64,000 nucleotides of DNA from a virus. The position numbers were made by a program, and so were the translations under genes. Where the stretch lies: positions 62,001 through 126,000 of IMG/VR virus record IMGVR_UViG_3300037475_000032; one strand, written 5' to 3'. This document shows positions 1 to 64,000 of the stretch, in pieces. The notes beneath the pieces were generated by a model. That model was not told the DNA's origin, ran no database searches, and saw only the letters and a program-made list of their open reading frames with translations. Within the stretch, counting starts at the first letter, position 1; each line of letters opens with the position of its first letter.

Positions 1-3000
1 CAGCCTCAGCCCACGACATGCACGCCTCTTGGTAACCATCGCACGCCTCGATCTCATCGAGGTTGTTGGCGATTACTTCTTCCGAGTTGTCAGTAAGGAT
101 CACACTGAGGAACTTCTCCTCAAGTTCCTGCTTTTCTCTCAGCGACACCTCACGCTCCTCAAGGCCATCCCAGGCTCCGGCTTCGTAGATGGCGACGATC
201 TTATTGGAGGTGATCTGCTGCTTAGGTGACTTCCAATCGCTGGGGAAAGGATCGCCGTCCTTGAGGCGCTGCTTCTTCTCCTTGAGGGCGTAGTCGTTGT
301 CGTGCTCAAGCTGAGCAACCATCGTGTCCGGCGATGAGATGTCGTACTCAAGCTCGTCACGGAGATACAAGAGGTAGTCTCCCGCCGAGCCTACTCCACT
401 CACGTCACCGAAGCCGAAATACACATCCTCGTCCACCTTGGAGATGCGACCCTTCGAGTAACGAATGTCGGGAGGGAGAATACTGATCTTCTTGCGCCTC
501 GCCTCCTTGATGTACTGGGGCATCAACTCCTTGCGCTTCTGGCTCTCGATGGTACGGATACACGCGATGTAGAACTCGGACATCCCGTAGTACTTGGCAA
601 AGAGGCAGCGGAAGGCGATGATCCCGTAGGCAATAGAGTGGGACTTGTTGAAGGAGTAGGAGGCGAACCCTTCGATGCCTTTCCAGACCTCCGTAGCGAT
701 CTCCTTGGAGAAGCCCTTGGACATCGCCACCTCAAGGAAGCCCTTCTTGTCCCAGTCCTTGAAGCCCTCGAAGATTTCACTCAGCTTCTCCGGCTGCTTC
801 TTTCCGAGAATCTTCCTCACGGCGTCAGCGTCACCAAGGGAGTATCCAAGCTCCCACATGAAGCGGATGATCTGCTCCTGGTACACGAACAAGCCGTAGG
901 TGGGCTTCAAGATTTCTTCGAGCATCGGGTGTGGGTACACCACGGGCTCTCGACCCTCTCGACGGGCCACGTACTTGTTTGGGATGCCGTCTCGCAGCGG
1001 CCCTGGTCGATTGAGGGCCACAAGGATTCCAAGATCCTCGACTGAGCGTGGCTTTAGCTTCTCCGTCAGTATCTTGCCGCTAGGCGTCTCGATCTGGAAG
1101 ATACCGGCTACGAAGCCTTCTTCCAGTAGGTCCCACATCTCGTCCGGGTACTCCTCGCGGTCTAGTCCGCTCCAGTCGAAGTCGATGCCTTGTTCACGCA
1201 TCTGGTCTTCCCACTCCGAGAGTGTGTCGAGGGTACGGAGTCCCAGGACATCGAGCTTGAGCAGCTTGAGGATGTCGATGGTCTTCATGGGGAACAGCGT
1301 GGCCGGGATGCCTTCCGCCTTGCCTCCACGGAGGTAGGCGGGAGCGTAGTCGTCCAGGTCGATGTCGGAGACCACGATGCCCGATGGATGGATGCCGTAG
1401 TTGGAGTTACGAGAACAGGCGTGTTCACACATCTCGATGAACTTGCGTCGCTTCTCGTTGTTGCCGACCCACTCGTCAATCTCGTCACCAACACAGTCCT
1501 TCACGAAGATGACCTTGGGCTTCCCATCCGAGTTGTACTTCTCGATCTCAGGGTCCCATCCGATCTGATCGGTTCCGTGAATGGAGATGTCCTTGGTCTT
1601 CCCCACGATGTTCTTGATTTCCCTCTCTTCCTCAAAGGATATCCCGCATGAGATCGACAGTTTCTCGATGGTGGCGATGGGCTTCATGCGCGTGATCGTG
1701 CCGATGGAGCACACACGCTTCTCACCCCAGCGGTCGATCAAGTACTGACGGATGTCGGGTCTCTTCGAGCGGGCGAAGTCGGAATCGATATCAGGGAACC
1801 CGTCCGTTCGTCCCTTGTTCCAGAATCGCTCAAAGAACAGGTCGTAGTACAACGGGTCTACGTCCGTAATACCGAGCGCGTAGGCGACGATACATCCGGC
1901 TGACGATCCACGTCCTGGACCACGGGCGATGTTTTCAGCGTCACAAAACCTCACCACATCCCAGGCCATAAGGAAGTAGTGCTCCAAGCCATCCTCAAGC
2001 AACACCTCGATCTCTCGGGCGGCTCGCTCCCACGCTTCGGTCTCCAGATCCGTTCCCTTGTAGATGCGGTCGATTCCCTCCTCCACAAGGCGGATAAACA
2101 GTTCCGTAGCATCCTCATCGTCATTGTCTGTCCATGGACAGTCCTTGGGAATGAACGTAGGCATGTGCGGACGGTCAACTGTGGGGAGATGGGCGTCGGC
2201 CTGCATCCCGATCTCCCAGGTGTTGGCAATCGCCTCATCCACCACGCTTTCAGGCAGATAGCTCAGGGCCTCGCGTACGGTGTCCTCGTCCTTGATGCAA
2301 ACGGCTCCAGGAGGGTGATACTGCTTGCGTTCGTCTACCGGCGTGTAGATCGACTGCTTCGTCTGCCCCGCAAGGTACATGTCATGGTATTCGTACTGCC
2401 ATGGGAAGGCGTAGTGTCCATCGTCGCCGTAGGTGATCCTGACTCCACGCTCTTGCGCAGCGTTCACTAGCAGTTCGTTGACCATCTGTGGCGTAATGGT
2501 CGCGCCCTCGTTATCCCTATCCGACCATTGAGCATCCCCTGGATAGGTCGTGATCTCGACAGTGAAGTTGTCCCCCAGGTTGTCCAAGTACCAGTTCAGG
2601 GGTCCTGTGTCGCCTTTCAGGAGTCCTTGAGGGACGAGACCTAGAGGACATGCGGAGGTGAACAGAATCCCCTCCTTGTACTTGATGATGTCCTCGTTCG
2701 AGCATCGGCCTACCTGGTGGAACTTGGCTCGATCCGCCGTGGAGTTGACCAAGCGCCAGAGGTTACGCAGACCTTCGTCCGTCATCGCTAGAGCAATGAG
2801 GTGGTGCTGATCGCGTTCCTTGGCCTTGAAGGTCTTGCCGATTTCAACGCCGTGATATAGCTCGGCCCCGAAGACGGGGTTAAGGTCACGCTTTCGCATG
2901 GCCGTGTCAAAGTCGATGTGACCACTAACTACTCCGTGGTCGGTTAGGCCGCAGAACGGGCAACCAATCTCCAACATTCGGTCGCCAATCTCATCGACGG

Positions 3001-3049
3001 TGGACCATCCGTCGAGAGATGAGAACTCACTGTGTACGTGTAGGCTCAT
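1..3049 (-). CDS. dnaE: DNA polymerase III alpha subunit (DnaE-like), partial
   Basis: Replicative C-family DNA polymerase. The reading frame is open from the ATG at 3049 to the window edge (1016 codons, no stop seen), so the C-terminus lies outside. Residues 3-14 (LHVHSEFSSLDG) are the start of the N-terminal PHP domain. PDIDSDF at residues 419-425 (bases 1775-1795) is the catalytic acidic motif of C-family polymerases. It lies at the end of the minus-strand replication block with primase, helicase and loader, so the phage probably assembles much of its own replisome. The short 73-base gap to the next gene upstream holds no obvious promoter. Family assignment is firm. Confidence 0.93.
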   Translation of the reverse strand, partial: MSLHVHSEFSSLDGWSTVDEIGDRMLEIGCPFCGLTDHGVVSGHIDFDTAMRKRDLNPVFGAELYHGVEIGKTFKAKERDQHHLIALAMTDEGLRNLWRLVNSTADRAKFHQVGRCSNEDIIKYKEGILFTSACPLGLVPQGLLKGDTGPLNWYLDNLGDNFTVEITTYPGDAQWSDRDNEGATITPQMVNELLVNAAQERGVRITYGDDGHYAFPWQYEYHDMYLAGQTKQSIYTPVDERKQYHPPGAVCIKDEDTVREALSYLPESVVDEAIANTWEIGMQADAHLPTVDRPHMPTFIPKDCPWTDNDDEDATELFIRLVEEGIDRIYKGTDLETEAWERAAREIEVLLEDGLEHYFLMAWDVVRFCDAENIARGPGRGSSAGCIVAYALGITDVDPLYYDLFFERFWNKGRTDGFPDIDSDFARSKRPDIRQYLIDRWGEKRVCSIGTITRMKPIATIEKLSISCGISFEEEREIKNIVGKTKDISIHGTDQIGWDPEIEKYNSDGKPKVIFVKDCVGDEIDEWVGNNEKRRKFIEMCEHACSRNSNYGIHPSGIVVSDIDLDDYAPAYLRGGKAEGIPATLFPMKTIDILKLLKLDVLGLRTLDTLSEWEDQMREQGIDFDWSGLDREEYPDEMWDLLEEGFVAGIFQIETPSGKILTEKLKPRSVEDLGILVALNRPGPLRDGIPNKYVARREGREPVVYPHPMLEEILKPTYGLFVYQEQIIRFMWELGYSLGDADAVRKILGKKQPEKLSEIFEGFKDWDKKGFLEVAMSKGFSKEIATEVWKGIEGFASYSFNKSHSIAYGIIAFRCLFAKYYGMSEFYIACIRTIESQKRKELMPQYIKEARRKKISILPPDIRYSKGRISKVDEDVYFGFGDVSGVGSAGDYLLYLRDELEYDISSPDTMVAQLEHDNDYALKEKKQRLKDGDPFPSDWKSPKQQITSNKIVAIYEAGAWDGLEEREVSLREKQELEEKFLSVILTDNSEEVIANNLDEIEACDGYQEACMSWAEA

Positions 3050-3122
3050 GTATGTCCTTGGAATTCTCAGTGGTCACAGCCCTGCCACCTTCGTCCCGCG
3101 TTATCTATTTGAGCTTCGGCTG

Positions 3123-3449
3123 TTAGTGATCGACCATCTTGATGCCGTAGTTTTGTCCCCTCTTGATGAACGTCCATCTCTCGGACACTACGCCATGGTT
3201 GATGGAACCACGCTGAATCAAATCTAGCAGGTCAGTCGAGAACATCGTGAACTCGTGACCCTCCTCATCCTTGAGGGTAAAGTACTTGGCGGATCGGCCG
3301 GATGTCAACCCATCGAAGGTAAGGGTCGCGGTGAAGGCGTAGTTGTCCCTCCACTCATCAGCGCCCCAGTAGGTATCTTCGCGTCCTACCCAATGAAGCT
3401 GACTACCTTGGCGGAAGGGAATCTTGTATTCACCGCTACTCTTTGGCAT
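3123..3449 (-). CDS. hypothetical protein, 108 aa
   Basis: Unrecognised soluble protein. I use the ATG at 3449 because an AGGAGG-type ribosome site lies just upstream inside the end of the methyltransferase gene; a longer frame starts at 3506 but has no such site. The protein mixes short basic and aromatic stretches (WVGRED, WTFIKRGQNYGIK) and has no transmembrane segment. It overlaps the methyltransferase by 14 bases, so the two are probably translationally coupled. Confidence 0.7.
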   Translation of the reverse strand: MPKSSGEYKIPFRQGSQLHWVGREDTYWGADEWRDNYAFTATLTFDGLTSGRSAKYFTLKDEEGHEFTMFSTDLLDLIQRGSINHGVVSERWTFIKRGQNYGIKMVDH

Positions 3450-4653
3450 CCTCGGCCTCCTGCATACGTCTTTCTGAGATGTTGATGTAGTGATCGTCCA
3501 TCTCACATCCCACGAAGTTGTAGCCCTCCATGATAGCGGCTACTCCCGTCGTACCCGATCCCATGAAGAGATCTAGCACGATCCCATCGGGAGGAGTCAC
3601 AAGTCTCACCAACCACTGCATCAGACGGATGGGCTTGACGGTTGGATGGTCGTTATCGGCTCCCTTTTCCTTCTTCGTTGCCTTCGCGCAGAAGAAGAAC
3701 CTACTTGCCCCCCCGCTATCGGCATATGTGGAGTTGCCCTTGAATCCTCCGCCCCCGAACGATCCCCCTCCATACTGGAGACCTTGCTCCGCGTACTTCT
3801 CTCCGTAGTTGGTCTTCCAACCATTCCCTACATCACCACTCTGGAGATCCATGAGAGCTATCGGGCAACCTGCCGTACACTCATCCTCACAGTCCTCGTT
3901 ATGAGTAAGAGCCACGTTCGCGGGCCAACGCCCGGTCACCTCGGTTGTCTCGTAATCAGGACGCACTATCTGACCAAATCCCGACCACTGCTCTAGTCGG
4001 TTGATTCGGATGGTCTCGTTACCGATTCTACACTCATCGATGTTGATAGCTCCCGTGCCATGCGCTACGACATTGGCCGCCACTGTCCCCATGAGGGGCT
4101 TACGAGCCACTACGATGGGCTCCCAGCTAGGCTTCAAGGCCGTTCCCCAGCCATTCCACTTCTTAGCATCCTCTGTCTGGGGCTCGTAGGGACCAACTCG
4201 ATTGCCAGTTAGCTTCTCGCCGCCTTGCTTGTATTTCCCGTTCGGAAGGTGAGTGGATGCCGTAGGGATGGCTCGTCCACGATTGGGTCCTCCCTCCTTC
4301 TTGTCGATGGCAAGGGCGACGTTCTTGGACTTGGGGAATCCCTGTCCATGGACCCACATGAGGCAATCGCGGATCTCGAACCCTGCATCCTCGATGCCTG
4401 AGATAAGACGATGAAAGGTACGGGTGCCTCCGAAGGCCAGCATATGACCTCCGGGCTTGAGCACACGCAGGGCTTCTTTGCCCCACTCAGTACACCACTC
4501 CTGAAATGTCAATCCGTCACCATGGGAGTCCCAGGCGTGGCTCATGAATTCGATTGCGTAGGGCGGGTCACAGACGATGGAGTCAATGGAGCTATCCTCC
4601 ATCTCCTTCATCGAGTCTATGCAGTCGCCTTGGAATACGACCCACTCACCCAT
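3436..4653 (-). CDS. DNA methyltransferase (N6-adenine or N4-cytosine, beta class)
   Basis: S-adenosylmethionine-dependent DNA amino-methyltransferase. The catalytic motif DPPY is at residues 29-32 and the cofactor motif FMGSGT at about 363-368. Catalytic motif first and cofactor motif last is the beta-class order, with the target-recognition region (about 100-330) between. DPPY fits N6-adenine or N4-cytosine methylation; target sequence cannot be told. No cognate restriction enzyme gene is seen beside it, so protection against host restriction or a regulatory role is likely. It overlaps RNase H by 8 bases and the following small gene by 14. Confidence 0.92.
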   Translation of the reverse strand: MGEWVVFQGDCIDSMKEMEDSSIDSIVCDPPYAIEFMSHAWDSHGDGLTFQEWCTEWGKEALRVLKPGGHMLAFGGTRTFHRLISGIEDAGFEIRDCLMWVHGQGFPKSKNVALAIDKKEGGPNRGRAIPTASTHLPNGKYKQGGEKLTGNRVGPYEPQTEDAKKWNGWGTALKPSWEPIVVARKPLMGTVAANVVAHGTGAINIDECRIGNETIRINRLEQWSGFGQIVRPDYETTEVTGRWPANVALTHNEDCEDECTAGCPIALMDLQSGDVGNGWKTNYGEKYAEQGLQYGGGSFGGGGFKGNSTYADSGGASRFFFCAKATKKEKGADNDHPTVKPIRLMQWLVRLVTPPDGIVLDLFMGSGTTGVAAIMEGYNFVGCEMDDHYINISERRMQEAEDAKE

Positions 4654-5104
4654 ACAGTGTTCGCCTCGCCTCTCCAGCTAGTTGATCCGCTAGGTCGTTG
4701 TAGTGGCTATCCAGGTGACCCTTCACCCAGACCCACTCCACATACTCGTGCAGATCTGCGGCCTCCTGTAGGTCATCCCACAGGTCCAGATTCTTCTTGC
4801 GAGCATACGCGCCCGTGAACCCTCTACCGACAATCTCGCTGTCACAGTAAACGAGGACTTGGCATGGACCAAGGGCCTCCGCAAGGGAGATTAGTCCCTC
4901 GATCCATGCCTGCATCTCCATTCGATTGTTCGTGGTTTCAGCGACGGCTCCACTGCCCGTCTCCTGACCTCCATAACAATCGATGGCTACCCACGCCCAA
5001 CCTCCGGTCTCATCCTTGTAGTAGGATGATCCATCAGTGAACAGGGCAATCCCTTTGTCAGCGTTGAGGTTCACGGCTAGTTGGGCGGCCCGAAGACCGC
5101 CCAA
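4646..5104 (-). CDS. rnhA: ribonuclease HI
   Basis: Cleaves RNA in RNA:DNA hybrids, presumably Okazaki primers and replication-origin hybrids. The carboxylate set of RNase HI is visible: D24 (FTDGSS), E63 (NNRMEMQAW), D88 (YCDSEI) and D140 (NDLADQLAG), with H130 in VKGH. At 152 residues it is a single-domain enzyme of normal size. The start is a TTG at 5104, 6 bases after the upstream stop; an internal GTG 10 codons later is possible but has no better ribosome site. Confidence 0.9.
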   Translation of the reverse strand: MGGLRAAQLAVNLNADKGIALFTDGSSYYKDETGGWAWVAIDCYGGQETGSGAVAETTNNRMEMQAWIEGLISLAEALGPCQVLVYCDSEIVGRGFTGAYARKKNLDLWDDLQEAADLHEYVEWVWVKGHLDSHYNDLADQLAGEARRTLYG

Positions 5105-5110
5105 TCGCGC

Positions 5111-6244
5111 CTACTCGGTCTCTGCCGCCTTATCTGCTCGCTGCTTGGCGGCCTTCTCGCGGAGGGCGGCGAGTCTCACCTTTGCAGGGGACTCACTGGT
5201 GACCTCCTCATCCTTCGGCTTTGCTTTCGAGGCTGTTTTCCTCGTGCTTTTCGCACGAGTCTTCGGCTTCTCCTCGGGCTCTGGAGCGTCGTCATCGCCG
5301 CCCTCGGGCTCGGCAGGATCGTCTCCTGCGTCATCGTCAGCGTCCTTGCTGCGACGCTGCGACGGTCGAGCCTTGCGCTCAGTGGTTTTCTTGTCGCCCT
5401 TCTTGTTCTTCTTGCGCTTGTTACCGAACTTGTCCATGGACTCGTCAACGCCCTCGAACAACTCCTCGTAACGCTCCTCGTCCACAAGCTCCGTGATGCG
5501 CTTCTCCAAGAGAAGCGAACCGACGTGCTGTGCGGCCTCCAACGGCTCAAGGTCGGAGATTTCCTCCACTACCTTGTCGATGTCATCGAGGTAGTTGATT
5601 CCCTCAAGGAACTCGATGAAGTTGGAGAGATCGATCTCCTGGTCCACGTACCCGACTACCGTGTACGAGGTGTTCTGGTCCTTGCCGATACGGGTGATCT
5701 TCAAGGCCGTCTCGTGGATCGGTGCCTCGTCAGCGTCGTATGACTTCACAACGTTGAAGAAGTTGTACGGGGACTGTGCCACGATACCCACAACGGGGGT
5801 CGTGACCTCTTCCACCTCTCCGGTGTCCTCGCCGTCGTCATCGAAGACCTTGCGCTCGAACGTCTTGGTAGCGACCTCGAAGCCTCGTGGCCTCTTGCGT
5901 CCACCTACAAGCTCAAGCGTGGGCTCCAGTTCAACTGCGACTGCGAAGTCCGTCACTCGGATTGTGGCATCCCAGACCTTCTCGAACTTGTCGGCCTTCT
6001 CACCGAAGTACGGATCTGTCTTGGCGACGACCGTCTCGGGGAAGCCTCCCTCGGTCGGGATGAAGGGGACGACATCGAACTGCGGGATGTCATCGATTGG
6101 GTTGAGGAACAGGAGGTAACGTGCTTCCTTGTCGTCCTTCCAGAAGATGGACGGAAGGAATGGCTTGAACGATCCTCCCTGGCGGTTCTCGTTGGCGTCG
6201 ATAGCTTCCTGAATCGCATCAGCGCCGCGTCGGATTTCTCCCAT
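5111..6244 (-). CDS. probable single-stranded DNA-binding protein with acidic/basic tail
   Basis: A 377-residue protein from the ATG at 6244, chosen because AAGGA sits 7 bases upstream; a longer frame starts at 6334. The N-terminal half is a compact domain rich in aromatic and hydrophobic positions (FWKDDKEARYLLFLNP). The C-terminal hundred residues are charged and low-complexity, first acidic (DDDAGDDPAEPEGGDDD) then Lys/Ala-rich. This architecture and its place between primase and RNase H suggest a phage ssDNA-binding protein. I see no OB-fold signature that proves it, so the role is inference. Confidence 0.55.
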   Translation of the reverse strand: MGEIRRGADAIQEAIDANENRQGGSFKPFLPSIFWKDDKEARYLLFLNPIDDIPQFDVVPFIPTEGGFPETVVAKTDPYFGEKADKFEKVWDATIRVTDFAVAVELEPTLELVGGRKRPRGFEVATKTFERKVFDDDGEDTGEVEEVTTPVVGIVAQSPYNFFNVVKSYDADEAPIHETALKITRIGKDQNTSYTVVGYVDQEIDLSNFIEFLEGINYLDDIDKVVEEISDLEPLEAAQHVGSLLLEKRITELVDEERYEELFEGVDESMDKFGNKRKKNKKGDKKTTERKARPSQRRSKDADDDAGDDPAEPEGGDDDAPEPEEKPKTRAKSTRKTASKAKPKDEEVTSESPAKVRLAALREKAAKQRADKAAETE

Positions 6245-6317
6245 GTTCATTTCCTTGTTCGTTTTGTCGGGGCTATTTCTCGGCCATTCATTGGCCGTTC
6301 CAGCCCATTCACTTGTG

Positions 6318-6345
6318 AGCATAGCAACCTTCACCCTTTCTTCAA
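6318..6345 (-). promoter_or_regulatory. sigma-70-like promoter for the SSB-like gene
   Basis: On the minus strand TTGAAG is followed after 16 bases by TATGCT. The same TTGAAG -35 box occurs in the promoter at 12938-12966. The predicted leader of about 65 bases contains a 6-bp hairpin (CGGCCA/TGGCCG). Confidence 0.5.
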
Positions 6346-6363
6346 GGGGGTCGGGTTAACTTT

Positions 6364-6516
6364 TTACTCGGGTCGCAAGACCTTGGCACGATCCTCGTCA
6401 CTGAGGCTCTTTGCGCTGGTCTTGCCGATGCGATGCAGGTTGGACTCAATGCGCTGATGCTCCTCAGGTGAAAGCACCTGTGCAGACTCAACGCCCTGTG
6501 TCTTCGTGAATCCCAT
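6364..6516 (-). CDS. small hypothetical protein, 50 aa
   Basis: A 50-residue charged, probably helical protein (begins MGFTKTQGVESAQ, ends AKVLRPE). ATG at 6516 follows an AGGTAA/TAAGAG purine stretch. It sits between the zinc-ribbon protein and the SSB-like gene on the coding strand of the block. Function unknown. Confidence 0.5.
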   Translation of the reverse strand: MGFTKTQGVESAQVLSPEEHQRIESNLHRIGKTSAKSLSDEDRAKVLRPE

Positions 6517-6533
6517 CTCTTATTACCTGACGG

Positions 6534-6767
6534 CTAGCAGATGTTTTCTGGCCTCGTGTAGTACGGTGGCCTGACGGTCGGAACCGGGTCCCCAAACGGG
6601 ATTCGTTCGCCTGGTTGAGGGAACGGATGATTCGGGTATGGTGGATGCGGAGGATGGTAGGGGCACACGGGCGGGAACAACGGTGCTCCACAGACCGGAC
6701 AGAACCTCGGCGGATGAAGGCCGTGCCATGGGAAAGAGTGGGTACAATGGTGGGTATGAACTTGCAT
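6534..6767 (-). CDS. proline-rich zinc-ribbon protein, 77 aa
   Basis: Small protein with a CxxC pair (FCPVCGAP) near residue 22 and a strongly Pro/His-rich middle (PPVCPYHPPHPPYPNHPF). Start ATG at 6767 overlaps the TAA of the primase (TAATG) and has GGAGGTG 7 bases upstream, a strong ribosome site. Two overlapping frames in the same interval (6523-6747, 6488-6691) lack such sites. Binding partner unknown. Confidence 0.6.
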   Translation of the reverse strand: MQVHTHHCTHSFPWHGLHPPRFCPVCGAPLFPPVCPYHPPHPPYPNHPFPQPGERIPFGDPVPTVRPPYYTRPENIC

Positions 6768-7852
6768 TACAACACCTCCGGTGTCTCGGCTAGGGCCAAG
6801 TGGCTCCTGATCGCTCGATAGGTCCCTTCGCCCTTGTGGTACTTCTCGTCTACGAAGTCACCAAGGTCTGATCCGGCCTTTCCTGGGACAGGTGGCAAGA
6901 TCTTTACCTCGATGTAGTTCTCCAAGTATTCCGTAGCGGTTTTGACAAAGTTCTCGCCTACGGAGTCGTTGTCGGGTGCCAGAATAACGCCCTGCTGGAG
7001 CCTGCGTAGGAGCCTTAGCTGAGGCTCCTTGATGCCCCCTCCGAAGTACGAGATAGCCGGGATGCCGTAGCGGGCCAGTAGCAGAACCGTGACGACGGAC
7101 TCCACGATCACGACCGGCTCTGAGGCTTCCTCGGCCTTGTCGAAGTTGAAGACTGTATCGGACTTAGGGAAGTCGCTCGTGTTCGTGTACTTGGCAAGCC
7201 ACTTCGGCGTATCGGTGTGGGCGGCATCCCAGTTCATCCAGCGATGCTGCCAGCCAACCAAACGACCTCTCCAGTAGTGTGGGAAGATGGCGGTCGGGCC
7301 GTAGTAGTCCTCGTCCTCCTTGATTGGTTGCCCGTCACGCATCTTGATGGGAGCAGGCTTCATCGCCACATTGGCGAAGCGCAGGTTGTACTCGGCAATG
7401 ATCTCGTCGTTTAGGCCACGGGTGTAGAACCAGTCAATCGGGTCATCGAACTTGTCAAGCACACGCTCGTTGAAGTAGGGCATCTTGGTCGCCCTACGCT
7501 CCGTGTCCTGCAACATCTCCATGAAGTCGTCCACGAACTCGGCATCGGAGCGCATGTCGCCCATGGCGAACTGACGAAGCCACTCAGTAGCCTCGTCCAC
7601 GTTCATGTCGAACTTCTCCATCGTCAGGGAGAGGAAGTTGCCTCCGCCACACACCCAACAGTTGTACACTCGTTCCTCACGATGGATGGCGAACTTGCCG
7701 GTTGTGTCCCCGTGCTTATGCTGTCCCCATAGGTCAGGACACTGACCGACATCGTTGTGGCCCTTGCGTTCCGTGGGCTCGAAGTCGATGGCCGTCTCGA
7801 AGGCGTCAACATCGATCTGATCCTTGAATTCGCTGTAGCGGTGCTTAGCCAT
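6767..7852 (-). CDS. dnaG: DNA primase (CHC2 zinc finger plus TOPRIM)
   Basis: Synthesises RNA primers for the phage fork. The N-terminal zinc site is seen as C38, H45/H47, C65 and C68 (CWVCGGG). The TOPRIM core has VIVES with E251 and PDND with D294/D296, the metal-binding acidic residues. At 361 residues it is short for DnaG and has no C-terminal helicase-binding bundle. I start at the ATG at 7852; an in-frame ATG three codons earlier (7861) is equally possible. It overlaps the end of the upstream small gene and directly follows the helicase module. Confidence 0.9.
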   Translation of the reverse strand: MAKHRYSEFKDQIDVDAFETAIDFEPTERKGHNDVGQCPDLWGQHKHGDTTGKFAIHREERVYNCWVCGGGNFLSLTMEKFDMNVDEATEWLRQFAMGDMRSDAEFVDDFMEMLQDTERRATKMPYFNERVLDKFDDPIDWFYTRGLNDEIIAEYNLRFANVAMKPAPIKMRDGQPIKEDEDYYGPTAIFPHYWRGRLVGWQHRWMNWDAAHTDTPKWLAKYTNTSDFPKSDTVFNFDKAEEASEPVVIVESVVTVLLLARYGIPAISYFGGGIKEPQLRLLRRLQQGVILAPDNDSVGENFVKTATEYLENYIEVKILPPVPGKAGSDLGDFVDEKYHKGEGTYRAIRSHLALAETPEVL

Positions 7853-8024
7853 CGTCCTCATCCTCTTCTATGCAGTCGGGATGGAAGAGACGAACCAAAC
7901 CAGTCTCGCCCTTGACCAACCAGAATTCGGAACCCATCGGCTCTCCACACGGGCACGGCGCAGCAAGTTCGGGATTGGCAAGCCAAGGCGGTATGACTGG
8001 GTTGACACCATCATCACTCATCAT
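7845..8024 (-). CDS. small zinc-knuckle protein, 59 aa
   Basis: Short frame between helicase and primase, overlapping both ends in the way expected of a coupled phage operon (its ATG pair at 8024/8021 overlaps the helicase TGA, its TAA overlaps the primase ATG). It contains CPCGEPMG and, 20 residues on, HPDC, a plausible Cys/His zinc site, and ends in an acidic tail. Without it there would be a 160-base gap in an otherwise gapless block. Confidence 0.6.
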   Translation of the reverse strand: MMSDDGVNPVIPPWLANPELAAPCPCGEPMGSEFWLVKGETGLVRLFHPDCIEEDEDDG

Positions 8025-9252
8025 CTATACGTCCGTTGATATTGAAGCTGCACCCACGGGAGAGATCGACTGCCATCTCCCAGGAGGCGAACATCGAATT
8101 ACGTGAGATGAGTGTACCCAACTCCACGACGCTTGATCGTCTCATGTCCTTGCTCGCCCACATGCCAAGCGCCAGCGTGGCCGTCTCCTCAATGGCGGAT
8201 GACCCCTTGGCCTGCTGAATCACCGGCATCTCGTCACAGAACATGGCGGAGCGGTTGAACTGGTGGGCGATGCAGATAGGTCCGTCGTCAGAGAGATTGC
8301 GGGCACGGTTAAGGACGCCCCAGTACTGGCCGGGATCGTTTAGCTCACCAAGAGCACGTCCATTCTCACCCTCCACGTACTGCAACTGATCGATGAAGAC
8401 GATATCGGCTCCGGCGTCACGAGCTTTGCCAACAAGATGGTCAATGGATCGCTCACCCTCGGGTGGCTTGACGATCTTGTACATACCCATTCCATCTATC
8501 AGTTCCGATGCCTCCTTGATGCGTCCCCACTCGTCATCGGTGATGCGGTTGCGGAGGTAGTGCCACCACGGCACGTTCGCCAAGAGGCAACGCAGGCGCA
8601 TATCAGATTCCTCGGCTGGTAGCTCTAGTGAGTCCAGGTAGGCGCAAGCTCCGTTTTCGACATTCGAGACCAAGCCCTGGAGCATGAACCAGGACTTGTA
8701 TGTCTTGGGCGGGGCCACCATGAAGGTAAGACCTCTCTGTCCAAAGAAGTAGTCATCGACCTCCGGGAAACCGAAGCTGTGGCCCGGTCCTTGGAGCACC
8801 TTCTGGTCATATCGGTGACGGGCGCGCTGGAAGTCCCCGGTGCCGTACATTTCACCATGGCGGCTGAGCAGTGCCGCAAGCTCACGACCCTCCTTGATGA
8901 GCATATTGGGGATCTGAGCCGGGTCCTTCTTGTACTGCTCTCCAATATCCCTCAGAGCCTTGCGTCCCTGACCCTTCATGTAGCGGTCACGCAGGCGGTC
9001 TAGAAGGTCTCCTATGGCTGTCAGAGGCTCTGATAGTTCAAGGTCGAACTCCTCGGCAAGCACGGATGCAGTCGCAGGCTTACCTTCCCTACGGATGTGC
9101 TGATCCTGCCAGTGGAAGATCTCACGAATGTCATCATCGTTGATGAGATCGGGACTGATCCCCTCGCCACGAATCACGACCCACGACTCGGGGTCGGAGA
9201 GATGAGACAGAAGCTCCTCGTCTAGATCAAGTGCGTAAACGTCTTCTGCCAT
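8014..9252 (-). CDS. dnaB: DnaB-like replicative helicase
   Basis: RecA-fold fork helicase. The C-terminal ATPase has Walker B IVFIDQ (D288) followed by the DnaB-type loop, and a QFNRS segment resembling the H4 region. The position expected for Walker A (residues 180-187) reads APPKTYKS: the Lys-Ser end is kept but the usual glycines are replaced. The N-terminal domain (1-130) is helical. It is 412 residues, a little shorter than bacterial DnaB. Neighbouring primase and loader genes support the role. Confidence 0.85.
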   Translation of the reverse strand: MAEDVYALDLDEELLSHLSDPESWVVIRGEGISPDLINDDDIREIFHWQDQHIRREGKPATASVLAEEFDLELSEPLTAIGDLLDRLRDRYMKGQGRKALRDIGEQYKKDPAQIPNMLIKEGRELAALLSRHGEMYGTGDFQRARHRYDQKVLQGPGHSFGFPEVDDYFFGQRGLTFMVAPPKTYKSWFMLQGLVSNVENGACAYLDSLELPAEESDMRLRCLLANVPWWHYLRNRITDDEWGRIKEASELIDGMGMYKIVKPPEGERSIDHLVGKARDAGADIVFIDQLQYVEGENGRALGELNDPGQYWGVLNRARNLSDDGPICIAHQFNRSAMFCDEMPVIQQAKGSSAIEETATLALGMWASKDMRRSSVVELGTLISRNSMFASWEMAVDLSRGCSFNINGRIDDE

Positions 9253-9253
9253 G

Positions 9254-9511
9254 TCATCCGTTTATGTCGGGTCCGTCGTACCTTGCGTATTCGTTATCTC
9301 TGACTAGCCTATCAAGCGCCAGTCTCACATCATCGGCGGGGTCCAAGTAGGTTCCGCAACCGTCGCAGCATGGGTCCTCGCCCTCGCAAGGCTCACCCTC
9401 ATTACCTTCGCTGTAAAGTTCCTCGTCTCTGTCCCAGCACGTCACCTCGAAGGGCTTGTTGAAGACTTCACAGGTGATTGAAGGACATGCGTAATCAATG
9501 ATCTGGCTCAT
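9254..9511 (-). CDS. small cysteine-rich acidic protein, 85 aa
   Basis: Start ATG at 9511 has GGAGG 7 bases upstream. Cysteines are concentrated in the middle (CEGEDPCCDGCGTYLD), suggesting a zinc-binding knuckle; the rest is acidic. It is coupled to the upstream gene by a 17-base overlap and lies just before the helicase. Function unknown. Confidence 0.65.
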   Translation of the reverse strand: MSQIIDYACPSITCEVFNKPFEVTCWDRDEELYSEGNEGEPCEGEDPCCDGCGTYLDPADDVRLALDRLVRDNEYARYDGPDING

Positions 9512-10103
9512 CGTCAACCTCCTCGGTTAGCCACTCTCTGGTAGCAGGGTCAAGCTCACCATCGACTTCCTCCGCTCCCTCTATCAGAGTGGGAGTGCAA
9601 TCCACTCTCTTGGGCTTCACGGGCCTGAGCCTTAGGTTACCATGCTCGTCAGCGATTAGCTCCGCTGTCTCAGTTCCCTGCTCATCCGCCCACTCGGCGT
9701 CCTCAGGAAGATCGAGCATGGGAACTGCACGAGTGACGATCTCACCTTCGACCGTGACCTCATCCACGACGGTTGCCTCGATGGAATCTGGATGCAGGGT
9801 GATGTCAACGCCGTCCGCATAGACCTTGTAGCCACCGGCAGGCTCCACGCCTTTCATCTTGTACTTGATGAGCAGCCTGCGAGCATCCACGAAGTTTGGA
9901 TCGGGCGAGCGAAGGATGCGCAAGCAGCGCTGATATGCGACTACGAGGTTGAGGGCCTTCTCCAAGTCCTCGACTAGCTGAGCCTGGATCTTCTTCAAGT
10001 TCTCCGACTCCCCGTACTTCTCATAGAGCAGTCGGCGTAGGGCCGCAATCTCGTCCTCTCGGGGCATCGGAACGGTGCTCAGCGGAAACTCGATCTCGCT
10101 CAT
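9495..10103 (-). CDS. hypothetical protein, 202 aa
   Basis: Unrecognised. The N-terminal 65 residues look like a coiled-coil or helical hairpin (EKYGESENLKKIQAQLVEDLEK), followed by a beta-rich acidic region and a very acidic C-terminus. The start overlaps the loader stop (ATGA type). The position between loader and helicase suggests a replication accessory role, but nothing in the sequence proves it. Confidence 0.7.
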   Translation of the reverse strand: MSEIEFPLSTVPMPREDEIAALRRLLYEKYGESENLKKIQAQLVEDLEKALNLVVAYQRCLRILRSPDPNFVDARRLLIKYKMKGVEPAGGYKVYADGVDITLHPDSIEATVVDEVTVEGEIVTRAVPMLDLPEDAEWADEQGTETAELIADEHGNLRLRPVKPKRVDCTPTLIEGAEEVDGELDPATREWLTEEVDDEPDH

Positions 10104-10957
10104 GTGATTGGTCTCCTCTGGCCGTTCTCGGCCAACTCGGTATTCAGGTCCCAGATGCCTTCGCGTCGAGCGTCGTTACCCACAATCCCGATATGGGACT
10201 GCTTGGCTGCGAGCAGTGAGTAAGTGCGTTCGTAGTGATCGTCTAGCTCGGAAGGCTCTAGGTTGGAGGTAATGATGGTCACGCGACCGTAGTTGGTCCT
10301 GTAGCGAACCAACTCCTCAAACTTGGAGGCAAAGAGCCCGTGCTGAGCGGACGAGATCGGTTGCACGACCTCATCGAGAACTAGCATGGTGCTGTTCTTC
10401 AAGCGGTCTTCCATGCGCGCACGATCCTCATACGGAGATTCGTACAGCGACATGATGTCTCGGAAGTTGATGTAGAAGACCGACTCCCCACGCTTCACCA
10501 AGTCACGGGCTACGCGCGTGGCAAGGAAGGTCTTGCCGGTTCCCTGTGTCTTCGAGTAGTACCCCAAGCCAAGCCCGTAGACCCTGTTGTCATCCCAGTG
10601 TTCCAGGTACTTGGTCGTGTCGTCCCATGCTTGTGGGTCCCCATAGTAGTCCTCGGGGTCGAGACGCATGTACTCCTCGGGGATATGGGCTAGGAGGTAG
10701 TGACGAAAGAGGTTAACCTGACCCTCGCAGTCACAGACCTCAATGCCGTCGCGTCCCTCAAAGGTGCTCTCGGCCCACTCGTGGATGCCGGGTGCTACTT
10801 CTATCGGCTTCGCCCCACAGGTGGGGCAACGATGACTACTCCCCTGAGGACTCCTCTGGAGCAGTATCTCCACTTCCTCGAACTGCTGATTCGTCAGTCT
10901 CGGAAGTCTCAGCTTGGTCTCTGATCGCTTTGACAACTTCGGTGGCGTACTTGACAT
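10100..10957 (-). CDS. dnaC: DnaC/DnaI-like helicase loader (AAA+ ATPase)
   Basis: Loads the replicative helicase. AAA+ motifs are clear: Walker A KTQGTGKT (residues 136-143), Walker B MLVLDEV (191-197) and sensor-1 TIITSN. N-terminal zinc-type cysteines (CPTCG at 44-48 and CDC at 75-77) resemble those of DnaI-type loaders. The first 40 codons overlap the preceding kinase gene by 122 bases, unusually long; a GAGAGA ribosome site precedes this ATG, so I keep it. Confidence 0.88.
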   Translation of the reverse strand: MSSTPPKLSKRSETKLRLPRLTNQQFEEVEILLQRSPQGSSHRCPTCGAKPIEVAPGIHEWAESTFEGRDGIEVCDCEGQVNLFRHYLLAHIPEEYMRLDPEDYYGDPQAWDDTTKYLEHWDDNRVYGLGLGYYSKTQGTGKTFLATRVARDLVKRGESVFYINFRDIMSLYESPYEDRARMEDRLKNSTMLVLDEVVQPISSAQHGLFASKFEELVRYRTNYGRVTIITSNLEPSELDDHYERTYSLLAAKQSHIGIVGNDARREGIWDLNTELAENGQRRPIT

Positions 10958-11495
10958 TCTCTCTATCCGTGCCTCTCAGGGGGAGTGCTGACTTGAAGTG
11001 ACCTTCAAGGATCTCAGGGACCTTACGGTCGATCACTGTATCATACGAACGGCCCTTCTCCAGGAGGGTCTTTCCGTCGTATGGAAGGTACAGGAGAATG
11101 TCATAGTCGAAGATGACCGTCTCCAACATTCCGAGCGCTGTCATGGCTGTGCGAGCGCGCACGAACTCGTCTATGTCATCCTGATTTATAGACGCCTCGT
11201 TGGCCTTGATCGCTGCGTAACAGATGGTCTCGTACATCGTGCCACAGGTAATGACGTTGTTACCCTTGGCTTCGGCCGCTTGCTCCAAGGTCCAACGGTG
11301 AAACAAGATCTGGTAGTTCTGCGCGTAGGTAGCGAAGTACCCGTAGGCGTACCCGGTCTGCTTTTCGAGCTTGGGAACGTAGTCATCCACGACCGTAGGA
11401 GGCTTGTCGAAGACGTGCTGGCCTAGTCCGTACGCTAGCTTGCGGGCGAACTTGCTCTTGCCTGCTCCGGGTGCTCCTATTACGCCGATCTTCAT
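10836..11495 (-). CDS. P-loop nucleotide kinase-like ATPase
   Basis: 219 residues with a P-loop at the very N-terminus (GAPGAGKS, residues 7-14), a layout typical of nucleoside or nucleotide kinases and related NTPases. The middle region (VITCGTMYETICYAA) and a C-terminal LPLRGTDRENVKYA resemble the deoxynucleoside/adenylate-kinase-like group used by phages. Substrate is not deducible. The 3' end overlaps the helicase loader. Confidence 0.65.
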   Translation of the reverse strand: MKIGVIGAPGAGKSKFARKLAYGLGQHVFDKPPTVVDDYVPKLEKQTGYAYGYFATYAQNYQILFHRWTLEQAAEAKGNNVITCGTMYETICYAAIKANEASINQDDIDEFVRARTAMTALGMLETVIFDYDILLYLPYDGKTLLEKGRSYDTVIDRKVPEILEGHFKSALPLRGTDRENVKYATEVVKAIRDQAETSETDESAVRGSGDTAPEESSGE

Positions 11496-11773
11496 TGGGT
11501 GTTCTCTCTTTCGATCATGCTGATGAGGGTCATGGTAGCGCAGACCAAATCGTATCGTCTCTTACCTATACGACCTCCTCTATAAGCCTTCGACGCGATC
11601 TCGGTCACGTCATCGATCCCCAGCCTCCTATCCCCCGATGGATCTCGGGGGATGGTGACGAACCCTCCACGATCCCACTTACGCAGGGTGACTGGACTCT
11701 TGCCTAGCAGGCGTCCCAGGTCAGTGATCGTGAAGTGAAAACGCCAGTTCTTGGGGTCGGTTGTCGTTCGCAT
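11492..11773 (-). CDS. helix-turn-helix DNA-binding protein, MerR/excisionase-like
   Basis: 93 residues. The N-terminal half (ITDLGRLLGKSPVTLRKWDRG) is a winged HTH of the MerR/Xis type, where a wing (IPRDPSGDRRLG) follows the recognition helix and reads into a DDV segment. There is no effector domain. It is a candidate transcription regulator of the phage; it lies one gene from the divergent control region at 12766-13091. Confidence 0.75.
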   Translation of the reverse strand: MRTTTDPKNWRFHFTITDLGRLLGKSPVTLRKWDRGGFVTIPRDPSGDRRLGIDDVTEIASKAYRGGRIGKRRYDLVCATMTLISMIERENTQ

Positions 11774-12445
11774 CTAGCTGTCATCCTCAAGCTCCTCGGG
11801 CTTGGCGTCACGAGGGGCCTCCAGGCGTAGTGTCACGGGTGCCGGGACGAGGTAAGGCTGCATCTTTGCCATATCGGCATCAGACATTTCCTCAGGATCG
11901 ATGAGTACCCTCGGCCAGTCAGTACCCGACTGCTTGACCTCAACCCATCCCATCATCGTGGGGTAGTCGATGTCCGCAAACTCACAGAACTCTTGCAGTA
12001 GCTCCAAGTCCTTGTACGGGACTGGACGTGAAATCCTCTCCCATAGCTCAGGATCGTCGGCCTTCAACGCATCGTCGTCCAAGGATGGATTGCCCTGGAT
12101 GGCATTGCGTTGGTACACCCTGCCGTCTTCCTTGTTGACGTAGACGAACTTCTTGAGAGACGGGTCCTCTTCAAGCTGAACCTTCTCGTCATCATCGACG
12201 GAGACTACGCGCCAGCCGGGATACCACTTGGCAGCCCAGGTTTCAACGAGATCCCTTTGTCCGCCAAGGGTCCTCGGTATCCCCACACTTCTCTGCGCCA
12301 GAATTCCCTCCTCCAACGCCTTAGTCGCTGCCTCAAAGAACTCACCTCTCGATGTGTCTAGGTCTTTCTTGGCTGTCTTGTTGACCTCATGGTTGATACC
12401 CAGGTCAAGGGTAATCTCAATCAGGCTTCTGTCTTGGTCGCTCAT
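11774..12445 (-). CDS. hypothetical protein, 223 aa
   Basis: Unrecognised soluble acidic protein. It contains a Trp-rich core (LVETWAAKWYPGWRVV) and an acidic C-terminus. Its start overlaps the stop of the SWIM-protein gene (ATGA) and its stop abuts the HTH gene, so it is part of the minus-strand operon. Confidence 0.7.
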   Translation of the reverse strand: MSDQDRSLIEITLDLGINHEVNKTAKKDLDTSRGEFFEAATKALEEGILAQRSVGIPRTLGGQRDLVETWAAKWYPGWRVVSVDDDEKVQLEEDPSLKKFVYVNKEDGRVYQRNAIQGNPSLDDDALKADDPELWERISRPVPYKDLELLQEFCEFADIDYPTMMGWVEVKQSGTDWPRVLIDPEEMSDADMAKMQPYLVPAPVTLRLEAPRDAKPEELEDDS

Positions 12446-12765
12446 GCGTATTCAGTCGTTCTAGTAGTTGTGGAGCCGCATCGAGGGCATATCATGTCCC
12501 TCTCTTGCTCAGGGGTCTGTTGCTCAGGGCCACCTTTTGAGTCCCATCGACAGAGATTGTCGAACGCTTCTTGGATGTGTCGGCAGTGTCCTCGATATTC
12601 GTAGCCCTTGCAGTCGCATATGAAGTCATCGATCCCGTCCGTGGGGAGAGGAACCATGACCTGATGAATCACACCAGGTTCAGACTCCGACTCCAAATCG
12701 ACAGTCCACCAGGGTAGCGCAGATTCGCACTTCTGAACATGAACGAGATCCATCCAGGCGATCAT
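12442..12765 (-). CDS. SWIM zinc-finger protein, 107 aa
   Basis: First gene of the minus-strand operon. Residues around 57-71 carry CDCKGYEYRGHCRH, a CxCxnCxH SWIM zinc finger known from DNA- or protein-binding proteins, and a C-terminal CPRCG adds a half knuckle. I start at the ATG at 12765, preceded by GAGGTG; a frame without a good start extends upstream to 12912 through the operator region. The function is probably regulatory or replication-linked. Confidence 0.75.
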   Translation of the reverse strand: MIAWMDLVHVQKCESALPWWTVDLESESEPGVIHQVMVPLPTDGIDDFICDCKGYEYRGHCRHIQEAFDNLCRWDSKGGPEQQTPEQERDMICPRCGSTTTRTTEYA

Positions 12766-12809
12766 AGCACACCTCGTCAGCCTACCCGTGCGTGCGCCAT
12801 TTTCCCTTC

Positions 12810-12874
12810 CGAGTCTTCCTGACCGAGTATTCGATCCGAATACTTTCAGTGTGAGTGTGTGGTCGAGTCTTCCT
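12810..12874. promoter_or_regulatory. operator-like palindrome flanked by direct repeats
   Basis: At 12826-12844 AGTATTCG and CGAATACT form a perfect 8-bp inverted repeat around a 3-base spacer. It is flanked on both sides by the 11-base direct repeat CGAGTCTTCCT (12810-12820 and 12864-12874). It lies in the leader between the minus-strand promoter at 12938-12966 and the first gene, where a repressor could block transcription. Confidence 0.6.
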
Positions 12875-12937
12875 ACCACTCCTGCCTGATACTCCTTTCC
12901 CTTCTCTATCAATAATCAGCCGACACGCGCGCAGGCG

Positions 12938-12966
12938 CGTATAGCATAACCACACGGATTCTTCAA
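12938..12966 (-). promoter_or_regulatory. sigma-70-like promoter of the replication operon
   Basis: Minus strand TTGAAG, 17-base spacer, TATACG. It would produce a leader of about 165 bases crossing the palindrome and repeats at 12810-12874 before the SWIM gene. Confidence 0.55.
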
Positions 12967-12992
12967 GTCCCCAGTATTCACCGATTCACTGT

Positions 12993-13004
12993 TATACTTG
13001 CGGC
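12993..13004 (+). promoter_or_regulatory. extended -10 promoter motif before ribonucleotide reductase
   Basis: TATACT preceded by TGT (extended -10) with no clear -35. The 12-base string TATACTTGCGGC recurs exactly at 25464-25475 just before another RNA-gene cluster, suggesting a shared promoter type. The region 12766-13091 holds no convincing gene apart from these control elements. Confidence 0.45.
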
Positions 13005-13091
13005 AAGCGAGCAACCCAGCTTCGCACTTAGCGGTCGTGGTGGGCGACCTATAACTCCTACTGAGCAAACTACGTCAATGAAGGATGGTCC

Positions 13092-14804
13092 ATGGAGGCA
13101 GCGTCACTACCCGTCGAATCGGGTCCCGAGCAGTACGAGTTGAGCCCGATAATCGCCGATGGAGACGCAATGAGCCAATGGGCGTTCAAGCAGTACACGG
13201 ACAAGTACTCTTGGAAGGACGAGGCTGGAGAACCTACTGAGATCTGGCCCGACACCGCTTATCGAGTCGTCAGAAACGTCCTTGGAGCGCTTGGATACAC
13301 GGATTCTCACCCTGACTTCCAAGCCTTGCTCCGTCTTATCACGCAACGCAAGTTTATCCCCGGTGGGCGCTACTTGGCCTCTGCCGGGCGTCAGATTCAC
13401 CAGACCAACAACTGCTTCCTCTACCGCTGTGAGGACTCAAGGGAGGGTTGGGCGGACCTAGTTCGCAAGTCCATTATGGGACTCTCATCCGGTGGTGGCA
13501 TCGGAGTCGTGTACAGCGATGTTCGTGAGAACGGATCGCTCATCAAGAAGACCGGAGGTGTAGCCACTGGCCCACTCTCCCCGGCGAACATGGTTAACGA
13601 GGTTGCACGCCACGTCATGCAGGGCGGTCATCGTCGTTCGGCCATCTGGGGTGGCCTTCATTGGGATCACCCAGATGTCTTCGACTGGATCAAGGCCAAG
13701 GACTGGAGCGAGGAGATTAAGGCAGCCAAGGCCAAGGACTTCAATGCACCGGCTCCCATGGACATGACCAACATCTCGGTCATTCTCGACTCGGAGTTTT
13801 TCTTCGCGTACCAGGAGAGGGCACACCCGAAGCACGATTGGGCCATGAGGGTCTATTGGGCCACGGTCAGGAGCATGATCTCCAACGGAGAGCCCGGATT
13901 CAGCGTGGATATCGGTCAGAACGCCCGTGAGAACTTGCGAAACGCCTGCACAGAGATCACCAGTGAGGATGATTCGGATGTCTGCAACTTGGGCTCCATC
14001 AACATGGCCCGTATCGAGAACAAGGACGAGTTTAAACAGGCTGTGAGGCTAGGGATGCTGTTCCTTATCGCCGGAACCGTCTACTCGGACGTGCCGCACG
14101 ACGAGGTACGCTTGACAAGAGAGAAGAATCGTCGTACAGGACTCGGCCTGATGGGCGTACATGAGTGGCTTCTAACCCGTGGATACCGCTACGAGATGAG
14201 CGACGAGCTAGCCGACTGGCTTGACATCTACAAGAACGATAGCGACCATCATGCCGAGCAGATCGCCAAGCAACACAACCTCTCCGTGCCGGTCAAGAAG
14301 CGAGCCATCGCCCCCAATGGCACTATTGGGATCATCGGCGAAACGACGACATCGGCAGAGCCGATCTTCTGTGTTGCCTACAAGCGTCGCTTCATCGACA
14401 ACGACCGCAAGTGGCGCTACCAGTACGTCATCGACCCCACCGCCCATCGCCTCATCACGGAGAAGGGCGTGCATCCTGACGACATCGAGGACGCCTACTC
14501 GCTCAGCTACAACGTCGAGCGACGCATCAGCTTCCAGGCCGACTTGCAGGACTACATCGATCACGGCATCTCGTCTACAATCAACCTTCCCTACCCAATC
14601 GTGGATGAGCAAGAGGTCAAGGACTTCGGGCTCACGCTCATGAAGTACCTGCCCCGCTTGCGTGGGATCACCTGCTACCCCGATGGAGCCCGTTCAGGAC
14701 AGCCACTAGAAGCGGTCCCGTACGACATCGCCAAGGACCACACGGGGGTCACGCTAGACGAGGATCGAGACCAGGCTTGTGCTTCCGGCGCTTGTGGTGT
14801 ATAG
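13092..14804 (+). CDS. nrdJ: ribonucleotide reductase, probably class II (B12-dependent)
   Basis: Converts ribonucleotides to deoxyribonucleotides for phage DNA synthesis. The RNR barrel motifs are visible: N-C-x-E as NACTEI (N284, C286, E288), redox cysteines C108 and C298 (VCNLGSIN), PNGTIGIIGETT near 400, and a C-terminal CASGAC pair (C563/C568) for re-reduction. No small subunit (nrdB) gene or NrdG activase is near, which favours the class II adenosylcobalamin type. AAGGA lies 8 bases before the ATG. At 570 residues it is a compact phage version. Confidence 0.88.
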   Translation: MEAASLPVESGPEQYELSPIIADGDAMSQWAFKQYTDKYSWKDEAGEPTEIWPDTAYRVVRNVLGALGYTDSHPDFQALLRLITQRKFIPGGRYLASAGRQIHQTNNCFLYRCEDSREGWADLVRKSIMGLSSGGGIGVVYSDVRENGSLIKKTGGVATGPLSPANMVNEVARHVMQGGHRRSAIWGGLHWDHPDVFDWIKAKDWSEEIKAAKAKDFNAPAPMDMTNISVILDSEFFFAYQERAHPKHDWAMRVYWATVRSMISNGEPGFSVDIGQNARENLRNACTEITSEDDSDVCNLGSINMARIENKDEFKQAVRLGMLFLIAGTVYSDVPHDEVRLTREKNRRTGLGLMGVHEWLLTRGYRYEMSDELADWLDIYKNDSDHHAEQIAKQHNLSVPVKKRAIAPNGTIGIIGETTTSAEPIFCVAYKRRFIDNDRKWRYQYVIDPTAHRLITEKGVHPDDIEDAYSLSYNVERRISFQADLQDYIDHGISSTINLPYPIVDEQEVKDFGLTLMKYLPRLRGITCYPDGARSGQPLEAVPYDIAKDHTGVTLDEDRDQACASGACGV

Positions 14805-14812
14805 TACCGGGA
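14800..14812 (+). promoter_or_regulatory. -10 box with leaderless start for the 128-aa gene
   Basis: TATAGT at 14800-14805 (with TTGTGC 17 bases upstream, inside the RNR gene) ends 7 bases before the ATG at 14813, the spacing expected for a transcript that starts at its own start codon. Confidence 0.4.
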
Positions 14813-15199
14813 ATGATCCAGAACTTCGTTGACTGCTTCATCAAGGAGCAGAAGAAACTATTCGTAGACTACCATCCGGGCTCCTACGAGGCAATCGTAG
14901 AAGAGGTCATCAAGGCCATTAACCCGGACAGCGACTACGATCTGCCCGACCCTTCCCGCATCCACACGATTGATGACGGGGACTACCAGGGCACGCTTGT
15001 CTTCGTCATCGGGGCAGGTGGCTACCAGCCGCACCGCTACTGGGCTACGTCGGTTAGCTATGGCTCGTGCGGAGGCTGCGATACCCTCCAGGGCATCAGG
15101 GACGAGGGGCACACGGAAGATGGAGCGCCGACTGAGAGTCAGACGGCTGATTACCAGACCTTGGCCCTCCATCTCGTTCAGAGCTTGACGGAGATCTGA
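14813..15199 (+). CDS. hypothetical protein, 128 aa
   Basis: Unrecognised. Acidic soluble protein with a Gly-rich middle (VIGAGGYQPHRYW, SYGSCGGCDTLQG). The ATG at 14813 is used because TATAGT lies 7 bases upstream; there is no Shine-Dalgarno sequence. It immediately follows RNR. Actinophages commonly carry unknowns of this type, which gives no function. Confidence 0.7.
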   Translation: MIQNFVDCFIKEQKKLFVDYHPGSYEAIVEEVIKAINPDSDYDLPDPSRIHTIDDGDYQGTLVFVIGAGGYQPHRYWATSVSYGSCGGCDTLQGIRDEGHTEDGAPTESQTADYQTLALHLVQSLTEI

Positions 15200-15200
15200 A

Positions 15201-15569
15201 ATGCCCCCCCGCGAGGCAACTAAGCTCTGGCACGATGACGTGCGCCCTGCACCGGAGGGTTGGCGCTGGGCTCAGACCAACCAAGAGGCGCAGCACATAC
15301 TCGAATCCTTCGATGTCGTGGAGTGCTCCCTTGACCACGATCTAGGGGCACCTCTCGGCAACATCTTCGTGGCCGGACACTCCCCGGAGGGCACCGGCTA
15401 CGATCTTGTGCGCTGGATGATCGAGAACAATCAGGTCCCGGCCAAGGTCACGATCCATTCGTGGAGCTACGATGGCGCACGCCGCATGGCGAGGGCCTTG
15501 GAGGACGCCGGACACGCTCCTGTGGTCGCCCCGTACGAGGTTCCCCGAGAGATGAACTGGATCAGATAG
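15201..15569 (+). CDS. cyclic-phosphate-processing receiver (cREC) domain protein
   Basis: Matches the receiver-like family named for predicted cyclic-phosphate processing: WHDDVRPAPEGW (D12, D13) at the start, SLDHDLG (D45, H46, D47) in the middle, TGYDLVRW, and a late VTIHSWSYDGARRM with the conserved HS. In that family the fold of response-regulator receivers is used as a phosphohydrolase on RNA ends rather than in signalling; this is a computational family inference. It precedes an HNH gene and the RNA array, consistent with an RNA-repair role. Confidence 0.75.
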   Translation: MPPREATKLWHDDVRPAPEGWRWAQTNQEAQHILESFDVVECSLDHDLGAPLGNIFVAGHSPEGTGYDLVRWMIENNQVPAKVTIHSWSYDGARRMARALEDAGHAPVVAPYEVPREMNWIR

Positions 15570-15580
15570 AATGGCCTTGT

Positions 15581-16399
15581 ATGGATCGGCCTTCCCAATA
15601 CCAGCGCTACCTCCAGTCTGAGCACTGGAGGGGCACGAAGGAAGCCTTCTGGAGCCAAGTTGAGAGGGCTTGTGAGGTATGTGGGAGCGAACATCAGCTA
15701 GAGGTGCATCACTGCTCCTACGCAAGGATCGGACGCGAGGAGTGGGGAGATCTAGTCGCTCTCTGTCGCCGCTGCCACGAGGCCGTCCATAGGCTCATTG
15801 AGAATGGTCAGGCCGAGCTTGAGAACGCTCATCTAGTACTCGATGGAGAAACGCCTGCATCGCCCCTGAGGATGCGTGGGAGGGTTAGGAGGGGCGATGT
15901 CTTGCAGGCCGACTCGGCAAAGCGACCCTTCGCGGCCAGTAGCGTCCCGCTCTTTGTCGAAGATGGCAAGACCTACACAGTCTCGGACCTAGACCACATC
16001 GCCACGCACATGCTCTGGATGCAGGGTGTTGGGGAGCACCGAATCCTCTTTACTCGTGCGCAGTGGAGGAACCGACTGACACCTGAGCTATTCGCCTCCG
16101 GGGACGTGATGGCCCCAGATCCCTCCTACACCTACGACCGCCATCACAACAGCATCGCGGGCATGTACAACCGCACCCATCCCGAAGGCCGTCAGTGGAA
16201 TAGTGAGGAGGAACGCAAAGAGTCGGGGCGCTCCTTCTACCGCAACACCAAAGTCACGGAGCATCGCGCTGTCGGCAAGTTCGTTTCGTCCTCGGCCCCA
16301 ACAATCACGAGGAACCTCACTAAACCGCTCTCCAAGCTAGAGATTGCCCTGATGGAGGCTGAGGAGAGGCGCGCAAAGAAAATCTTGAAGGCGGGGTAG
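15581..16399 (+). CDS. HNH endonuclease-like protein with C-terminal extension
   Basis: 272 residues from the ATG at 15581. The HNH fold is at residues 31-70: CEVC, EVHH, LCRRCHEAVH. The rest (about 100-272) is a basic, Arg/Lys-rich region of unknown fold, with TYDRHHNSIAGMYNRTHPEGRQW and a helical end; it may be a DNA-recognition module of the homing-endonuclease type. It lies at the edge of the tRNA array. No intron is seen. Confidence 0.7.
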   Translation: MDRPSQYQRYLQSEHWRGTKEAFWSQVERACEVCGSEHQLEVHHCSYARIGREEWGDLVALCRRCHEAVHRLIENGQAELENAHLVLDGETPASPLRMRGRVRRGDVLQADSAKRPFAASSVPLFVEDGKTYTVSDLDHIATHMLWMQGVGEHRILFTRAQWRNRLTPELFASGDVMAPDPSYTYDRHHNSIAGMYNRTHPEGRQWNSEEERKESGRSFYRNTKVTEHRAVGKFVSSSAPTITRNLTKPLSKLEIALMEAEERRAKKILKAG

Positions 16400-16533
16400 T
16401 ATTTTGCTATCCTTCCGTGGCGTAGGATATGAAGCACTTATGCAGAGCTATTTTGGACACCTGAATATCGAAGCAAAGGCTGGTTCGCCAGTCTCATAGC
16501 TCCTGGTCCCATATCACCACGATAGGTCCCAGG

Positions 16534-16574
16534 AGCCCTCCGAGAAAGATTTCTCAGGAGGGCTTCAACTTTTC
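16534..16574 (+). terminator. intrinsic terminator upstream of the tRNA array
   Basis: Long stem AGCCCTCC with GAGAAA paired to TTTCTC and GGAGGGCT, followed by TCAACTTTTC. It would stop transcripts from the RNR-HNH operon before the RNA genes. The stretch 16400-16645 holds no other gene I can support. Confidence 0.7.
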
Positions 16575-16645
16575 AGGAGAGTGTGGTAGAGTCTCGAACG
16601 AAGCGGTCAGGCAGAGCCGCTAACATAGAAATCGCCAGCCAAGAT

Positions 16646-16718
16646 GCCCTTGTAGCCCAACGGACAAGGCACTCGCCTTCTAAGCGAGCGATTGGGGGTT
16701 CGATTCCCTCCAAGGGCG
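16646..16718 (+). tRNA. tRNA-Arg (TCT)
   Basis: Acceptor GCCCTTG/CAAGGGC, anticodon loop CTTCTAA, T-arm GGGGG-TTCGATT-CCCTC. Discriminator G followed by CT. Confidence 0.93.
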
Positions 16719-16899
16719 CTACCGGCTTTACTCCCACCGGACATACTCAACGGGAGTGCGCAGGGTAAAAACCTACGTTGGCAGCGGTAACCATACCGCA
16801 ATGCGGGGATGTGCTCCCGTGGCCCCTAAGCCTAACAGCCGGGGTCTAGTTGCCACAGTCGAGGTCGCGCCCGGAAAAGTAGTGTCCTGCGTTCAACAT

Positions 16900-16983
16900 G
16901 CGTGTCAGGTGACTATCGGTTTGTCTCAGCGGGCTGTAACCCCGTGGCCTCTGGCTTGGAAGGTTCGACTCCTTCGGCACGCA
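16900..16983 (+). tRNA. tRNA-Tyr (GTA)
   Basis: Acceptor GCGTGTC/GGCACGC, loop CTGTAAC, long variable arm as expected for bacterial tRNA-Tyr. The preceding spacer contains GCGGTA/TACCGC hairpins. Confidence 0.9.
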
Positions 16984-16987
16984 CTCT

Positions 16988-17070
16988 GCGCAAATGATGG
17001 AATGGTAGACATGCTGTCTTGAGGAGGCAGTGCCCTAACGGGCGTGAGGGTTCGACTCCCTCTTTGCGCA
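16988..17070 (+). tRNA. tRNA-Leu (GAG)
   Basis: Acceptor GCGCAAA/TTTGCGC, loop TTGAGGA, long variable arm typical of Leu. Confidence 0.92.
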
Positions 17071-17074
17071 TCAT

Positions 17075-17156
17075 GCCGAAGTGATGGAATGGTAGACGTG
17101 CCACGCTTAGAACGTGGTGCCCTTGTGGCGTGCGGGTTCGACTCCCGCCTTCGGCA
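17075..17156 (+). tRNA. tRNA-Leu (TAG)
   Basis: Acceptor GCCGAAG/CTTCGGC, loop CTTAGAA, long variable arm. Confidence 0.93.
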
Positions 17157-17158
17157 CT

Positions 17159-17231
17159 TGCAGTAAGGTGGTCTGGATGACCATTTGTGGCTCATATCCA
17201 CAAGAGGAGAGTTCGATTCTCTCTGCTGCTA
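17159..17231 (+). tRNA. tRNA-Met (CAT), or Ile2 if the C34 is modified
   Basis: Anticodon stem TTGTGG/CCACAA with loop CTCATAT. Acceptor TGCAGTA/TGCTGCT leaves the first pair T-T mismatched. One of three CAT tRNAs; initiator, elongator and Ile2 roles cannot be told apart by anticodon. Confidence 0.75.
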
Positions 17232-17234
17232 TAC

Positions 17235-17316
17235 GTCTCTGTGGTGGAACTGGCAGACACGCACGGTTCAAACCCGTGTGCCATTTGGCGTGAGGGTTCG
17301 ACTCCCTCCAGGGACA
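17235..17316 (+). tRNA. tRNA-Leu (CAA)
   Basis: Acceptor GTCTCTG/CAGGGAC, loop TTCAAAC, long variable arm. Confidence 0.92.
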
Positions 17317-17326
17317 TGTAGTACGA

Positions 17327-17399
17327 GGGGCTATAGCTCAGTTGGGAGAGCATCGCGCTGGCAGTGCGAGGGTCAGGGGTTCGAGTCCCCTTAGCTCCA
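17327..17399 (+). tRNA. tRNA-Ala (GGC)
   Basis: Acceptor GGGGCTA/TAGCTCC, anticodon loop CTGGCAG, T-loop TTCGAGT. Confidence 0.9.
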
Positions 17400-17499
17400 T
17401 CGTCGCTTCCGGGTTGCCCGTGCCAGCGGGGACCGGACAAACACACTCCCTGGCAGGAGTGGAACAATACGGCCACAAGTGCCGGGCGGATGAAGTTTA

Positions 17500-17573
17500 C
17501 AGAACGTGGCGCAGCTTGGTAGCGTGCTCCCTTGGGGTGGGAGAGGTCGCGGGTTCAAATCCCGCCGTTCTGA
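17500..17573 (+). tRNA. tRNA-Pro (GGG)
   Basis: Acceptor CAGAACG/CGTTCTG, anticodon arm CTCCC-TTGGGGT-GGGAG. Preceded by a 100-base structured spacer without a tRNA. Confidence 0.93.
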
Positions 17574-17577
17574 CTGA

Positions 17578-17648
17578 CGGGGACAAGTGTTATGGCCGCA
17601 CGGGGCGTTTGGGGCGCTCTAGTCAGAGTTCGATTCTCTGGTCCCCGA
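17578..17648 (+). tRNA. tRNA-Pro (TGG)
   Basis: Acceptor CGGGGAC/GTCCCCG, loop TTTGGGG, T-arm CAGAG-TTCGATT-CTCTG. Slightly irregular D-arm. Confidence 0.85.
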
Positions 17649-17746
17649 TAGCGTTGATGGTAAGTCGTGTCTAGGTGACAGGTGCCGGATCACCACTCAT
17701 TGAGTGCCGGAACAACATCGAGTCAACCGTCGCGGTCAACGCATAG

Positions 17747-17820
17747 CAGGATATGGCGCAGTCTGGTAGCGCGCTCCCCTCGGACGGGAGAGGTCGGAGG
17801 TTCGAATCCTCTTATCCTGA
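17747..17820 (+). tRNA. tRNA-Pro (CGG)
   Basis: Acceptor CAGGATA/TATCCTG, anticodon arm CTCCC-CTCGGAC-GGGAG. Confidence 0.93.
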
Positions 17821-17921
17821 TAGTCGGAAACCCTCGCGCAAGGGCGTATTGGAAGGGAGTCATGACCCCGAAGACATCGGAAGTAGCGGACAAAGGTACG
17901 CCTACCCGGTGCGGCTAACAT

Positions 17922-17993
17922 GCCTACATGGTGTAAGTGGTATCATCCTGACCTGGTACGTCAGTGTCCCGAGTTCGATTCTCGGTGTAGGCT
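17922..17993 (+). tRNA. tRNA-Thr (GGT)
   Basis: Acceptor GCCTACA/TGTAGGC, anticodon arm CTGAC-CTGGTAC-GTCAG. Confidence 0.92.
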
Positions 17994-17994
17994 T

Positions 17995-18186
17995 ATGGTA
18001 TGCAAGAGTGGAAAGAGAACATATCCCTCGAAGCGGCAAGCTGCTAAGCGAGCCGTGAATCTCAGCATCCAGGAAGGGAAGGGTCTTTGGCCGTACAAGT
18101 GCCCGGAATGTCCCGATTGGCACTTGACATCGAAACGGCCGTCGAAGCGCTCTTACAAGTGCCGCGATGGGACCCGCAACCGATAG
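17995..18186 (+). CDS. small zinc-ribbon protein, 63 aa
   Basis: Small basic protein starting one base after tRNA-Thr. The signature KCPECPDWHLTS near residue 34 is a short C-x2-C-x2-H knuckle seen in many actinophage small proteins of unknown function. No ribosome site is visible because the upstream sequence is the tRNA, so translation may depend on tRNA processing. Lys/Arg content fits nucleic-acid binding. Confidence 0.6.
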   Translation: MVCKSGKRTYPSKRQAAKRAVNLSIQEGKGLWPYKCPECPDWHLTSKRPSKRSYKCRDGTRNR

Positions 18187-18189
18187 CTT

Positions 18190-18261
18190 GCCTGCTAGGT
18201 GTTTACGGTGGCACACTTCACTCGTAATGAAGAGGACGGGGCTCGAATCCCCGAGTGGGCT
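18190..18261 (+). tRNA. tRNA-Thr (CGT)
   Basis: Acceptor GCCTGCT/AGTGGGC (two wobble pairs), loop CTCGTAA, T-arm CGGGG-CTCGAAT-CCCCG (T54 replaced by C). Confidence 0.85.
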
Positions 18262-18266
18262 TAGAT

Positions 18267-18335
18267 GGGGTGTAGGTCATGGTGACCAATCGGATTCCAA
18301 ACCCGAAGGCGAGCGTTCGATTCGTTCACGCCCCG
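18267..18335 (+). tRNA. tRNA-Trp (CCA)
   Basis: Acceptor GGGGTGT/ACGCCCC, loop TTCCAAA closed by an A-C mismatch. Confidence 0.85.
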
Positions 18336-18445
18336 CTCGACGTGCTGCAAGCGACGGCTTGTAGAGTTGTGGTGCTGTAGTCGAAGGCACGCGCCAGCAA
18401 CAATGCTGCCCGTGGACAGGCTTAAAACCTCTCTCGCGGGCTTTT

Positions 18446-18519
18446 GGTTCCTTAGCTCAGTTGGTTAGAGCGCCGCCCTGTCAAGGCGGAGGTCACGGGT
18501 TCGAGTCCCGCAGGGACCG
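18446..18519 (+). tRNA. tRNA-Asp (GTC)
   Basis: Acceptor GGTTCCT/AGGGACC, anticodon arm CCGCC-CTGTCAA-GGCGG. A second Asp(GTC) gene is at 26785. Confidence 0.94.
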
Positions 18520-18525
18520 CTTCAT

Positions 18526-18597
18526 GCGTTCGTATGGTTAGTGGTAGACCCTCCGACTTTTAATCGGAAAGCTGGGGTTCGATTCCCCACGAACGCA
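18526..18597 (+). tRNA. tRNA-Lys (TTT)
   Basis: Acceptor GCGTTCG/CGAACGC, anticodon arm TCCGA-CTTTTAA-TCGGA. Confidence 0.94.
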
Positions 18598-18767
18598 CTA
18601 GACGTGGTGACCGTCTAAGAAGGTGTAGGCCCTTGTTAGGGTTGAACCTCGTAAACTCACCACCGCCCGGTTCCCTACACCGGCAAAGGCACGGTAGGGC
18701 GTGTCATGACAATAGAGGGGTTCACGTTCCCGTCAGGGAGTCGTGCTTCGTCTCGGCGGTTCTACTT

Positions 18768-18842
18768 AGACCCTTAGCTTAGATGGCCTAAAGCGTCGGT
18801 TTTACACACCGAAGATCCTGGGTTCGAAACCCAGAGGGTCTA
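18768..18842 (+). tRNA. tRNA-Val (TAC)
   Basis: Acceptor AGACCCT/AGGGTCT, anticodon arm TCGGT-TTTACAC-ACCGA. The 170-base spacer before it contains a GGTGTAGG/CCTACACC stem but no T-loop. Confidence 0.93.
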
Positions 18843-18883
18843 CTTGCGTCAGGTTCTTTTCCTCCTTTCTTCCTGACGCTTTT

Positions 18884-18955
18884 GGGCGACTAGCTCATTG
18901 GGAGAGCGCCTGCGTGACATGCAGGAGGTACGGGGTTCGATCCCCCGGCCGCCCA
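18884..18955 (+). tRNA. tRNA-Val (GAC)
   Basis: Acceptor GGGCGAC/GCCGCCC (one mismatch), anticodon arm CCTGC-GTGACAT-GCAGG. Confidence 0.92.
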
Positions 18956-18966
18956 CTGTAGTACAT

Positions 18967-19389
18967 GGGCCTGACAGGCTTCGACTTCATGAGAGGCTGT
19001 TGGCGTCATGCAGCGGTATGGACACACCTTAAGGTCCAACGTCATAATCGGCAACGATACAGACACGCTAGCAATCCCGGCATCGTTCCTTGCAGGTGAG
19101 CAGATGGCTCCTGCGGAGGTTCACGTCGGAGGCGCAGCACTCGCACTGGTTTAGACCCCAGTGCCGGGTTTCTCACACTCCCTGTGAACAGAAAGTGTGA
19201 GTGGTGCATCAGTGCAAGCTCGTACCGTAGTAATGCAGGATGGTAGCCCCGCGCGTTTTCCTAGTTTCCCGATATGAACTAGGTGGTGGAAAAGATGGCG
19301 GCAAGCCCGTCGTCCCCGGTAGTGAAAGCTGCTAGACAATGACCCAAAGAAGCGCATGGAACACGAGGGTTCGATTCCCTCCAGGTCCA
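18967..19389 (+). ncRNA. ssrA: tmRNA (SsrA), one-piece
   Basis: Rescues stalled ribosomes by trans-translation. The tRNA-like ends pair GGGCCTG (18967) with CAGGTCC (to 19388), and the 3' T-arm is GAGGG-TTCGATT-CCCTC. The 5' region reads CTGACAGGCTTCGAC, as in bacterial tmRNA. The resume codon is probably GGC at 19050, in the context TAATC-GGC-AAC-GAT that matches the usual TAGTC-GCA-AAC-GAC. The open frame 19050-19154 encodes a 34-residue tag beginning GNDTDTLAIP and ending GGAALALV. The tag is longer than most bacterial ones and ends in V, as in the mycobacteriophage Bxz1-type tmRNA I recall. Confidence 0.93.
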
Positions 19390-19393
19390 CTAT

Positions 19394-19465
19394 CTCCTTA
19401 TAGTCCAATGGATAAGACGACCGCCTCCTAAGCGGTAGATTCAGGTTCGACTCCTGATGGGGAGA
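19394..19465 (+). tRNA. tRNA-Arg (CCT)
   Basis: Acceptor CTCCTTA/TGGGGAG, loop CTCCTAA, five bases after the tmRNA 3' end. Confidence 0.92.
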
Positions 19466-19565
19466 CTCTTGTAGCGCCCTAGCCATTGCGAAGGGCTCGG
19501 TTGCGGGGAACGGACAGATAATCTCGCTTCCAAGTGGTCTGTCACTTGTGGTGTCTATGAGAAAT

Positions 19566-19653
19566 GGAAAGACGGCAACGGCTGGCGACGCAGCTTCCCT
19601 GCTAAGGAAGTGGTCCTTCATTGGGCCTATGGGTTCGATCCCCATTCTTTCCG
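19566..19653 (+). tRNA. tRNA-Ser (GCT)
   Basis: Acceptor GGAAAGA/TCTTTCC, anticodon arm CTTCC-CTGCTAA-GGAAG, long variable arm. Confidence 0.93.
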
Positions 19654-19660
19654 CTCAATC

Positions 19661-19800
19661 TTGGTCGTAGGCTATTCCCTACCACAGCTAGAGTTCGAAC
19701 TGGCAAGGGGAGTAAGACGATAGCCCCGCTGCGGAGCGGATCAGCCCGGATCTCGTGCCTACACAAAACGGACAGTAAGTAGCCGGGGCCTACCAAGATG
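19661..19800 (+). ncRNA. structured spacer with long-range closing stem
   Basis: A 140-base segment between tRNA-Ser and tRNA-Asn is bracketed by ATCTTGGT and ACCAAGAT, which are perfect complements, with GTAGGC/GCCTAC just inside. No tRNA core or reading frame is seen. It could be a processing domain or an unrecognised small RNA. Confidence 0.35.
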
Positions 19801-19805
19801 TTCAT

Positions 19806-19877
19806 TCTCCTGTGGCGCAATGGCAGCGCGGCAGCCTGTTAAGCTGACGGTTGAAGGTTCGAGTCCTTCCGGGAGAG
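19806..19877 (+). tRNA. tRNA-Asn (GTT)
   Basis: Acceptor TCTCCTG/CGGGAGA, loop CTGTTAA, T-arm GAAGG-TTCGAGT-CCTTC. Confidence 0.93.
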
Positions 19878-19879
19878 CT

Positions 19880-20233
19880 ATGGTTCGTAACTGTAAGAAG
19901 CACGGAGAGGTGAGACATCGATCTCGCGGAAAGCGAGGTTGGCGTTGTACTCTCTGCGCCAACGAATCAGTCTCGAACAGTCGCAGAAAGATCAAGCGTA
20001 TCCTTGTGGAAGAACACGGAAGCGCTTGCAAGATCTGTGGCTACAATCGTTGTATCGCGGCCCTTCACTTTCATCATGTCGATCCAGAGACTAAGAGCTT
20101 TGGGGTCGCGGCAGGAGGAAGTGCAAGGTCGCTCAAGAGAGCACGCGAAGAGGCCGCCAAGTGCGTCCTTTTGTGCTCGAACTGCCACGCCGAGATAGAG
20201 GCTGGCATTACGTCCCTGTGGCCGAATGGTTAG
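19880..20233 (+). CDS. HNH endonuclease, 117 aa
   Basis: Free-standing HNH nuclease between tRNA-Asn and tRNA-Cys. Zinc/HNH residues: CTLC near 23, CKIC near 50, LHFHHVDP, then LCSNCHAEIEAG. The ATG lies 2 bases after the tRNA-Asn discriminator and the stop codon falls inside tRNA-Cys, so the last residues are encoded by tRNA sequence. Such genes are typically mobile homing endonucleases that target sequences in or near tRNA genes. Confidence 0.82.
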   Translation: MVRNCKKHGEVRHRSRGKRGWRCTLCANESVSNSRRKIKRILVEEHGSACKICGYNRCIAALHFHHVDPETKSFGVAAGGSARSLKRAREEAAKCVLLCSNCHAEIEAGITSLWPNG

Positions 20234-20282
20234 GTACGCGGCTGCAACCCGTGGTATGCAGGTTCGACTCCTGTCAGGGACT
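20212..20282 (+). tRNA. tRNA-Cys (GCA)
   Basis: Acceptor GTCCCTG/CAGGGAC, loop CTGCAAC. Its first 22 bases overlap the 3' end of the HNH gene. Confidence 0.92.
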
Positions 20283-20326
20283 TGCAGGTAGCGGCGTCTG
20301 CCTGAGATGGCTCAACGCCGCGCTTT

Positions 20327-20412
20327 GGAAGGTGACCGGCATGGACGAGGACACCGCCTTGAAAGCGGCTGGGGACTAACCGCCCTCAAGGGTTCGATTC
20401 CCTTACCTTCCG
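20327..20412 (+). tRNA. tRNA-Ser (TGA)
   Basis: Acceptor GGAAGGT/ACCTTCC, loop CTTGAAA, long variable arm. A GCGGCGT/ACGCCGC hairpin lies in the 44-base spacer before it. Confidence 0.92.
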
Positions 20413-20443
20413 CTCCTATCCCCGCAAAGCAAAGGATTGTATC

Positions 20444-20857
20444 TTGAGAGCAGTCATGTACCTCTTTGCCAACAAAGGGCTCGGCATGTCGTCGGGCAAG
20501 ATGTCGGCACAAGTGGCCCACGCAGCGGTCGAGGCATTTCACATCAGCGATCCCGAGTTGGTTGCTCAGTGGTACGTCGGCGGCCATTACTGCAAGTACG
20601 TGATGGCAGCGGAGGATGAAGTTCACCTTCACACCATCAAGTACTACCTGGAGCAGCGGGGCTTCAAGACGAAGCTCATTGTCGATGAGGGTCACACGGA
20701 GATCCGTCCTCATACGGCTACGGCTCTGGGTGTCGAGATCGTGGACAAGGATGACGCTCATGTCGCTGCCACGTTCGGAGACTTCAAGATCTACCGCGAT
20801 CCTCCAGTGCGTCCTAAACCGGATAAGCTGAGGCGTCGTAGGTGGTATCACTCATAG
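20444..20857 (+). CDS. pth2: peptidyl-tRNA hydrolase, Pth2 type
   Basis: Releases peptides from prematurely dropped peptidyl-tRNA. The Pth2 (archaeal/eukaryotic-type, unrelated to bacterial Pth) signature is visible: GKMSAQVAHAAVEA (residues 18-31), a central CKYVMAAEDEVHLHTI, then IVDEGHTEIRPHTATALGVEI near the C-terminus. The start is a TTG at 20444 with AAAGGA 7 bases upstream; it is needed to supply the first strand (RAVMYLF). At 137 residues it is a full-length family member. It sits inside the tRNA array, between tRNA-Ser genes. Confidence 0.85.
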   Translation: MRAVMYLFANKGLGMSSGKMSAQVAHAAVEAFHISDPELVAQWYVGGHYCKYVMAAEDEVHLHTIKYYLEQRGFKTKLIVDEGHTEIRPHTATALGVEIVDKDDAHVAATFGDFKIYRDPPVRPKPDKLRRRRWYHS

Positions 20858-20882
20858 CAGTCAAGTCAAGGAGAAAAGAACA

Positions 20883-21086
20883 GTGGCACTACTCGCAAGA
20901 CAGGACAACACCCCCCCCGCACTCGCCGCTGAGCTAGATGCTCACAAGCAGCGCTATCAGGCGGGCCGCGCATCGGTCATCGAGCGTGGGACTCAGAGGG
21001 TCGCCCAGATCAAGCACCTCCAGAAGGAGCTTGAGGCTGAGGCTTCCGCCCATCAAGCTGTGTTGGAGCAAGCACACCAGTCGTAA
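20883..21086 (+). CDS. small helical protein, 67 aa
   Basis: GTG start at 20883 with GGAGAAAAG upstream. Ala/Gln/Glu-rich, probably one long helix or coiled coil (QIKHLQKELEAEASAHQAVLEQ). No family recognised. It lies in a three-gene cluster with Pth2. Confidence 0.55.
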   Translation: MALLARQDNTPPALAAELDAHKQRYQAGRASVIERGTQRVAQIKHLQKELEAEASAHQAVLEQAHQS

Positions 21087-21104
21087 GACAGCAAGGGAGT
21101 CGTC

Positions 21105-21320
21105 GTGTTTACCGAAGACGAGATAAAGGCATTGGTCGCGCACGCTGTACACATGGCACGCACGACGACTCCTGGAAATGTCTGCAATGAGGCAGTCGTA
21201 CAGCAGGTCATGAAGGAAGAGTTCGTGCCCGGACAGGGATGGAAGTCCAAGTACTTCACATCCGATGAGCGCCCGGAGACGGACTTGATCGATCTTTGGC
21301 TCTCAGAGCCACGTATCTAG
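21105..21320 (+). CDS. hypothetical protein, 71 aa
   Basis: GTG start at 21105, AAGGGAG upstream. Acidic helical protein (FTEDEIKALVAHAVHMAR). Its stop codon overlaps the first base of tRNA-Ser(GGA). Function unknown. Confidence 0.6.
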   Translation: MFTEDEIKALVAHAVHMARTTTPGNVCNEAVVQQVMKEEFVPGQGWKSKYFTSDERPETDLIDLWLSEPRI

Positions 21321-21407
21321 GAAGGTACGCGAATGGTTAGCACGCTGCTTGGAAAGCAGTTGGTCGTTTAAACGCACGGCTTGTGGGTTCGAGTCCCATG
21401 CCTTCCG
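21320..21407 (+). tRNA. tRNA-Ser (GGA)
   Basis: Acceptor GGAAGGT/GCCTTCC, loop TTGGAAA, long variable arm. Confidence 0.9.
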
Positions 21408-21411
21408 CTCT

Positions 21412-21496
21412 GGATAGTACGCGAATGGAAAGCAGCCTGCCTCGAAAACAGGTGTAGGGTGAAAGTCCTTTCTGGGTTCGAGTCCCAGGCTATCCG
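21412..21496 (+). tRNA. tRNA-Ser (CGA)
   Basis: Acceptor GGATAGT/GCTATCC, loop CTCGAAA closed by a C-A mismatch, long variable arm. Confidence 0.88.
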
Positions 21497-21499
21497 TAA

Positions 21500-21571
21500 G
21501 GCGATTTAGCTCACTGGTAGAGCGGCACGCTGAAAACGTGCGCGTACCGAGTTCGATTCTCGGAATCGCCA
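21500..21571 (+). tRNA. tRNA-Phe (GAA)
   Basis: Acceptor GGCGATT/AATCGCC, anticodon arm GCACG-CTGAAAA-CGTGC. Confidence 0.94.
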
Positions 21572-21594
21572 TCCATCCTGGTCCATAATAGGTG

Positions 21595-22077
21595 ATGCAA
21601 CCAGGAGATTTCATCCTTTGTCACCGTAAGGGGATCGTCAGCAGTATCATCCGTCTTGGTGAGCGCATACGCTTCCGTTCGGGTGACAGATGGTCCCACG
21701 TCGCCATCGTGGAGAACGATGAATGGATCATCGAGGCTCTGACGAAAGGCGTAGTGCGTTCACACATCTCAGTCTATGACAAGACCGAGAAGCTGCTTGT
21801 CAGCAGCGGCCTAGATGAGCACGACCGCCCGCAGGCTGTCGCCTTCGCTCAAAGCTGTGTGGGGCAGAAATACGGATGGCTCATCATCTTCGGAATCGCT
21901 CTGCGCTTCCTCACTCCGGGTCGAGGTCTTTGGTTCGGCTCAGATGGCAGTGAGATTTGCAGTGGCCTTGTGGCCCAGGCGTTGGTGCGTGGCCCGAAGA
22001 TCTTCAAGGTCAACCCTGCTAGCATCACTCCAGCGGAGTTGGCGGAAGAATACGCTGTACCGCACAAGAGCAAGTAG
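21595..22077 (+). CDS. permuted NlpC/P60-like (YiiX/LRAT-type) cysteine hydrolase
   Basis: 160 residues. The order is that of the permuted papain-like families: PGDFILCHRKG at the N-terminus, RWSHVAIVE with the catalytic His (about 38), a central EKLL strand, and ICSGLVAQAL with the nucleophile Cys near residue 126. Members act as amidases or peptidases on cell wall or lipids. No signal peptide. The stop is immediately followed by tRNA-Lys. A role in lysis or in modifying host envelope is inference. Confidence 0.7.
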   Translation: MQPGDFILCHRKGIVSSIIRLGERIRFRSGDRWSHVAIVENDEWIIEALTKGVVRSHISVYDKTEKLLVSSGLDEHDRPQAVAFAQSCVGQKYGWLIIFGIALRFLTPGRGLWFGSDGSEICSGLVAQALVRGPKIFKVNPASITPAELAEEYAVPHKSK

Positions 22078-22150
22078 GGGTTGGTAGCTCAACTGGCAGA
22101 GCAGGGGCCTCTTAAGCCCAAGGTTGAGGGTTCGATTCCCTCCCAACCCA
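22078..22150 (+). tRNA. tRNA-Lys (CTT)
   Basis: Acceptor GGGTTGG/CCAACCC, loop CTCTTAA. Begins at the base after the preceding stop codon. Confidence 0.93.
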
Positions 22151-22155
22151 CTCAT

Positions 22156-22227
22156 AGGAACATGGTGAAATGGTAATCACGACTCTCTGATACGGAGTTA
22201 TTCTGGGTTCGATTCCCAGTGTTCCTA
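22156..22227 (+). tRNA. tRNA-Ile (GAT)
   Basis: Acceptor AGGAACA/TGTTCCT, anticodon arm ACTCT-CTGATAC-GGAGT. Confidence 0.92.
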
Positions 22228-22233
22228 CTGCAT

Positions 22234-22304
22234 GGCCCGGTCGTCCATGGGTAGGACCGTTGTTTCTCAGGCAACAAAACAGGGTTCGAGTCCCTGTCGG
22301 GCTA
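22234..22304 (+). tRNA. tRNA-Glu (CTC)
   Basis: Acceptor GGCCCGG/TCGGGCT with terminal wobble pairs, loop TTCTCAG. Confidence 0.87.
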
Positions 22305-22462
22305 CTACTAATCAACCTCCTTGGAGGTAGATACAGGTCGGAGGTTCAGGTTGTCGCGCGCAGCCATCACGATCTCTGACCGGCCCGTGGATTCCCGTAT
22401 GAGGTGAGGTAAAATCTCACTGTGCCGTAACGGGATGGTGGAGGAAGCGACGGCGATTACGA

Positions 22463-22536
22463 CGCGGAGTGGAGCAGTCTGGAAGCTCGCTTGGCCCATA
22501 ACCAAGAGGTCGGGGGTTCGAATCCCTCCTCCGCTA
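22463..22536 (+). tRNA. initiator-like tRNA-fMet (CAT)
   Basis: Begins CGCGGAGTGGAGCAGTCTGG, nearly identical to bacterial initiator tRNA, with loop CCCATAA. The first acceptor position C1 faces T72, an unpaired end as required of initiators (usually C1-A72). The anticodon stem is TTGG/CCAA, lacking the usual run of three G-C pairs. Confidence 0.85.
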
Positions 22537-22600
22537 TACGGATGAAAACATGCACATGTACCCACTTCATGTGTACGTTTTCCTCCAATGATGTGTACAT

Positions 22601-22674
22601 TGCTCGTTAGGGGAATTGGCAGACCCGCTCGGCTCTGAACCGAGAGTATCCAGGTTCGACCCCTGGACGAGCAG
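22601..22674 (+). tRNA. tRNA-Gln (CTG)
   Basis: Acceptor TGCTCGT/ACGAGCA, anticodon arm CTCGG-CTCTGAA-CCGAG. Confidence 0.92.
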
Positions 22675-22680
22675 CTTCTT

Positions 22681-22752
22681 TCCGGGATCGTACAATCGGC
22701 AGTACGGCGGACTCTGAATCCGCAAATCGAGGTTCGAGCCCTTGTCCCGGAG
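22681..22752 (+). tRNA. tRNA-Gln (CTG), second copy of the anticodon
   Basis: Acceptor TCCGGGA/TCCCGGA, anticodon arm GCGGA-CTCTGAA-TCCGC. The body differs from the gene at 22601, so it is not a recent duplicate. Confidence 0.9.
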
Positions 22753-22847
22753 CTAATACAGCGTCACCGTTGGGTGACCGGAGGTCCGTCAGATGGCGGC
22801 CGTACGGGTGAGCGCTACCGCTTTCGGGTGAGAGTCCCGACTTACAT

Positions 22848-22942
22848 GCGTCTGTAGCTGAATGGTAGAGTCGGCCTCAAAAACCGGCCACAGCACTGGG
22901 TTTTCACCCCAGCGGATGCGGGTTCAAGTCCCGTCAGGCGCA
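22848..22942 (+). tRNA. tRNA-Leu (CAA), second
   Basis: Acceptor GCGTCTG/CAGGCGC, loop CTCAAAA with a C-A closing mismatch, very long variable arm (CTGGG/CCCAG stem). Confidence 0.8.
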
Positions 22943-22947
22943 CTCAT

Positions 22948-23022
22948 TGGGGAATAGAATATGCTGGTATGTTCGCCTGACTTTGAATCAGGAGGCCGTG
23001 GGTTCGATTCCTACTTCCCCAG
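22948..23022 (+). tRNA. tRNA-Gln (TTG)
   Basis: Acceptor TGGGGAA/TTCCCCA, anticodon arm CCTGA-CTTTGAA-TCAGG. Confidence 0.93.
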
Positions 23023-23026
23023 CTTT

Positions 23027-23129
23027 GCCCTTGTGGCGGAATCGGCATACGCATCCGGCTTAAACCCGGCCACGCGAGCTTCCTCTCAACAAGGTCTCGC
23101 ACTTGAGGGTTCGACTCCCTCCAAGGGCA
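23027..23129 (+). tRNA. tRNA-Leu (TAA)
   Basis: Acceptor GCCCTTG/CAAGGGC, loop CTTAAAC. The variable arm is unusually long (GCGAG stem region), total 103 bases. Confidence 0.88.
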
Positions 23130-23207
23130 CTTCGCCCCAGATCCGCCTCTGCTCGATACTGCGACGGCAGTGAGTATGCGCCTGGGGCCACGAATGTAGT
23201 GAACCAT

Positions 23208-23280
23208 GGCGTGGTTCGTATATCGGTCAATACTCCAGGTTGTGAACCTGGCAAGATGGGTTCGATTCCCATACCTCGCC
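23208..23280 (+). tRNA. tRNA-His (GTG)
   Basis: Anticodon arm CCAGG-TTGTGAA-CCTGG. An extra G at -1 pairs with C73, as in normal tRNA-His; one T-T mismatch in the acceptor. Confidence 0.9.
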
Positions 23281-23282
23281 CT

Positions 23283-23356
23283 GTGAGCGATCCCGAAGTG
23301 GTCGAGGGTCCGGGTTGTGATTCCGGCGTAGGCGAGTTCGAGTCTCGTCGCTCACC
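23283..23356 (+). tRNA. tRNA-His (GTG), second, lacking encoded G-1
   Basis: Acceptor GTGAGCG/CGCTCAC with C73, loop TTGTGAT. The base at -1 is T, so the histidine identity G-1 is not encoded and the tRNA may be poorly charged or have another role. Confidence 0.82.
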
Positions 23357-23385
23357 CTTTTCTTCGTGCTCCTCATCCGTAATGG

Positions 23386-23724
23386 ATGATGTTCCGCAAA
23401 GGCAATACGGTCCCACTCAGAGAGTACTTCGAGGCTCTACGTGTTGCCGACCAACGAGCCCTCCAGATCAAGGAGGTAGCGGACAAGGATGCACTCAGGC
23501 TGGCTCGTGAGATCCAGACGTACAAGGACGAGAAGGCTAACGAGCTACGCAGTCAGATCGAGCGAGAACAAGGCGAACGTGCCACCAAGAAGGAACTGCA
23601 AGATCTGGCAGACCGCATCCAGGAGGAACGCCACACGGGCGGTCTCGATACACGCACATTGGTCGTTAGCATAGTCCTGATTCTTGTGGGTATAGCTGCG
23701 ATCATCGGGCCACATATTCACTAA
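23386..23724 (+). CDS. coiled-coil protein with C-terminal membrane anchor, 112 aa
   Basis: Residues 10-85 are a charged coiled coil (ALQIKEVADKDALRLAREIQTYKDEK). A single hydrophobic span follows near the C-terminus (LVVSIVLILVGIAAIIG), so the protein is probably tail-anchored with its coil in the cytoplasm. Tandem ATG codons at 23386/23389. It could be a membrane organiser, a spanin-like or a holin-related protein; I cannot choose. Confidence 0.65.
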   Translation: MMFRKGNTVPLREYFEALRVADQRALQIKEVADKDALRLAREIQTYKDEKANELRSQIEREQGERATKKELQDLADRIQEERHTGGLDTRTLVVSIVLILVGIAAIIGPHIH

Positions 23725-23728
23725 CTTT

Positions 23729-23802
23729 GCTCCTCTGGTGTAACGGTTAGCACAACTGGTCTTATAAGCAGTCAGGTCGGGGTTCAAATCCTCGGGGGAG
23801 TA
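23729..23802 (+). tRNA. tRNA-Ile (TAT)
   Basis: Acceptor GCTCCTC/GGGGAGT, loop CTTATAA with an irregular anticodon stem. Confidence 0.8.
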
Positions 23803-23814
23803 CTTGCAGCATAC

Positions 23815-23889
23815 GGGTGTGTACCAAATGTTGGCTTTGGAACTGGCTCTTAACCAGAGTACACGCAGGTTCGATTCCTGTCACGCCCA
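23815..23889 (+). tRNA. tRNA-Lys (CTT), second
   Basis: Acceptor GGGTGTG/CACGCCC, anticodon arm CTGG-CTCTTAA-CCAG. Confidence 0.88.
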
Positions 23890-23890
23890 T

Positions 23891-24033
23891 GGGTGGTCCG
23901 CGAGGACATTGCGGGTTCGAGTCCCGTCATGGACACAACGCCGTTACCTGTGTGTACAGCAGGTGCGCTCGATTCTAGATAGAGCGAGGCCAAGTGCTCG
24001 TGTATGCTAACTGGTAAAGCAGCCCTAACGCTT
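23891..24033 (+). pseudogene. decayed tRNA fragments
   Basis: At 23910-23934 a T-arm GCGGG-TTCGAGT-CCCGT with an acceptor-like CATGGAC follows only about 20 bases of D-side sequence, so the anticodon arm is missing. Further on, GCTCGATTCTAG and TATGCTAACTGGTAAAGCAG look like isolated T-arm and D-arm pieces of other tRNAs. Confidence 0.5.
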
Positions 24034-24108
24034 GTCGCCATCGTCTAGCCTGGTTCAGGACGCGGCCCTCTCACGGCCGAAACACGGGTTCAAATCCCGT
24101 TGGCGGTA
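24034..24108 (+). tRNA. tRNA-Glu (CTC), second
   Basis: Acceptor GTCGCCA/TGGCGGT, anticodon arm CGGCC-CTCTCAC-GGCCG. No Glu(TTC) tRNA was found in the array. Confidence 0.9.
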
Positions 24109-24123
24109 CTTGCTCAGATGTGG

Positions 24124-24135
24124 TATCCTACCGCC
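24124..24135 (+). promoter_or_regulatory. -10 box for a leaderless HNH transcript
   Basis: TATCCT followed by six bases and the ATG at 24136; TTGGCG lies 18 bases upstream inside tRNA-Glu. TATCCT plus six bases before ATG also occurs at 43558-43569. Confidence 0.4.
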
Positions 24136-24771
24136 ATGAGTCGCGCTAGACCATGGAGGGATCAGGAGACCGGACAAACCCACTGGTTTGACTACCGTTC
24201 TTCCTCCGCCACAGTCGAGCAACTTGAGATCTTGGCCGATGCAGAGGGTCTTGATCTTGACGACCTACTTGACGAGGGCCTGTCGCAAAGGCAGGTGTTG
24301 TTTCGGCTACATGCCGTCACTAACCTCATCCCGGAGAGAGTCCTGGAGCGCAGGCAAGAACGCCTCGAACGCTCCCAGGTCGAACCGATCTGCCGGATAT
24401 GCAGCTTGTACGGATGGGAGTGCGAGGGTAAGATCACTCGTCACCATTTCGTGCCAAGGTGGCTCATGCGAGAGCTTGATAGCTACCAGACCTACGCCGC
24501 GAAGGCGAGGTGTACCATCCCCGTGTGTGTCGGTCGCCACCGCGATCTTCACTACAGGGAAAGTGATATTGACAAGAGCATCGTTCCGTACCTAACGGCT
24601 GAGGAGAAGGAGCTAGCACGCATCCTACTCCAAGAGCTAAAGGACGAGCGTCCAACGATCTACGAGTTGATCGGCGGCGGAAGTACTGCGAGCTACGAGT
24701 ACCAGCTTGTCCGAGACTTTAGGCGAGGAGGTTTCGAGTCAGTGACACATGGAGAAATTGAAGGTCCATAG
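24136..24771 (+). CDS. HNH-like endonuclease, 211 aa
   Basis: The middle (about residues 93-150) has CRIC, a Trp/Cys strand, ITRHHFVPRWLM with the HH pair, and a late VCVGRHRDLHY, the layout of an HNH/5-methylcytosine-restriction-type zinc nuclease. The N-terminal 80 residues are helical and the C-terminus basic. Start chosen at the ATG preceded by TATCCT. It is the second HNH gene inside the tRNA array. Confidence 0.7.
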   Translation: MSRARPWRDQETGQTHWFDYRSSSATVEQLEILADAEGLDLDDLLDEGLSQRQVLFRLHAVTNLIPERVLERRQERLERSQVEPICRICSLYGWECEGKITRHHFVPRWLMRELDSYQTYAAKARCTIPVCVGRHRDLHYRESDIDKSIVPYLTAEEKELARILLQELKDERPTIYELIGGGSTASYEYQLVRDFRRGGFESVTHGEIEGP

Positions 24772-24811
24772 CCTTACGCCGTGAGTGAGGGCGAAAATAC
24801 TCACTCAGCTA

Positions 24812-24884
24812 CTCCTCGTGGTCCAGTGGATAAGACGCTGCCCTGCGAAGGCGGAGATCGGAGGTTCGAGTCCTCCCGAGGAGA
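24812..24884 (+). tRNA. tRNA-Arg (GCG)
   Basis: Acceptor CTCCTCG/CGAGGAG, anticodon arm CTGCC-CTGCGAA-GGCGG. A34 would normally become inosine in ACG; here the anticodon is GCG. Confidence 0.9.
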
Positions 24885-24886
24885 CT

Positions 24887-24958
24887 AGATGCGGTGGCCC
24901 AAGTGAGAGGCAGCCCGACAAGGGAAGAGTTGCCGGAATCCAAACCCGGCTCGCATCT
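24887..24958 (+). pseudogene. tRNA-shaped element without a T-loop
   Basis: A 72-base unit with a perfect acceptor-like AGATGCG/CGCATCT stem and internal hairpins, but the T-arm position reads CCGG-AATCCAAAC-CCGG and no normal anticodon loop is present. It is either a decayed tRNA or a tRNA-mimic RNA. Confidence 0.4.
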
Positions 24959-24973
24959 GCTATTGTAGTTCTT

Positions 24974-25047
24974 GCCCATATCGCCTAACGGACATGGCAC
25001 CAGTCTTCGAAACTGGCACAATCCGGGTTCGACTCCCGGTGTGGGCG
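24974..25047 (+). tRNA. tRNA-Arg (TCG)
   Basis: Acceptor GCCCATA/TGTGGGC, anticodon arm CCAGT-CTTCGAA-ACTGG. Confidence 0.93.
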
Positions 25048-25215
25048 CTAGGAAGGTAGCTCCTTCCCAGAGGGACGAGAGAAGTCCGCGACAACCAAGA
25101 TGGACTGTGAGGGAGTTGCGGGGTAAGGTTCGCTACCGGCTTACATCTGGGCTATTCAGTCAACGCACCAGAGGGCCAAAGGGTAGGTCCCATCTCTTCG
25201 TTCCTTGTCTTTAGG

Positions 25216-25252
25216 CTCCTGCCGCTGACCTGAAAAGGCGGGAGTAGGTCAG
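25216..25252 (+). ncRNA. pair of overlapping alternative stems in a tRNA spacer
   Basis: CTCCTGCC (25216) pairs with GGCGGGAG (25237-25244), and the interleaved CTGACCT (25225) pairs with AGGTCAG (25246-25252). The loops are too short (1 base) for both to form easily, so they look mutually exclusive. It lies in the 255-base gene-free spacer 25048-25302. Confidence 0.35.
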
Positions 25253-25302
25253 AAGGCCCACGGTGCGCTACCAGCACTGCGATGTTCGCCCGTGGGACCC
25301 TT

Positions 25303-25374
25303 GGGGTAGTCGTATAACGGCGATTACAGCAGCTTGCCATGTTGCAGACGGGGGTTCGACTCCCCTCTACCCCT
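25303..25374 (+). tRNA. tRNA-Gly (GCC)
   Basis: Acceptor GGGGTAG/CTACCCC, anticodon arm GCAGC-TTGCCAT-GTTGC. Confidence 0.93.
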
Positions 25375-25463
25375 CTTCGCCGCAGGCGATGGTGAGCGCA
25401 GTCAGGAGTGAGCACGCAGCAGCAAGTTAGTACGGTACAGTACGGTTGGGGACTCATAAACCC

Positions 25464-25475
25464 TATACTTGCGGC
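25464..25475 (+). promoter_or_regulatory. promoter-like motif TATACTTGCGGC
   Basis: Exact repeat of the 12-base motif at 12993-13004, which precedes ribonucleotide reductase. Here it lies about 24 bases before a degenerate tRNA and 98 bases before the RNase P RNA, and may start their transcription. No good -35 box. Confidence 0.4.
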
Positions 25476-25498
25476 GCACGTCCGCACGTACTAATCAC

Positions 25499-25572
25499 GC
25501 ACTTGTAGCTCAGATGGTAAGAGCACTGGCTTGAAACCCCAGGTGTCGGAGAGTCGAAACCTCCCAAGTGCA
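25499..25572 (+). pseudogene. degenerate tRNA (identity unclear)
   Basis: The acceptor GCACTTG/CAAGTGC is perfect, but the anticodon loop is enlarged (CTGG-CTTGAAACC-CCAG, TGA in the middle) and the T-arm is GGAG-AGTCGAAAC-CTCC, with the T54 position changed. Without a long variable arm it is not a normal Ser tRNA. Confidence 0.55.
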
Positions 25573-25864
25573 TGTAGTAGACGGCCGCTGTCCCTAGACT
25601 GGGGATAGAGGAAGTTCGGGACATCCTGGCCTGGGAAACTGGGTCGCTTCCGTAACCAGGAGGCATAGACAACTGACGTGTGGCGGGAGCCCTTGGCGCT
25701 TGAACCGAGCACGGTTGGTGAGGATGCAATCTCAAGCAGCGAAACCTAAGGGCTCTGCCTATGGTCATAGCGGGTTGGGAGCAGCGTGGGGATAACACCC
25801 TATACGCCACGCGCGAGCGTGAGAAAGATGGTCGTCCTAGACAGAATCCCGGCTACAGCTACAG
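25573..25864 (+). ncRNA. rnpB: RNase P RNA, bacterial type
   Basis: Catalytic RNA that removes 5' leaders from precursor tRNAs. The conserved core is recognisable. P1: TGTAGT (25573) with GCTACA (25858). P2: GACGGCC (25580) with GGTCGTC (25830). P3 hairpin TGTCCC/GGGATA. Then the CR-I block GAGGAAGTTCGGGA (25608-25621) and, near the 3' end, the CR-V block ACAGAATCCCGGCT (25841-25854). CR-I and CR-V pair as helix P4, AG-TCGGGA with TCCCGGCT, leaving the single bulged T15 of the universally conserved P4 bulge. The 3' string GACAGAATCCCGGCT differs from the E. coli one by one inserted base. Between them are a GAAA-capped hairpin (25630-25643), an enclosing TCCTGG/CCAGGA stem, and an 8-bp GAGCCCTT/AAGGGCTC helix. 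tRNA-Thr follows after 3 bases. Confidence 0.82.
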
Positions 25865-25867
25865 TAT

Positions 25868-25939
25868 GCCTGCTAAGCATAAATGGTGATGCACTGGTCT
25901 TGTAAACCAGATAACTGGGTTCGATTCCCAGAGTAGGCT
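25868..25939 (+). tRNA. tRNA-Thr (TGT)
   Basis: Acceptor GCCTGCT/AGTAGGC, anticodon arm CTGGT-CTTGTAA-ACCAG. It starts 3 bases after the RNase P RNA. Confidence 0.93.
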
Positions 25940-25968
25940 TCTCGCTCCATCCCTCGACTTAAGAGGTG

Positions 25969-26457
25969 ATGAGTGACTTTCGTGTGATCCAAGGATGCCC
26001 GTGTAACCCTACACTGGCCCCGTACATCGCCATGGTCTCTGAGGAGATCAACGGTGTCGTCAACAGTATCTATCGTGGTGCTGATGCCGAGTCGATCCTT
26101 CGAGCACACGGACACCAGAGTCAGGCCCAACTCTACAACGGTTGGATTCACAGGTTGCCGGGATACCTTCCCGCTAACCCTCCTGGCCGAAGCACTCACG
26201 AGCTTCGCTCCGATGGAGTCGCTTACGCGGGTCCGGTAGGTCGCAAGCTCGATTGGTGGCAGCAGGGCTTCGACGTGAATGACGATCAGGTCAATCACTG
26301 GAAGTCCGCAGCACGCAGCCATGGATGGGTACTCTTTCAGCCGTACAACAGCGGCTCCGAGTTCCACCACCTCAACTTCCATCAGCCTCCGCATCCGCCG
26401 AGTCTGAGAACGAGATTGAGGATCATCAAGTTGCGAGCGACGCTGCCACGTCACTAA
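25969..26457 (+). CDS. M15-type peptidase (endolysin-like)
   Basis: 162 residues. The segment STHELRSDGVAYAGPVGRKLDWW and the late SGSEFHHLNF carry the H-x6-D and E-x2-H pattern of zinc D,D-/L,D-peptidases that cleave peptidoglycan stem peptides, although the first metal segment is looser than usual. GAGGTG precedes the ATG. No signal peptide, as expected for a holin-dependent enzyme. With the GH25 enzyme downstream, the phage may use two wall-cleaving activities. Confidence 0.6.
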   Translation: MSDFRVIQGCPCNPTLAPYIAMVSEEINGVVNSIYRGADAESILRAHGHQSQAQLYNGWIHRLPGYLPANPPGRSTHELRSDGVAYAGPVGRKLDWWQQGFDVNDDQVNHWKSAARSHGWVLFQPYNSGSEFHHLNFHQPPHPPSLRTRLRIIKLRATLPRH

Positions 26458-26461
26458 TCAT

Positions 26462-26533
26462 GGGGGATTAGTGCTAATGGGAACACGCTGCCCTTGCAAG
26501 GCAGAGTTACGGGTTCGACTCCCGTATCCTCCA
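26462..26533 (+). tRNA. tRNA-Ala (TGC)
   Basis: Acceptor GGGGGAT/ATCCTCC, anticodon arm CTGCC-CTTGCAA-GGCAG. Confidence 0.94.
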
Positions 26534-26535
26534 CT

Positions 26536-26603
26536 GCGCACGTAGTCTAAGTAGGACGCCCGCCATGAGGCGGGTAGTGCAGGTCCGACCCCTGCCGTGT
26601 GCT
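26536..26603 (+). pseudogene. degenerate tRNA with short anticodon loop
   Basis: Acceptor GCGCACG/CGTGTGC is intact, but the anticodon arm GCCCGC-CATGAG-GCGGGT has only six loop bases with no T33, and the T-loop reads TCCGACC. It probably cannot decode. Confidence 0.55.
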
Positions 26604-26607
26604 CTAT

Positions 26608-26678
26608 GCGGGTATGGTCTAATGGTATGACAAGTGCCTTCCAAGCTCTTGATGCCGGTTCGATTCCGGCTATCCGCT
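26608..26678 (+). tRNA. tRNA-Gly (TCC)
   Basis: Acceptor GCGGGTA/TATCCGC, loop CTTCCAA, one T-T mismatch in the anticodon stem. Confidence 0.88.
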
Positions 26679-26784
26679 CTCTGTGAGCCCCAGACGCGCC
26701 ATCCGTGCGGGAATAGACGGCCGTCACCAATACCGGAATGTGTCTCGGGTGTAAACGACCATGAACACGGCGCTCATAGTACCC

Positions 26785-26856
26785 GGTTCCATAGTGAAAC
26801 GGCCATCACGCTAGCCTGTCACGCTGGAGGTAGGGGTTCGATTCCCCTTGGGACCG
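26785..26856 (+). tRNA. tRNA-Asp (GTC), second
   Basis: Acceptor GGTTCCA/TGGGACC, loop CTGTCAC. Acceptor resembles the Asp gene at 18446 but the body differs. Confidence 0.9.
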
Positions 26857-27003
26857 CTTAGGCTATACAGACCGGGCACATCAGCCCGGACGCTGAGCTA
26901 ACTCTCGTCGTCCTTGCCATGTGCCGCACCCCGGATTAGGGAGTACATGGGCGTCGAGTTACACGAGTAGCCGATCATCCGTGCAAGCGGTAGGTGAAAG
27001 CCA

Positions 27004-27074
27004 CGCTCTCAGGCGATGGCAGCCAAACGGAGTCATAATCCGTCTAGGTGTGGGTTCGAGTCCCACGGGAGCGA
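27004..27074 (+). tRNA. tRNA with CAT anticodon (Met or Ile2)
   Basis: Acceptor CGCTCTC/GGGAGCG, anticodon arm ACGGA-GTCATAA-TCCGT. Last gene of the array. A fully paired acceptor argues against initiator function. Confidence 0.88.
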
Positions 27075-27149
27075 CTAACAACCGGGCGCGATATCCTCGA
27101 CACAGGACTCTCATCTTAGTTTTCTTTGAGTCCTGGCGCGGAATAAGTG

Positions 27150-27782
27150 ATGGCATCAAATCGCTATTTCGCAGACATCTCCTCGAATAACTCGTTCTTC
27201 GACGCTGAGGACTACCGTCGCGGTGGTCATCTCCTCGTAGCGATCAAGGCTACGCAGGGAACAGGCTACGTTAACCCCGACTACAAGAGGTGGGTCCTCG
27301 ACGCCCACAACCACGGGCTCGTCGTCCTCCATTACCACTTCGCCACGACCAACGACCCCATCGCCGAGGCCAACCACTTCCTTTCCACCACGAGGAACTA
27401 CTTCGGCAAGAGAGATTCGCTTGTCCTCGACCTTGAGGTCACGGCTCAGGACAACCCCGGTCAGGGCTACACGCTCACCAACCCGGTGAACTACCGCAAG
27501 TGGTTCGACACGCAGCTATTCCGTCACGGCCACAAGTCGATCCTGTACAGCTACGCTGCCTACCTACGTCAGTACGGCGCAGGGCTCAGGCCGATCTCGA
27601 AGAAGATCTGGGTCGCCGACTACGAGACCCATCCTCAGGGCGGATGGTGGGGCAACTCGTGGGCCTGGCAGTTCACGGATGGTGAACACGGGCCGAAGCC
27701 GCACTCGTGCATGGGTGTCGGACGCTGCGATGTCTCGCAGGTCAATCCGGCTACCTATCTTCGCTTGCGTCTCGGTCGCTAA
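27150..27782 (+). CDS. GH25 muramidase (endolysin)
   Basis: 210 residues. N-terminal YFADISSNN, then VAIKATQGTGYVNPDY, HYHFATT and SLVLDLEV, the Asp/Glu strands of GH25 lysozymes that cut the MurNAc-GlcNAc bond. The C-terminal strand SWAWQFTDG is the usual last barrel strand. No separate wall-binding domain and no signal peptide. The next gene is a holin candidate. Confidence 0.87.
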   Translation: MASNRYFADISSNNSFFDAEDYRRGGHLLVAIKATQGTGYVNPDYKRWVLDAHNHGLVVLHYHFATTNDPIAEANHFLSTTRNYFGKRDSLVLDLEVTAQDNPGQGYTLTNPVNYRKWFDTQLFRHGHKSILYSYAAYLRQYGAGLRPISKKIWVADYETHPQGGWWGNSWAWQFTDGEHGPKPHSCMGVGRCDVSQVNPATYLRLRLGR

Positions 27783-27824
27783 ATAGGTGGCGTGGAGACG
27801 CAATCCAACCTTCAAGGAGAACAC

Positions 27825-28202
27825 ATGGCAGAACCAGGAGCAGTAGCACCAACAGCCGCAGATCCGGCTATTCAGACCGCCGTCACAGACGTTGCGCAGG
27901 AGGTTCCTGCGGTCGTCAAGGACGTTGAGACCAAGAACGTCGCTGGCGTCGTATCAGCCGGTGAGTCCCTTTACTCGGAGCTTGCTCCGCTTGCCCCAAC
28001 CCTCCTACAGGAGGCCAAGGCTGGCTACAAGACAACCGAGTTCTGGGTCTTGATCGTATGGGAGGCCGCAACACAGACAGGAGCCTTGCATCTTCCGGGC
28101 ACCTGGGGCAAGCTCGTCGCCGGTATCGGCGGAGTCGCTTCCTACGTCCTCTCGCGTGGTCTTGCCAAGAGCGGCACACCGAACCAGACGCCTAGCGTCT
28201 AG
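27825..28202 (+). CDS. putative holin
   Basis: 125 residues from the ATG with AAGGAG upstream. The N-terminal half is Ala/Val-rich and amphipathic; residues about 70-110 contain two moderately hydrophobic stretches (FWVLIVWEAATQ and LVAGIGGVASYVLS), and the C-terminus is short and polar. Its position right after the endolysin gene, just before a terminator, supports a holin role; sequence alone is weak. Confidence 0.55.
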   Translation: MAEPGAVAPTAADPAIQTAVTDVAQEVPAVVKDVETKNVAGVVSAGESLYSELAPLAPTLLQEAKAGYKTTEFWVLIVWEAATQTGALHLPGTWGKLVAGIGGVASYVLSRGLAKSGTPNQTPSV

Positions 28203-28225
28203 GCTCGACCAACAAGCGTTTAAAC

Positions 28226-28254
28226 GGGGAGCCTTCGGGCTCCCCTTTGCTTTT
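28226..28254 (+). terminator. intrinsic terminator after the lysis genes
   Basis: GGGGAGCC-TTCG-GGCTCCCC, a perfect 8-bp stem with a UUCG tetraloop, followed by TTTGCTTTT. Confidence 0.85.
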
Positions 28255-28283
28255 CAGAGCAGTGCTTGAAGGTAATCAGCGAC

Positions 28284-28889
28284 ATGGCAATGACTACCTC
28301 ATTCATGGGTCTGCGAGCCTGGAATCAGTTGCTCGATGATTATGACCACGATCAGCTAACTGACAACTGGGCCAAGATCGACAATCACGATCACACGCCC
28401 GGTCGAGGAGTACTGCTCACAACCGAGAGCATCGCCAATGCCTCGATCACGCTTCCGCAGATGGCTTCTGCCTCTCTCGGCCTAGCAGCCGGGACCTTCC
28501 TTGCCACCACCTCCACCACGGCGCTTACGGCCAACGTCGAAGCCAAGGTGGCCTTCACCTCCAAGACCTACGATGTGTCTAGCTGGTTTGATGTCGTCAC
28601 GAACGTCGGGCGCTACACACCGCTCACACAGGGCTACTACAGGCTGTCCTCTACGATCTTCACGACTTCCACCAATGTCCTGCGAGCCATCATCTACAAG
28701 AATGGCTCCCCGTACCTCTACGGGGCCTATGGGAGCACGGCTGGAGCCGTGGGCTCAGCCCAAGTCACGGGAATCGTCCACACCAACGGCACAACCGACT
28801 TCTTCGAAATCTTCGCCCTCAGTACAGCTACCACGGCTCTGACGGGTGCGCAGTGCTACTTTGCCGGTGAGTTGATCGGGCTCGGCTAA
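28284..28889 (+). CDS. minor tail / fibre protein, 201 aa
   Basis: The first 50 residues (WNQLLDDYDHDQLTDNWAKIDNHDHTPGRG) match the start of the next gene, so both share an N-terminal attachment module. The rest is beta-rich and Thr/Ser-rich (TFLATTSTTALTANVEAK), ending in AGELIGLG, like a C1q/TNF-type trimeric fibre head. Probably a receptor-binding or decoration fibre. Confidence 0.7.
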   Translation: MAMTTSFMGLRAWNQLLDDYDHDQLTDNWAKIDNHDHTPGRGVLLTTESIANASITLPQMASASLGLAAGTFLATTSTTALTANVEAKVAFTSKTYDVSSWFDVVTNVGRYTPLTQGYYRLSSTIFTTSTNVLRAIIYKNGSPYLYGAYGSTAGAVGSAQVTGIVHTNGTTDFFEIFALSTATTALTGAQCYFAGELIGLG

Positions 28890-29851
28890 TGCCTATCCTC
28901 ACTCCCAACATAGGACTAGAGGCATGGGATCTTGGAGGCGACGACTTCGACCACTCCCAGCTTGCCAACAACTGGGTCGCCATCGATAACCACGACCACA
29001 CCCCTGGCCGTGGTCTGCGCATCACGTCACCAGCTATCGAACCTCTGAACGTGCTGACAGAGCACATTCAGCTTCTCAACATCACTCAGCCTCTCCTCGC
29101 TACGCCCTCAGTGGGAACGGCTCAGTTGTTCCCTCACAGCGTCACGAGAGAAATCCTCGCCGACCCGGCTGTCTACACGGAAAACATCGCCAATCAGCAG
29201 GTCACGTACGAAAAGCTCGACCCGACAGTCCTGCCGCTCGGCACAGTCGTTCTCTGGTATCGCAAGTCTGGGATGACGAACCTTCCGGGCGGTGGCTGGG
29301 AGATCTGCGATGGACGTGCGTGGTCATCGATCACCAACAGCCTGGGGTACACGACCGGCAACATCCCGGACATGCGAGACTCCTTCGCCATCGGGGCCGA
29401 CATCAACGGCATCGTGGCACCTGGCATCGGGCAGGCAGGGGGAGCCAACGAACGCAACTTCGCTCACTCCCACGGCGTTAACCCTCACGCTCACTCCGTT
29501 CCGCCCCACCTGCACGGGATCGCAGCAGACGGCAACCACACGCACGGCTTTCTTGGCGAAGACAACAACTACCACCAGCTTGTCCAGCAGCTTGTCCGTG
29601 CCCCGATCTCCGAAGCCGAAGTGCGAGATGCCTTGTTCAACCCCGGCATCCACCTTGATCGTACGCACGAATCGGTCATTCAGGAACCATCCCCGCTCCA
29701 GTTCACAGGGCTTCACTCACACGGCGGAGCCACGGGTGCATCGGCCGAATTCGCCACCTCATCCAACGGGAGCAACACGGACACTCAGCTAGGCCCCGTG
29801 GACATGCGACCCCAGTACGTCTCGCTCCTTTACATCATGAGGGTCCGATAG
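28889..29851 (+). CDS. tail collar / fibre protein with His-rich metal site
   Basis: 320 residues. The N-terminus copies the HDHTPGRG module of the upstream gene. The C-terminal part is a phage tail-collar domain: GGGWEICDGRAW, IPDMRDSFAIGA and VDMRPQYVSLLYIMRV. A His cluster (HSHGVNPHAHSVPPHLHG, about 190-208) suggests iron or zinc sites holding a trimer, as in T4-type short tail fibres. Its ATG overlaps the upstream TAA. Confidence 0.82.
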   Translation: MPILTPNIGLEAWDLGGDDFDHSQLANNWVAIDNHDHTPGRGLRITSPAIEPLNVLTEHIQLLNITQPLLATPSVGTAQLFPHSVTREILADPAVYTENIANQQVTYEKLDPTVLPLGTVVLWYRKSGMTNLPGGGWEICDGRAWSSITNSLGYTTGNIPDMRDSFAIGADINGIVAPGIGQAGGANERNFAHSHGVNPHAHSVPPHLHGIAADGNHTHGFLGEDNNYHQLVQQLVRAPISEAEVRDALFNPGIHLDRTHESVIQEPSPLQFTGLHSHGGATGASAEFATSSNGSNTDTQLGPVDMRPQYVSLLYIMRVR

Positions 29852-29894
29852 CACTAAATGTGACCTAACCCGTCAGGGAATAGGTGACATTGAA

Positions 29895-29917
29895 GCAGCC
29901 GGACAAGCGAAGGCTGC
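29895..29917 (+). other. hairpin in the intergenic region before the 306-aa tail gene
   Basis: GCAGCC/GGCTGC stem without a T-run, in the 93-base gap after the collar gene. Confidence 0.3.
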
Positions 29918-29944
29918 GCGTTAACCAACCATAAGGAAACATAG

Positions 29945-30865
29945 ATGCCTCCATTTCTACCCATCAGAGCCTTCAACCGCTCTCAGCGTCTTCGTATTGG
30001 TAACCAGCAGGTCACCAACAACGCTACGACCTACGTTGACCTTGGTCAGCTACCCGTCGCTCTAGGGCTTCACGCAACGACCGCCACCACAGGTGGTACG
30101 GGACTTGCCGAATCAACCCAGTACTTCTACGCCGTTACGGTTTGTGACGCTTACGGAGGCGAGACCCCGATCTCCGCCGTCGTCAACGTCACGACTGGAG
30201 CCGATCTCACAAGCGCCAACTCGCTCAACTGGATTCCGGTCACGGAGCAGTCAGGCAACTTCACGGCTACGGCTACCTCCTACAACGTCTACCGTGGAAC
30301 AGAAGAAGGCGTTCTCAAAAGGATCGCCTCCGGTGTCACGAACCACTTCTACACGGACACAGGCGTCAACTCGATCAAAAACCCCACCTTCTTGGGTGGC
30401 GGATCACCTCCGACGACCAACAACACCTACTACGCCGCTGAGACCAACCAGAGCGCTCGTAAGGATCTCTCTGCTCACTCGGCTATCGGTTCGTACTACA
30501 CCGTAGGTGGTCTCTCCAACTCCAACAGCGACACCGTTGTCAACAGCGGTGCTACGACAACGCCGACCAACTTGGTCATTGCCGTAGCCGCAGGTGAGTT
30601 GAAGGTGCGCAGCACGGGCGTCTTCATCCCGATTGCCGGTGGAAACACCACGCTTTCGGCCGCTTCGTCCACCGAAGATCGAACGGATCTCGTCTGGGTC
30701 AACGCTGCAACCGGAGCACAGGGCCACACGAGCGGTACTCCTGCTCCAGTTGGTCAGTCAGCACCTCCGGCTGTCCCGGCAGGTGACATTCCAGTCGCCG
30801 CATACCTCGTCGCTAAAAGCGCTACGGCCGCAGTTCTCGTTGCGGACTTGCGCCCACGTCCATAG
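29945..30865 (+). CDS. minor tail protein with FN3-like region
   Basis: 306 residues. A domain near 45-150 (LAESTQYFYAVTVCDAYGGETPIS, TATSYNVYRGTEEG) reads as a fibronectin-III-like fold, followed by beta-strands typical of fibre shafts and a Pro-rich QSAPPAVPAGDIPVAA segment found in phage tail proteins. AAGGAAA lies upstream of the ATG. Likely a virion surface protein. Confidence 0.7.
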   Translation: MPPFLPIRAFNRSQRLRIGNQQVTNNATTYVDLGQLPVALGLHATTATTGGTGLAESTQYFYAVTVCDAYGGETPISAVVNVTTGADLTSANSLNWIPVTEQSGNFTATATSYNVYRGTEEGVLKRIASGVTNHFYTDTGVNSIKNPTFLGGGSPPTTNNTYYAAETNQSARKDLSAHSAIGSYYTVGGLSNSNSDTVVNSGATTTPTNLVIAVAAGELKVRSTGVFIPIAGGNTTLSAASSTEDRTDLVWVNAATGAQGHTSGTPAPVGQSAPPAVPAGDIPVAAYLVAKSATAAVLVADLRPRP

Positions 30866-30888
30866 TCACACCAACCAGGTAGAGTGGA

Positions 30889-30920
30889 GAGGTCCCATTT
30901 TTTGTGGGACCTCTTCGCGT
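30889..30920 (+). terminator. intrinsic terminator after the tail cluster
   Basis: GAGGTCCCA paired with TGGGACCTC around a T-rich loop; short T/C tail follows. Confidence 0.7.
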
Positions 30921-30954
30921 TAAAGAGAGATAAGTCCTACCACAGGAGCCCAAG

Positions 30955-31413
30955 ATGAGTAATCAGCCCATGCCGACCATCACGTCACCTGACATGGAGG
31001 TCGATTCCGGGGTAGTCAAGACGCAGAAGCAGTTTTCTGACAACCTCACCCAAGACCTTACGGACGAAGAGATCCAGAAGTGTCTCCGCATCATCGTCCC
31101 GATTAAGACCAAGTGGGAAGGGCGCTTCGTTGCCCGCTTCACCCACAACGACAATCCCAGCGAAAAAGAGATTCACAAGTTCTTGGACGAGTTCGAGGAC
31201 GAGATCAAGACGAGCCTCGCTGAGCAGGTTAACGTGCTCGCCACGGTCGATACCACACCTCTGCTCCTGGGTGAACCTCCCGAGATCGAGTTCATCGGTG
31301 TGCTACCAGGACACTCTATGAACAAGTACGGATTCGACCACGAGAAGAAGACCTGGGAGGTTACCAAGGCGGCGCAGCTTGGCGAAGACTTCCTTGGACA
31401 GAAGGACGCATAA
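30955..31413 (+). CDS. hypothetical protein, 152 aa
   Basis: Unrecognised acidic soluble protein upstream of the terminase, with helical KEIHKFLDEFEDEIKTSLAEQV and a beta segment PPEIEFIGVLPG. It is the first gene of the packaging/head cluster; a small-terminase or assembly role is possible but unproven. Confidence 0.65.
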   Translation: MSNQPMPTITSPDMEVDSGVVKTQKQFSDNLTQDLTDEEIQKCLRIIVPIKTKWEGRFVARFTHNDNPSEKEIHKFLDEFEDEIKTSLAEQVNVLATVDTTPLLLGEPPEIEFIGVLPGHSMNKYGFDHEKKTWEVTKAAQLGEDFLGQKDA

Positions 31414-31721
31414 TGCAGTTCGGGACACGAGTCAAGCTCACGAATAAGGCGATTCTCAAGGAGATCGAAAAGATAGCCGATGACGACCAGGATGTGGATA
31501 CGAAAGTCCTCTGGATCGTCTATGTCGCTTGTCTCCATAACCTAGAGGGCGTCATTGCCGGATTGTGGCCTGAGACGGACGTAGAGGCTCCTCCTGGCAT
31601 CCTGGAGATCGTCTGGGATACCTCTGACCCCGAGTGGCGAGAGTACTTGAACAAGCGAGACGAGGAGACGGGCTATCGCCCCTATGGCTGGTTCGAGGAC
31701 GAGCTAGAAGTCATCGAGTAG
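31413..31721 (+). CDS. hypothetical protein, 102 aa
   Basis: Acidic helical protein whose ATG overlaps the upstream TAA and whose stop directly precedes the terminase ATG. The position next to the large terminase is where small terminase subunits often lie, but no HTH is evident. Confidence 0.65.
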   Translation: MQFGTRVKLTNKAILKEIEKIADDDQDVDTKVLWIVYVACLHNLEGVIAGLWPETDVEAPPGILEIVWDTSDPEWREYLNKRDEETGYRPYGWFEDELEVIE

Positions 31722-33836
31722 ATGAGCCTCAACCTCCTCGATCAGGTAGAACAGACACTAGCGCCGACCAAGGTTGGCATAGTGGAGTTTGCCGAGTCTT
31801 CGGACTACTGCAACAAGCGTCTCTACCCCCGTCAGGCAACCCTTCTCAAGATCATCTTCTTGGAGGAGTTGACAGGGGCGGAGGAGGACGTTCTGGACTA
31901 CTGGATCGCCGGAGGCCGTAACGGTACTGAGATCACCATTTCACCCAACATCCGTGAGCGTATGCAGTACCTACGCGAAAACGGGTACTCGCACTTCCGC
32001 GAGGTTGATCTTGTGGGAGGCCGTCGTAGCTCCAAGGGATTCGTCACTGGACTCGCCATGGCTAAGGTCATGTGGGACTGCTTGCAGCTACAAGACCCAG
32101 GCGAGCACTACGGTATCGACCCCGAGAAGGATATCTACTTCTCATGCGTGGCTGGCTCGGAGCAGCAGGCCAAGGAGTTCCAGTACGCCGACCTTTCGAG
32201 CACGATTGAGACGTGTAGGGCCATGGAGCCCTACCTTGTGAAGTCGTTGGAGACCGAGATTCGAGTCGCCACGAGTACCGACCTTCGCAAGATCTCTCAA
32301 GCCAAGGCCCGAGGCAACCGCATCCAGAAGGATATCGCTCGCCTCAGGGGCAAGGCACTCGCCGCTAACGCCGGAACGCTTCGTGGATCAGCCACCATGG
32401 CTATCTGCATTGACGAGATGGCGCACATGATCCCCGGTGAGTCGAAGGCTGCCGCCGATCAGGTGTACAACGCTTCCGACCCGTCGCTTGACCAGTTCGG
32501 CCTTGACGGCATCATGTTCTGCAACTCGTCACCGTACACCAAGGTCGGGATGTTCTATGAGCGCTACCAGGCATCCCTCATTCCCTTCGACCCGAGCCGT
32601 CCGATTGACGAAGAGGTTGACCCGGAGGAAGGCGAGGTAGCCGCTAATGGCAACCCTCGAACCATGACTTTCCAGTACCCCTCATGGGCTCTATTCGAGG
32701 GCTACCAGTCGAGCAAACACGGCTTCAAGCGAGCCATCACCGTCTCCCCGGACTGGGACCCTGACGCCAAGACCGAGAGTGGCGAGTACGTCTGGAGTGA
32801 GCAAGACCAGAAGGCCATCCGTCAGGCCCGCTCCAAGGAGGCCGACAACCCCGAGACTTACAAGGTCGAGCGTAGGGGCAAGTTCGCTGAGGTAACGGAC
32901 GCCTTCCTCAACCCAACGATGGTGGATCGTATGTTCATGGGTACGCCGCACGAATGGGTCTACGAGACACCAGGCGATACGATCCCCAAGCTCCACTACA
33001 ACCCGCTACCGACCAACTGGGGACAGGGCGCTCTCAACACCTACCGCTACAAGTTCCACGTCGATCCATCGAGCACAACGGCTGGCTTCGGGTTTGCTAT
33101 TGGACACACGGAGATGTTCGACCGTTGGGATGGAGGGGTTGAGGAGCATGTCGTGTTCGACATCATCAAGCGCTGGAATCCCAAAGATTTCCCCGGAGGC
33201 GTCATCCGATGGGACCCGATCCTGGATGAAATCTTCTTCTACGCAGATCTTTTTAGACCGTTTGAGATCACCTTCGATCAGCACCAGTCGGCCGAGCCTA
33301 TTCAGCTACTCCAAGAGCGTTTGCAGGCTCGCAACATAGCCACGCGCGTTTACGAAAAGTTCGCCACCAATGAACTGAACTGGAAGCGTTGGGAGGTCTT
33401 CAAGACCGCCTTGTACCAGGGATTGGTCCATGGCCCATACGACACAGAGGATGCTCATTGGTGCGCTCAGGAGTTGAAGTTCTTGCAGCAGAACAGCACG
33501 AGCGGCAAGTTCCCTCGCGTCGATAGGCAGGAGATCGGCCCCGTCCAGACCAAGGATATGGCGGACTGCGTATCCGAGATCACCCATTCACTCATCGGGA
33601 ACCTGATGGTGAACCGCATGAGGGATCGCTTGTCGCAAGGTGCTCTGCTAGGTGGATCACCGGGCGGATACCGCATCGGTGGAGGCAATGGGCCGCCTGG
33701 AGGACCCGGACCTGTAGGCATCTCCGACTACTATTCGTCGCGCTCGAAGAAGGAGGCACGAGAGTACCAGAACCCATCTCGTGGGGTCGTGGGCGGAGGG
33801 CGCAACCGAATGGGCCGCAACAGGGCCAGATGGTAG
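31722..33836 (+). CDS. terL: terminase large subunit
   Basis: DNA-packaging motor. Walker A variant GGRRSSKG at residues 99-106, Walker B TMAICIDEMA with D231/E232. The C-terminal half has the nuclease fold start (FHVDPSSTTAGFGFAIGH) and FEITFDQHQSAEPIQLLQERL. The last 60 residues are Gly/Pro/Arg-rich and probably flexible. At 704 residues it is longer than most, mainly due to this tail. Confidence 0.9.
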   Translation: MSLNLLDQVEQTLAPTKVGIVEFAESSDYCNKRLYPRQATLLKIIFLEELTGAEEDVLDYWIAGGRNGTEITISPNIRERMQYLRENGYSHFREVDLVGGRRSSKGFVTGLAMAKVMWDCLQLQDPGEHYGIDPEKDIYFSCVAGSEQQAKEFQYADLSSTIETCRAMEPYLVKSLETEIRVATSTDLRKISQAKARGNRIQKDIARLRGKALAANAGTLRGSATMAICIDEMAHMIPGESKAAADQVYNASDPSLDQFGLDGIMFCNSSPYTKVGMFYERYQASLIPFDPSRPIDEEVDPEEGEVAANGNPRTMTFQYPSWALFEGYQSSKHGFKRAITVSPDWDPDAKTESGEYVWSEQDQKAIRQARSKEADNPETYKVERRGKFAEVTDAFLNPTMVDRMFMGTPHEWVYETPGDTIPKLHYNPLPTNWGQGALNTYRYKFHVDPSSTTAGFGFAIGHTEMFDRWDGGVEEHVVFDIIKRWNPKDFPGGVIRWDPILDEIFFYADLFRPFEITFDQHQSAEPIQLLQERLQARNIATRVYEKFATNELNWKRWEVFKTALYQGLVHGPYDTEDAHWCAQELKFLQQNSTSGKFPRVDRQEIGPVQTKDMADCVSEITHSLIGNLMVNRMRDRLSQGALLGGSPGGYRIGGGNGPPGGPGPVGISDYYSSRSKKEAREYQNPSRGVVGGGRNRMGRNRARW

Positions 33837-33885
33837 TCGCACCTACCTACCTTTATTCGCTGCTCAAACTTGGAAGTAACAGGTG

Positions 33886-34890
33886 ATGACCGATCTAGTT
33901 CCCACATTCGTCCGCAAGGAGGGCATGGTCTATGCCATCCTTGAGGATCGAGTGATCGCAAGCGGGAAGGACTTCAACAAGGTGGAGAAGTCCGCCGTTG
34001 AGTATCTTGATGGACTCAAGACAACCCGCGCAGATCAGGAGAAGGAGAGCCGCCAGAAGGCTGCTACTCACATCGTTACCCCGAACGGGCTCAAGGGCGA
34101 GATCCTTGGGCGCACTGAGGGTATGTGGGGAGAGAAGGAGATCACGGTTCGCTTCGAGAACGGACGCATCGCCAAGTTCCAGGCACATGGCGGCAACGAC
34201 GACCAGATCCAGTACACAACTGAGGCCGCCGACGCACCGTCCAACCCAATCGAGGCGCTACAGCAGGAGCTTGATGCAGACTTCGGGCGCGACAAGGCTG
34301 CCCTTACCTCTCGCGTCGCTTCGCTCGACTCCATCATCTCAGAGGTCTCAAATCATCTCAGAGTCGGAGCCTCCTACACGGATGAGCAAGCTCTCTCGAA
34401 GATCGCTCTACAGGCTGAGCACGAGAAGGGTGAGGTTAACGACGCACTTGCTTACTTGGAGCAGGTTGACGCCGAGAACCTTGGCTACACACCTCCGGTC
34501 CACTCGGCTGTTGAGCAGGCAGAACTTGGACGTGCCAAGGGCGATAGCTGGCTTGACCATACGGTCCAGGCCATGATCGATGAGAGCGCAGGCATCGACT
34601 ACGACAAGATGCTTCGTGAGGAGCCGGGTCAGTTCGTCGCCAGTCTCGAAACAGGCACACTTGCCTCGCAGGGCGTCGTCAGCGAGCTTGCTCACTCACA
34701 CGTCATTGCCAAGACAGCTTCCTTCACAGGTGAGAATGTTGAGTCCTACCGTGATCTCTACGTCGCCGCCGTGGAGCAGGCCCGCAGAGCGGAGCTAGCG
34801 TCCCGTCAAGAGACAGCGAGGAAGGAGGCATCGGTGCAGGAGGATGACCTATCTGGCATCCCCGATGATGTCCTCTTCATGGGAAGGTAG
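33886..34890 (+). CDS. hypothetical structural-module protein, 334 aa
   Basis: Between terminase and portal. N-terminal beta region (FVRKEGMVYAILEDRVIAS), KGEILGRTEGMWGEKEITVRFENGRIAKF like a small barrel, then helical acidic segments. ATG at 33886, coupled to an adjacent GTG. Possibly a head or neck component. Confidence 0.65.
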   Translation: MTDLVPTFVRKEGMVYAILEDRVIASGKDFNKVEKSAVEYLDGLKTTRADQEKESRQKAATHIVTPNGLKGEILGRTEGMWGEKEITVRFENGRIAKFQAHGGNDDQIQYTTEAADAPSNPIEALQQELDADFGRDKAALTSRVASLDSIISEVSNHLRVGASYTDEQALSKIALQAEHEKGEVNDALAYLEQVDAENLGYTPPVHSAVEQAELGRAKGDSWLDHTVQAMIDESAGIDYDKMLREEPGQFVASLETGTLASQGVVSELAHSHVIAKTASFTGENVESYRDLYVAAVEQARRAELASRQETARKEASVQEDDLSGIPDDVLFMGR

Positions 34891-34893
34891 AGC

Positions 34894-36933
34894 ATGAGCG
34901 ACTTTGGTGGAGTATTCGAGGTTCTTGCATCAGACGACTCACAGGCTCGTCTTGCATCCCGCAGAGCCCTCGTCCTTTCAGAATCACGCATCAACGAGCG
35001 TCTAGGCAGCTTCCTTGGCTCATCCAAGACCGCAGACGAGTTCGACGCTCGTCTCTCCTACGTCGAGGATGACTTCAAGGGGATCATTGCTGTAGCGTGT
35101 GAGGAGGTCGGCCACGGCAACGCCGAGGCCATCTACGCATCCCTCAAGGCTCATTACCGCCCAGCGGTACAAACTCGTACCGCTTCCGTGGTACACGAGG
35201 CCCGCAAGCCCAAGATGTGCCCGTACCACTCGGAGGTCGTGGACATCTCGCTTAGCGCCGGAGACCCGAAGGCCGGTTACGATGTCATGCAGTCACACGC
35301 ATGGGGCGGCAACCACTGCCAGGGTGACTGGGAGGGCAAGTGCAACTTCAAGCGCGAGATGGTCACTCAGTCATTCTGGGATGACCGCCAGAAGGCTCTT
35401 GATGACCAGAAGGCTGAGCGTCTACAGGCACAGCCCGATAACCCGGTCCCTGAGGGCGTTGATACGCCAACCGAGGACATCACCCCTTCCGAGTCCACGG
35501 AGCCTATTGGAGACGCCGGAGAGGGCTCTGATAGCAACGTTGTTGAGTTCCCCTCACCAGTGGATGGCGCACCCGACATCGAGGTGCCTATCGCTGTTGC
35601 TGCCTCCGTCCAGGATTGGCAGCGTCACGCAGGACTCATCAAGATGGCACTCACCCGCAAGGACTACAACCTGCTTGCCGGTGCCATCAAGAGTGCCCCC
35701 ATCAATAACCACGCCGAGGTTGCGGGGCACTTTGCCGATCATCTAGCCGACACCAACGAGCGCTTTGATCGTGACCGTTTCGTCAACGCCGCAACGCCTG
35801 AAAGCAGCGGAGAAAGCGGGGTCGAGTCCAAGGTGGCTGATGCCGCTCCTTCCCAGGAGAGCTTTCCGTGCCAGCAGTGCGGAACGACCGTAAGAGGCTT
35901 CCACGGGCAGGGAAACGGTGAGTGCCCTAACTGCGGCACCGCTCACCTCACAAACGGGCAGCGTGCCTCTAAGGACTACAACCCGTCTGACCAAAGCGAC
36001 GACTCCAACAAGAGCGTTCCATGCCCCGAGTGCGGAGGCGACGGCAAGACCAATGGCGGGAAGAAGTGCCCCCGCTGCAAGGGTCAGGGCCACGTCAACG
36101 ACTGGGGACCTAGCACCCTAGACGCCGTTAGCAGCCACACGGCTGTCATTGCCGGTGACAAGAAGTGGATACAGAAAGCCGTCAAGAAGCCGGGCGAGCT
36201 TCACAAGGATCTAGGCGTTCCTGAGGGAGAGAAGATTCCCGAGGAGAAGCTAGAGGAGGCCGAGCACAGTGACGACCCTAAGGTTCGTGAGCGTGCTCAG
36301 TTTGCCGAGAACGTCAAGGGCCTTGGAAAGGGCAAGAAGTCAGCGCTTGTTGAGCCAGCTAGTGGCAGCGGTGAGGATAATCTTACCGCGCATGAGCGCC
36401 AGTTGATTCAGGAAGGAAGGGCCAAGATCGGTCCAAATGGCATCTTCCAGTTGATAAACCCGGACATGCACACCCCTCCCGGCAAAGAGGCAAAGGTAGC
36501 TGATAACGGTAGCGGGAATACTGGCCTTGGTGGTCCTGAGCCTAAGATGGACAAGGCGCTCTGGACGCCCAAGAACGTTAAGAAGATCGAGGTCCCGAGC
36601 GACGAACATCCTACCAAGGAGAAGGACCCCATCCAGCCTATCAAGGCGGTTAACGATGATCCGCTTGAGGAGATCGGGGAGAAGACAACTGAGCGCGTGG
36701 ACCTGCCAGAGGCAGGCATCAACCTCGATGACTCTGGTTTCGCAGGCAACAACCAGGAGCAGGCACCCGGCACTAAGACGTGGACGGGCACCGATGGACT
36801 GGCCGATCCTGTTACCACACAGGCTTTCGCTAAGGCCGACGACGTAGACATTAACCCGCTTCGTCCGCTTCTCAATGACGGTATTGCCGGATTTGTTCCA
36901 GCATCGGTCATTGATCGTGTTACAGTAAGTTAG
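34894..36933 (+). CDS. large protein with DnaJ-like zinc motifs, 679 aa
   Basis: Contains two zinc ribbons of CxxC type: CQQCGTTVRGF...CPNCG at about 328-350 and CPECGGDGKTNGGKKCPRCKGQG at about 375-398, the latter in the CxxCxGxG style of DnaJ. The rest is acidic and low-complexity with PxxP linkers. It lies in the head cluster before the portal; similar proteins may be capsid-associated or assembly factors. No protease or MuF motif seen. Confidence 0.6.
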   Translation: MSDFGGVFEVLASDDSQARLASRRALVLSESRINERLGSFLGSSKTADEFDARLSYVEDDFKGIIAVACEEVGHGNAEAIYASLKAHYRPAVQTRTASVVHEARKPKMCPYHSEVVDISLSAGDPKAGYDVMQSHAWGGNHCQGDWEGKCNFKREMVTQSFWDDRQKALDDQKAERLQAQPDNPVPEGVDTPTEDITPSESTEPIGDAGEGSDSNVVEFPSPVDGAPDIEVPIAVAASVQDWQRHAGLIKMALTRKDYNLLAGAIKSAPINNHAEVAGHFADHLADTNERFDRDRFVNAATPESSGESGVESKVADAAPSQESFPCQQCGTTVRGFHGQGNGECPNCGTAHLTNGQRASKDYNPSDQSDDSNKSVPCPECGGDGKTNGGKKCPRCKGQGHVNDWGPSTLDAVSSHTAVIAGDKKWIQKAVKKPGELHKDLGVPEGEKIPEEKLEEAEHSDDPKVRERAQFAENVKGLGKGKKSALVEPASGSGEDNLTAHERQLIQEGRAKIGPNGIFQLINPDMHTPPGKEAKVADNGSGNTGLGGPEPKMDKALWTPKNVKKIEVPSDEHPTKEKDPIQPIKAVNDDPLEEIGEKTTERVDLPEAGINLDDSGFAGNNQEQAPGTKTWTGTDGLADPVTTQAFAKADDVDINPLRPLLNDGIAGFVPASVIDRVTVS

Positions 36934-36969
36934 GTATGGCTCCTAGCTGGGAGCAATCAAGGAGAGTAG

Positions 36970-37236
36970 ATGAGCAGAGTTACCGATCTGATCCATCCAG
37001 ACGACATCCGCAACGGGCGTGTACGACCGCCCAATCACATTGCGAACGTCGTCCTTACTCGTTCACCCGCAAACGAGTACAACTACCTCAAGGAAAACTT
37101 CCCTGAGATCATTCCCTTCGTTGCCGAAGGTGAGGATATTCCACAGGATGTCGTGGAGGCCATGCTAGCCCGCCTTGAGGGCGATGAAAAGGACAACAAA
37201 GCCGCTTCAACCCAGTCAGTAAGTAGTGATGGCTAG
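36970..37236 (+). CDS. hypothetical protein, 88 aa
   Basis: AGGAGAG precedes the ATG. Contains VRPPNHIANVVLTRSPANEYNYLKENFPEII. The end overlaps the portal start by 8 bases. Function unknown. Confidence 0.65.
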   Translation: MSRVTDLIHPDDIRNGRVRPPNHIANVVLTRSPANEYNYLKENFPEIIPFVAEGEDIPQDVVEAMLARLEGDEKDNKAASTQSVSSDG

Positions 37237-39835
37237 CTCAAGCTCACGACTAGACGCAGATCTCGCAAGGCTACGCCGCAACGGTCTAGTTTACACGCGC
37301 CATCCAGCCCGTGCGTCAAGCACGTACGAGGGTGCCGTCAAGGCATCACGCGACATGCACGAAGCCGCAGGTACGGATCTGCGCAACATGTCTATGCGCC
37401 TTGGCCGTCCGATCACGGAGGCTAACTACGACTCTCCTGAGGTGCAGCGCATCATGGGTGAGAACAACGCTCTCACTCAGGCGATGGGAAGCAAGCGCAT
37501 CGCCTACAAGAAGATGCAGCGTCAGTCGTCCTTGGCTCCGTCGTCACCGATGGGCGGCGATGTCTACAATGCCATCCCTCGCTTCTACGACCCGCTTGAG
37601 TACTGGGACCTAGCAGGTATCCCCTGGAACGTCGCGGACGAGGGACATCGCCACAAGCTCCATAAGTGGATGCGTCTCTACTACGCGACCCACTACCTTG
37701 TCCCAATCCTCATCGACATCTTTACCCGCTTCCCCCTCGTCGGGATGGAACTTGAGTGCAAGGACCCGAAGCTCAAGGAGATCTACGAGAACATCTTCCT
37801 CGACAACCTCAACTACGAAGACTTCCTCGTTGCCCTTGGGCGCGAGTTCTGGCTTTGTGGTGAGGCTTTCCCACTCGGCTCCTTTGACGAGGATTTGGGT
37901 GTCTGGGAGCACGAGGAGCTTATCAACCCCGAGGACGTTGTAATCAACAACTTTCCGCTGCTCAACACGCAGCAGTTGAAGATCGTCCCGCCCGACTATC
38001 TCCGCCGCATCGCTCAGACTAAGAGCCCTGCTCGTGAGTGGTACATGCTGCAAGAGAACTACGAGGAGTTGATCCCGTACCTTCTCAAGGGCGAGCACAT
38101 CCCGATCTCGCCAGTCATGTTCCGACAGGTCGGCAACAAGCTCAATCACTGGGACGACCACGGCACGCCGATTCTCCTTCGCGGTCTCCGCACGCTTCTC
38201 CACGAGGAGAAGCTACTAGCATCCCAGGACGCCATTGCCGAGCGTCTGTACAGCCCCTTCTTGCTCGCCAAGCTCGGCATCATGGACATGGGAGACGGGC
38301 TCCCGCCGTGGCTTCCCGGACCTGACGAGCTTGAGTCCGTACGTGACGATTTGGACATCGCTCTGTCGAGTGACTTCCGCGTCATGGTTCACCACTTCGG
38401 CCTTGACCTTACCTCCGTATTCGGGCGCGAGCAGATGCCTCGACTGGGAGACGATTTCGACCGCATCGAACGTCGTCTCATGCAGGTGTTTGGCGTTAAC
38501 CCCTCTCTGCTCTCGGCAGGCACCAACTCACAGCCCTATGCTAGCTCGGCGCTACAAGCCGAGTTCATGAACCAGATCCTTCGCACGTTCCAGAAGATGC
38601 TCAAGTTGCACTTTAAGGAACGTGCTCTTATCGTGGCCGAGGCACAGGGCCACCAGGAATACGAGCGCAAGGGTCAGACGCGCATCCCGGTCTTCGAGCG
38701 CATCGTTGTGTTCGATGAGGAAGGCAATAAGCAGATCAAGGAGGTTCCGAAGCTGCTTGTACCCGATCTCAAGTTTGCCACATTCGATCTTCGTGACGAG
38801 GCCACAGAGCGTCAGTTCCTCCAGTCACTACGCGGACTCGGAGTCCCGATTCCTGACGACAAGCTCATGGTCGGCATCGACTGGAAGATGAAGGATGTCA
38901 TCGAAGACTACAACCAGGAGCTTAAGACCAAGACCATCGCACAGCAGCGAGCCAAGATGGAGACCTACATTGCACTCACGGTGCAGGGTCTTCCGGTGCC
39001 GCTCGACTTGAAGGCAGAGTGCGAGTCCGTCCTTGTCCACGGCGCAGGAGCCGGTGGAGGTGCCCCACAGGGCGCTATGGAAGGCGGAGGCGGCATGGGC
39101 GGAGCACCGCCCCCAGGCGGAGGGGGAGCAGCCCCAGGAGGACCCCCTGGAGGCCCAGGAGGCGGTCCTGGGGGCTCACCTATCGTTATGCCTGGCGCAC
39201 CCCCTGGATTGGGCGGAGGACCCGGTACGGTGCCTCCAGGCGGAGGACCGCCCCCAATCACAGGTATGCAGCCTGGACCGGCTGGCACAGTACCACAAGT
39301 CTCGAACGAGAGACGACCAGGACTTACCTACAACACGAGCACATCTCGTGAGCGATTTGCTCCCAAGGAGGGAACAGCGCTTGCGGAGTTCATGGGCGAG
39401 CACCCGGACTTGGGTGTCCCGTTCACTGACTACGTGACCGACCATAACTCATCCGACCGTGATGCTGGAGAGATCGATCAGCTTGACCGTGACGAGATCG
39501 AGAGACTTCACTCGGAGTGGCCGGAGCACGCAGGCACCTACGCTCAGAGGGTTGCAGGTGAGATTGCGCAAAGAGTTTCCGCACTTGTAGAGGCAGAGAC
39601 AAGTGAAGCTGCTATAGTCGCCGACGAGGAGACAGACGATGGTGAATTCGTTCTTGGTGGTAACCAGGAACTAACAAAGGATGCAAGCGGTAATGAGATC
39701 ATCGTGGAGTCACCTCACAAGCGTCGAGTGAAGATCGAGGCAGAGTCGAAGAAGCGCTACTCAATAGTAGATCCACTAGCCCCTGAACTAGAAGAGGAAA
39801 CCGACAGTGAATCAGAATCAAAGCCTGCTAGATAA
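37229..39835 (+). CDS. portal protein
   Basis: 868 residues forming the DNA-entry dodecamer of the capsid, by inference. Supporting features: the FYDPLEYWDLAGIPWNV start of the body, IDIFTRFPLVGMELE, a QVFGVNPSLLSAGTNSQPYASSALQAEFM stretch that is the portal-type Asn/Gln segment, and its place after the terminase. The region about 607-700 is a Gly/Pro-rich low-complexity linker, and the C-terminal 160 residues form a separate charged extension with no portal counterpart. The ATG at 37229 follows a GTG three bases earlier. Confidence 0.8.
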   Translation: MASSSSRLDADLARLRRNGLVYTRHPARASSTYEGAVKASRDMHEAAGTDLRNMSMRLGRPITEANYDSPEVQRIMGENNALTQAMGSKRIAYKKMQRQSSLAPSSPMGGDVYNAIPRFYDPLEYWDLAGIPWNVADEGHRHKLHKWMRLYYATHYLVPILIDIFTRFPLVGMELECKDPKLKEIYENIFLDNLNYEDFLVALGREFWLCGEAFPLGSFDEDLGVWEHEELINPEDVVINNFPLLNTQQLKIVPPDYLRRIAQTKSPAREWYMLQENYEELIPYLLKGEHIPISPVMFRQVGNKLNHWDDHGTPILLRGLRTLLHEEKLLASQDAIAERLYSPFLLAKLGIMDMGDGLPPWLPGPDELESVRDDLDIALSSDFRVMVHHFGLDLTSVFGREQMPRLGDDFDRIERRLMQVFGVNPSLLSAGTNSQPYASSALQAEFMNQILRTFQKMLKLHFKERALIVAEAQGHQEYERKGQTRIPVFERIVVFDEEGNKQIKEVPKLLVPDLKFATFDLRDEATERQFLQSLRGLGVPIPDDKLMVGIDWKMKDVIEDYNQELKTKTIAQQRAKMETYIALTVQGLPVPLDLKAECESVLVHGAGAGGGAPQGAMEGGGGMGGAPPPGGGGAAPGGPPGGPGGGPGGSPIVMPGAPPGLGGGPGTVPPGGGPPPITGMQPGPAGTVPQVSNERRPGLTYNTSTSRERFAPKEGTALAEFMGEHPDLGVPFTDYVTDHNSSDRDAGEIDQLDRDEIERLHSEWPEHAGTYAQRVAGEIAQRVSALVEAETSEAAIVADEETDDGEFVLGGNQELTKDASGNEIIVESPHKRRVKIEAESKKRYSIVDPLAPELEEETDSESESKPAR

Positions 39836-41120
39836 CGAGCCGATCTTCACCTTCGTCAAGGAGCAGATCGAGAATGGTGAAACCAACGTTTCGACTGCAA
39901 AGGCCGTCGAAGAGACCTTCGATTTTCCCACAACTGACGACTCGATCCGACGCTTCCGTGCTCGCCACGGTCTAGGGATTCCGACGAAGGACAAGGCAGG
40001 TGTGAAGGTAGAAGGGGACGAGGCGGTTGTTACTACACCAGCACGTCCCTACCCTCACATGGATGACCCGGACACCATGCTCCGTGAGCGTGGCCTTGAC
40101 CCGGAGAAGTGGAGCATCGAGGGCGCGACCGTTAACGAGTGGGATGGGCCGCAGTCGGGAGGTACGACCGTTACCTACCACCAGGCCAAGCTAGTACTCA
40201 AGCGCAAGAAGCCTGAGTGCAGCGTTCTTCCGGCACGCTCAGAGGGATGGGTTGCGCCTAAGCGTACCCCACGCGATCCGGGCAAGCCGCAGTTGATCGT
40301 CGTCACGGGCGACCAGCAGGCACCCTTCCATGACGAGGCCCTACACGCGGCCTTCTGCTCGTGGCTCGCTGAGAACCAGCCCGACCAGGGCGTCTTGCTC
40401 GGAGACACCATTGACCTGCCCGATATCTCCCGTCACCGTCTTGACCCCGAGAACACCGCCATCGTCAACGAGTGCATCCAGTCGGGATACGATGTCATCC
40501 GTGACTACGTGACATCCTCTGCGGATACCGAGTGGCAGATGCTTGAAGGTAACCACGACGAGCGCCTACGCAACATCCTTCTCGACAAGCCGAGTGTGCG
40601 TCCCCTCTACGGGGTCAAGCAGGCTGATACGGCTGAGGAAGACGGCGTACCCGTCCTTGCTGTGCCTCACTTGCTCCGCTTGGACGAGCTTGGAGTGAAG
40701 CACGTTAGCCCGCAAGGAGCTTACGACCTTGGACAGATTAACCTTGGGAACAAGCTCGCAGTACGACACGGCTGGATCGCCCGTCAGGGCAGCGGGGTAT
40801 CGGCGCTGGCAACCCTGGAGCACTTGGGGTACAGTGTCATCGTCGGCCACACTCATCGTCAGTCGATCATCTACAAGACGACTCACGACATCGACGGTGC
40901 AATCACGACCCTCACCGCTGCCGAAGCAGGGTGCATGTGTCGAGTCAACCAACAGCCGAATTCGGATGGTCGCAAGTGGCCGAACTTCACTCCGTTGCCT
41001 GATTGGCAGCAGGGATTCTCCACCGTGACTCTTCACCCGAATGGCTTCTTCCGAATCGAGAACGCAACCTTTGTAAATGGATCGCTCCTTTGGCGCGATC
41101 AGTGCTACACCGCCCGATAG
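39807..41120 (+). CDS. metallophosphoesterase with N-terminal HTH-like module
   Basis: Calcineurin-like phosphoesterase core: VTGDQQAPFHD (D169, H175), VLLGDTIDL (D200), LEGNHDERL (N249, H250), and VGHTHRQS near the end. Residues 1-56 form a separate small domain (FVKEQIENGETNVSTAKAVE, DSIRRFRARHG) also present at the N-terminus of the rIIB-like gene at 63390. The GTG start has GAGGAAA upstream, inside the portal gene. Substrate could be DNA ends or cyclic nucleotides; the family is broad. Confidence 0.83.
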   Translation: MNQNQSLLDNEPIFTFVKEQIENGETNVSTAKAVEETFDFPTTDDSIRRFRARHGLGIPTKDKAGVKVEGDEAVVTTPARPYPHMDDPDTMLRERGLDPEKWSIEGATVNEWDGPQSGGTTVTYHQAKLVLKRKKPECSVLPARSEGWVAPKRTPRDPGKPQLIVVTGDQQAPFHDEALHAAFCSWLAENQPDQGVLLGDTIDLPDISRHRLDPENTAIVNECIQSGYDVIRDYVTSSADTEWQMLEGNHDERLRNILLDKPSVRPLYGVKQADTAEEDGVPVLAVPHLLRLDELGVKHVSPQGAYDLGQINLGNKLAVRHGWIARQGSGVSALATLEHLGYSVIVGHTHRQSIIYKTTHDIDGAITTLTAAEAGCMCRVNQQPNSDGRKWPNFTPLPDWQQGFSTVTLHPNGFFRIENATFVNGSLLWRDQCYTAR

Positions 41121-41129
41121 GAGGGTGAC

Positions 41130-41327
41130 ATGGAAGACAAATCAACCAAGCCAAAGAAGCGTCGTCGCAATCAGCAGACGTATCGACACAAGACGAACGC
41201 TGTACATGTGACCCTCTATGACCCGCACGGGGAGACTGTGCCTGCTACCGTCAGGCACAAGGCTGAACAGGCAATCCTCGACATCGCCCTATCCAACAAC
41301 CTTCTCATCAACATCGCCACAACGTAG
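41130..41327 (+). CDS. small basic protein, 65 aa
   Basis: N-terminal Lys/Arg-rich tract (KPKKRRRNQQTYRHKT) followed by a short beta/helix part. ATG preceded by GAGGGTG. Possibly nucleic-acid binding. No family recognised. Confidence 0.6.
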   Translation: MEDKSTKPKKRRRNQQTYRHKTNAVHVTLYDPHGETVPATVRHKAEQAILDIALSNNLLINIATT

Positions 41328-41401
41328 TCAAGTGACCCGTACAGAGAAATGGTTGGATCGCCTTGGTGCGGTCCTCCGTTTCATACTCAGGAAGTGAAGT
41401 C

Positions 41402-41575
41402 ATGGCAACAGTAAGGCTCTCGGATCGAGAGACACCAAAGAGGGCTCCGAAGTGGTGCAAACGATGTGGACGTAAGCACAATCGCTTCGAGCCCTGTGGG
41501 CTAGTGGAGATCACTCGCACCGCCAAGAGCGGTCGTGAGGTGACACGCCTAGCTCTCCCAGCACAGGAGGCATAG
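41402..41575 (+). CDS. zinc-knuckle protein, 57 aa
   Basis: ATG at 41402 (GGAAGTGAAG upstream). CKRCGRKHNRFEPC forms a C-x2-C...C knuckle. Stop directly before the dNMP kinase gene, with GGAGG of that gene inside its end. Confidence 0.6.
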   Translation: MATVRLSDRETPKRAPKWCKRCGRKHNRFEPCGLVEITRTAKSGREVTRLALPAQEA

Positions 41576-42226
41576 ATGCAACTCATCGGAATCAACGGCT
41601 TCATGGGGTCGGGGAAGGACACGACCTACGGCTTCATCGCCAAGCACCACAGGGGCGCTTTGCGCGTGGCCTTCGCCGACAAGCTCAAGAGTATCGCGGC
41701 TCTGGCTATCGGATTCGATCCAGAGATCGACACACAGGGACTTGTCGATCTCATGAACGAGTGCAAGGAATCCTGGGACTTCGAGGTCACCAAGAGGCTT
41801 GCCACGATGCCGGGCGAGCAGGCGTGCATGGAAGTTACGCACTTCACCGGCCGTCAGTACCTCCAGTGGCTAGGAGCCAATGCCCGAGTCGTGTTCGGAG
41901 ACACCTTCTGGATCGATCAGGTACTCCCTCAGCCCTACGAGGTCTGGAAGGATCATCGTAAAAGCATCGACAACGACCGTGTACTGAGGGAACGCTACCC
42001 CGACACGGACCTTGTAGTCGTGACGGACGTGCGCTACCCTAACGAGGCGGAGCGCGTGCAGCAGCTTGGGGGAAGGGTCTGGGAGGTTGTGAGACCAGGG
42101 CTCACTAGCGATGGTCATAGCTCCGAGATCCCTCTGCCAAGGGAGCTAGTTGATACAGTGATTCAGAACGATGGAAGCCTGGCGGAACTGTCCGCTACGG
42201 TCAAGGAGGCGTTGGAGAATGGCTAG
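41576..42226 (+). CDS. deoxynucleoside monophosphate kinase
   Basis: T4 gp1-like enzyme that phosphorylates dNMPs to dNDPs. The P-loop GFMGSGKDT is at 9-17, the acceptor-site region has TGRQYLQWLGANARVVFG, and a conserved VVTDVRYPNEAE follows. At 216 residues it is normal for the family. It complements the ribonucleotide reductase and kinase genes of the phage. Confidence 0.87.
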   Translation: MQLIGINGFMGSGKDTTYGFIAKHHRGALRVAFADKLKSIAALAIGFDPEIDTQGLVDLMNECKESWDFEVTKRLATMPGEQACMEVTHFTGRQYLQWLGANARVVFGDTFWIDQVLPQPYEVWKDHRKSIDNDRVLRERYPDTDLVVVTDVRYPNEAERVQQLGGRVWEVVRPGLTSDGHSSEIPLPRELVDTVIQNDGSLAELSATVKEALENG

Positions 42227-42983
42227 AGAGGCACTACAGCTTGTTAGCAGGGCCGATATCACGGAACCGATTCCTCAGCCGCAGGCTGCTCCAAAGCTCA
42301 GGCTCGTGCCGTCGTCGGGCCACGATGGGAAGGCCAAGTTCGCTATCGACATTGATAGCATCCTCTACGACTTCTCGACTCCGGCTCGTGAGGCGTTCTT
42401 GAAGCTCTCGGAAACGACGGGAGACAGGGGCCTGCTTCGTGGCACGTACATCTCATGGGTCGAGTGGCGCACGCCAGCGGATGTCTGTGGCCTTGAGACA
42501 TGGATGGAGGTCATCTCCATGTGCCATGCCCCGGAGGTCATCTTGCGTCAGAAGCCCTTTGCGGGCGCAGTCGATACCCTCCAGGCATTGGTCAGCGAGG
42601 GCTACGATCTCATGTACTGCTCGAACCGCAATGAGGAAGCAGCAGACGCGACCCGTCAGTGGCTCCAGCAGGAGGGCTTCCCTCTTGGCGACCACGTTGA
42701 AGTGAGATGCACGATGGAGGACAAGTGCTCGTACCTGGCCGAGTGCCAGTACATCATCGATGATCGTCCCAAGACCCTCATTGACTTCATCCATTCACCC
42801 AACTGGGACCAGGCGAAGGGCGAGCGCAAGGGCCTGTCGATCATGTACGAGTACAACCGTGCTCTGACCGACATCCCGAACATCTTCCTTTCACCCACAT
42901 GGGCGGGATTGGCCGGATGGTTGGTCCGCAAGGGCTTCCTCCCCACGCCGCCACACACTGCATTGGAGACACATGCCGGATAG
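42219..42983 (+). CDS. HAD-family phosphatase, 5'-nucleotidase-like
   Basis: 254 residues from the ATG overlapping the kinase end. Catalytic D44-x-D46 in FAIDIDSILYDF, threonine/serine motif LMYCSNRNEEAADATRQWL, and a late IIDDRPKTLIDF with paired Asp. Deoxynucleotide 5'-phosphatases and polynucleotide 3'-phosphatases share this architecture; the adjacent dNMP kinase favours nucleotides, and the nearby PNK-like gene favours a 3'-end role. Undecided. Confidence 0.75.
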   Translation: MAREALQLVSRADITEPIPQPQAAPKLRLVPSSGHDGKAKFAIDIDSILYDFSTPAREAFLKLSETTGDRGLLRGTYISWVEWRTPADVCGLETWMEVISMCHAPEVILRQKPFAGAVDTLQALVSEGYDLMYCSNRNEEAADATRQWLQQEGFPLGDHVEVRCTMEDKCSYLAECQYIIDDRPKTLIDFIHSPNWDQAKGERKGLSIMYEYNRALTDIPNIFLSPTWAGLAGWLVRKGFLPTPPHTALETHAG

Positions 42984-43212
42984 CGATACCCCTAACCCCA
43001 ACCTAGAGACGATCCCAGTCCTCGTACCTCACTTGGAGACGCTTCTCTCCACTTTGGAAAGAGCGCTCAACAAGAGCATGGCCGAGGATTTGGTCGAACA
43101 CTACAGGACCCAGCGAGGACGTAACCCTCAGCAGTCCGCTATCACCACTGCACTCGACAAGGCAGTCCAGCGCGTAGCCGGATACCTGGGAGTCCAAGAG
43201 GATTATGAGTGA
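42973..43212 (+). CDS. hypothetical protein, 79 aa
   Basis: Helical small protein (LETLLSTLERALNKSMAEDLVEH). Overlaps genes on both sides by 8-11 bases. Function unknown. Confidence 0.6.
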   Translation: MPDSDTPNPNLETIPVLVPHLETLLSTLERALNKSMAEDLVEHYRTQRGRNPQQSAITTALDKAVQRVAGYLGVQEDYE

Positions 43213-43552
43213 CTTTCCGGCTGATAGCCATTTCTCTCAGGCTATAGAGGCAGAGAGAAGGGCGCATCCTCTCCAAGTTGTTCACCCATCTGAGGCTCCG
43301 CGTGATCCTTACGACGATCAGATCAAGGTCGGGCGCACGGAGCTTGAAAGCTGGTACAACGAGGTGAATGATCTGGTCCGCAGGTTGGGTGTGAGCACCA
43401 GCACAGGCTCACAGCAGCCCCGTAGGGACTCCCAGAAGCGCGCACAAAGGGCTTCGAGCAGCCAAGGAGGGGGAAGGGCCTCTATGGACACGACGGAGCT
43501 TCACGAGCGCCTGACGGATCACCGTAACGCCCTCTACCGCTATCTCCACTAG
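43205..43552 (+). CDS. hypothetical protein, 115 aa
   Basis: Contains a helical ELESWYNEVNDLVRRLGV, then a Ser/Gln/Arg-rich low-complexity stretch and a final helix. ATG overlaps the upstream gene. Function unknown. Confidence 0.6.
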   Translation: MSDFPADSHFSQAIEAERRAHPLQVVHPSEAPRDPYDDQIKVGRTELESWYNEVNDLVRRLGVSTSTGSQQPRRDSQKRAQRASSSQGGGRASMDTTELHERLTDHRNALYRYLH

Positions 43553-43569
43553 GCTGCTATCCTACCCGC

Positions 43570-44043
43570 ATGGCAGCGAAGCTATTCATCCTCGTAGGCG
43601 TCCCCGGATGCGGCAAGAGCACATGGGCCAGAAGGGTCCTTGGTGGCGTGCATGTAAGCAGCGATGAAATCCGTCAGGAGCTATTCGGAGACGAGTACAA
43701 CGCCAAGCAGAACCAGCAGGTCTTCGAGCGTTTCTACAAGGAAATCGACAAGTTCCTCCTGACCGGCATCAACGTCATCGCCGATGCTACCAACCTGAAC
43801 AGCTTCGCTCGCACTGAGCTACGTCGCATCGCCGACATAGTAGGGTGCGAGACTCACTTGTTCTTCTTCACCAACGTTGAGCAGGCGCTTCTTCGCAACG
43901 CCGAGAGAGACGGGGAGCAGCATGGTTCCAAACGAGTCCCCAACGAGGGCATGACGCTCATGCTGGAGAAGTACGAACTTGCGAGACGCGATATCCCACT
44001 GGAGTCGTACAACTCTGTCACCTACATAGGAAGCGTGTCATGA
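43570..44043 (+). CDS. pnk: polynucleotide-kinase-like P-loop kinase
   Basis: 157 residues: P-loop GVPGCGKST (10-18), VSSDEIRQELFGDEYNAKQNQQVFERF (lid/acceptor region) and NVIADATNLN, the signature of the PNKP-type 5' kinase domain. No fused phosphatase. It could re-phosphorylate 5'-OH ends of cleaved tRNA or DNA. TATCCT ends 6 bases before the ATG, suggesting its own leaderless transcript. Confidence 0.78.
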   Translation: MAAKLFILVGVPGCGKSTWARRVLGGVHVSSDEIRQELFGDEYNAKQNQQVFERFYKEIDKFLLTGINVIADATNLNSFARTELRRIADIVGCETHLFFFTNVEQALLRNAERDGEQHGSKRVPNEGMTLMLEKYELARRDIPLESYNSVTYIGSVS

Positions 44044-44348
44044 ACCCACAGCAGCCGAGCCTCAGTGAAAACCTCATCCACGCCCTAGAAGGACTCCCCA
44101 AGTTCGCTCTCAGCTATGTCGTGGGCTTCATCGTCATCGCTATCACCGATGTCATCGTGACGAGCTTGGCGGTAGGGTGCGTATTCCTTGGTATGCTCAC
44201 GAGCCCCTTGGTGGCTCTCACAGCCTTCTTCCTCATCTACGCTGTCATTCGCACGCTCAATGGGGTCGGTAACTCAATCAGCAGTGCTGGTAACATGGTG
44301 GCACAGGCCCACTTGCAGGGCGGGTTGCAGCAGACTTCCCACCAGTAG
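44040..44348 (+). CDS. membrane protein, 102 aa
   Basis: Two long hydrophobic spans (LSYVVGFIVIAITDVIVTSLAV, GCVFLGMLTSPLVALTAFFLIYA) joined by a short turn, then a polar C-terminal tail. ATG overlaps the kinase stop (ATGA). Holin-like topology, but far from the endolysin; role unknown. Confidence 0.68.
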   Translation: MNPQQPSLSENLIHALEGLPKFALSYVVGFIVIAITDVIVTSLAVGCVFLGMLTSPLVALTAFFLIYAVIRTLNGVGNSISSAGNMVAQAHLQGGLQQTSHQ

Positions 44349-44404
44349 CAAGCCCGTAATGGGTGAAAGGTACTCCGCTTATTTGACAGAAAGACAGACA
44401 TGAC

Positions 44405-45040
44405 ATGCCCCCCCGAATTCCAGACAACACCCGAGTCAAGCTGCGAGATGGAATCAATCCCGAACTCTACGATGGATTTGGGCTTGCAGGGAACGAGGGA
44501 TGGATTAGGAAGCACCAGGGCGACCGCTACGGGCCGGAACAGGTGTTCATCCAATGGGACAAGGACCATTGGTCCTACAACGGGGCACAGGATAAGTGGA
44601 CGTGGGAGGATCACTTCGACATAGTTGAGGAACCAATGACTGACCAGACACCAACCAGACAAGAGCAGTTGAAGGACTTGATGGGAGCCTTCACGGATTC
44701 TCTCCTAGAGATCGTGGGAGAGGGTGAGCCGACCCCTGCTCAGACCGATGTGCCGCCAGCCCCCGAGGCAGGACAGGAGCAGGCACCTTCCTACGGCGAC
44801 ATCCTCAAGTCCGCCATCAAGGCCAGTGCCGACGCTGAGTCGTTCTTCGTGATTGCTATTCGCAAGGACGACGATGAGGGTGTCATCTACCCGCTCGTCT
44901 ACCACGCTTCACAGACGCCCGAGGCCAGCCTGATTGCGCAGCTACAGCTATCGCACGTAGCTTCCAGCTTCCATGCAAAGCTCATCGGCGAGGCTCTACA
45001 GGCTGTTAGTGAGCCCGGCGAGGACGAGAGTGGCGACTAG
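44405..45040 (+). CDS. hypothetical protein, 211 aa
   Basis: Two parts: residues 1-75 a Trp-rich beta domain (WIRKHQGDRYGPEQVFIQWDKDHW), then a Pro/Gln linker and an alpha/beta part. Function unknown. Confidence 0.65.
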   Translation: MPPRIPDNTRVKLRDGINPELYDGFGLAGNEGWIRKHQGDRYGPEQVFIQWDKDHWSYNGAQDKWTWEDHFDIVEEPMTDQTPTRQEQLKDLMGAFTDSLLEIVGEGEPTPAQTDVPPAPEAGQEQAPSYGDILKSAIKASADAESFFVIAIRKDDDEGVIYPLVYHASQTPEASLIAQLQLSHVASSFHAKLIGEALQAVSEPGEDESGD

Positions 45041-45187
45041 ATGGCTTGCAGCATCACGCTTACAGACAAGGCGTCCTTCCGCACTTGTGACGACGGGCAT
45101 GTTCACTGCACTCGCTGTGGACGCATCGCTCGTAGGTTTCGCAAGGGCCTGACCTGCGGCTTTGGCTGCAAGCCTCCTAAGAGGTAG
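45041..45187 (+). CDS. small cysteine-rich basic protein, 48 aa
   Basis: Starts right after the upstream stop. Contains CTRCGR and, later, LTCGFGCK, a four-cysteine zinc-knuckle arrangement in a Lys/Arg-rich background. It is followed after 2 bases by the next gene. Confidence 0.5.
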   Translation: MACSITLTDKASFRTCDDGHVHCTRCGRIARRFRKGLTCGFGCKPPKR

Positions 45188-45189
45188 AG

Positions 45190-45408
45190 ATGAGCGAGCG
45201 TAAGGCAGGTGATATCTGCGAGACTTGCTTGCCCCGATGGAAGCACCGCAAGGTGCCTGGCAAGAAGCTCGTTGAGCTACCAACCCCCACGGAGCTAGGG
45301 TTGAAGGTAGTGGTCTGCCCGTACTGCGATGGCTCGGTCATCGTTGCGTTCGCCAACAAGCCCGATAACAAGTTCATTCCCGAGCCTGAGCCGGATGAGG
45401 ACGAGTAG
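45190..45408 (+). CDS. zinc-ribbon protein, 72 aa
   Basis: CETCLPRWKH near residue 10 and VCPYCDGS near 43, a two-knuckle ribbon, then an acidic tail. Translationally coupled with the genes on either side. Confidence 0.6.
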   Translation: MSERKAGDICETCLPRWKHRKVPGKKLVELPTPTELGLKVVVCPYCDGSVIVAFANKPDNKFIPEPEPDEDE

Positions 45409-46203
45409 ATGAACTTGACGATCCAAGACGGTCAGCTAGCCAATAGCCCCCAGGAGGGTGAAGCTCTGCGATACGCCGGATACGTCAAGTGCTCTACGCC
45501 GAACTGCAACTTCTTCATCAGCCCACAGTCTGAGCAAGCTATACTGGAGCACAATGGTTACTACACCTGCCCGAAGTGCCAGCGATCCTATGACCTACAG
45601 CAGAACCTACCGTGGCACGGAGCCCCCGAAGAGAGTGGGAACTTCGCCCTTGGTAGGGGGGGTGGAGGAACCCGCATTGGCCTAGACATGACTGAACAAG
45701 CTCAGATCGGCGAGGATCTAATCCGCGACCAGAAAGAGCTACCCGGCTACGGCCAGATCATTTGGTGGCACGAGGGAGCAGCCAACACGCCATCACCTCT
45801 CGATGGTGCGACTCGTGACTGGGGCATCGAGGTCAAGACGCTCGGCTACGACGCCATGCACCACCGCTTCATCCCTGGCCGTGAACAGGAGAAGGAAGCG
45901 AAGAACAACCAGGCGGCGGAAATGGGACTCAAGGGAATCCTTGGAGTCCTTGTGCTGCTTGACTATCGCCGCTCCATGGCAGACATCTATGTCAAGGAGA
46001 TGCCCCTCCAGACGTGGCTCAACAACCAGGGCAAGCCACAGACGGGAGTTGCCGCTTTTCGCAAGAATACGGCAACTCATTTGCTTGAGGAAATCCCCTT
46101 CAAGAACCCGTTCATGGACCCCTCCAACCCTTCACCTGGACCGGCGCAAGAGCACGCCTCACCCTTCGCCCAAGCAGAGCAACAGGAGCCAGTTCCCTTC
46201 TAG
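45409..46203 (+). CDS. PD-(D/E)XK-like nuclease with zinc ribbon, 264 aa
   Basis: Residues 28-60 carry two CxxC pairs (CSTPNC, CPKC). The core has a helix at about 90-110, then SPLDGATRDWGIEVKTLG (about 127-144): an Asp followed by E-V-K, as in restriction-like nucleases. A C-terminal Pro-rich tail follows. It may be a packaging-linked or homing nuclease. Confidence 0.6.
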   Translation: MNLTIQDGQLANSPQEGEALRYAGYVKCSTPNCNFFISPQSEQAILEHNGYYTCPKCQRSYDLQQNLPWHGAPEESGNFALGRGGGGTRIGLDMTEQAQIGEDLIRDQKELPGYGQIIWWHEGAANTPSPLDGATRDWGIEVKTLGYDAMHHRFIPGREQEKEAKNNQAAEMGLKGILGVLVLLDYRRSMADIYVKEMPLQTWLNNQGKPQTGVAAFRKNTATHLLEEIPFKNPFMDPSNPSPGPAQEHASPFAQAEQQEPVPF

Positions 46204-46209
46204 GGAGTA

Positions 46210-49200
46210 ATGTATATGTGGGACCCGAACAGCATCAGTCAGGATCAGTTGCACGAATACCGCAACGCCGCTGAATCGGCATGGGGCGATGACACACGTC
46301 ATCCTGACTTCGTAGGGCACCCAGACCCAAGTGCGGGCCAGTGCTACGTCACGTCCAAGTGGCTCACGGGCGAGCTTGGCGGTCATGTTGGGTTGAAGAA
46401 TGGTCATTACTTCTGGGTCTCACCGGACAAGAGCCACGTCATTGATCTGACCGGCGATCAGTTCTCTAGTCCACCACCTTCGGGCAGGATGAACTTCCTG
46501 GACGGCCAGCCCGTGGATTCAGAGGACGAAGCCTATGAGCCCGAGACACGCGGATGGCGACCAGGACCCATCATGTTCAAGCGTGCTAATCACCCGCTCT
46601 ACAAGGGATTCAGGATCAAGGCCGATCCTCAGCCTCCGCAGGATCAGAGAGATTGGGAAGACCTGGAACAGTCACCTCGCATCAACGACCGTCTCCAGCG
46701 CTTCACTCGTCGTGCGAACGCTGCTCTCACCAATCCCACGAGTCGCACAGCCGATCTCATGGGAATCGGGAACCCGATGAGTGAACCGCAGGCAGAAGAG
46801 GATCTGAACCAGCGTTACCTTCACGATACAATGAGTGATCTGCAAATGACGCAGGAACCAATCGACCGAGAGTACAAGTTCTTCTATGGACACGGACAAC
46901 TACACGTATCACCCGTTCATTCTCACGACGAACTCCGAGATCACTCTGGGACATCCCCTGACGAGAACGGACCAATCGCCGTGGGTTACGTTCATGTTCA
47001 CGGAGGAGATGCTGTTTGGTCTATTGAGACTAACGTTGCCGCTCGCGGACTCGTTCGCGTCCTTAAGGACTACAGCAAGACTGTGGGTTGGAAATGGAAC
47101 GGAGTGGTTGGAGGCGACGGAGCACCCATCCATGATGACTTCGGCGCTACGAAGTCTATGTGGTACAAGGCCAACGCTGATGGAGAGGTACAGATCGCAG
47201 ATGGACCTTTCCGAGGAGCCTCCCGCATCGACATCGTTGGCAGGACCGCCCATTATGCTCGATCCGCGTCTACCAGCAGTTATGGCGATGCTCTCAGAGA
47301 ATGGGCCGACGACTTCGGATACCGCCTAGCCGAGTACCCAGGCGGCACGGACATGACCGACCGCACAAAGAACTGGGAGGACTTGGAGCTTCACAACAAC
47401 TCCGACCCCGAATGGGACCCGGAGAAGGCATACGACGGAGCGCCTATTGGTCCTCTCACATGCGGCACATGCGGCTTCGAGGCACCTGACTTCAATACCC
47501 TCATCCTCCATCGCAGACTGCACGAGGGAGAGGACGAAGACCGCATCCAGGATGGTCACTTCCCGACGCTCAACGACCGTGACGATACGCTACCGCTTAG
47601 GCGCAGGAACGTCAACCCTACGGCGTCACCTCTTGCCTCTTTCCGCGAAGCATCAGTGGTGGATGGCTTCGACCTGTACGCGAGCCTGTGGGGATACGAC
47701 CGTGACGAGGGATTGCGCTTCTACGGTGGTTACCTGAATGGTCAACTTCTCGGCTACGGGGTCGTGCGTCCCGGCGATGATGGAGCCGAGGTCGTCATGA
47801 TCCACTCATCCATCCCCAACGTCGGCATCGGTACGGTACTCGCTGAGAAGATCAAGCAGCACTACCCGGTTCTGACCACGCACGCCGATAGTCCCGAGGG
47901 CGAACGCCTTGCCAAGCGCATGGGGATGGTCAATGTCGAGGGTCAGCTATACAAGTGGGCCGCAGGCGAAGAACCGAAGGACATGATCCAGGCCCCCGTC
48001 CCGTTTATCTACGACATCCAGCAAGACCACATCACCACGGGTCATCCGGGCATGAAGACATCGGACATCATGGGCCAGTTCACGCCCGGTGGTATAGTTG
48101 AGGGCTACTACGAGCCGGGCGGCAAGGTGGTCATCAACACGTCCACCAACATGCCGTACAGCACGTACCACATGATGCAGCTATGGTATTGGACGCACCC
48201 ACAAATGCAAATCGTCGGCCTTGAACTAGAAGACCAGCAGGGCAAGAGGCAGAAGCTAGCGGCTACTGAGATCGGCCCCTACCTCAAGACGCTCGTGGGA
48301 ACCGACGCCGCTGCATGGAACGCCTACCAGGCGCTACGCAATGCAGGCGGGAAGGTCTATGCCGTAGGTGGCGCAGTACGCGATGCTCTGCTTGGCAAGG
48401 ACCCCAAGGATATTGACCTGATGGTCTCCGGCGTTCCGCCCGAGCAGGTCTCTCATGTCCTTGAACAGCTTCCTGGCCGCGTAGACTTGACTGGTAAGCG
48501 CTTCGGTGTCTACCGCTACAAGACAAAGGGTCAAGAGGTCGAGATTGCTCTGCCACGCGAGGACACCTACGATGGTGAGCGTCGCGGTCAGGGCAAGATC
48601 ACCGTTGATCCTAGCCTTCCGGTTGAGGATGACCTAAGGCGTCGTGACTTTACTGTCAACAGCATGGCCGTGGATCTTGACACAGGTAAGCTCATCGACC
48701 CATACGGAGGCGAGAAGGATGCCGAGTCCCACACGCTTAGAACCACTCACCCTTCGTCCTTCGAGGAGGACCCAACTCGCCTTGTACGTGCGCTTGTGGC
48801 TTCTTCCCGCCACGGTCTGGTTCCAGACGAGAGGACCCGTCAGGAGATGGCAGAGAACGCATCGCGCCTCGACCGTGAGTCCCCCGATGCCCTTAAGCAG
48901 CAGCTAGACAAGCTGCTTGAAAGCCCCAATCCGGCAGGGGCACTCAGACTAGCCCATGACACAGGTGTCCTGCGTCATCTATTCCCTGAGGTCGATGCGA
49001 ACTTCGACTACGATCAGAACAACACGCATCACTCATACTCGCTGGGTGAGCACTCACTGAACGTGCTCGACAACGCGAGTCGTCTGACTACGGACCCAGA
49101 TCTTCGTCTCGCTGCCCTGCTCCACGATCAGGGCAAGCCGGACTCGGCATGGGTAGACCCGGAGAAGGGCACGACTCACTACTACGAAAAGTTCATCGAC

Positions 49201-49701
49201 GGCCAGCCTGTAGGAGCCGATCACGCACAGGTGGGAGCCGACATGGCCGAGAAGCGCCTGCGCGAGACCTACAACTTCCCGGTGGCTCGCATCCGTCGTG
49301 TGCGTGAACTGATTGAACACCACATGTTCCCGGCCTTCTCGTCACCCAAGGGCGCACGCAAGTTCCTCAACCGTGTAGGCGACCACGCTGACGATCTCCT
49401 TACGCTGCGCGAAGCCGACATGACCGGCAAGGGGCAGAGCGAGGAGGAAGTCGCTGAAAGGACCAGCGCCGATAGGATGCGCAATCTCGTGGAGCAGGCC
49501 CGTCAGGCAGGCGCACCCACAGATCAGTCGTCCCTCAGTCTCAACGGCAACGACATTGTTGGCATGGGAGTGAAGCCCGGACCACAGGTCGGGCAGATCC
49601 TCCGCCAGTTGACCAATGATGTGGTTGAGGAACCGCAGTTGAACGACAGAGACGCCCTCACTCAGCGAGCACAGGAGTACATCAATGCACTTCCAGCATA
49701 G
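46210..49701 (+). CDS. multidomain protein with C-terminal tRNA nucleotidyltransferase and HD domain
   Basis: 1163 residues. N-terminal two thirds: an uncharacterised domain (1-200), a second domain (200-390), a C2H2-type finger CGTCGFEAPDFNTLILHRRLH (about 418-438) and a GNAT acetyltransferase-like region (about 475-590, NVGIGTVLAEKI). From about 697 the class II tRNA nucleotidyltransferase starts: GGAVRD (720-725), the two catalytic Asp of DID (734-736), the RRRDFTVNSMAVD motif (about 810-822), and the helical poly(A)-polymerase-like region. An HD phosphohydrolase domain follows, H972-D973 in LLHDQGKP. This is the layout of a bacterial CCA-adding enzyme. The large N-terminal fusion is unusual. 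Confidence 0.83.
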   Translation: MYMWDPNSISQDQLHEYRNAAESAWGDDTRHPDFVGHPDPSAGQCYVTSKWLTGELGGHVGLKNGHYFWVSPDKSHVIDLTGDQFSSPPPSGRMNFLDGQPVDSEDEAYEPETRGWRPGPIMFKRANHPLYKGFRIKADPQPPQDQRDWEDLEQSPRINDRLQRFTRRANAALTNPTSRTADLMGIGNPMSEPQAEEDLNQRYLHDTMSDLQMTQEPIDREYKFFYGHGQLHVSPVHSHDELRDHSGTSPDENGPIAVGYVHVHGGDAVWSIETNVAARGLVRVLKDYSKTVGWKWNGVVGGDGAPIHDDFGATKSMWYKANADGEVQIADGPFRGASRIDIVGRTAHYARSASTSSYGDALREWADDFGYRLAEYPGGTDMTDRTKNWEDLELHNNSDPEWDPEKAYDGAPIGPLTCGTCGFEAPDFNTLILHRRLHEGEDEDRIQDGHFPTLNDRDDTLPLRRRNVNPTASPLASFREASVVDGFDLYASLWGYDRDEGLRFYGGYLNGQLLGYGVVRPGDDGAEVVMIHSSIPNVGIGTVLAEKIKQHYPVLTTHADSPEGERLAKRMGMVNVEGQLYKWAAGEEPKDMIQAPVPFIYDIQQDHITTGHPGMKTSDIMGQFTPGGIVEGYYEPGGKVVINTSTNMPYSTYHMMQLWYWTHPQMQIVGLELEDQQGKRQKLAATEIGPYLKTLVGTDAAAWNAYQALRNAGGKVYAVGGAVRDALLGKDPKDIDLMVSGVPPEQVSHVLEQLPGRVDLTGKRFGVYRYKTKGQEVEIALPREDTYDGERRGQGKITVDPSLPVEDDLRRRDFTVNSMAVDLDTGKLIDPYGGEKDAESHTLRTTHPSSFEEDPTRLVRALVASSRHGLVPDERTRQEMAENASRLDRESPDALKQQLDKLLESPNPAGALRLAHDTGVLRHLFPEVDANFDYDQNNTHHSYSLGEHSLNVLDNASRLTTDPDLRLAALLHDQGKPDSAWVDPEKGTTHYYEKFIDGQPVGADHAQVGADMAEKRLRETYNFPVARIRRVRELIEHHMFPAFSSPKGARKFLNRVGDHADDLLTLREADMTGKGQSEEEVAERTSADRMRNLVEQARQAGAPTDQSSLSLNGNDIVGMGVKPGPQVGQILRQLTNDVVEEPQLNDRDALTQRAQEYINALPA

Positions 49702-49730
49702 ACCACTCGACACGCCGGATGTGGATAAAG

Positions 49731-49919
49731 ATGACAGACCAAAGAAGTGAGCCTATCCTAATTCCTCGTCCGCTCAAGCCGGACGTTCTCTGCTTTGGTA
49801 TCAAGCGAGCCGGACAGACAGTCATCTTCTACAACGAGGATCGTGAGATCCCCGACGCACCCCATCCTGACACGATCCCCAAGTTGCCTCAGAGCATCTT
49901 CATCATGGAGAACGAATGA
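49731..49919 (+). CDS. small protein, 62 aa
   Basis: ATG at 49731 (an in-frame ATG at 49719 is possible). Beta-rich and acidic: PRPLKPDVLCFGIKRAGQTVIFYNEDRE. Function unknown. Confidence 0.5.
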   Translation: MTDQRSEPILIPRPLKPDVLCFGIKRAGQTVIFYNEDREIPDAPHPDTIPKLPQSIFIMENE

Positions 49920-50113
49920 TGCCCAAGCTGGAGTTTCACGATTACATCGCTATGTGCGAAGATCCAGAGACGGGTCAGAAAGCCACTTTTCGCTTCCGAG
50001 CAAGCTCAGATGCACACGCCGATAGGGAGGCTCGTGATGGCTGGTTTGGCCTTCTAGCACCGCCTCCTAAGGAGCGCTGGGAAGCATTGAAGGTAGACGT
50101 AGCTAGGGTGTAA
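49916..50113 (+). CDS. small protein, 65 aa
   Basis: Start overlaps the previous TGA. Contains FRFRASSDAHADREARDGWFG. Function unknown. Confidence 0.5.
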   Translation: MMPKLEFHDYIAMCEDPETGQKATFRFRASSDAHADREARDGWFGLLAPPPKERWEALKVDVARV

Positions 50114-50121
50114 TACGTGCA

Positions 50122-51231
50122 ATGCCTGTCGCAAATATCCTCGATCCGATCCACGATACCCTAGACGCCCGTGTGTGGGATGATCCGGGCGCAGACAAGC
50201 CCGTATTGAAGCCCAAGCACCTCCACTGGATCAAGAAGACGATCTACGATGCGCTTGAAAAGGCGGGCTACACGGATGTCGAGAAGTGGCTGCATCTCGT
50301 ACTGACCGGTTCGCTTACAACGTACCAGTATTCGGACGAGTCCGACTGTGACGTTTCACTCTTTGTGGACACGAAGGTCTTCCCCGAGTGGTCGAGGGCA
50401 GAGATGATCGGCGTCATGGTAGGAGAGGTCGATGGGACCACGCTACCGGGCACACCTCACCCGATGCAGAACTTCGTTGTGCCCTCACACATCAAGCCCC
50501 ATGACCTTTACAAGAAGGGCTTGCGCTCAGGCTACGACCTAGATACCCAGACGTGGGTCGAGCCGCCTGAGCATGATCGTGTCCATGACGTAGAGGCTGA
50601 GGAGAACGGCTTCTATGCCTACGCACTCCAGATGGCTGACAAGATGGAGCGCCTGTTGAAGTACGAGCCCGAGAAGGCAGCCGAGTTCTGGCACGCGATC
50701 CACAATCGCCGCAGGCGCGACATGGCATCAGGCAAGGGTGACTTCGCTGAGTCGAACATCGTCTACAAGTTTCTTGCCAATCGAGGTCTATTCCCGGCCA
50801 TCTCGGAGGCCACAGGCGAGTACATCGCACATAAGCTAGGAGCTAATAGTGACCCTTCTATTAGCCCTGAGCTAATGCAGACACATGTCCTCTACAACCC
50901 GTTCAATCCCGAGAAGTTTCATCCTCCCGCTCCAGGGCACGAAAAGTCCATGCCGTGGGTCTATGACCCTGATACCAAGACCGTTCACCTTGGTCCTCCG
51001 CGAGCATACCACTGGGAGTTGATCGAAAGAACACCGGAGCTACGAGGGCAGTATGAAGGAGCATGGACGAAGCCCGCTATGGGACAGGCGGGGAATATCC
51101 ATGGGGCGATGTCGTGGCCCGGCCGTAACACTGACTTCATGGGTGAGCAGGTTGACCCCGAGACCAAGAGATCTATCAATCAAGCACTAGGCGCACCCGA
51201 AGAAGATGAGCACGAGTGGAACTTCGCGTAA
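50122..51231 (+). CDS. nucleotidyltransferase-fold protein
   Basis: 369 residues. LVLTGSLTTYQYSDESDCDVSLFVD (about 60-84) has the GS...DxD pattern of the NTase beta superfamily, with an amphipathic N-terminal helix before it. The remainder (HAIHNRRRRDMASGKGDFAESN and a Pro-rich C-terminus) is not recognised. It may add nucleotides to RNA or a protein. It lies near the CCA-adding gene. Confidence 0.6.
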   Translation: MPVANILDPIHDTLDARVWDDPGADKPVLKPKHLHWIKKTIYDALEKAGYTDVEKWLHLVLTGSLTTYQYSDESDCDVSLFVDTKVFPEWSRAEMIGVMVGEVDGTTLPGTPHPMQNFVVPSHIKPHDLYKKGLRSGYDLDTQTWVEPPEHDRVHDVEAEENGFYAYALQMADKMERLLKYEPEKAAEFWHAIHNRRRRDMASGKGDFAESNIVYKFLANRGLFPAISEATGEYIAHKLGANSDPSISPELMQTHVLYNPFNPEKFHPPAPGHEKSMPWVYDPDTKTVHLGPPRAYHWELIERTPELRGQYEGAWTKPAMGQAGNIHGAMSWPGRNTDFMGEQVDPETKRSINQALGAPEEDEHEWNFA

Positions 51232-51670
51232 GCGTAAGGGCGTTCTCTTTATAGAACTGCCTGAGGCTCCCGATGCTCCGCCCGGTACTTGCCGTTGGTG
51301 CGGAGCTACGCTTGTGGGGAAGCGAGCCGTCAGTCGTCGCTACTGCTACCCAGATCGTGAGGGGCGCAATTGCGTCAAAGAGTTCCGTGACTCGATGACG
51401 TGGAATCCCCGCCAAGCTCTACGCATCAAGGCGTTTAAACAGGGAGAGCGTGTCCTACGCTGCATCGACTGTGGATTCGTTGTGGAGGAACTGCACAGAG
51501 GCTCTAGGGCTCGCGTCATTGTCATGCCATGGGAAGCCGATCACGAGATTCCGCTGTGGGATGGAGGCGAACACACGGTAGCTAATCTGCGCGTGCGTTG
51601 TGTCCCCGACCATCGTGCAAAGACCAACCGTGAGAACGCCATCCGTCGTGCTAAGATGGCTGGCACATGA
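51206..51670 (+). CDS. HNH nuclease with zinc ribbon, 154 aa
   Basis: N-terminal CRWCGATLVGKRAVSRRYCYP and CIDCGF zinc pairs, then ADHEIPLWDGGEHTVANLRVRCVPDHRAKTNRE with the HNH core (D-H-E-I-P-L-W-x-G-G, N, and H). McrA-like arrangement. Overlaps the upstream gene by 26 bases. Confidence 0.78.
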   Translation: MSTSGTSRKRKGVLFIELPEAPDAPPGTCRWCGATLVGKRAVSRRYCYPDREGRNCVKEFRDSMTWNPRQALRIKAFKQGERVLRCIDCGFVVEELHRGSRARVIVMPWEADHEIPLWDGGEHTVANLRVRCVPDHRAKTNRENAIRRAKMAGT

Positions 51671-52122
51671 ACTACTACGCCGCCCGTCAGAGACTCGATA
51701 ACCAGCGCTACGACTACACGCGCATGAACGATGGAGTAGCCCATCCCGAAGGCTACTGTCGAGAGAAGGTCATCTGCCCTGAGCAGATAGGCGATACCTT
51801 CCTCATCGCCAATCCATGCTCTGAGGAATGTCCCACCTGCCACGGCAAGCAGCGTATCCCTAACCCCGACTACTGTGGTAGCCATGACACGGCCGAGCAG
51901 GCGGAAATCTGCTTCGCCGCGTATATCCTTGACCAGGGCACTAAGCCTGTCGCTTATGGTGACTGGACAGGATGTGAGATCTGCGACGCACCTACCAAGG
52001 ACGGCATCATGGCCGTTCATCCATTGGGCCAGATGATGGCTCTATGCGATACCCACCGCACTGGCGCTGTCTTCGCGGCTCATTCGCCCGAGAAGGTCGG
52101 AGAGATCGCAGCGAGTTGGTAA
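51667..52122 (+). CDS. cysteine-rich zinc protein, 151 aa
   Basis: Multiple CxxC pairs: CSEECPTCHGKQ near 52, CEICDAP near 103 and CDTH near 126, suggesting two zinc modules. Overlaps its neighbours. Function unknown. Confidence 0.6.
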   Translation: MNYYAARQRLDNQRYDYTRMNDGVAHPEGYCREKVICPEQIGDTFLIANPCSEECPTCHGKQRIPNPDYCGSHDTAEQAEICFAAYILDQGTKPVAYGDWTGCEICDAPTKDGIMAVHPLGQMMALCDTHRTGAVFAAHSPEKVGEIAASW

Positions 52123-52679
52123 TGAGCGACCTTCCAACAGAGACAACTCTGCTTCACGGCGGGGAGGACACATACGAGCAGCGTGGAGGTGAGAGCTTCC
52201 GTCGCTGCTCTTACTGTGGTGGTGTGCATCCCCTTGACCTACTCAAGGCACGCGACGAAGGCAAGATCGGTAAAGTGGATCGTTCCGTAGATTGGAAGTA
52301 CGGATGGCCGCACAAGATCTACGTGGACGTGGATGGCTCATATGCCAAGTTCTACAATATCCATACGCTTGAGCCTAATCTGAGTGACGAGGAGCGCAAG
52401 AAGCTATTCGAATTCGTTGGCTACTCCTTCTCCATGGAGGGCACAAAGATCAAGTGGAAGCGCTGGGTCTACGATACCCCACCGGCACAGCCCACGAAGG
52501 TCTTCCCACCTCTTGCTCAAGCCTTCCTCAACGTACCCGTGACGTTCAACTTCGATCACAACCCACGCGGGGAAGTCATCGACGCTCGTGAAGAAGATGG
52601 TGGAATCCATGTCACCATGAGGATGGATGATGGCACGATCTTCAATGCCTCTGTCGGCAACCTAATCTACGAGGATTGA
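52122..52679 (+). CDS. hypothetical protein with zinc knuckle, 185 aa
   Basis: TAATG coupling with the upstream gene. CSYCGGVHPLD at 29-39, then a beta-rich region and an acidic C-terminus. Function unknown. Confidence 0.6.
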   Translation: MSDLPTETTLLHGGEDTYEQRGGESFRRCSYCGGVHPLDLLKARDEGKIGKVDRSVDWKYGWPHKIYVDVDGSYAKFYNIHTLEPNLSDEERKKLFEFVGYSFSMEGTKIKWKRWVYDTPPAQPTKVFPPLAQAFLNVPVTFNFDHNPRGEVIDAREEDGGIHVTMRMDDGTIFNASVGNLIYED

Positions 52680-53197
52680 TGTTCAAGTACGCAGGTGTAG
52701 GCTCGCGGTCAACACCTCCCGAGATCCTGAAAGCGATGGATCTCTTTGCTAATGCCATCGCTAGAGACTCGCTCCTTCGCACGGGCGCAGCCGAGGGAGC
52801 AGATCAAGCCTTCGAGTTCGGAGCCGTACTTGGTGGTGGCCGAGTCGAGATTTACCTGCCTTGGAAGGGCTTCAACGGTCGTCAGGATGGCGAGATCGTG
52901 GAGCCCGGTAAGGATGCGCTCGAACTGGCTGAGTACTATCATCCGAACTGGAAGGCGCTCAAGCAGGGCGCACGCAAGCTCATGGCCCGCAACGGCTATC
53001 AGGTGCTCGGACCCAACCTCTATGATCCGGTCGAGATGGTCGTGTGCTGGACGCCGGATGGCTCTTTGGATGGCAAAGGCTCCAAGGTCGGAGGCACGGG
53101 GCAGGCGCTACGCATCGCTGACGACTACGAGATCCCAGTCCTCAATCTCCAGCGCCCCGATCACCTGGCTGAGATCGAATCCTTCTTCGAGTCTTGA
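52679..53197 (+). CDS. SLOG/DprA-like nucleotide-binding protein
   Basis: 172 residues: KYAGVGSRSTPP (4-15), LLRTGAAEGADQAFE, RVEIYLPW, and VVCWTPDG are the Rossmann-like SLOG strands (DUF2493/DprA relatives) that bind a nucleotide or ADP-ribose-type ligand. In phages such proteins may sense or cleave signalling nucleotides. A TATA-like promoter follows it at 53194. Confidence 0.7.
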   Translation: MFKYAGVGSRSTPPEILKAMDLFANAIARDSLLRTGAAEGADQAFEFGAVLGGGRVEIYLPWKGFNGRQDGEIVEPGKDALELAEYYHPNWKALKQGARKLMARNGYQVLGPNLYDPVEMVVCWTPDGSLDGKGSKVGGTGQALRIADDYEIPVLNLQRPDHLAEIESFFES

Positions 53198-53222
53198 CAT
53201 ACGCTACGGCATAGGCTAGACT
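53194..53222 (+). promoter_or_regulatory. sigma-70 promoter, leaderless for the next gene
   Basis: TTGACA, 17-base spacer, TAGACT, then eight bases to the ATG at 53231, so the mRNA likely begins at or next to the start codon. The spacer shares ATAGGC before the -10 with three other promoters. Confidence 0.7.
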
Positions 53223-53230
53223 TCCTTCCC

Positions 53231-53683
53231 ATGAACAGAGTCACGATCACCTCCCTTCACGTCGATGCACGCGGAGCTATCCCCTTCATCAAGGCCCTGC
53301 GGGAAACCGCCGACATCCCCTTGAAGACTGCCAAGGATGCCTACGACGGACTCAAGGAGGGTACGCCCTTCACGTTCGACTCGCCGCTCAATCAGGTGCT
53401 CATCACTCGCCAACTGCGGCACTACTGCGATATCTCCTTTGGCGGCGCACGGCGGATAGACCAAGCCATCGCTGCTCTCCACGCCCTCAATCACACAGCG
53501 GTCGAAACCGACATGGACTCCGATCCAGAGGGCTTCCGCATTGCTCGTGAGCTTCAACTGATCGAGGGCGTCAATCCTGTCCCGACGAGAGTGGGCGATG
53601 CAGTGCTCATGTTCTTGGGGATGGCCTTCGACAACTTCAATCCCACAAGAAACGGAGCGCAAGATGGACGCGACGCAGCTTGA
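53231..53683 (+). CDS. hypothetical protein with ribosomal L7/L12 C-terminal-like segment
   Basis: 150 residues. The segment AIPFIKALRETADIPLKTAKDAYDGLKEG (17-45) has the spacing of the L7/L12 C-terminal fold (K-x-IKxxRE...LKEAKxxVE). The rest is unrecognised, mainly alpha-helical. It has no Shine-Dalgarno sequence, in keeping with a leaderless transcript. Confidence 0.55.
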   Translation: MNRVTITSLHVDARGAIPFIKALRETADIPLKTAKDAYDGLKEGTPFTFDSPLNQVLITRQLRHYCDISFGGARRIDQAIAALHALNHTAVETDMDSDPEGFRIARELQLIEGVNPVPTRVGDAVLMFLGMAFDNFNPTRNGAQDGRDAA

Positions 53684-54389
53684 GGACTACCAGGTACGCG
53701 ACGTGGAGAAGCTGATTGGTCTCTTCACGGCCAAGGACCCTCGCAGCCTGGAGCAGATCATCGCCGACGACACCGAATACGAAGACCACAAGATCGAGAA
53801 GGTGTCGCCCTCCGGGGAGAACGCCTTCGAGCTTGGTTTCGATGGCTCGTGGGTGAGCTTCTTCACCTTCCCCGATGGCGAGTGCCCCCCCGCAGTCGGG
53901 GATGCGCTCAGGATCTACGGCTCGTTCGGGCATAGGCGTCACGGCTTTGCCATCAACGGCAAGGTCATTCACTACGAGACCCCATGGGAGCAGTTCGCTG
54001 AGCGAATCACGATGCTGGCGGGCTTCGACCGTAAGCACCGTGAGCACCTTGAAGCGGAGCGCACGGACATGGCGGTCTGGTACGACCTTCTCGAAGGTCC
54101 CTTCAAGGCTCGCATCGACCGTATGCGTGAGTCGAAGCCTGACTTCGACGTTGACGGCGGGAGCTATGAGATGTACCCGGTCCTCATGGCTCAGCGCATC
54201 GCCGCATGGGTCAAGGAGCAGCCGGAGGGCTTGCCCCTGGAGATCATCAAGGGCTTCCGTGACCTGCCCTACGAGGAGCAGGCCAAGGTCATTCACGCTG
54301 GCGAGGAGGACAAGTACGGGATCAGCGGCCACCAGTTCGACTTCGCTTGCGCAATAGCTCGCGCACATTGCGAAGGCGAGGACATCTAG
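53664..54389 (+). CDS. hypothetical protein, 241 aa
   Basis: ATG at 53664 with GGAGCG upstream. N-terminal helices (LEDYQVRDVEKLIGLF), then a beta region FELGFDGSWVSFFTFPDG, and a helical C-terminus. Function unknown. Confidence 0.65.
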   Translation: MDATQLEDYQVRDVEKLIGLFTAKDPRSLEQIIADDTEYEDHKIEKVSPSGENAFELGFDGSWVSFFTFPDGECPPAVGDALRIYGSFGHRRHGFAINGKVIHYETPWEQFAERITMLAGFDRKHREHLEAERTDMAVWYDLLEGPFKARIDRMRESKPDFDVDGGSYEMYPVLMAQRIAAWVKEQPEGLPLEIIKGFRDLPYEEQAKVIHAGEEDKYGISGHQFDFACAIARAHCEGEDI

Positions 54390-54421
54390 TCAACCATAAA
54401 ATCTGTTACGATAGGAGCATC

Positions 54422-54766
54422 ATGCCGAAGTTGATGACCACAGACGAGCAGGGCAACGAGTACGAGATCGGCACTGTCGAGCGGGTGCATCTCGGCTACG
54501 AGGACCACGGGCTCTTTGCCTTCGGGGTTAACTTCAAGTTCGAGGGCTCAGGACAGGGCACCGGCTTGTACGGTCTGCCCGAGGACGCTCCGTCGTCCAT
54601 CCGTCTCATCAAGCGCGTGACGGATGTCATTGGTCCGATCACGGAGGCGAAAGGCAAGAAGGTGTTCGCTATTCGCGCAGCAGGAGACCGCTTCGGCAAG
54701 ATCATCGGCATTGCCCCGCTGGAGGGCGAGCCCGTCTTCTTCGAGGACATCTTCAAGGACGCCTGA
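54422..54766 (+). CDS. hypothetical protein, 114 aa
   Basis: ATG with ATAGGAG upstream. Beta-rich (YEIGTVERVHLGYEDHGLFAFGV) with a C-terminal alpha/beta. Function unknown. Confidence 0.6.
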   Translation: MPKLMTTDEQGNEYEIGTVERVHLGYEDHGLFAFGVNFKFEGSGQGTGLYGLPEDAPSSIRLIKRVTDVIGPITEAKGKKVFAIRAAGDRFGKIIGIAPLEGEPVFFEDIFKDA

Positions 54767-54927
54767 TGCTCTGGCTGGAAAACTTCTTCCTGGCACTCGT
54801 CGGCAAGCAGAGGATCGAGTGCCCGCGATGTCATGGTAAGGGCACCAATGGTCGTGGTGATTGGTGCTGGCCGTGCAAGGGAAGCGGAACGCAGGTAATC
54901 CCTAGAAAGGACCCCTCACTTCGATGA
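54766..54927 (+). CDS. DnaJ-like zinc-finger protein, 53 aa
   Basis: Begins in the previous stop codon (ATGA). Contains CPRCHGKGTNGRGDWCWPCKGSG, the CxxCxGxG knuckle of DnaJ cysteine-rich domains, and a short basic C-terminus. Too short for the usual gene size filter, but coupled on both sides. Confidence 0.6.
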   Translation: MLWLENFFLALVGKQRIECPRCHGKGTNGRGDWCWPCKGSGTQVIPRKDPSLR

Positions 54928-55247
54928 CTTCACTACGCCAACAAGCGCGAGAAGATGCCCGTCGCAGCCGTATCTCCCAGGAGAGAAGGCGTAGGCGGGC
55001 CTATAAACCCACAACAAGGAGAACCGCAATGCCATTCAAGATCGCTGGCATGGTTGGTGGAGGGGTCGTTGGAGTCCTCTTCTTCATCGCCATCGTCTGG
55101 TTCATCAGTGCCCTCTTCTGGGGGGGCGTCACGTTCCTCATCTGGAACGATGCAGGTCTGTATCACGTATTCCACGGCGCAGGTACGCTCAACTACTTCT
55201 GGCAGTCCGTAGGGATTGGAGCAGGTCTCAGTCTCGTGCTGGGCTAG
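54924..55247 (+). CDS. membrane protein, 107 aa
   Basis: Arg-rich N-terminus (QEDARRSRISQERRRRRAYK-like), then two hydrophobic spans (GGGVVGVLFFIAIVWFISALFW and the Gly-rich C-terminus). A second ATG at 55029 has a strong AAGGAG site and would give a 72-residue form without the basic leader. Phage-encoded small membrane protein, unknown role. Confidence 0.6.
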   Translation: MTSLRQQAREDARRSRISQERRRRRAYKPTTRRTAMPFKIAGMVGGGVVGVLFFIAIVWFISALFWGGVTFLIWNDAGLYHVFHGAGTLNYFWQSVGIGAGLSLVLG

Positions 55248-55251
55248 CTTC

Positions 55252-55449
55252 GTGAATGGTCGGAACAAGGGTCTACGAAAGATCATCAAGGAACTGGAAG
55301 CCCAAGGGTGGAGAGTAGAGAAGGGTCCGCACTGGAAGCTATTCTCCCCTAACGGCAAGTCAATCGTGGTGGTCTCTTCGTCCCCAAAGAGCACTGAGAC
55401 GCACAAGGTTCGAGCGGATTGCGTGAGAGCCGGAGCAGTCTTCAACTGA
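55252..55449 (+). CDS. hicA: HicA-like dsRNA-binding-fold protein, 65 aa
   Basis: GTG start at 55252. KGLRKIIKELEAQGWRVEKGPHWKLFSPNGKSIVVVSS follows the HicA toxin fold (alpha-beta-beta-beta-alpha) with the catalytic-position His in GPHW. No HicB antitoxin gene follows. It could be a phage mRNA-interferase, a host takeover factor or an inactive relative. Confidence 0.6.
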   Translation: MNGRNKGLRKIIKELEAQGWRVEKGPHWKLFSPNGKSIVVVSSSPKSTETHKVRADCVRAGAVFN

Positions 55450-55451
55450 GC

Positions 55452-55477
55452 CAACGGCACCTTTCGGGGTGCCGTTG
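55452..55477 (+). other. strong hairpin after the HicA-like gene
   Basis: CAACGGCACC paired with GGTGCCGTTG around a TTTCGG loop, 10 perfect base pairs. No T-tract follows, so termination is uncertain; it may act as an RNA-stability element. Confidence 0.5.
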
Positions 55478-55493
55478 CTACGAGGTAATAGAT

Positions 55494-56699
55494 GTGAAGA
55501 TCGTTGCTACACAAGACCACGAGTCATGGTTCGTGGATTACGTGCGAGAGGCACTTGCGGAGGCTCCAGCAGAGTTGCCGCCCAAGGAGCAGACCTTTGG
55601 TCACGTCACGGCACGCTGGCATGTCTGCGAGCCTGGAATCGCTCACATCGCCGTCGAGGGCGGCACGGTCGATGATCGTCTCCTAGTAGAGACAGTTGTC
55701 CGCAGTCAACTTGAGGGTCATGGGTTTAAACAGGCAGCCTACACGCTCTCGTGGGACCTGGGAGACAAGAAGCTCGTGAAGGAAGCCACCTGGGACGACA
55801 TCATGGCGAAGGCCAAGCGTCTCATCCAGTCGGGCGATGTCCAGATCTTGCGCAACGGCTACAACATCATCGTGGGTCAGGTGCAGGGTGACCACGGCAC
55901 TTACCAGACCGAGATCAGCCGTGACGATCCTAACTCGCAGGCGATCACGCTCTGGCAGTGTGAATGTCCGTGGGATCAGTTCGCGTGGCAGCGTACAAGG
56001 CAGTGGAAGAAGTATGAGGGACGTGTGTGCTCGCACGTTCTCGCTACCTACTGGCAGGCTCAGACCATGCCGTTGGACGAAGACAGCGAACCAGGCCAGA
56101 GCCCCGAAGCACCGCAAGGCCCACCAGGCACGGTGGCTCCAGGCGCATCCGTTCCACCAGAAGGCTCAGAAGCCTTCAACCCCAACATGAAGGCGGATCA
56201 GGCTGCACCTGGCAGCATGGCCCCCACGCCTCCACCAGGACAGGCACCAGAACCACCGGATCTACTCCCGCCCTACCAGATGAATCCGGCCACTCAGCCT
56301 GCCACCAATCCCGTCTCTGTGCCGGGCCAGAAGCCTCAGACACCGCTCAACCCTGTCCAGTATCCTGGCGGCACGTTCTCGTCCATTCACACCTCTGAGC
56401 AAGAGTTTGTCAACGGCATGATGGTGTCGAACAAGCAGGAAGACGTAGGGACACTCGTCGGGCGCTCACCAGAACATGGCGCAGGCAACCAGGCCAGCAT
56501 CCCGCAGAACAGCGTGGGTGAGGTACTTGGAGTCGATCCAACTACCGGAATGGTGAATGTCTACTTCGCAGGCCCGCAGGCAGAAGCGGGCAAGATGGAA
56601 CCGCATGGCATCGTCGGCTGGTTCTTCCCACAGGAACTAGCCGTGCGTGGGGATGTGAGGGCACCAGGCCCAGCCATCCAGCGCCGTCGTGCGCTATAG
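55494..56699 (+). CDS. SWIM zinc-finger protein with Pro-rich C-terminus
   Basis: 401 residues. GTG start with GAGGT upstream. WQCECPWDQFAWQRTRQWKKYEGRVCSH (about 160-187) is a CxCxnCxH SWIM finger. N-terminal domain of about 110 residues is alpha/beta. From about 205 to 310 it is a Pro/Gln/Ala-rich linker, followed by a small beta domain. Possibly a virion or DNA-modifying component. Confidence 0.65.
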   Translation: MKIVATQDHESWFVDYVREALAEAPAELPPKEQTFGHVTARWHVCEPGIAHIAVEGGTVDDRLLVETVVRSQLEGHGFKQAAYTLSWDLGDKKLVKEATWDDIMAKAKRLIQSGDVQILRNGYNIIVGQVQGDHGTYQTEISRDDPNSQAITLWQCECPWDQFAWQRTRQWKKYEGRVCSHVLATYWQAQTMPLDEDSEPGQSPEAPQGPPGTVAPGASVPPEGSEAFNPNMKADQAAPGSMAPTPPPGQAPEPPDLLPPYQMNPATQPATNPVSVPGQKPQTPLNPVQYPGGTFSSIHTSEQEFVNGMMVSNKQEDVGTLVGRSPEHGAGNQASIPQNSVGEVLGVDPTTGMVNVYFAGPQAEAGKMEPHGIVGWFFPQELAVRGDVRAPGPAIQRRRAL

Positions 56700-56706
56700 T
56701 GACAGG
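56695..56706 (+). promoter_or_regulatory. -10 box for a leaderless transcript
   Basis: TATAGT and six bases directly before the ATG at 56707, within the end of the SWIM gene. No clear -35. Confidence 0.35.
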
Positions 56707-56985
56707 ATGCCTTACAAGACTCCGCTCTTGAGTAACCGCTGCGAGGTCAATGGCAAAGAGCTTCCTCCCGGTATCGGTGTAGATGTTGACCAGATGATGG
56801 AGAGGCTAGAGATCCCCATTGGCCCTGTTACGAGCATCCGAGGACCCGAGATCATCTACACCGCCTACTACCGTTATCAGGACTGTGACGGCGGCTGGCA
56901 CAAATCGAATAGACGTGTTCGCCCTGGCTCAACCGTCAAACTCTACAGCTATGATGGCGAGAAGGAGTACGTTGTTCAGGTCTAG
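56707..56985 (+). CDS. hypothetical protein, 92 aa
   Basis: Beta-rich small protein (IGVDVDQMMERLEIPIGPVTSIRG, YYRYQDCDGGWHKSNRRVRPG). Function unknown. Confidence 0.6.
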   Translation: MPYKTPLLSNRCEVNGKELPPGIGVDVDQMMERLEIPIGPVTSIRGPEIIYTAYYRYQDCDGGWHKSNRRVRPGSTVKLYSYDGEKEYVVQV

Positions 56986-57001
56986 CGAACCGTAATAGGC
57001 G

Positions 57002-57451
57002 ATGGCCTTTACGAATATCGAAGTCACCGGCACCTTCAAGGGTCCGAGCAATGAAGCTCTTACGGGCCGAGTGACAGCCACGCTCTCGACGCCTATCCAG
57101 AACGGCACCACGAGCGTCACGCCTACCAAGATCGTAGGCAACGTCACCAATGGCACGCTGAGCATGAAACTGGCTGCCAACAACGATCCTGCGACGCTAC
57201 CCACAGGATCGTTCTACACGTTCCGTGTCGAACTGCAACGAACCGAAGCACGCGAATTCAAGGCCGTCGTAGAATACAACGTGGCCGAAGGCAAGGTGGA
57301 CATCTCGAAGCTGTATGAAAGCAGCGGCTTCATCGGGAAGAAAGTCCGCCCGCAGATCTCCGTCTCACCCACGCTCCAGGAACTATCCGAAGTGCTCGTT
57401 GATCTCGGCTTGGTCGAACAAGTGCAGAAGCCCTTCGCCCGAGACCTGTAG
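57002..57451 (+). CDS. beta-r structural protein, 149 aa
   Basis: Almost entirely beta-strand (NIEVTGTFKGPSNEALTGRVTATLST, GSFYTFRVELQR), with a short helical C-terminus. Resembles head-decoration or fibre-module proteins, but no family is certain. Confidence 0.55.
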   Translation: MAFTNIEVTGTFKGPSNEALTGRVTATLSTPIQNGTTSVTPTKIVGNVTNGTLSMKLAANNDPATLPTGSFYTFRVELQRTEAREFKAVVEYNVAEGKVDISKLYESSGFIGKKVRPQISVSPTLQELSEVLVDLGLVEQVQKPFARDL

Positions 57452-57497
57452 CCATGTGGAGGGAGTTGAAGTACTGGCTCCAATGGGGAACCCATAG

Positions 57498-57526
57498 TGG
57501 ACACAGACGCCGCCGATTGCTAGGAT
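57498..57526 (+). promoter_or_regulatory. sigma-70-like promoter, leaderless for the next gene
   Basis: TGGACA, 17-base spacer, TAGGAT, six bases, then ATG at 57533. Confidence 0.5.
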
Positions 57527-57532
57527 GCTGGC

Positions 57533-57847
57533 ATGAGCTACGAGGGCGTCATTGATGCGTCTCCCTACGACATAGGCTGGGAGGACATCCGCAGGGACTT
57601 CATGATCCGAGGCTATATCAGCTTCGGGATCACGGACTACCGCTCAGTCATCATGCCAACGATGACGAACGATGTCTACATTCGTCACGCTCAGCGAGCC
57701 GAGGAACTGCTACGCATCTTCCATCGCCGCCCCTCGTGGCGTACGTTCATCCGTCTGCTTCGAGAGGCGTTCCTATCTGGGTTTGAGGATAGTCGCGGCA
57801 GTCGGGACAGATACACCCACGGGCGAGCCGTTGGATCTGCCGGTTGA
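57533..57847 (+). CDS. hypothetical protein, 104 aa
   Basis: Helical, Arg-rich C-terminus. ATG at 57533 directly follows the promoter at 57498. Function unknown. Confidence 0.6.
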   Translation: MSYEGVIDASPYDIGWEDIRRDFMIRGYISFGITDYRSVIMPTMTNDVYIRHAQRAEELLRIFHRRPSWRTFIRLLREAFLSGFEDSRGSRDRYTHGRAVGSAG

Positions 57848-57877
57848 GTCGCCAGCGCTTGAAGATCGTGATGGGAT

Positions 57878-58135
57878 TCATGGGCGAAGCACGGCTCCTG
57901 AGAGATTGGCACCACGCAGGTCAGCCCCTCGTAGGTTGGCCTTCGCCAGTTCGTGGAAGGCACGCTGCCAGCGCTCATCGAGCGGAGGCGGCACATAGCT
58001 TGCGTTTTCCTTACGCACCCGACGATTGTGCGGGTACTGGCGAATCCGTCGTATGGGCTCGTAGATGACTAGGGCCATGCCTACGTCGTAGCCGATGATG
58101 GCTCCTATGAGGGTCCAAGTAATGTTCATGCTCAT
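57878..58135 (-). CDS. membrane-anchored pentapeptide-repeat protein, 85 aa
   Basis: Runs against its neighbours. One hydrophobic span near the N-terminus (WTLIGAIIGYDVGMALVIY), a basic middle, and a short pentapeptide-repeat end (AKANLRGADLRGANLSGAVL). Supported by its own promoter on the minus strand at 58136-58164. TSS is predicted at the second in-frame ATG (58129), so the mRNA may be leaderless and the protein 83 residues. Confidence 0.6.
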   Translation of the reverse strand: MSMNITWTLIGAIIGYDVGMALVIYEPIRRIRQYPHNRRVRKENASYVPPPLDERWQRAFHELAKANLRGADLRGANLSGAVLRP

Positions 58136-58164
58136 AGCATAGCCTATGTTGCGACCTAAGTCAA
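58136..58164 (-). promoter_or_regulatory. minus-strand sigma-70 promoter
   Basis: TTGACT, 17-base spacer ending ATAGGC, TATGCT. It is divergent from the plus-strand promoter at 58178 and shares its ATAGGC element. Confidence 0.6.
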
Positions 58165-58177
58165 GCAAAGAAAAGTC

Positions 58178-58206
58178 TTGACATAGGCTACATGAGGGTA
58201 TATACT
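58178..58206 (+). promoter_or_regulatory. consensus-like promoter, leaderless for the next gene
   Basis: TTGACA, 17-base spacer, TATACT, then seven bases to the ATG at 58214. Confidence 0.72.
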
Positions 58207-58213
58207 TCATCCC

Positions 58214-58444
58214 ATGACACGCAAAGACTACAACGCACTGGCCGAGATGGTCCGTACAACACGGACGCACTACCAGGGCGCAAAGCCGAAGGCCAAGGTC
58301 AGCAAGGACATCAAGGAGCTTGTGAAGGGTGCTTGCACCGATGCCGTTGACCACATGGCTCGTGAGATCGCCAACATCTGCGAAGCCGACAACCCGCACT
58401 TCGACCGTGACCGCTTCATGATCGCCTGTGGGGTGCCGCGATGA
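58214..58444 (+). CDS. hypothetical protein, 76 aa
   Basis: Alpha-helical (YNALAEMVRTTRTHYQ, DIKELVKGACTDAVDHMAREIANIC). ATG without a ribosome site after the promoter at 58178. Its last part, NPHFDRDRFMIACG, resembles DTNERFDRDRFVNAAT in the 679-residue head-module protein, hinting at a shared domain. Confidence 0.65.
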   Translation: MTRKDYNALAEMVRTTRTHYQGAKPKAKVSKDIKELVKGACTDAVDHMAREIANICEADNPHFDRDRFMIACGVPR

Positions 58445-58806
58445 ACCAGCGCTATCTCATCTGGCCCGTCGAGGATGGCTACGTGGTGCGCGACACCGTA
58501 CGTGACCATGAAGTCGTCTCGGAGTCGCTGCCCCGCCGAGAAGCACAGGCGGAGGCTCGTCGCATGAACAACGAGACCGATCCCGAGGTCACTATTCCTC
58601 GTGTGCGTGGAGCGAAGTGGCTCCGCGAGGCCAAGTACATCGACAACGCCCTCAAGCGCGAGGTCGTGCGAGTCATCGAACTGTGCAAAGAGGAGTTCCC
58701 GGATGAGCCAATCATGATCCGGCCAGCCTCATACATCGGCCCTGACGACGACAGCCGTGTGGTAGTCTGCTACGGGCTCGGTCAGCGAATCTTTAGGAGC
58801 GTGTGA
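58441..58806 (+). CDS. hypothetical protein, 121 aa
   Basis: ATGA overlap with the preceding gene. Arg/Glu-rich alpha/beta protein (YLIWPVEDGYVVRDTVRDHEVVSESLP). Function unknown. Confidence 0.65.
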   Translation: MNQRYLIWPVEDGYVVRDTVRDHEVVSESLPRREAQAEARRMNNETDPEVTIPRVRGAKWLREAKYIDNALKREVVRVIELCKEEFPDEPIMIRPASYIGPDDDSRVVVCYGLGQRIFRSV

Positions 58807-58988
58807 TGAAGCTCGTGCTGACTCGAAAGAAGGAGATCGATGTCGTGGAAGACGCGCTAGTCCACTTTCTTGGCGGCGCGACTAACCGAGAGCTAAGCGA
58901 ATGGCTCGGATGGAAAGCGGCAGAGATCAATGCGGCCAATGAGGTCGTCAGCAAGATCAACTCTCAACGTCTACAGGAGACATCATGA
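58806..58988 (+). CDS. small HTH-like protein, 60 aa
   Basis: ATG at 58806, after a GTG at 58803. The middle (GGATNRELSEWLGWKAAEINAANEVV) could be an HTH or a helical hairpin. Function unknown. Confidence 0.5.
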   Translation: MKLVLTRKKEIDVVEDALVHFLGGATNRELSEWLGWKAAEINAANEVVSKINSQRLQETS

Positions 58989-59509
58989 TTTACACAGACC
59001 AACAGATCGATGTCCTTCTGGAGAAGGCCAACGAAATAGGCTTCAACACGGCACTCGGCATCGTGCGCTCGTTCGATGAGGACGTGCAGGAGAAGTACAA
59101 GGACGCATTGCGTCAGGCGATGCGCGAAATCCTGGAGCTTCTTCCCGATGCTGAGCCGCAAGCTGAGGAGAGCGTCGTCTATGGCGTGCTCTGCCAGCCG
59201 TGGTGGGAAAGCGAGCGAGGCTGGGGTCAGCGCCCCGATGGTTTCACACTCCATGCTTCCTTCGAGGACCACAAGCGCTTCACGGAAGACCACTGGAAGA
59301 AGCAGAAGGCGTACTTCGCCGAGCGTGGTCTGCCCGAGGGTCATGTCCCTGACGCCTACACCTTCGCCAGCGGCGACCCATTCGTGGTCGAAGTGGACGA
59401 GGAGACCTACAGGGCCGTCACCGATCCCGCTGTTGCGGGCATCTGGGGACAGGGCAACAAAGCGCCTGAGAAGGCGAACCGTCGAGACCTGGAACTGGGG
59501 CCGAACTAG
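58985..59509 (+). CDS. hypothetical protein, 174 aa
   Basis: ATG overlaps the upstream TGA. Helical N-terminus, a Trp-rich middle (VYGVLCQPWWESERGWGQRPDGFTLHASFEDH) and an acidic C-terminus. Function unknown. Confidence 0.65.
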   Translation: MIYTDQQIDVLLEKANEIGFNTALGIVRSFDEDVQEKYKDALRQAMREILELLPDAEPQAEESVVYGVLCQPWWESERGWGQRPDGFTLHASFEDHKRFTEDHWKKQKAYFAERGLPEGHVPDAYTFASGDPFVVEVDEETYRAVTDPAVAGIWGQGNKAPEKANRRDLELGPN

Positions 59510-59511
59510 CC

Positions 59512-59691
59512 GTGACACGACAGCAGGACATCGAGAAGCACATGCAGGAATCTGGCGAAGCGAGCGAAGACCAGGAATGGCAGGAGTACTACCACAGGGT
59601 TCGCTCCCGCAAGTGTACCTGCGATTTGCTGGAGCCGTACGGTCACGTCACTTGTCCAAGCTGCAATGAGTCGATTGGAGACTTCCTATGA
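59512..59691 (+). CDS. zinc-ribbon protein, 59 aa
   Basis: GTG start after the upstream stop. C-terminal zinc site CTCDLLEPYGHVTCPSC. Its TGA overlaps the macrodomain ATG (ATGA), so the two are co-translated. Confidence 0.55.
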   Translation: MTRQQDIEKHMQESGEASEDQEWQEYYHRVRSRKCTCDLLEPYGHVTCPSCNESIGDFL

Positions 59692-60164
59692 GCAACATCA
59701 CACTCACTTCCGGCGACTTGTTCGCATCGAGGGCTCAGACGCTTGTGAACGCCACCAACTGTCAGGGTGTTATGGGCGCTGGGATCGCAAGAGCGTTCAA
59801 GGAACGCTTTCCCACCATGTTCGAGGACTACCAGCGGGCATGTGAGGCCGGAGAGCACACGGCCACGCAGCCACACTTCTGGCGCAACCCTGGCGACAAG
59901 CCTCCGTGGATGAGCTACGAACGACAGAGCGTGCTCAACATCGCCAGCACACCGCACATGGGCGATACGCCGAAGCTCAGCCTCATCGCCGTCAACCTCG
60001 TATGGATCGTGGAGAACTACGAGGAGGTCGGGATCAGGTCGCTGGCGGTTCCGGCGCTCGGATGCGGGATCGGCGGGGGCGACTGGAGTTTGATGAAGCC
60101 CCTGCTCGTCAACTTCTTGAGCCTCATCGACATCCCCGTAGAGATCTACGAGCCACAGTCTTGA
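59688..60164 (+). CDS. macrodomain protein, DarG/TARG1-like
   Basis: 158 residues: TLVNATNCQGVMGAGIARAFKERFP (19-43), then a late ALGCGIGGGDW, the loop pair that binds ADP-ribose in macrodomains. VN-x2-NCxGVMGxGIA is the pattern of the DarG/ALC1-like macro subgroup, which reverses DNA ADP-ribosylation by the DarT toxin. No DarT is near. It may counter a host DarTG defence or process ADP-ribose-1''-phosphate from RNA repair. Confidence 0.82.
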   Translation: MSNITLTSGDLFASRAQTLVNATNCQGVMGAGIARAFKERFPTMFEDYQRACEAGEHTATQPHFWRNPGDKPPWMSYERQSVLNIASTPHMGDTPKLSLIAVNLVWIVENYEEVGIRSLAVPALGCGIGGGDWSLMKPLLVNFLSLIDIPVEIYEPQS

Positions 60165-60189
60165 CATAGGTCGAAGGATAGGCTACACT
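60161..60189 (+). promoter_or_regulatory. sigma-70 promoter of the pentapeptide-repeat gene
   Basis: TTGACA, 17-base spacer ending ATAGGC, TACACT. The transcript has a structured leader of about 97 bases. Confidence 0.72.
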
Positions 60190-60203
60190 ACCGCACACCA
60201 CTT

Positions 60204-60267
60204 TGCCGATTCCCATGCCGAGCTAGCCGCCCGGCAAGGGAATCGGCAGATATCCCAACAATCTGCC
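60204..60267 (+). promoter_or_regulatory. structured 5' leader with competing hairpins
   Basis: Stem A pairs TGCCGATTCCC (60204-60214) perfectly with GGGAATCGGCA (60238-60248), 11 bp, with an internal GCCG/CGGC. Stem B pairs GGCAGAT (60245-60251) with ATCTGCC (60261-60267), 7 bp. They share GGCA and cannot both form. AAGGAG follows 10 bases before the GTG start. Confidence 0.6.
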
Positions 60268-60292
60268 ACACGATTTCAAGGAGCTAACCAAA

Positions 60293-61108
60293 GTGATCCA
60301 GATTCACCACATCAATGGCAGCGTGCTATTCACTGCCGAGAACGCACGGGACGTGCGAGAGGCCGTGGAAGAGGCACGCAGGGTAGGCGCTAACCTCGAA
60401 GGCGCTTACCTCCGAGGCGCTAACCTCGAAGGCGCTAACCTCCGAGGCGCTTACCTCGAAGGCGCTAACCTCCGAGGCGCTTACCTCCGAGGCGCTAACC
60501 TCGAAGGCGCTAACCTCGAAGGCGCTTACCTCCGAGGCGCTAACCTCGAAGGCGCTTACCTCCGAGGCGCTTACCTCCGAGGCGCTTACCTCCGAGGCGC
60601 TAACCTCGAAGGCGCTAACCTCCGAGGCGCTTACCTCGAAGGCGCTTACCTCCGAGGCGCTAACCTCGAAGGCGCTAACCTCCGAGGCGCTAACCTCGAA
60701 GGCGCTAACCTCGAAGGCGCTAACGGGGCAAATCCCTATCTCATCAACGATCTGCTCATGCTGCACGATCAGGTCGGGAAGATCAGGGCCTACAAGCTGG
60801 TCAACGAGGCAGCGGAGGGTCCGACGTACGGTGGCATCAAGTACGAGAAGGGCAAGGAGTACTCCGTCGATGGCGCAGACACGGACGTAGATGTCCTGTG
60901 TGGCGCTGGCATCAACGTGGCGACGTTGCCTTGGTGCATGAAAGAATGGCGAGAGGGCTTCCGCATCCTCGTCATCGAGTTCACGGCCAAGGACATCGCA
61001 GCCATCCCCACGGCCAGCGATGGCAAGTTCCGTCTGCATCGCTGCAAGGTCGTGGGTGAGAAGGACTTGAAGGAGATCGGTCTCGTCCCGGAGATCGAGA
61101 AGGCGTAA
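60293..61108 (+). CDS. pentapeptide-repeat protein with DUF5758-like C-terminus, 271 aa
   Basis: GTG start with AAGGAG upstream. Residues 32-142 are 22 pentapeptides, A(N/Y)L(E/R)G, forming a right-handed quadrilateral beta-helix that can mimic DNA. The C-terminal 125 residues (LINDLLMLHDQVGKIRAYKLV, a Cys-rich VDVLCGAGINVATLPWCMKEW) look like the DUF5758-type domain that often follows phage pentapeptides. Members of the fold can inhibit DNA gyrase or bind other DNA-binding proteins; target here is unknown. Confidence 0.8.
   Translation: MIQIHHINGSVLFTAENARDVREAVEEARRVGANLEGAYLRGANLEGANLRGAYLEGANLRGAYLRGANLEGANLEGAYLRGANLEGAYLRGAYLRGAYLRGANLEGANLRGAYLEGAYLRGANLEGANLRGANLEGANLEGANGANPYLINDLLMLHDQVGKIRAYKLVNEAAEGPTYGGIKYEKGKEYSVDGADTDVDVLCGAGINVATLPWCMKEWREGFRILVIEFTAKDIAAIPTASDGKFRLHRCKVVGEKDLKEIGLVPEIEKA
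60386..60715 (+). repeat. tandem repeat, 22 units of 15 bases
   Basis: Every unit is GGCGCT, then either TAC or AAC, then CTC, then CGA or GAA. All units have the same length with no silent variation outside those two sites. An open antisense frame across it is a by-product. Confidence 0.95.
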
Positions 61109-61114
61109 GCCACC

Positions 61115-61369
61115 ATGGTCTTCCACCGCATCGACACCATACGCTATCGCGTCCTTGATGATGAGGACGGGAAGCTCCTTGGCACCGTCAACAAGGAAAC
61201 ATTCAGGACGTACCCTGATGGCCTTGAGGGCGATGTCAAGGAGGGGTGCTTCTGGTTGGCGCACAGTCGGGGATACGTTCAGGTCCCTGGCAAGTTCGCC
61301 AGCCGGAAGGCAGCGGCGGAAGCGTTGATCGATAGTCAGACGAAACCAGCGGCCAAGCTAGCTGCTTGA
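61115..61369 (+). CDS. hypothetical protein, 84 aa
   Basis: Beta-rich N-terminus (HRIDTIRYRVLDDEDGKLLGTV), then a helical Ala-rich end. Starts 6 bases after the preceding stop. Function unknown. Confidence 0.55.
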   Translation: MVFHRIDTIRYRVLDDEDGKLLGTVNKETFRTYPDGLEGDVKEGCFWLAHSRGYVQVPGKFASRKAAAEALIDSQTKPAAKLAA

Positions 61370-61394
61370 CATTGGTCTCGACATAGGCTACACT
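61366..61394 (+). promoter_or_regulatory. sigma-70 promoter of the rIIA/rIIB operon
   Basis: TTGACA, 17-base spacer ending ATAGGC, TACACT, then a 35-base leader with AAGGAG before the ATG at 61430. Confidence 0.75.
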
Positions 61395-61429
61395 ATCGGT
61401 ACAACGAACTTCAAGGAGCCCCAAACCCC

Positions 61430-63382
61430 ATGATTCCCTCTGTAGCAGAAGACATCAACGTGGAGAGCACCGTGACTGGCGAGAAGATCGCCATGTCGCT
61501 GGACGAGAACAGTCTCGCTCACCTCATGACGGTGCTGACCAACCTGTACTCCGACCCCGAGATGGCGGTACTGCGTGAGTACAGCACGAACGCCCGTGAC
61601 TCCCACATCGAGGCGGGCACCACGCGGCCCATCGAGGTCACGTTGCCTTCGGTCCTCAATCCCTTCCTGCACATCAAGGACTTCGGCATCGGCTTGAACG
61701 AATCTGACATCGCCGAGATCTACAGCAAGTACGGCGCGAGCACCAAGCGTGAGACCAACGAACAGACGGGCGTCCTTGGCCTTGGCTGCAAGAGCGGCCT
61801 GACCTACAGCCCACAGTTCTCGCTCGTCGGCATCAAGGAGGGTACACGCACGATGGTCAGCATTGCGCGTGACGAGGATGGCACGGGCTCGATGACGATT
61901 GTCGAAAGCTCGCCCACCGATGAGCCCAACGGCGTCGAGGTCATCATCCCTGTGCGTCGCTACAACAACCTCGAAGACAAGTCCCGTGACTTGTTCCGCT
62001 TCTGGGAGCCGGGCACAGTGCTCGTCAACGGCGAGGAACCAGAACGCATCGAGGGCACGAAGGTCTCGGATACCATGCTTATCGCCGAGCGTCTGCACAC
62101 GGACTACATCGTCATGGGCGGTGTCCCTTACCCCGTGTCGCTCAACACTCCGCTGGCGGGCAAGTACAAGCTCGTGGTCTTCGCTGAGATCGGTGATATC
62201 AACTTCACGCCTAGCCGCGAGGACTTGCAGCAGACCAAGCGCACAAAGGACTTCATTGCCCTGGCCCAGGAGCGCTTCGTCTCGCAGGTACAGGGAGCGA
62301 TTCAGCGTGATATCGATGGTGCTGAAAGCCCTCGTGCCGCCTTCTACACGGCCATCAAATGGCGCGATGCACTTCCGCACCTCAAGATGGACATGACCTA
62401 CAAGCAGCAGGAAATCCCGCTGGAGTTCGTTGCTCCCGAAGGCAAGAAGATCGTGGTCAGTAACCGCAACAGCGATGTGTTGAGCCGACACAGCAAGCAC
62501 ACCACGCTTGCGGCTGGCACGTTCATCAATGGCCTGCTCGTCTACGGCTACAACATGACGAACTTCACGGCCAGTCACAAGAAGAAGCTCAAGAAGTTCG
62601 CGGAAGAAGCGGGCATCAACGCCGAACACTTCATCCTCAGCGAGGACCGCATCGAATCTGTGTGGCTCGATCCGGCCAGCATGGTGGAGTGGGAGGCCAT
62701 TCGTGCCATCAAGCTCGACAATCACGGCAGAGCCGGGGGGGCAGGTCGAGTCAAGGGCTCGTACGACATGTGGGAGCAAGGCACGTTCCGCAACGAGGTC
62801 CCGGCCGAGGAGATCGATGGCGAACTGCCCTTGTTCTACTTCACCACACACGACTTCAAGGTTGTGGGTCGCAACGCTACTCGCAACGGCGATGCTGTGC
62901 GCCTTGTCACCAAGCACTTCCCTGACTGCACAGTGGTCCTCATGGGAGCCAACCGCACATCGAAGTTCTGCCGCGACTTCCCGAGCGCCAAGTCCATTCA
63001 GCAGGTGCTTCGTGAGACCTATGAGAGGATCGCGGACGAAATCGATCCCAAGTACATCAAGGCGTACAAGCTGGACGGCGCAAGTTCGTACGGTCGTCCT
63101 CTCAGTCGCCTGGACGCTTCGTTGATCGATGACCCCGACCTGGCCGAATCAGTGCGTCTGTCGGACATGACGGGTGTCGAAGGCGCAGTAGAACCACTGC
63201 GCGAGTTCAGCGGCTTGATGCAATACGTCGGGATATCTGATAGACTCCAGTATGACTTCGAGCACGACCCGCTCGACAACTACCCACTGCTATCCAACTG
63301 CAACTTCCGTAACGAAGTCCCGTCTCACCTTTACCTATACGTCAACGCCGTCTACGCGGCATCCCAAGCAGAAAAGGAGTAG
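61430..63382 (+). CDS. rIIA: RIIA-like GHKL ATPase
   Basis: 650 residues. Bergerat-type ATP-binding fold: N-box LREYSTNARDSH (E50, N54, D57), DFGIG (84-88), GVLGLGCKSG (about 114-123) and a far GVEV strand, like Hsp90/MutL/histidine kinases. Phage homologues are named after T4 rIIA, whose exact activity is unknown, with roles in membrane energetics and in excluding other phages. The rIIB-like gene follows at once. Confidence 0.85.
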   Translation: MIPSVAEDINVESTVTGEKIAMSLDENSLAHLMTVLTNLYSDPEMAVLREYSTNARDSHIEAGTTRPIEVTLPSVLNPFLHIKDFGIGLNESDIAEIYSKYGASTKRETNEQTGVLGLGCKSGLTYSPQFSLVGIKEGTRTMVSIARDEDGTGSMTIVESSPTDEPNGVEVIIPVRRYNNLEDKSRDLFRFWEPGTVLVNGEEPERIEGTKVSDTMLIAERLHTDYIVMGGVPYPVSLNTPLAGKYKLVVFAEIGDINFTPSREDLQQTKRTKDFIALAQERFVSQVQGAIQRDIDGAESPRAAFYTAIKWRDALPHLKMDMTYKQQEIPLEFVAPEGKKIVVSNRNSDVLSRHSKHTTLAAGTFINGLLVYGYNMTNFTASHKKKLKKFAEEAGINAEHFILSEDRIESVWLDPASMVEWEAIRAIKLDNHGRAGGAGRVKGSYDMWEQGTFRNEVPAEEIDGELPLFYFTTHDFKVVGRNATRNGDAVRLVTKHFPDCTVVLMGANRTSKFCRDFPSAKSIQQVLRETYERIADEIDPKYIKAYKLDGASSYGRPLSRLDASLIDDPDLAESVRLSDMTGVEGAVEPLREFSGLMQYVGISDRLQYDFEHDPLDNYPLLSNCNFRNEVPSHLYLYVNAVYAASQAEKE

Positions 63383-63389
63383 GACCATC

Positions 63390-64000
63390 ATGGCCCAGAC
63401 AGCAAGCCCACTCGATCAGAACGCGAAGGTCTTTGCGTTCGTCAAGGCTGCGCTTGAGAGGGGCGATGGTCCCTCCGTAGTTGCAGCAGCCGTAGAGGAC
63501 AAGTACGGCATCACCACGACCAAGGACTCGATCCGCAGGTTCCGTGAGCGTCACGGCATCGCATCGGTCAAGAAGACCACCAAGGCCACGCCAAAGGCGA
63601 AGGCATCAAAGCCCAAGCCCGTGAAGGCCGCCTTCCAATACTCGATCATCGAGCAGGACGGCGAGCAGTGCATCACGGTCTTCGCTCCTGGCGAGACGCC
63701 GAAGGTGGCGGACTCGTCGCACCCCAACTTCTCTACGATGGTGGAGAAGGCCAAGGCGGGCGACATCGACGTGCTCGATCTCTTCGACGTGGAGAGGGTC
63801 ATCCGCGAGAACTTCACACGACTCTCTGAGCGCGTGTTGGTCCGCGACGGCCGTATCTACTTCGACGGCAACGAGTTGGACAACGCGATCACAGAGCACA
63901 TCCTTCGCTTCCTCGATGAAGGTGGCGCAGATGGCGACTGGAGCCCGCTCGTGAACTTCCTGGAGAAGATCCAGGACAACCCCATCGAGCACTCACGCGA
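63390..64000 (+). CDS. rIIB: RIIB-like protein (3' end outside window)
   Basis: Open from the ATG at 63390 to the window end. The N-terminal 57 residues copy the module of the metallophosphoesterase (FVKAALERGDGPSVVAAAVED, DSIRRFRERHG). After a Lys/Ala-rich linker come VLDLFDVERVIRENFTRLSERV, DGRIYFDGNELDN and LVNFLEKIQDNPIEHSR, the conserved blocks of phage RIIB-like proteins. Partner of RIIA-like. Confidence 0.85.
   Translation, partial: MAQTASPLDQNAKVFAFVKAALERGDGPSVVAAAVEDKYGITTTKDSIRRFRERHGIASVKKTTKATPKAKASKPKPVKAAFQYSIIEQDGEQCITVFAPGETPKVADSSHPNFSTMVEKAKAGDIDVLDLFDVERVIRENFTRLSERVLVRDGRIYFDGNELDNAITEHILRFLDEGGADGDWSPLVNFLEKIQDNPIEHSR

What the first reader, a model, noticed from the sequence alone, without database searches (positions are those of the whole stretch)
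25573..25864. Phage-encoded bacterial-type RNase P RNA inside the tRNA array
A 290-base segment before tRNA-Thr has the pairings of a bacterial RNase P RNA: P1, P2, a P3 hairpin, a P4 helix with a single bulged T, CR-I-like GAGGAAGTTCGGGA and CR-V-like ACAGAATCCCGGCT. The 3' string differs from the E. coli one by one inserted base. The RNA sits among tRNAs that would need 5' processing. I know of no annotated phage of this kind carrying it, but that is memory, not a search. Its protein partner would have to come from the host.
Basis: partly seen in the sequence, partly recalled or inferred. Interest (0 to 1): 0.95.

Follow-up and report, generated by a model that had tools for sequence, protein, structure and literature searches.

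The report
RNase P RNA encoded by phages
This uncultivated phage carries, in the middle of its block of about 47 transfer-RNA genes, its own copy of the catalytic RNA of RNase P, the enzyme that trims the front end of tRNAs, and dozens of other phage sequences do too, always without the protein partner where that could be checked, which seems not to have been reported before.

Summary
Window 25573-25863 (+) is a divergent RNase P RNA: full-length match to Rfam RF00010 (38.6 bits, E 1.4e-10, below the curated cut-off of 100). It occurs in 10 of the 11 terminase-relatives whose records show tRNAs before the terminase gene. Across 11 such phage RNAs, helices P1, P2, P4 and P5, including the P2/P4 pseudoknot, are 97% paired; 20 of 26 pairs carry double compensatory changes (0 of 500 shuffles). 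The bulged U of P4, GAGGAA, ACAGAA, J5/15 GCAA and the L15 GGU are kept; the bacterial CR-II/CR-III signatures of the specificity domain are not. About 58 IMG/VR records hold such an RNA, some over the Rfam cut-off, some in 300-390-kb records; none of 64 records tested encodes RnpA. A tRNA gene follows within 25 nt in 21 of 44. None of 38 tRNAs of this phage encodes CCA; the phage carries a CCA-adding enzyme. Most likely the RNA joins host RnpA to mature phage tRNAs, and its own 3' end is cut at the following tRNA; that part is inferred. No report of phage-encoded RNase P RNA was found in the papers held. It is a new variant of a known kind.

The parts
25573..25863 (+). RNase P RNA (rnpB-like), P1 to P1, 291 nt
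   Evidence: RF00010 full-length match 25569-25870, E 1.4e-10; covariation in 11 phage RNAs; MFE z-score -2.5
25573..25578 (+). P1 5' strand UGUAGU, pairs with 25858-25863 GCUACA
   Evidence: 6/6 pairs with double changes across 11 sequences
25580..25586 (+). P2 5' strand GACGGCC, pairs with 25830-25836 GGUCGUC (pseudoknotted with P4)
   Evidence: 5/7 pairs with double changes
25589..25607 (+). P3 hairpin
   Evidence: fold of 25587-25607, -8.2 kcal/mol
25608..25613 (+). CR-I GAGGAA (J3/4)
   Evidence: GAGGA kept in all 10 terminase-family RNAs and in L049, with a 2-nt insertion after GAGGA in L009
25612..25620 (+). P4 5' strand with bulged U at 25615 (E. coli U69); pairs with 25848-25855
   Evidence: 6/8 pairs with double changes; the lowest pair is A.A here
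25622..25626 (+). P5 5' strand CAUCC, pairs with 25722-25726 GGAUG
   Evidence: 100% paired, 3/5 pairs with double changes
25627..25721 (+). specificity-domain region, non-canonical: lacks ACAGARA/GGUAAGAGC; has family signature GGCGGGAG (25682-25689) ... CUUGAACC (25699-25706)
   Evidence: motif comparison with E. coli, Solirubrobacter and 47 other phage RNAs
25726..25729 (+). J5/15 GCAA; A25728 corresponds to E. coli A248
   Evidence: direct comparison with E. coli rnpB
25730..25780 (+). P15 (25730-25733/25777-25780) with L15 GGU motif at 25773-25775, which contacts the tRNA 3' RCCA in bacteria
   Evidence: direct reading against E. coli G292-G293-U294; role from established knowledge
25784..25821 (+). 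P18-like hairpin (25784-25807) and an extra hairpin (25808-25821)
   Evidence: direct reading
25822..25846 (+). CR-V region AGAAAGAUGG ... ACAGAA
   Evidence: RF00010 alignment; ACAGAA kept in 9 of 11 RNAs compared, altered in L009 and L028
25868..25939 (+). tRNA-Thr(UGU), 4 nt after the RNase P RNA; no encoded CCA
   Evidence: RF00005 and ARAGORN; adjacency kept in most relatives
25499..25572 (+). tRNA-like sequence abutting the 5' end of the RNase P RNA
   Evidence: RF00005 52.3 bits; resembles tRNA-Phe of Caulobacter phages at 79%
16646..27075 (+). tRNA array (47 ARAGORN calls) in which the RNA lies
   Evidence: 0 of 38 tRNAs encode CCA
46210..49701 (+). CCA-adding enzyme (tRNA nucleotidyltransferase) as C-terminal part of a 1163-aa protein
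   Evidence: PF01743 2.4e-26, phrog_2244 6e-65
31722..33836 (+). terminase large subunit used to find relatives
   Evidence: phrog_2 5e-14; 23 viral relatives

Best explanation
The segment is a gene for a catalytic RNase P RNA belonging to the phage. Shown: the fold, its conservation by compensatory change, its place in the tRNA array, the absence of RnpA, and tRNAs without CCA together with a phage CCA-adding enzyme. Inferred: the array transcript is cut so that this RNA is released between tRNAs. It binds the host's RnpA protein and forms a hybrid RNase P that cuts 5' leaders from the phage's many pre-tRNAs, while the phage CCA-adding enzyme finishes their 3' ends. Because a tRNA follows within a few bases, RNase P cleavage of that tRNA would also make the 3' end of the RNase P RNA itself. 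The benefit would be extra, or phage-preferring, processing capacity after host takeover.
For: Full-length covariance match. 97.2% of cells paired and 59 double-change cells in 11 phage RNAs, 0/500 shuffles. P4 bulged U, GAGGAA, ACAGAA, J5/15 GCAA and L15 GGU kept, which selection for catalysis would explain. Present in nearly the same position (mostly just before tRNA-Thr(UGU)) in terminase-relatives and in many other phage records. A tRNA lies within 25 nt downstream in 21 of 44. RnpA in 0 of 64 records. 0 of 38 tRNAs encode CCA; CCA-adding enzyme in 10 of the first 14 RNase P RNA records and over the cut-off in 9 of 50 of the second set, mostly long ones.
Against: No biochemical or transcript data. 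Score is below the Rfam cut-off. The specificity domain lacks the bacterial CR-II/CR-III signatures, so tRNA recognition may be weak or different. Two relatives have altered catalytic motifs: L028 ACGAAA for ACAGAA, L009 CCAGAA and an insertion after GAGGA. One relative (G016) showed none. A host with its own canonical RNase P RNA exists (Solirubrobacter, 246.6 bits), so the need for a second copy is not obvious. Isolated actinobacterial phages with a related terminase gave no match.
Confidence: 0.72

Rival explanations
1. Decoy: the RNA binds host RnpA and keeps it from the host RNA, slowing host tRNA maturation, without cleaving anything itself.
For: No phage RnpA in 64 records; the parts near which RnpA binds in bacteria (P2, P3, P4; established knowledge) are kept.
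Against: A decoy would not need the active-site nucleotides, yet GAGGAA, bulged U, ACAGAA, GCAA and GGU are kept in most relatives. The phage itself needs its tRNAs matured.
Confidence: 0.1
2. Specialised RNase P with other main substrates: phage mRNAs, tmRNA or a host RNA, or a form that resists a host defence which attacks the host RNase P RNA.
For: Changed specificity domain in the terminase family; a tmRNA-like gene lies in the same array.
Against: Consistent location among and directly against tRNA genes; L15 GGU, the tRNA-CCA contact, is kept.
Confidence: 0.12
3. Passenger: a host rnpB picked up with tRNA genes and now decaying.
For: Altered motifs in L009 and L028; an insertion in L010.
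Against: Compensatory changes in 20 of 26 pairs across terminases down to about 53% identity; present in 10 of 11 relatives; not close to the host's copy in a lysogen (about 61-65% in gapped alignment).
Confidence: 0.05
4. Bacterial contamination or chimeric contigs.
For: Some records filed as phage do hold bacterial rnpB (Acinetobacter MD-2021a, AGRM01000002, probably MT835553).
Against: The window has terminase, portal, tRNA array and RNase P RNA together, and the same gene order recurs in independent contigs and in a provirus.
Confidence: 0.01

Closest known systems
Bacterial RNase P RNA class A (Rfam RF00010; E. coli M1 RNA, rnpB)
   Same: Order and topology of P1, P2, P3, P4 (bulged U), P5, P15, P18, CR-I, CR-V, J5/15 GCAA, L15 GGU.
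   Different: 38.6 bits against a cut-off of 100; specificity domain about 95 nt with other conserved bases; encoded by a phage, in a tRNA array, with no rnpA.
Minimised RNase P RNAs (archaeal type of Pyrobaculum, Lai et al. 2010, cited in PMC4919922; organellar RNase P RNAs)
   Same: Catalytic domain kept while the specificity domain is reduced or changed (from established knowledge).
   Different: Those are cellular or organellar; here the changed domain is about 95 nt, not lost, and the RNA is viral.
Phage tRNA arrays with tmRNA (Mycobacterium cluster C, Rhodococcus E3, Gordonia Pupper; jumbo phages such as XacN1, PMC5852040)
   Same: Related terminase and portal in the actinobacterial phages (25-45% identity); tRNA arrays.
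   Different: No RF00010 match in the isolates tested (XacN1 was not tested); a custom scan of four of them showed nothing convincing.
Huge-phage translation genes (Al-Shayeb et al. 2020, PMC7162821)
   Same: Phage-encoded tRNAs and CCA-adding enzymes as part of redirecting translation.
   Different: That paper's main text does not mention RNase P; a megaphage screen with all Rfam models reported only tRNAs and a tmRNA (PMC8172020).

Membership tests
RNase P RNA (Rfam clan CL00002), bacterial-type catalytic domain | Universal core: P1, P2/P4 pseudoknot, P4 with bulged U, CR-I and CR-V | tested here: met
RNase P RNA (Rfam clan CL00002), bacterial-type catalytic domain | Structure kept by compensatory change among relatives | tested here: met
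   20/26 pairs with double changes, 0/500 shuffles; helix strands were chosen by hand
Bacterial RNase P class A (RF00010) | Score at or above the curated gathering cut-off (100 bits) | tested here: not met
   38.6 bits; other phage RNAs reach 101-189 bits
Bacterial RNase P class A (RF00010) | Specificity-domain signatures CR-II (ACAGARA) and CR-III (GGUAAGAGC/GUGAAA) | tested here: not met
   absent in the window RNA; present in E. coli, the Solirubrobacter RNA and several other phage RNAs; simple motif search, a diverged form could be missed
Bacterial RNase P class A (RF00010) | L15 GGU motif pairing with tRNA 3' RCCA | tested here: met
   25773-25775
Bacterial RNase P holoenzyme | RnpA protein subunit encoded with the RNA's genome | tested here: not met
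   no PF00825 match in the phage record or 63 others; must come from the host, if used
Bacterial RNase P holoenzyme | Cleavage of pre-tRNA 5' leaders | not testable with these tools
   needs in vitro transcript and assay

The most novel reading that the evidence does not exclude
Many large tailed phages encode their own RNase P ribozyme RNA, in the terminase family of this window with a replaced specificity domain, which recruits host RnpA into a phage-specific hybrid enzyme that matures phage tRNAs and, by cutting the tRNA behind it, itself.
Probability: 0.4. Interest if true: 0.93.

Novelty: new variant of a known kind. Interest (0 to 1): 0.84.

Why it matters
RNase P RNA is one of the few ribozymes near-universal in cells, and I found no report of it as a phage gene. 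If phages carry it routinely, they take over a further step of translation (tRNA maturation) and are a large unused source of natural RNase P RNA variants, including ones with short or altered specificity domains. This makes testable whether phage tRNA arrays depend on host processing, whether a protein subunit can be shared between two RNAs, and how the specificity domain can be replaced.

Tried and rejected
Default Rfam scan of the window: misses the RNA because of the cut-off. RNAalifold on the specificity domains of seven relatives: alignment too poor, no usable consensus. Custom P1/P2/P4 descriptor: found most family members (it missed L010 and L029), but gives up to about one false hit per 20-kb piece when relaxed, so negatives on isolates rest on reading its hits. 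Terminase family PF20441 as a phage marker: wrong choice, uninformative. Building a covariance model of the full RNA was not attempted, since about 290 positions would exceed the calibration limit. 'Recent capture from the host': rejected, about 61-65% identity to the Solirubrobacter RNA. Protein annotation of the phage showed no RNase P-like protein among the families listed, though not all ORFs were scanned and the PHROGs list was cut. Hits in 'phage' records AGRM01000002 and CAKLQF020000022 are bacterial DNA; MT835553 (288 bits) is an unverified scaffold, probably bacterial too.

Full report
What is there. The window is bases 62001-126000 of a 160,765-base virus record. It carries 47 ARAGORN tRNA/tmRNA calls between 16646 and 27075. 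The record encodes terminase, portal, RIIA, ribonucleotide reductase, tail sheath, baseplate J, cement protein, ThyX, primase and endolysin, so it is a contractile-tailed phage. At 25569-25870 the bacterial RNase P class A model RF00010 matches over its whole length with 38.6 bits and E 1.4e-10. The curated cut-off is 100 bits, so a default scan passes over it.

Anatomy. Comparing with E. coli rnpB, I read P1 25573-25578/25858-25863, P2 25580-25586/25830-25836, P3 25589-25607, GAGGAA 25608-25613, P4 25612-25620/25848-25855 with the bulged U at 25615 (E. coli U69), P5 25622-25626/25722-25726, GCAA 25726-25729 (A25728 = A248), P15 with GGU at 25773-25775 (G292-U294), a P18-like hairpin 25784-25807, an extra hairpin 25808-25821, and ACAGAA 25841-25846. 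The inserted U before CCCGG can pair with the A that follows GGG in the 5' strand, so P4 keeps eight pairs although one A is missing on the other side of the bulge.

Relatives. The phage's terminase has 23 relatives in IMG/VR. RF00010 finds the RNA in five of them. A direct scan and reading find it in four more that the model misses: L009, L010, L028 and L105/L021. Thus 10 of the 11 records, the window included, that show tRNAs upstream of the terminase carry it, as a rule just before tRNA-Thr(UGU); the exception is G016. One of them, G014, corresponds to part of a 602,736-base contig of Candidatus Solirubrobacter pratensis, which indicates a provirus and points to actinobacterial hosts; that genome has its own canonical RNase P RNA of 246.6 bits.

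Covariation. I took the strands of P1, P2, P4 and P5 from 11 phage RNAs: ten of the terminase family and L049, found by pattern. Of 286 cells 97.2% form standard pairs; 20 of 26 pairs have changes on both sides; 59 cells are doubly changed; no shuffle of 500 reaches any of these; sliding the structure by 1-3 columns drops pairing to 24-40%. The strands were chosen by eye, which favours pairing; but P2, P4 and P5 are anchored to conserved motifs.

Breadth. Pattern scans with GAGGAANNTCNGGNC...ACAGAA(T/C)CC followed by RF00010 give matches in 13 of 31 records (one further match, E 0.39, is not counted), 35 of 50 and five further ones. With the window and the hand-found ones, about 58 IMG/VR records hold such an RNA. 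They were preselected, so this is no prevalence estimate. Scores reach 189 bits (332-kb record G076), 188 (168-kb G025) and 146 (318-kb G030). Of the first 14 records 12 have a terminase match and 10 a CCA-adding enzyme; in G025 that gene's match starts about 1 kb behind the RNA. RnpA was found in none of 64 records, many of them fragments. Within 25 nt downstream a tRNA starts in 21 of 44 cases.

What is kept and what is not. The catalytic-domain landmarks are kept in nearly all. The terminase family lacks the CR-II and CR-III strings of the bacterial specificity domain and mostly shares GGmGGGAG...CUUGNACC or close variants instead. Several other phage RNAs have the canonical strings; others are as short as 227-250 nt. 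Whether T-loop recognition survives in another form I could not tell (one search gave nothing usable).

Mechanism. None of 38 phage tRNAs encodes CCA, and the phage carries a CCA-adding enzyme, so it brings tools for both tRNA ends. The RNA has no phage protein partner, so host RnpA is the likely one. Adjacency to a downstream tRNA suggests that RNase P cleavage at that tRNA frees the 3' end of the RNA. Hybrid assembly, catalysis and benefit are inferences.

Known or new. Annotated isolates: DNA searches with phage RNase P RNAs found only bacterial DNA, unverified fragments or short chance matches in records filed as phage, and RF00010 finds nothing in 16 named phage records including Rhodococcus E3, Gordonia Pupper, Mycobacterium HyRo, Bacillus G and Agrobacterium Atu_ph07. 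RF00010 can miss divergent forms, as it did here. Papers: no held paper reports a phage RNase P RNA; most subscription journals and preprints are not covered. The RNA is a divergent member of the RNase P RNA superfamily; by the class A cut-off and signatures it is not a standard class A member.

Noticed in passing
window 18967-19390: ARAGORN calls a tmRNA with tag ASSYRSNAGW, but RF00023 does not reach its cut-off there, while phage locus L042 has RF00023 at 89 bits. It may be a diverged or false tmRNA.
   Followed up: no
window 25499-25572: A tRNA-Phe-like sequence with a broken T stem abuts the 5' end of the RNase P RNA; Rfam finds it, ARAGORN does not.
   Followed up: partly
L010 4770-4960: The RNase P RNA of this relative holds a roughly 150-200-nt insertion in the specificity domain that reads as an ORF from ATG.
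   Followed up: no
window 46210-49701: The CCA-adding enzyme is the C-terminal part of a 1163-aa protein with a weak YunG-like N-terminus; several relatives have a similarly large ORF.
   Followed up: no
L182 (NZ_AUEK01000007.1, Candidatus Solirubrobacter pratensis): A 152-kb phage record with about 32 tRNAs and a tmRNA corresponds to the inside of a bacterial contig, so this group includes an apparent provirus of unusual size.
   Followed up: partly
L049 (G027): Its RNase P RNA is called by the archaeal model RF00373 (32.9 bits) ahead of the bacterial one.
   Followed up: no
INPHARED records CAKLQF020000022, AGRM01000002, MT835553: Records filed as phage that hold bacterial rnpB: database contamination (the last one is an unverified scaffold, so less certain).
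   Followed up: yes
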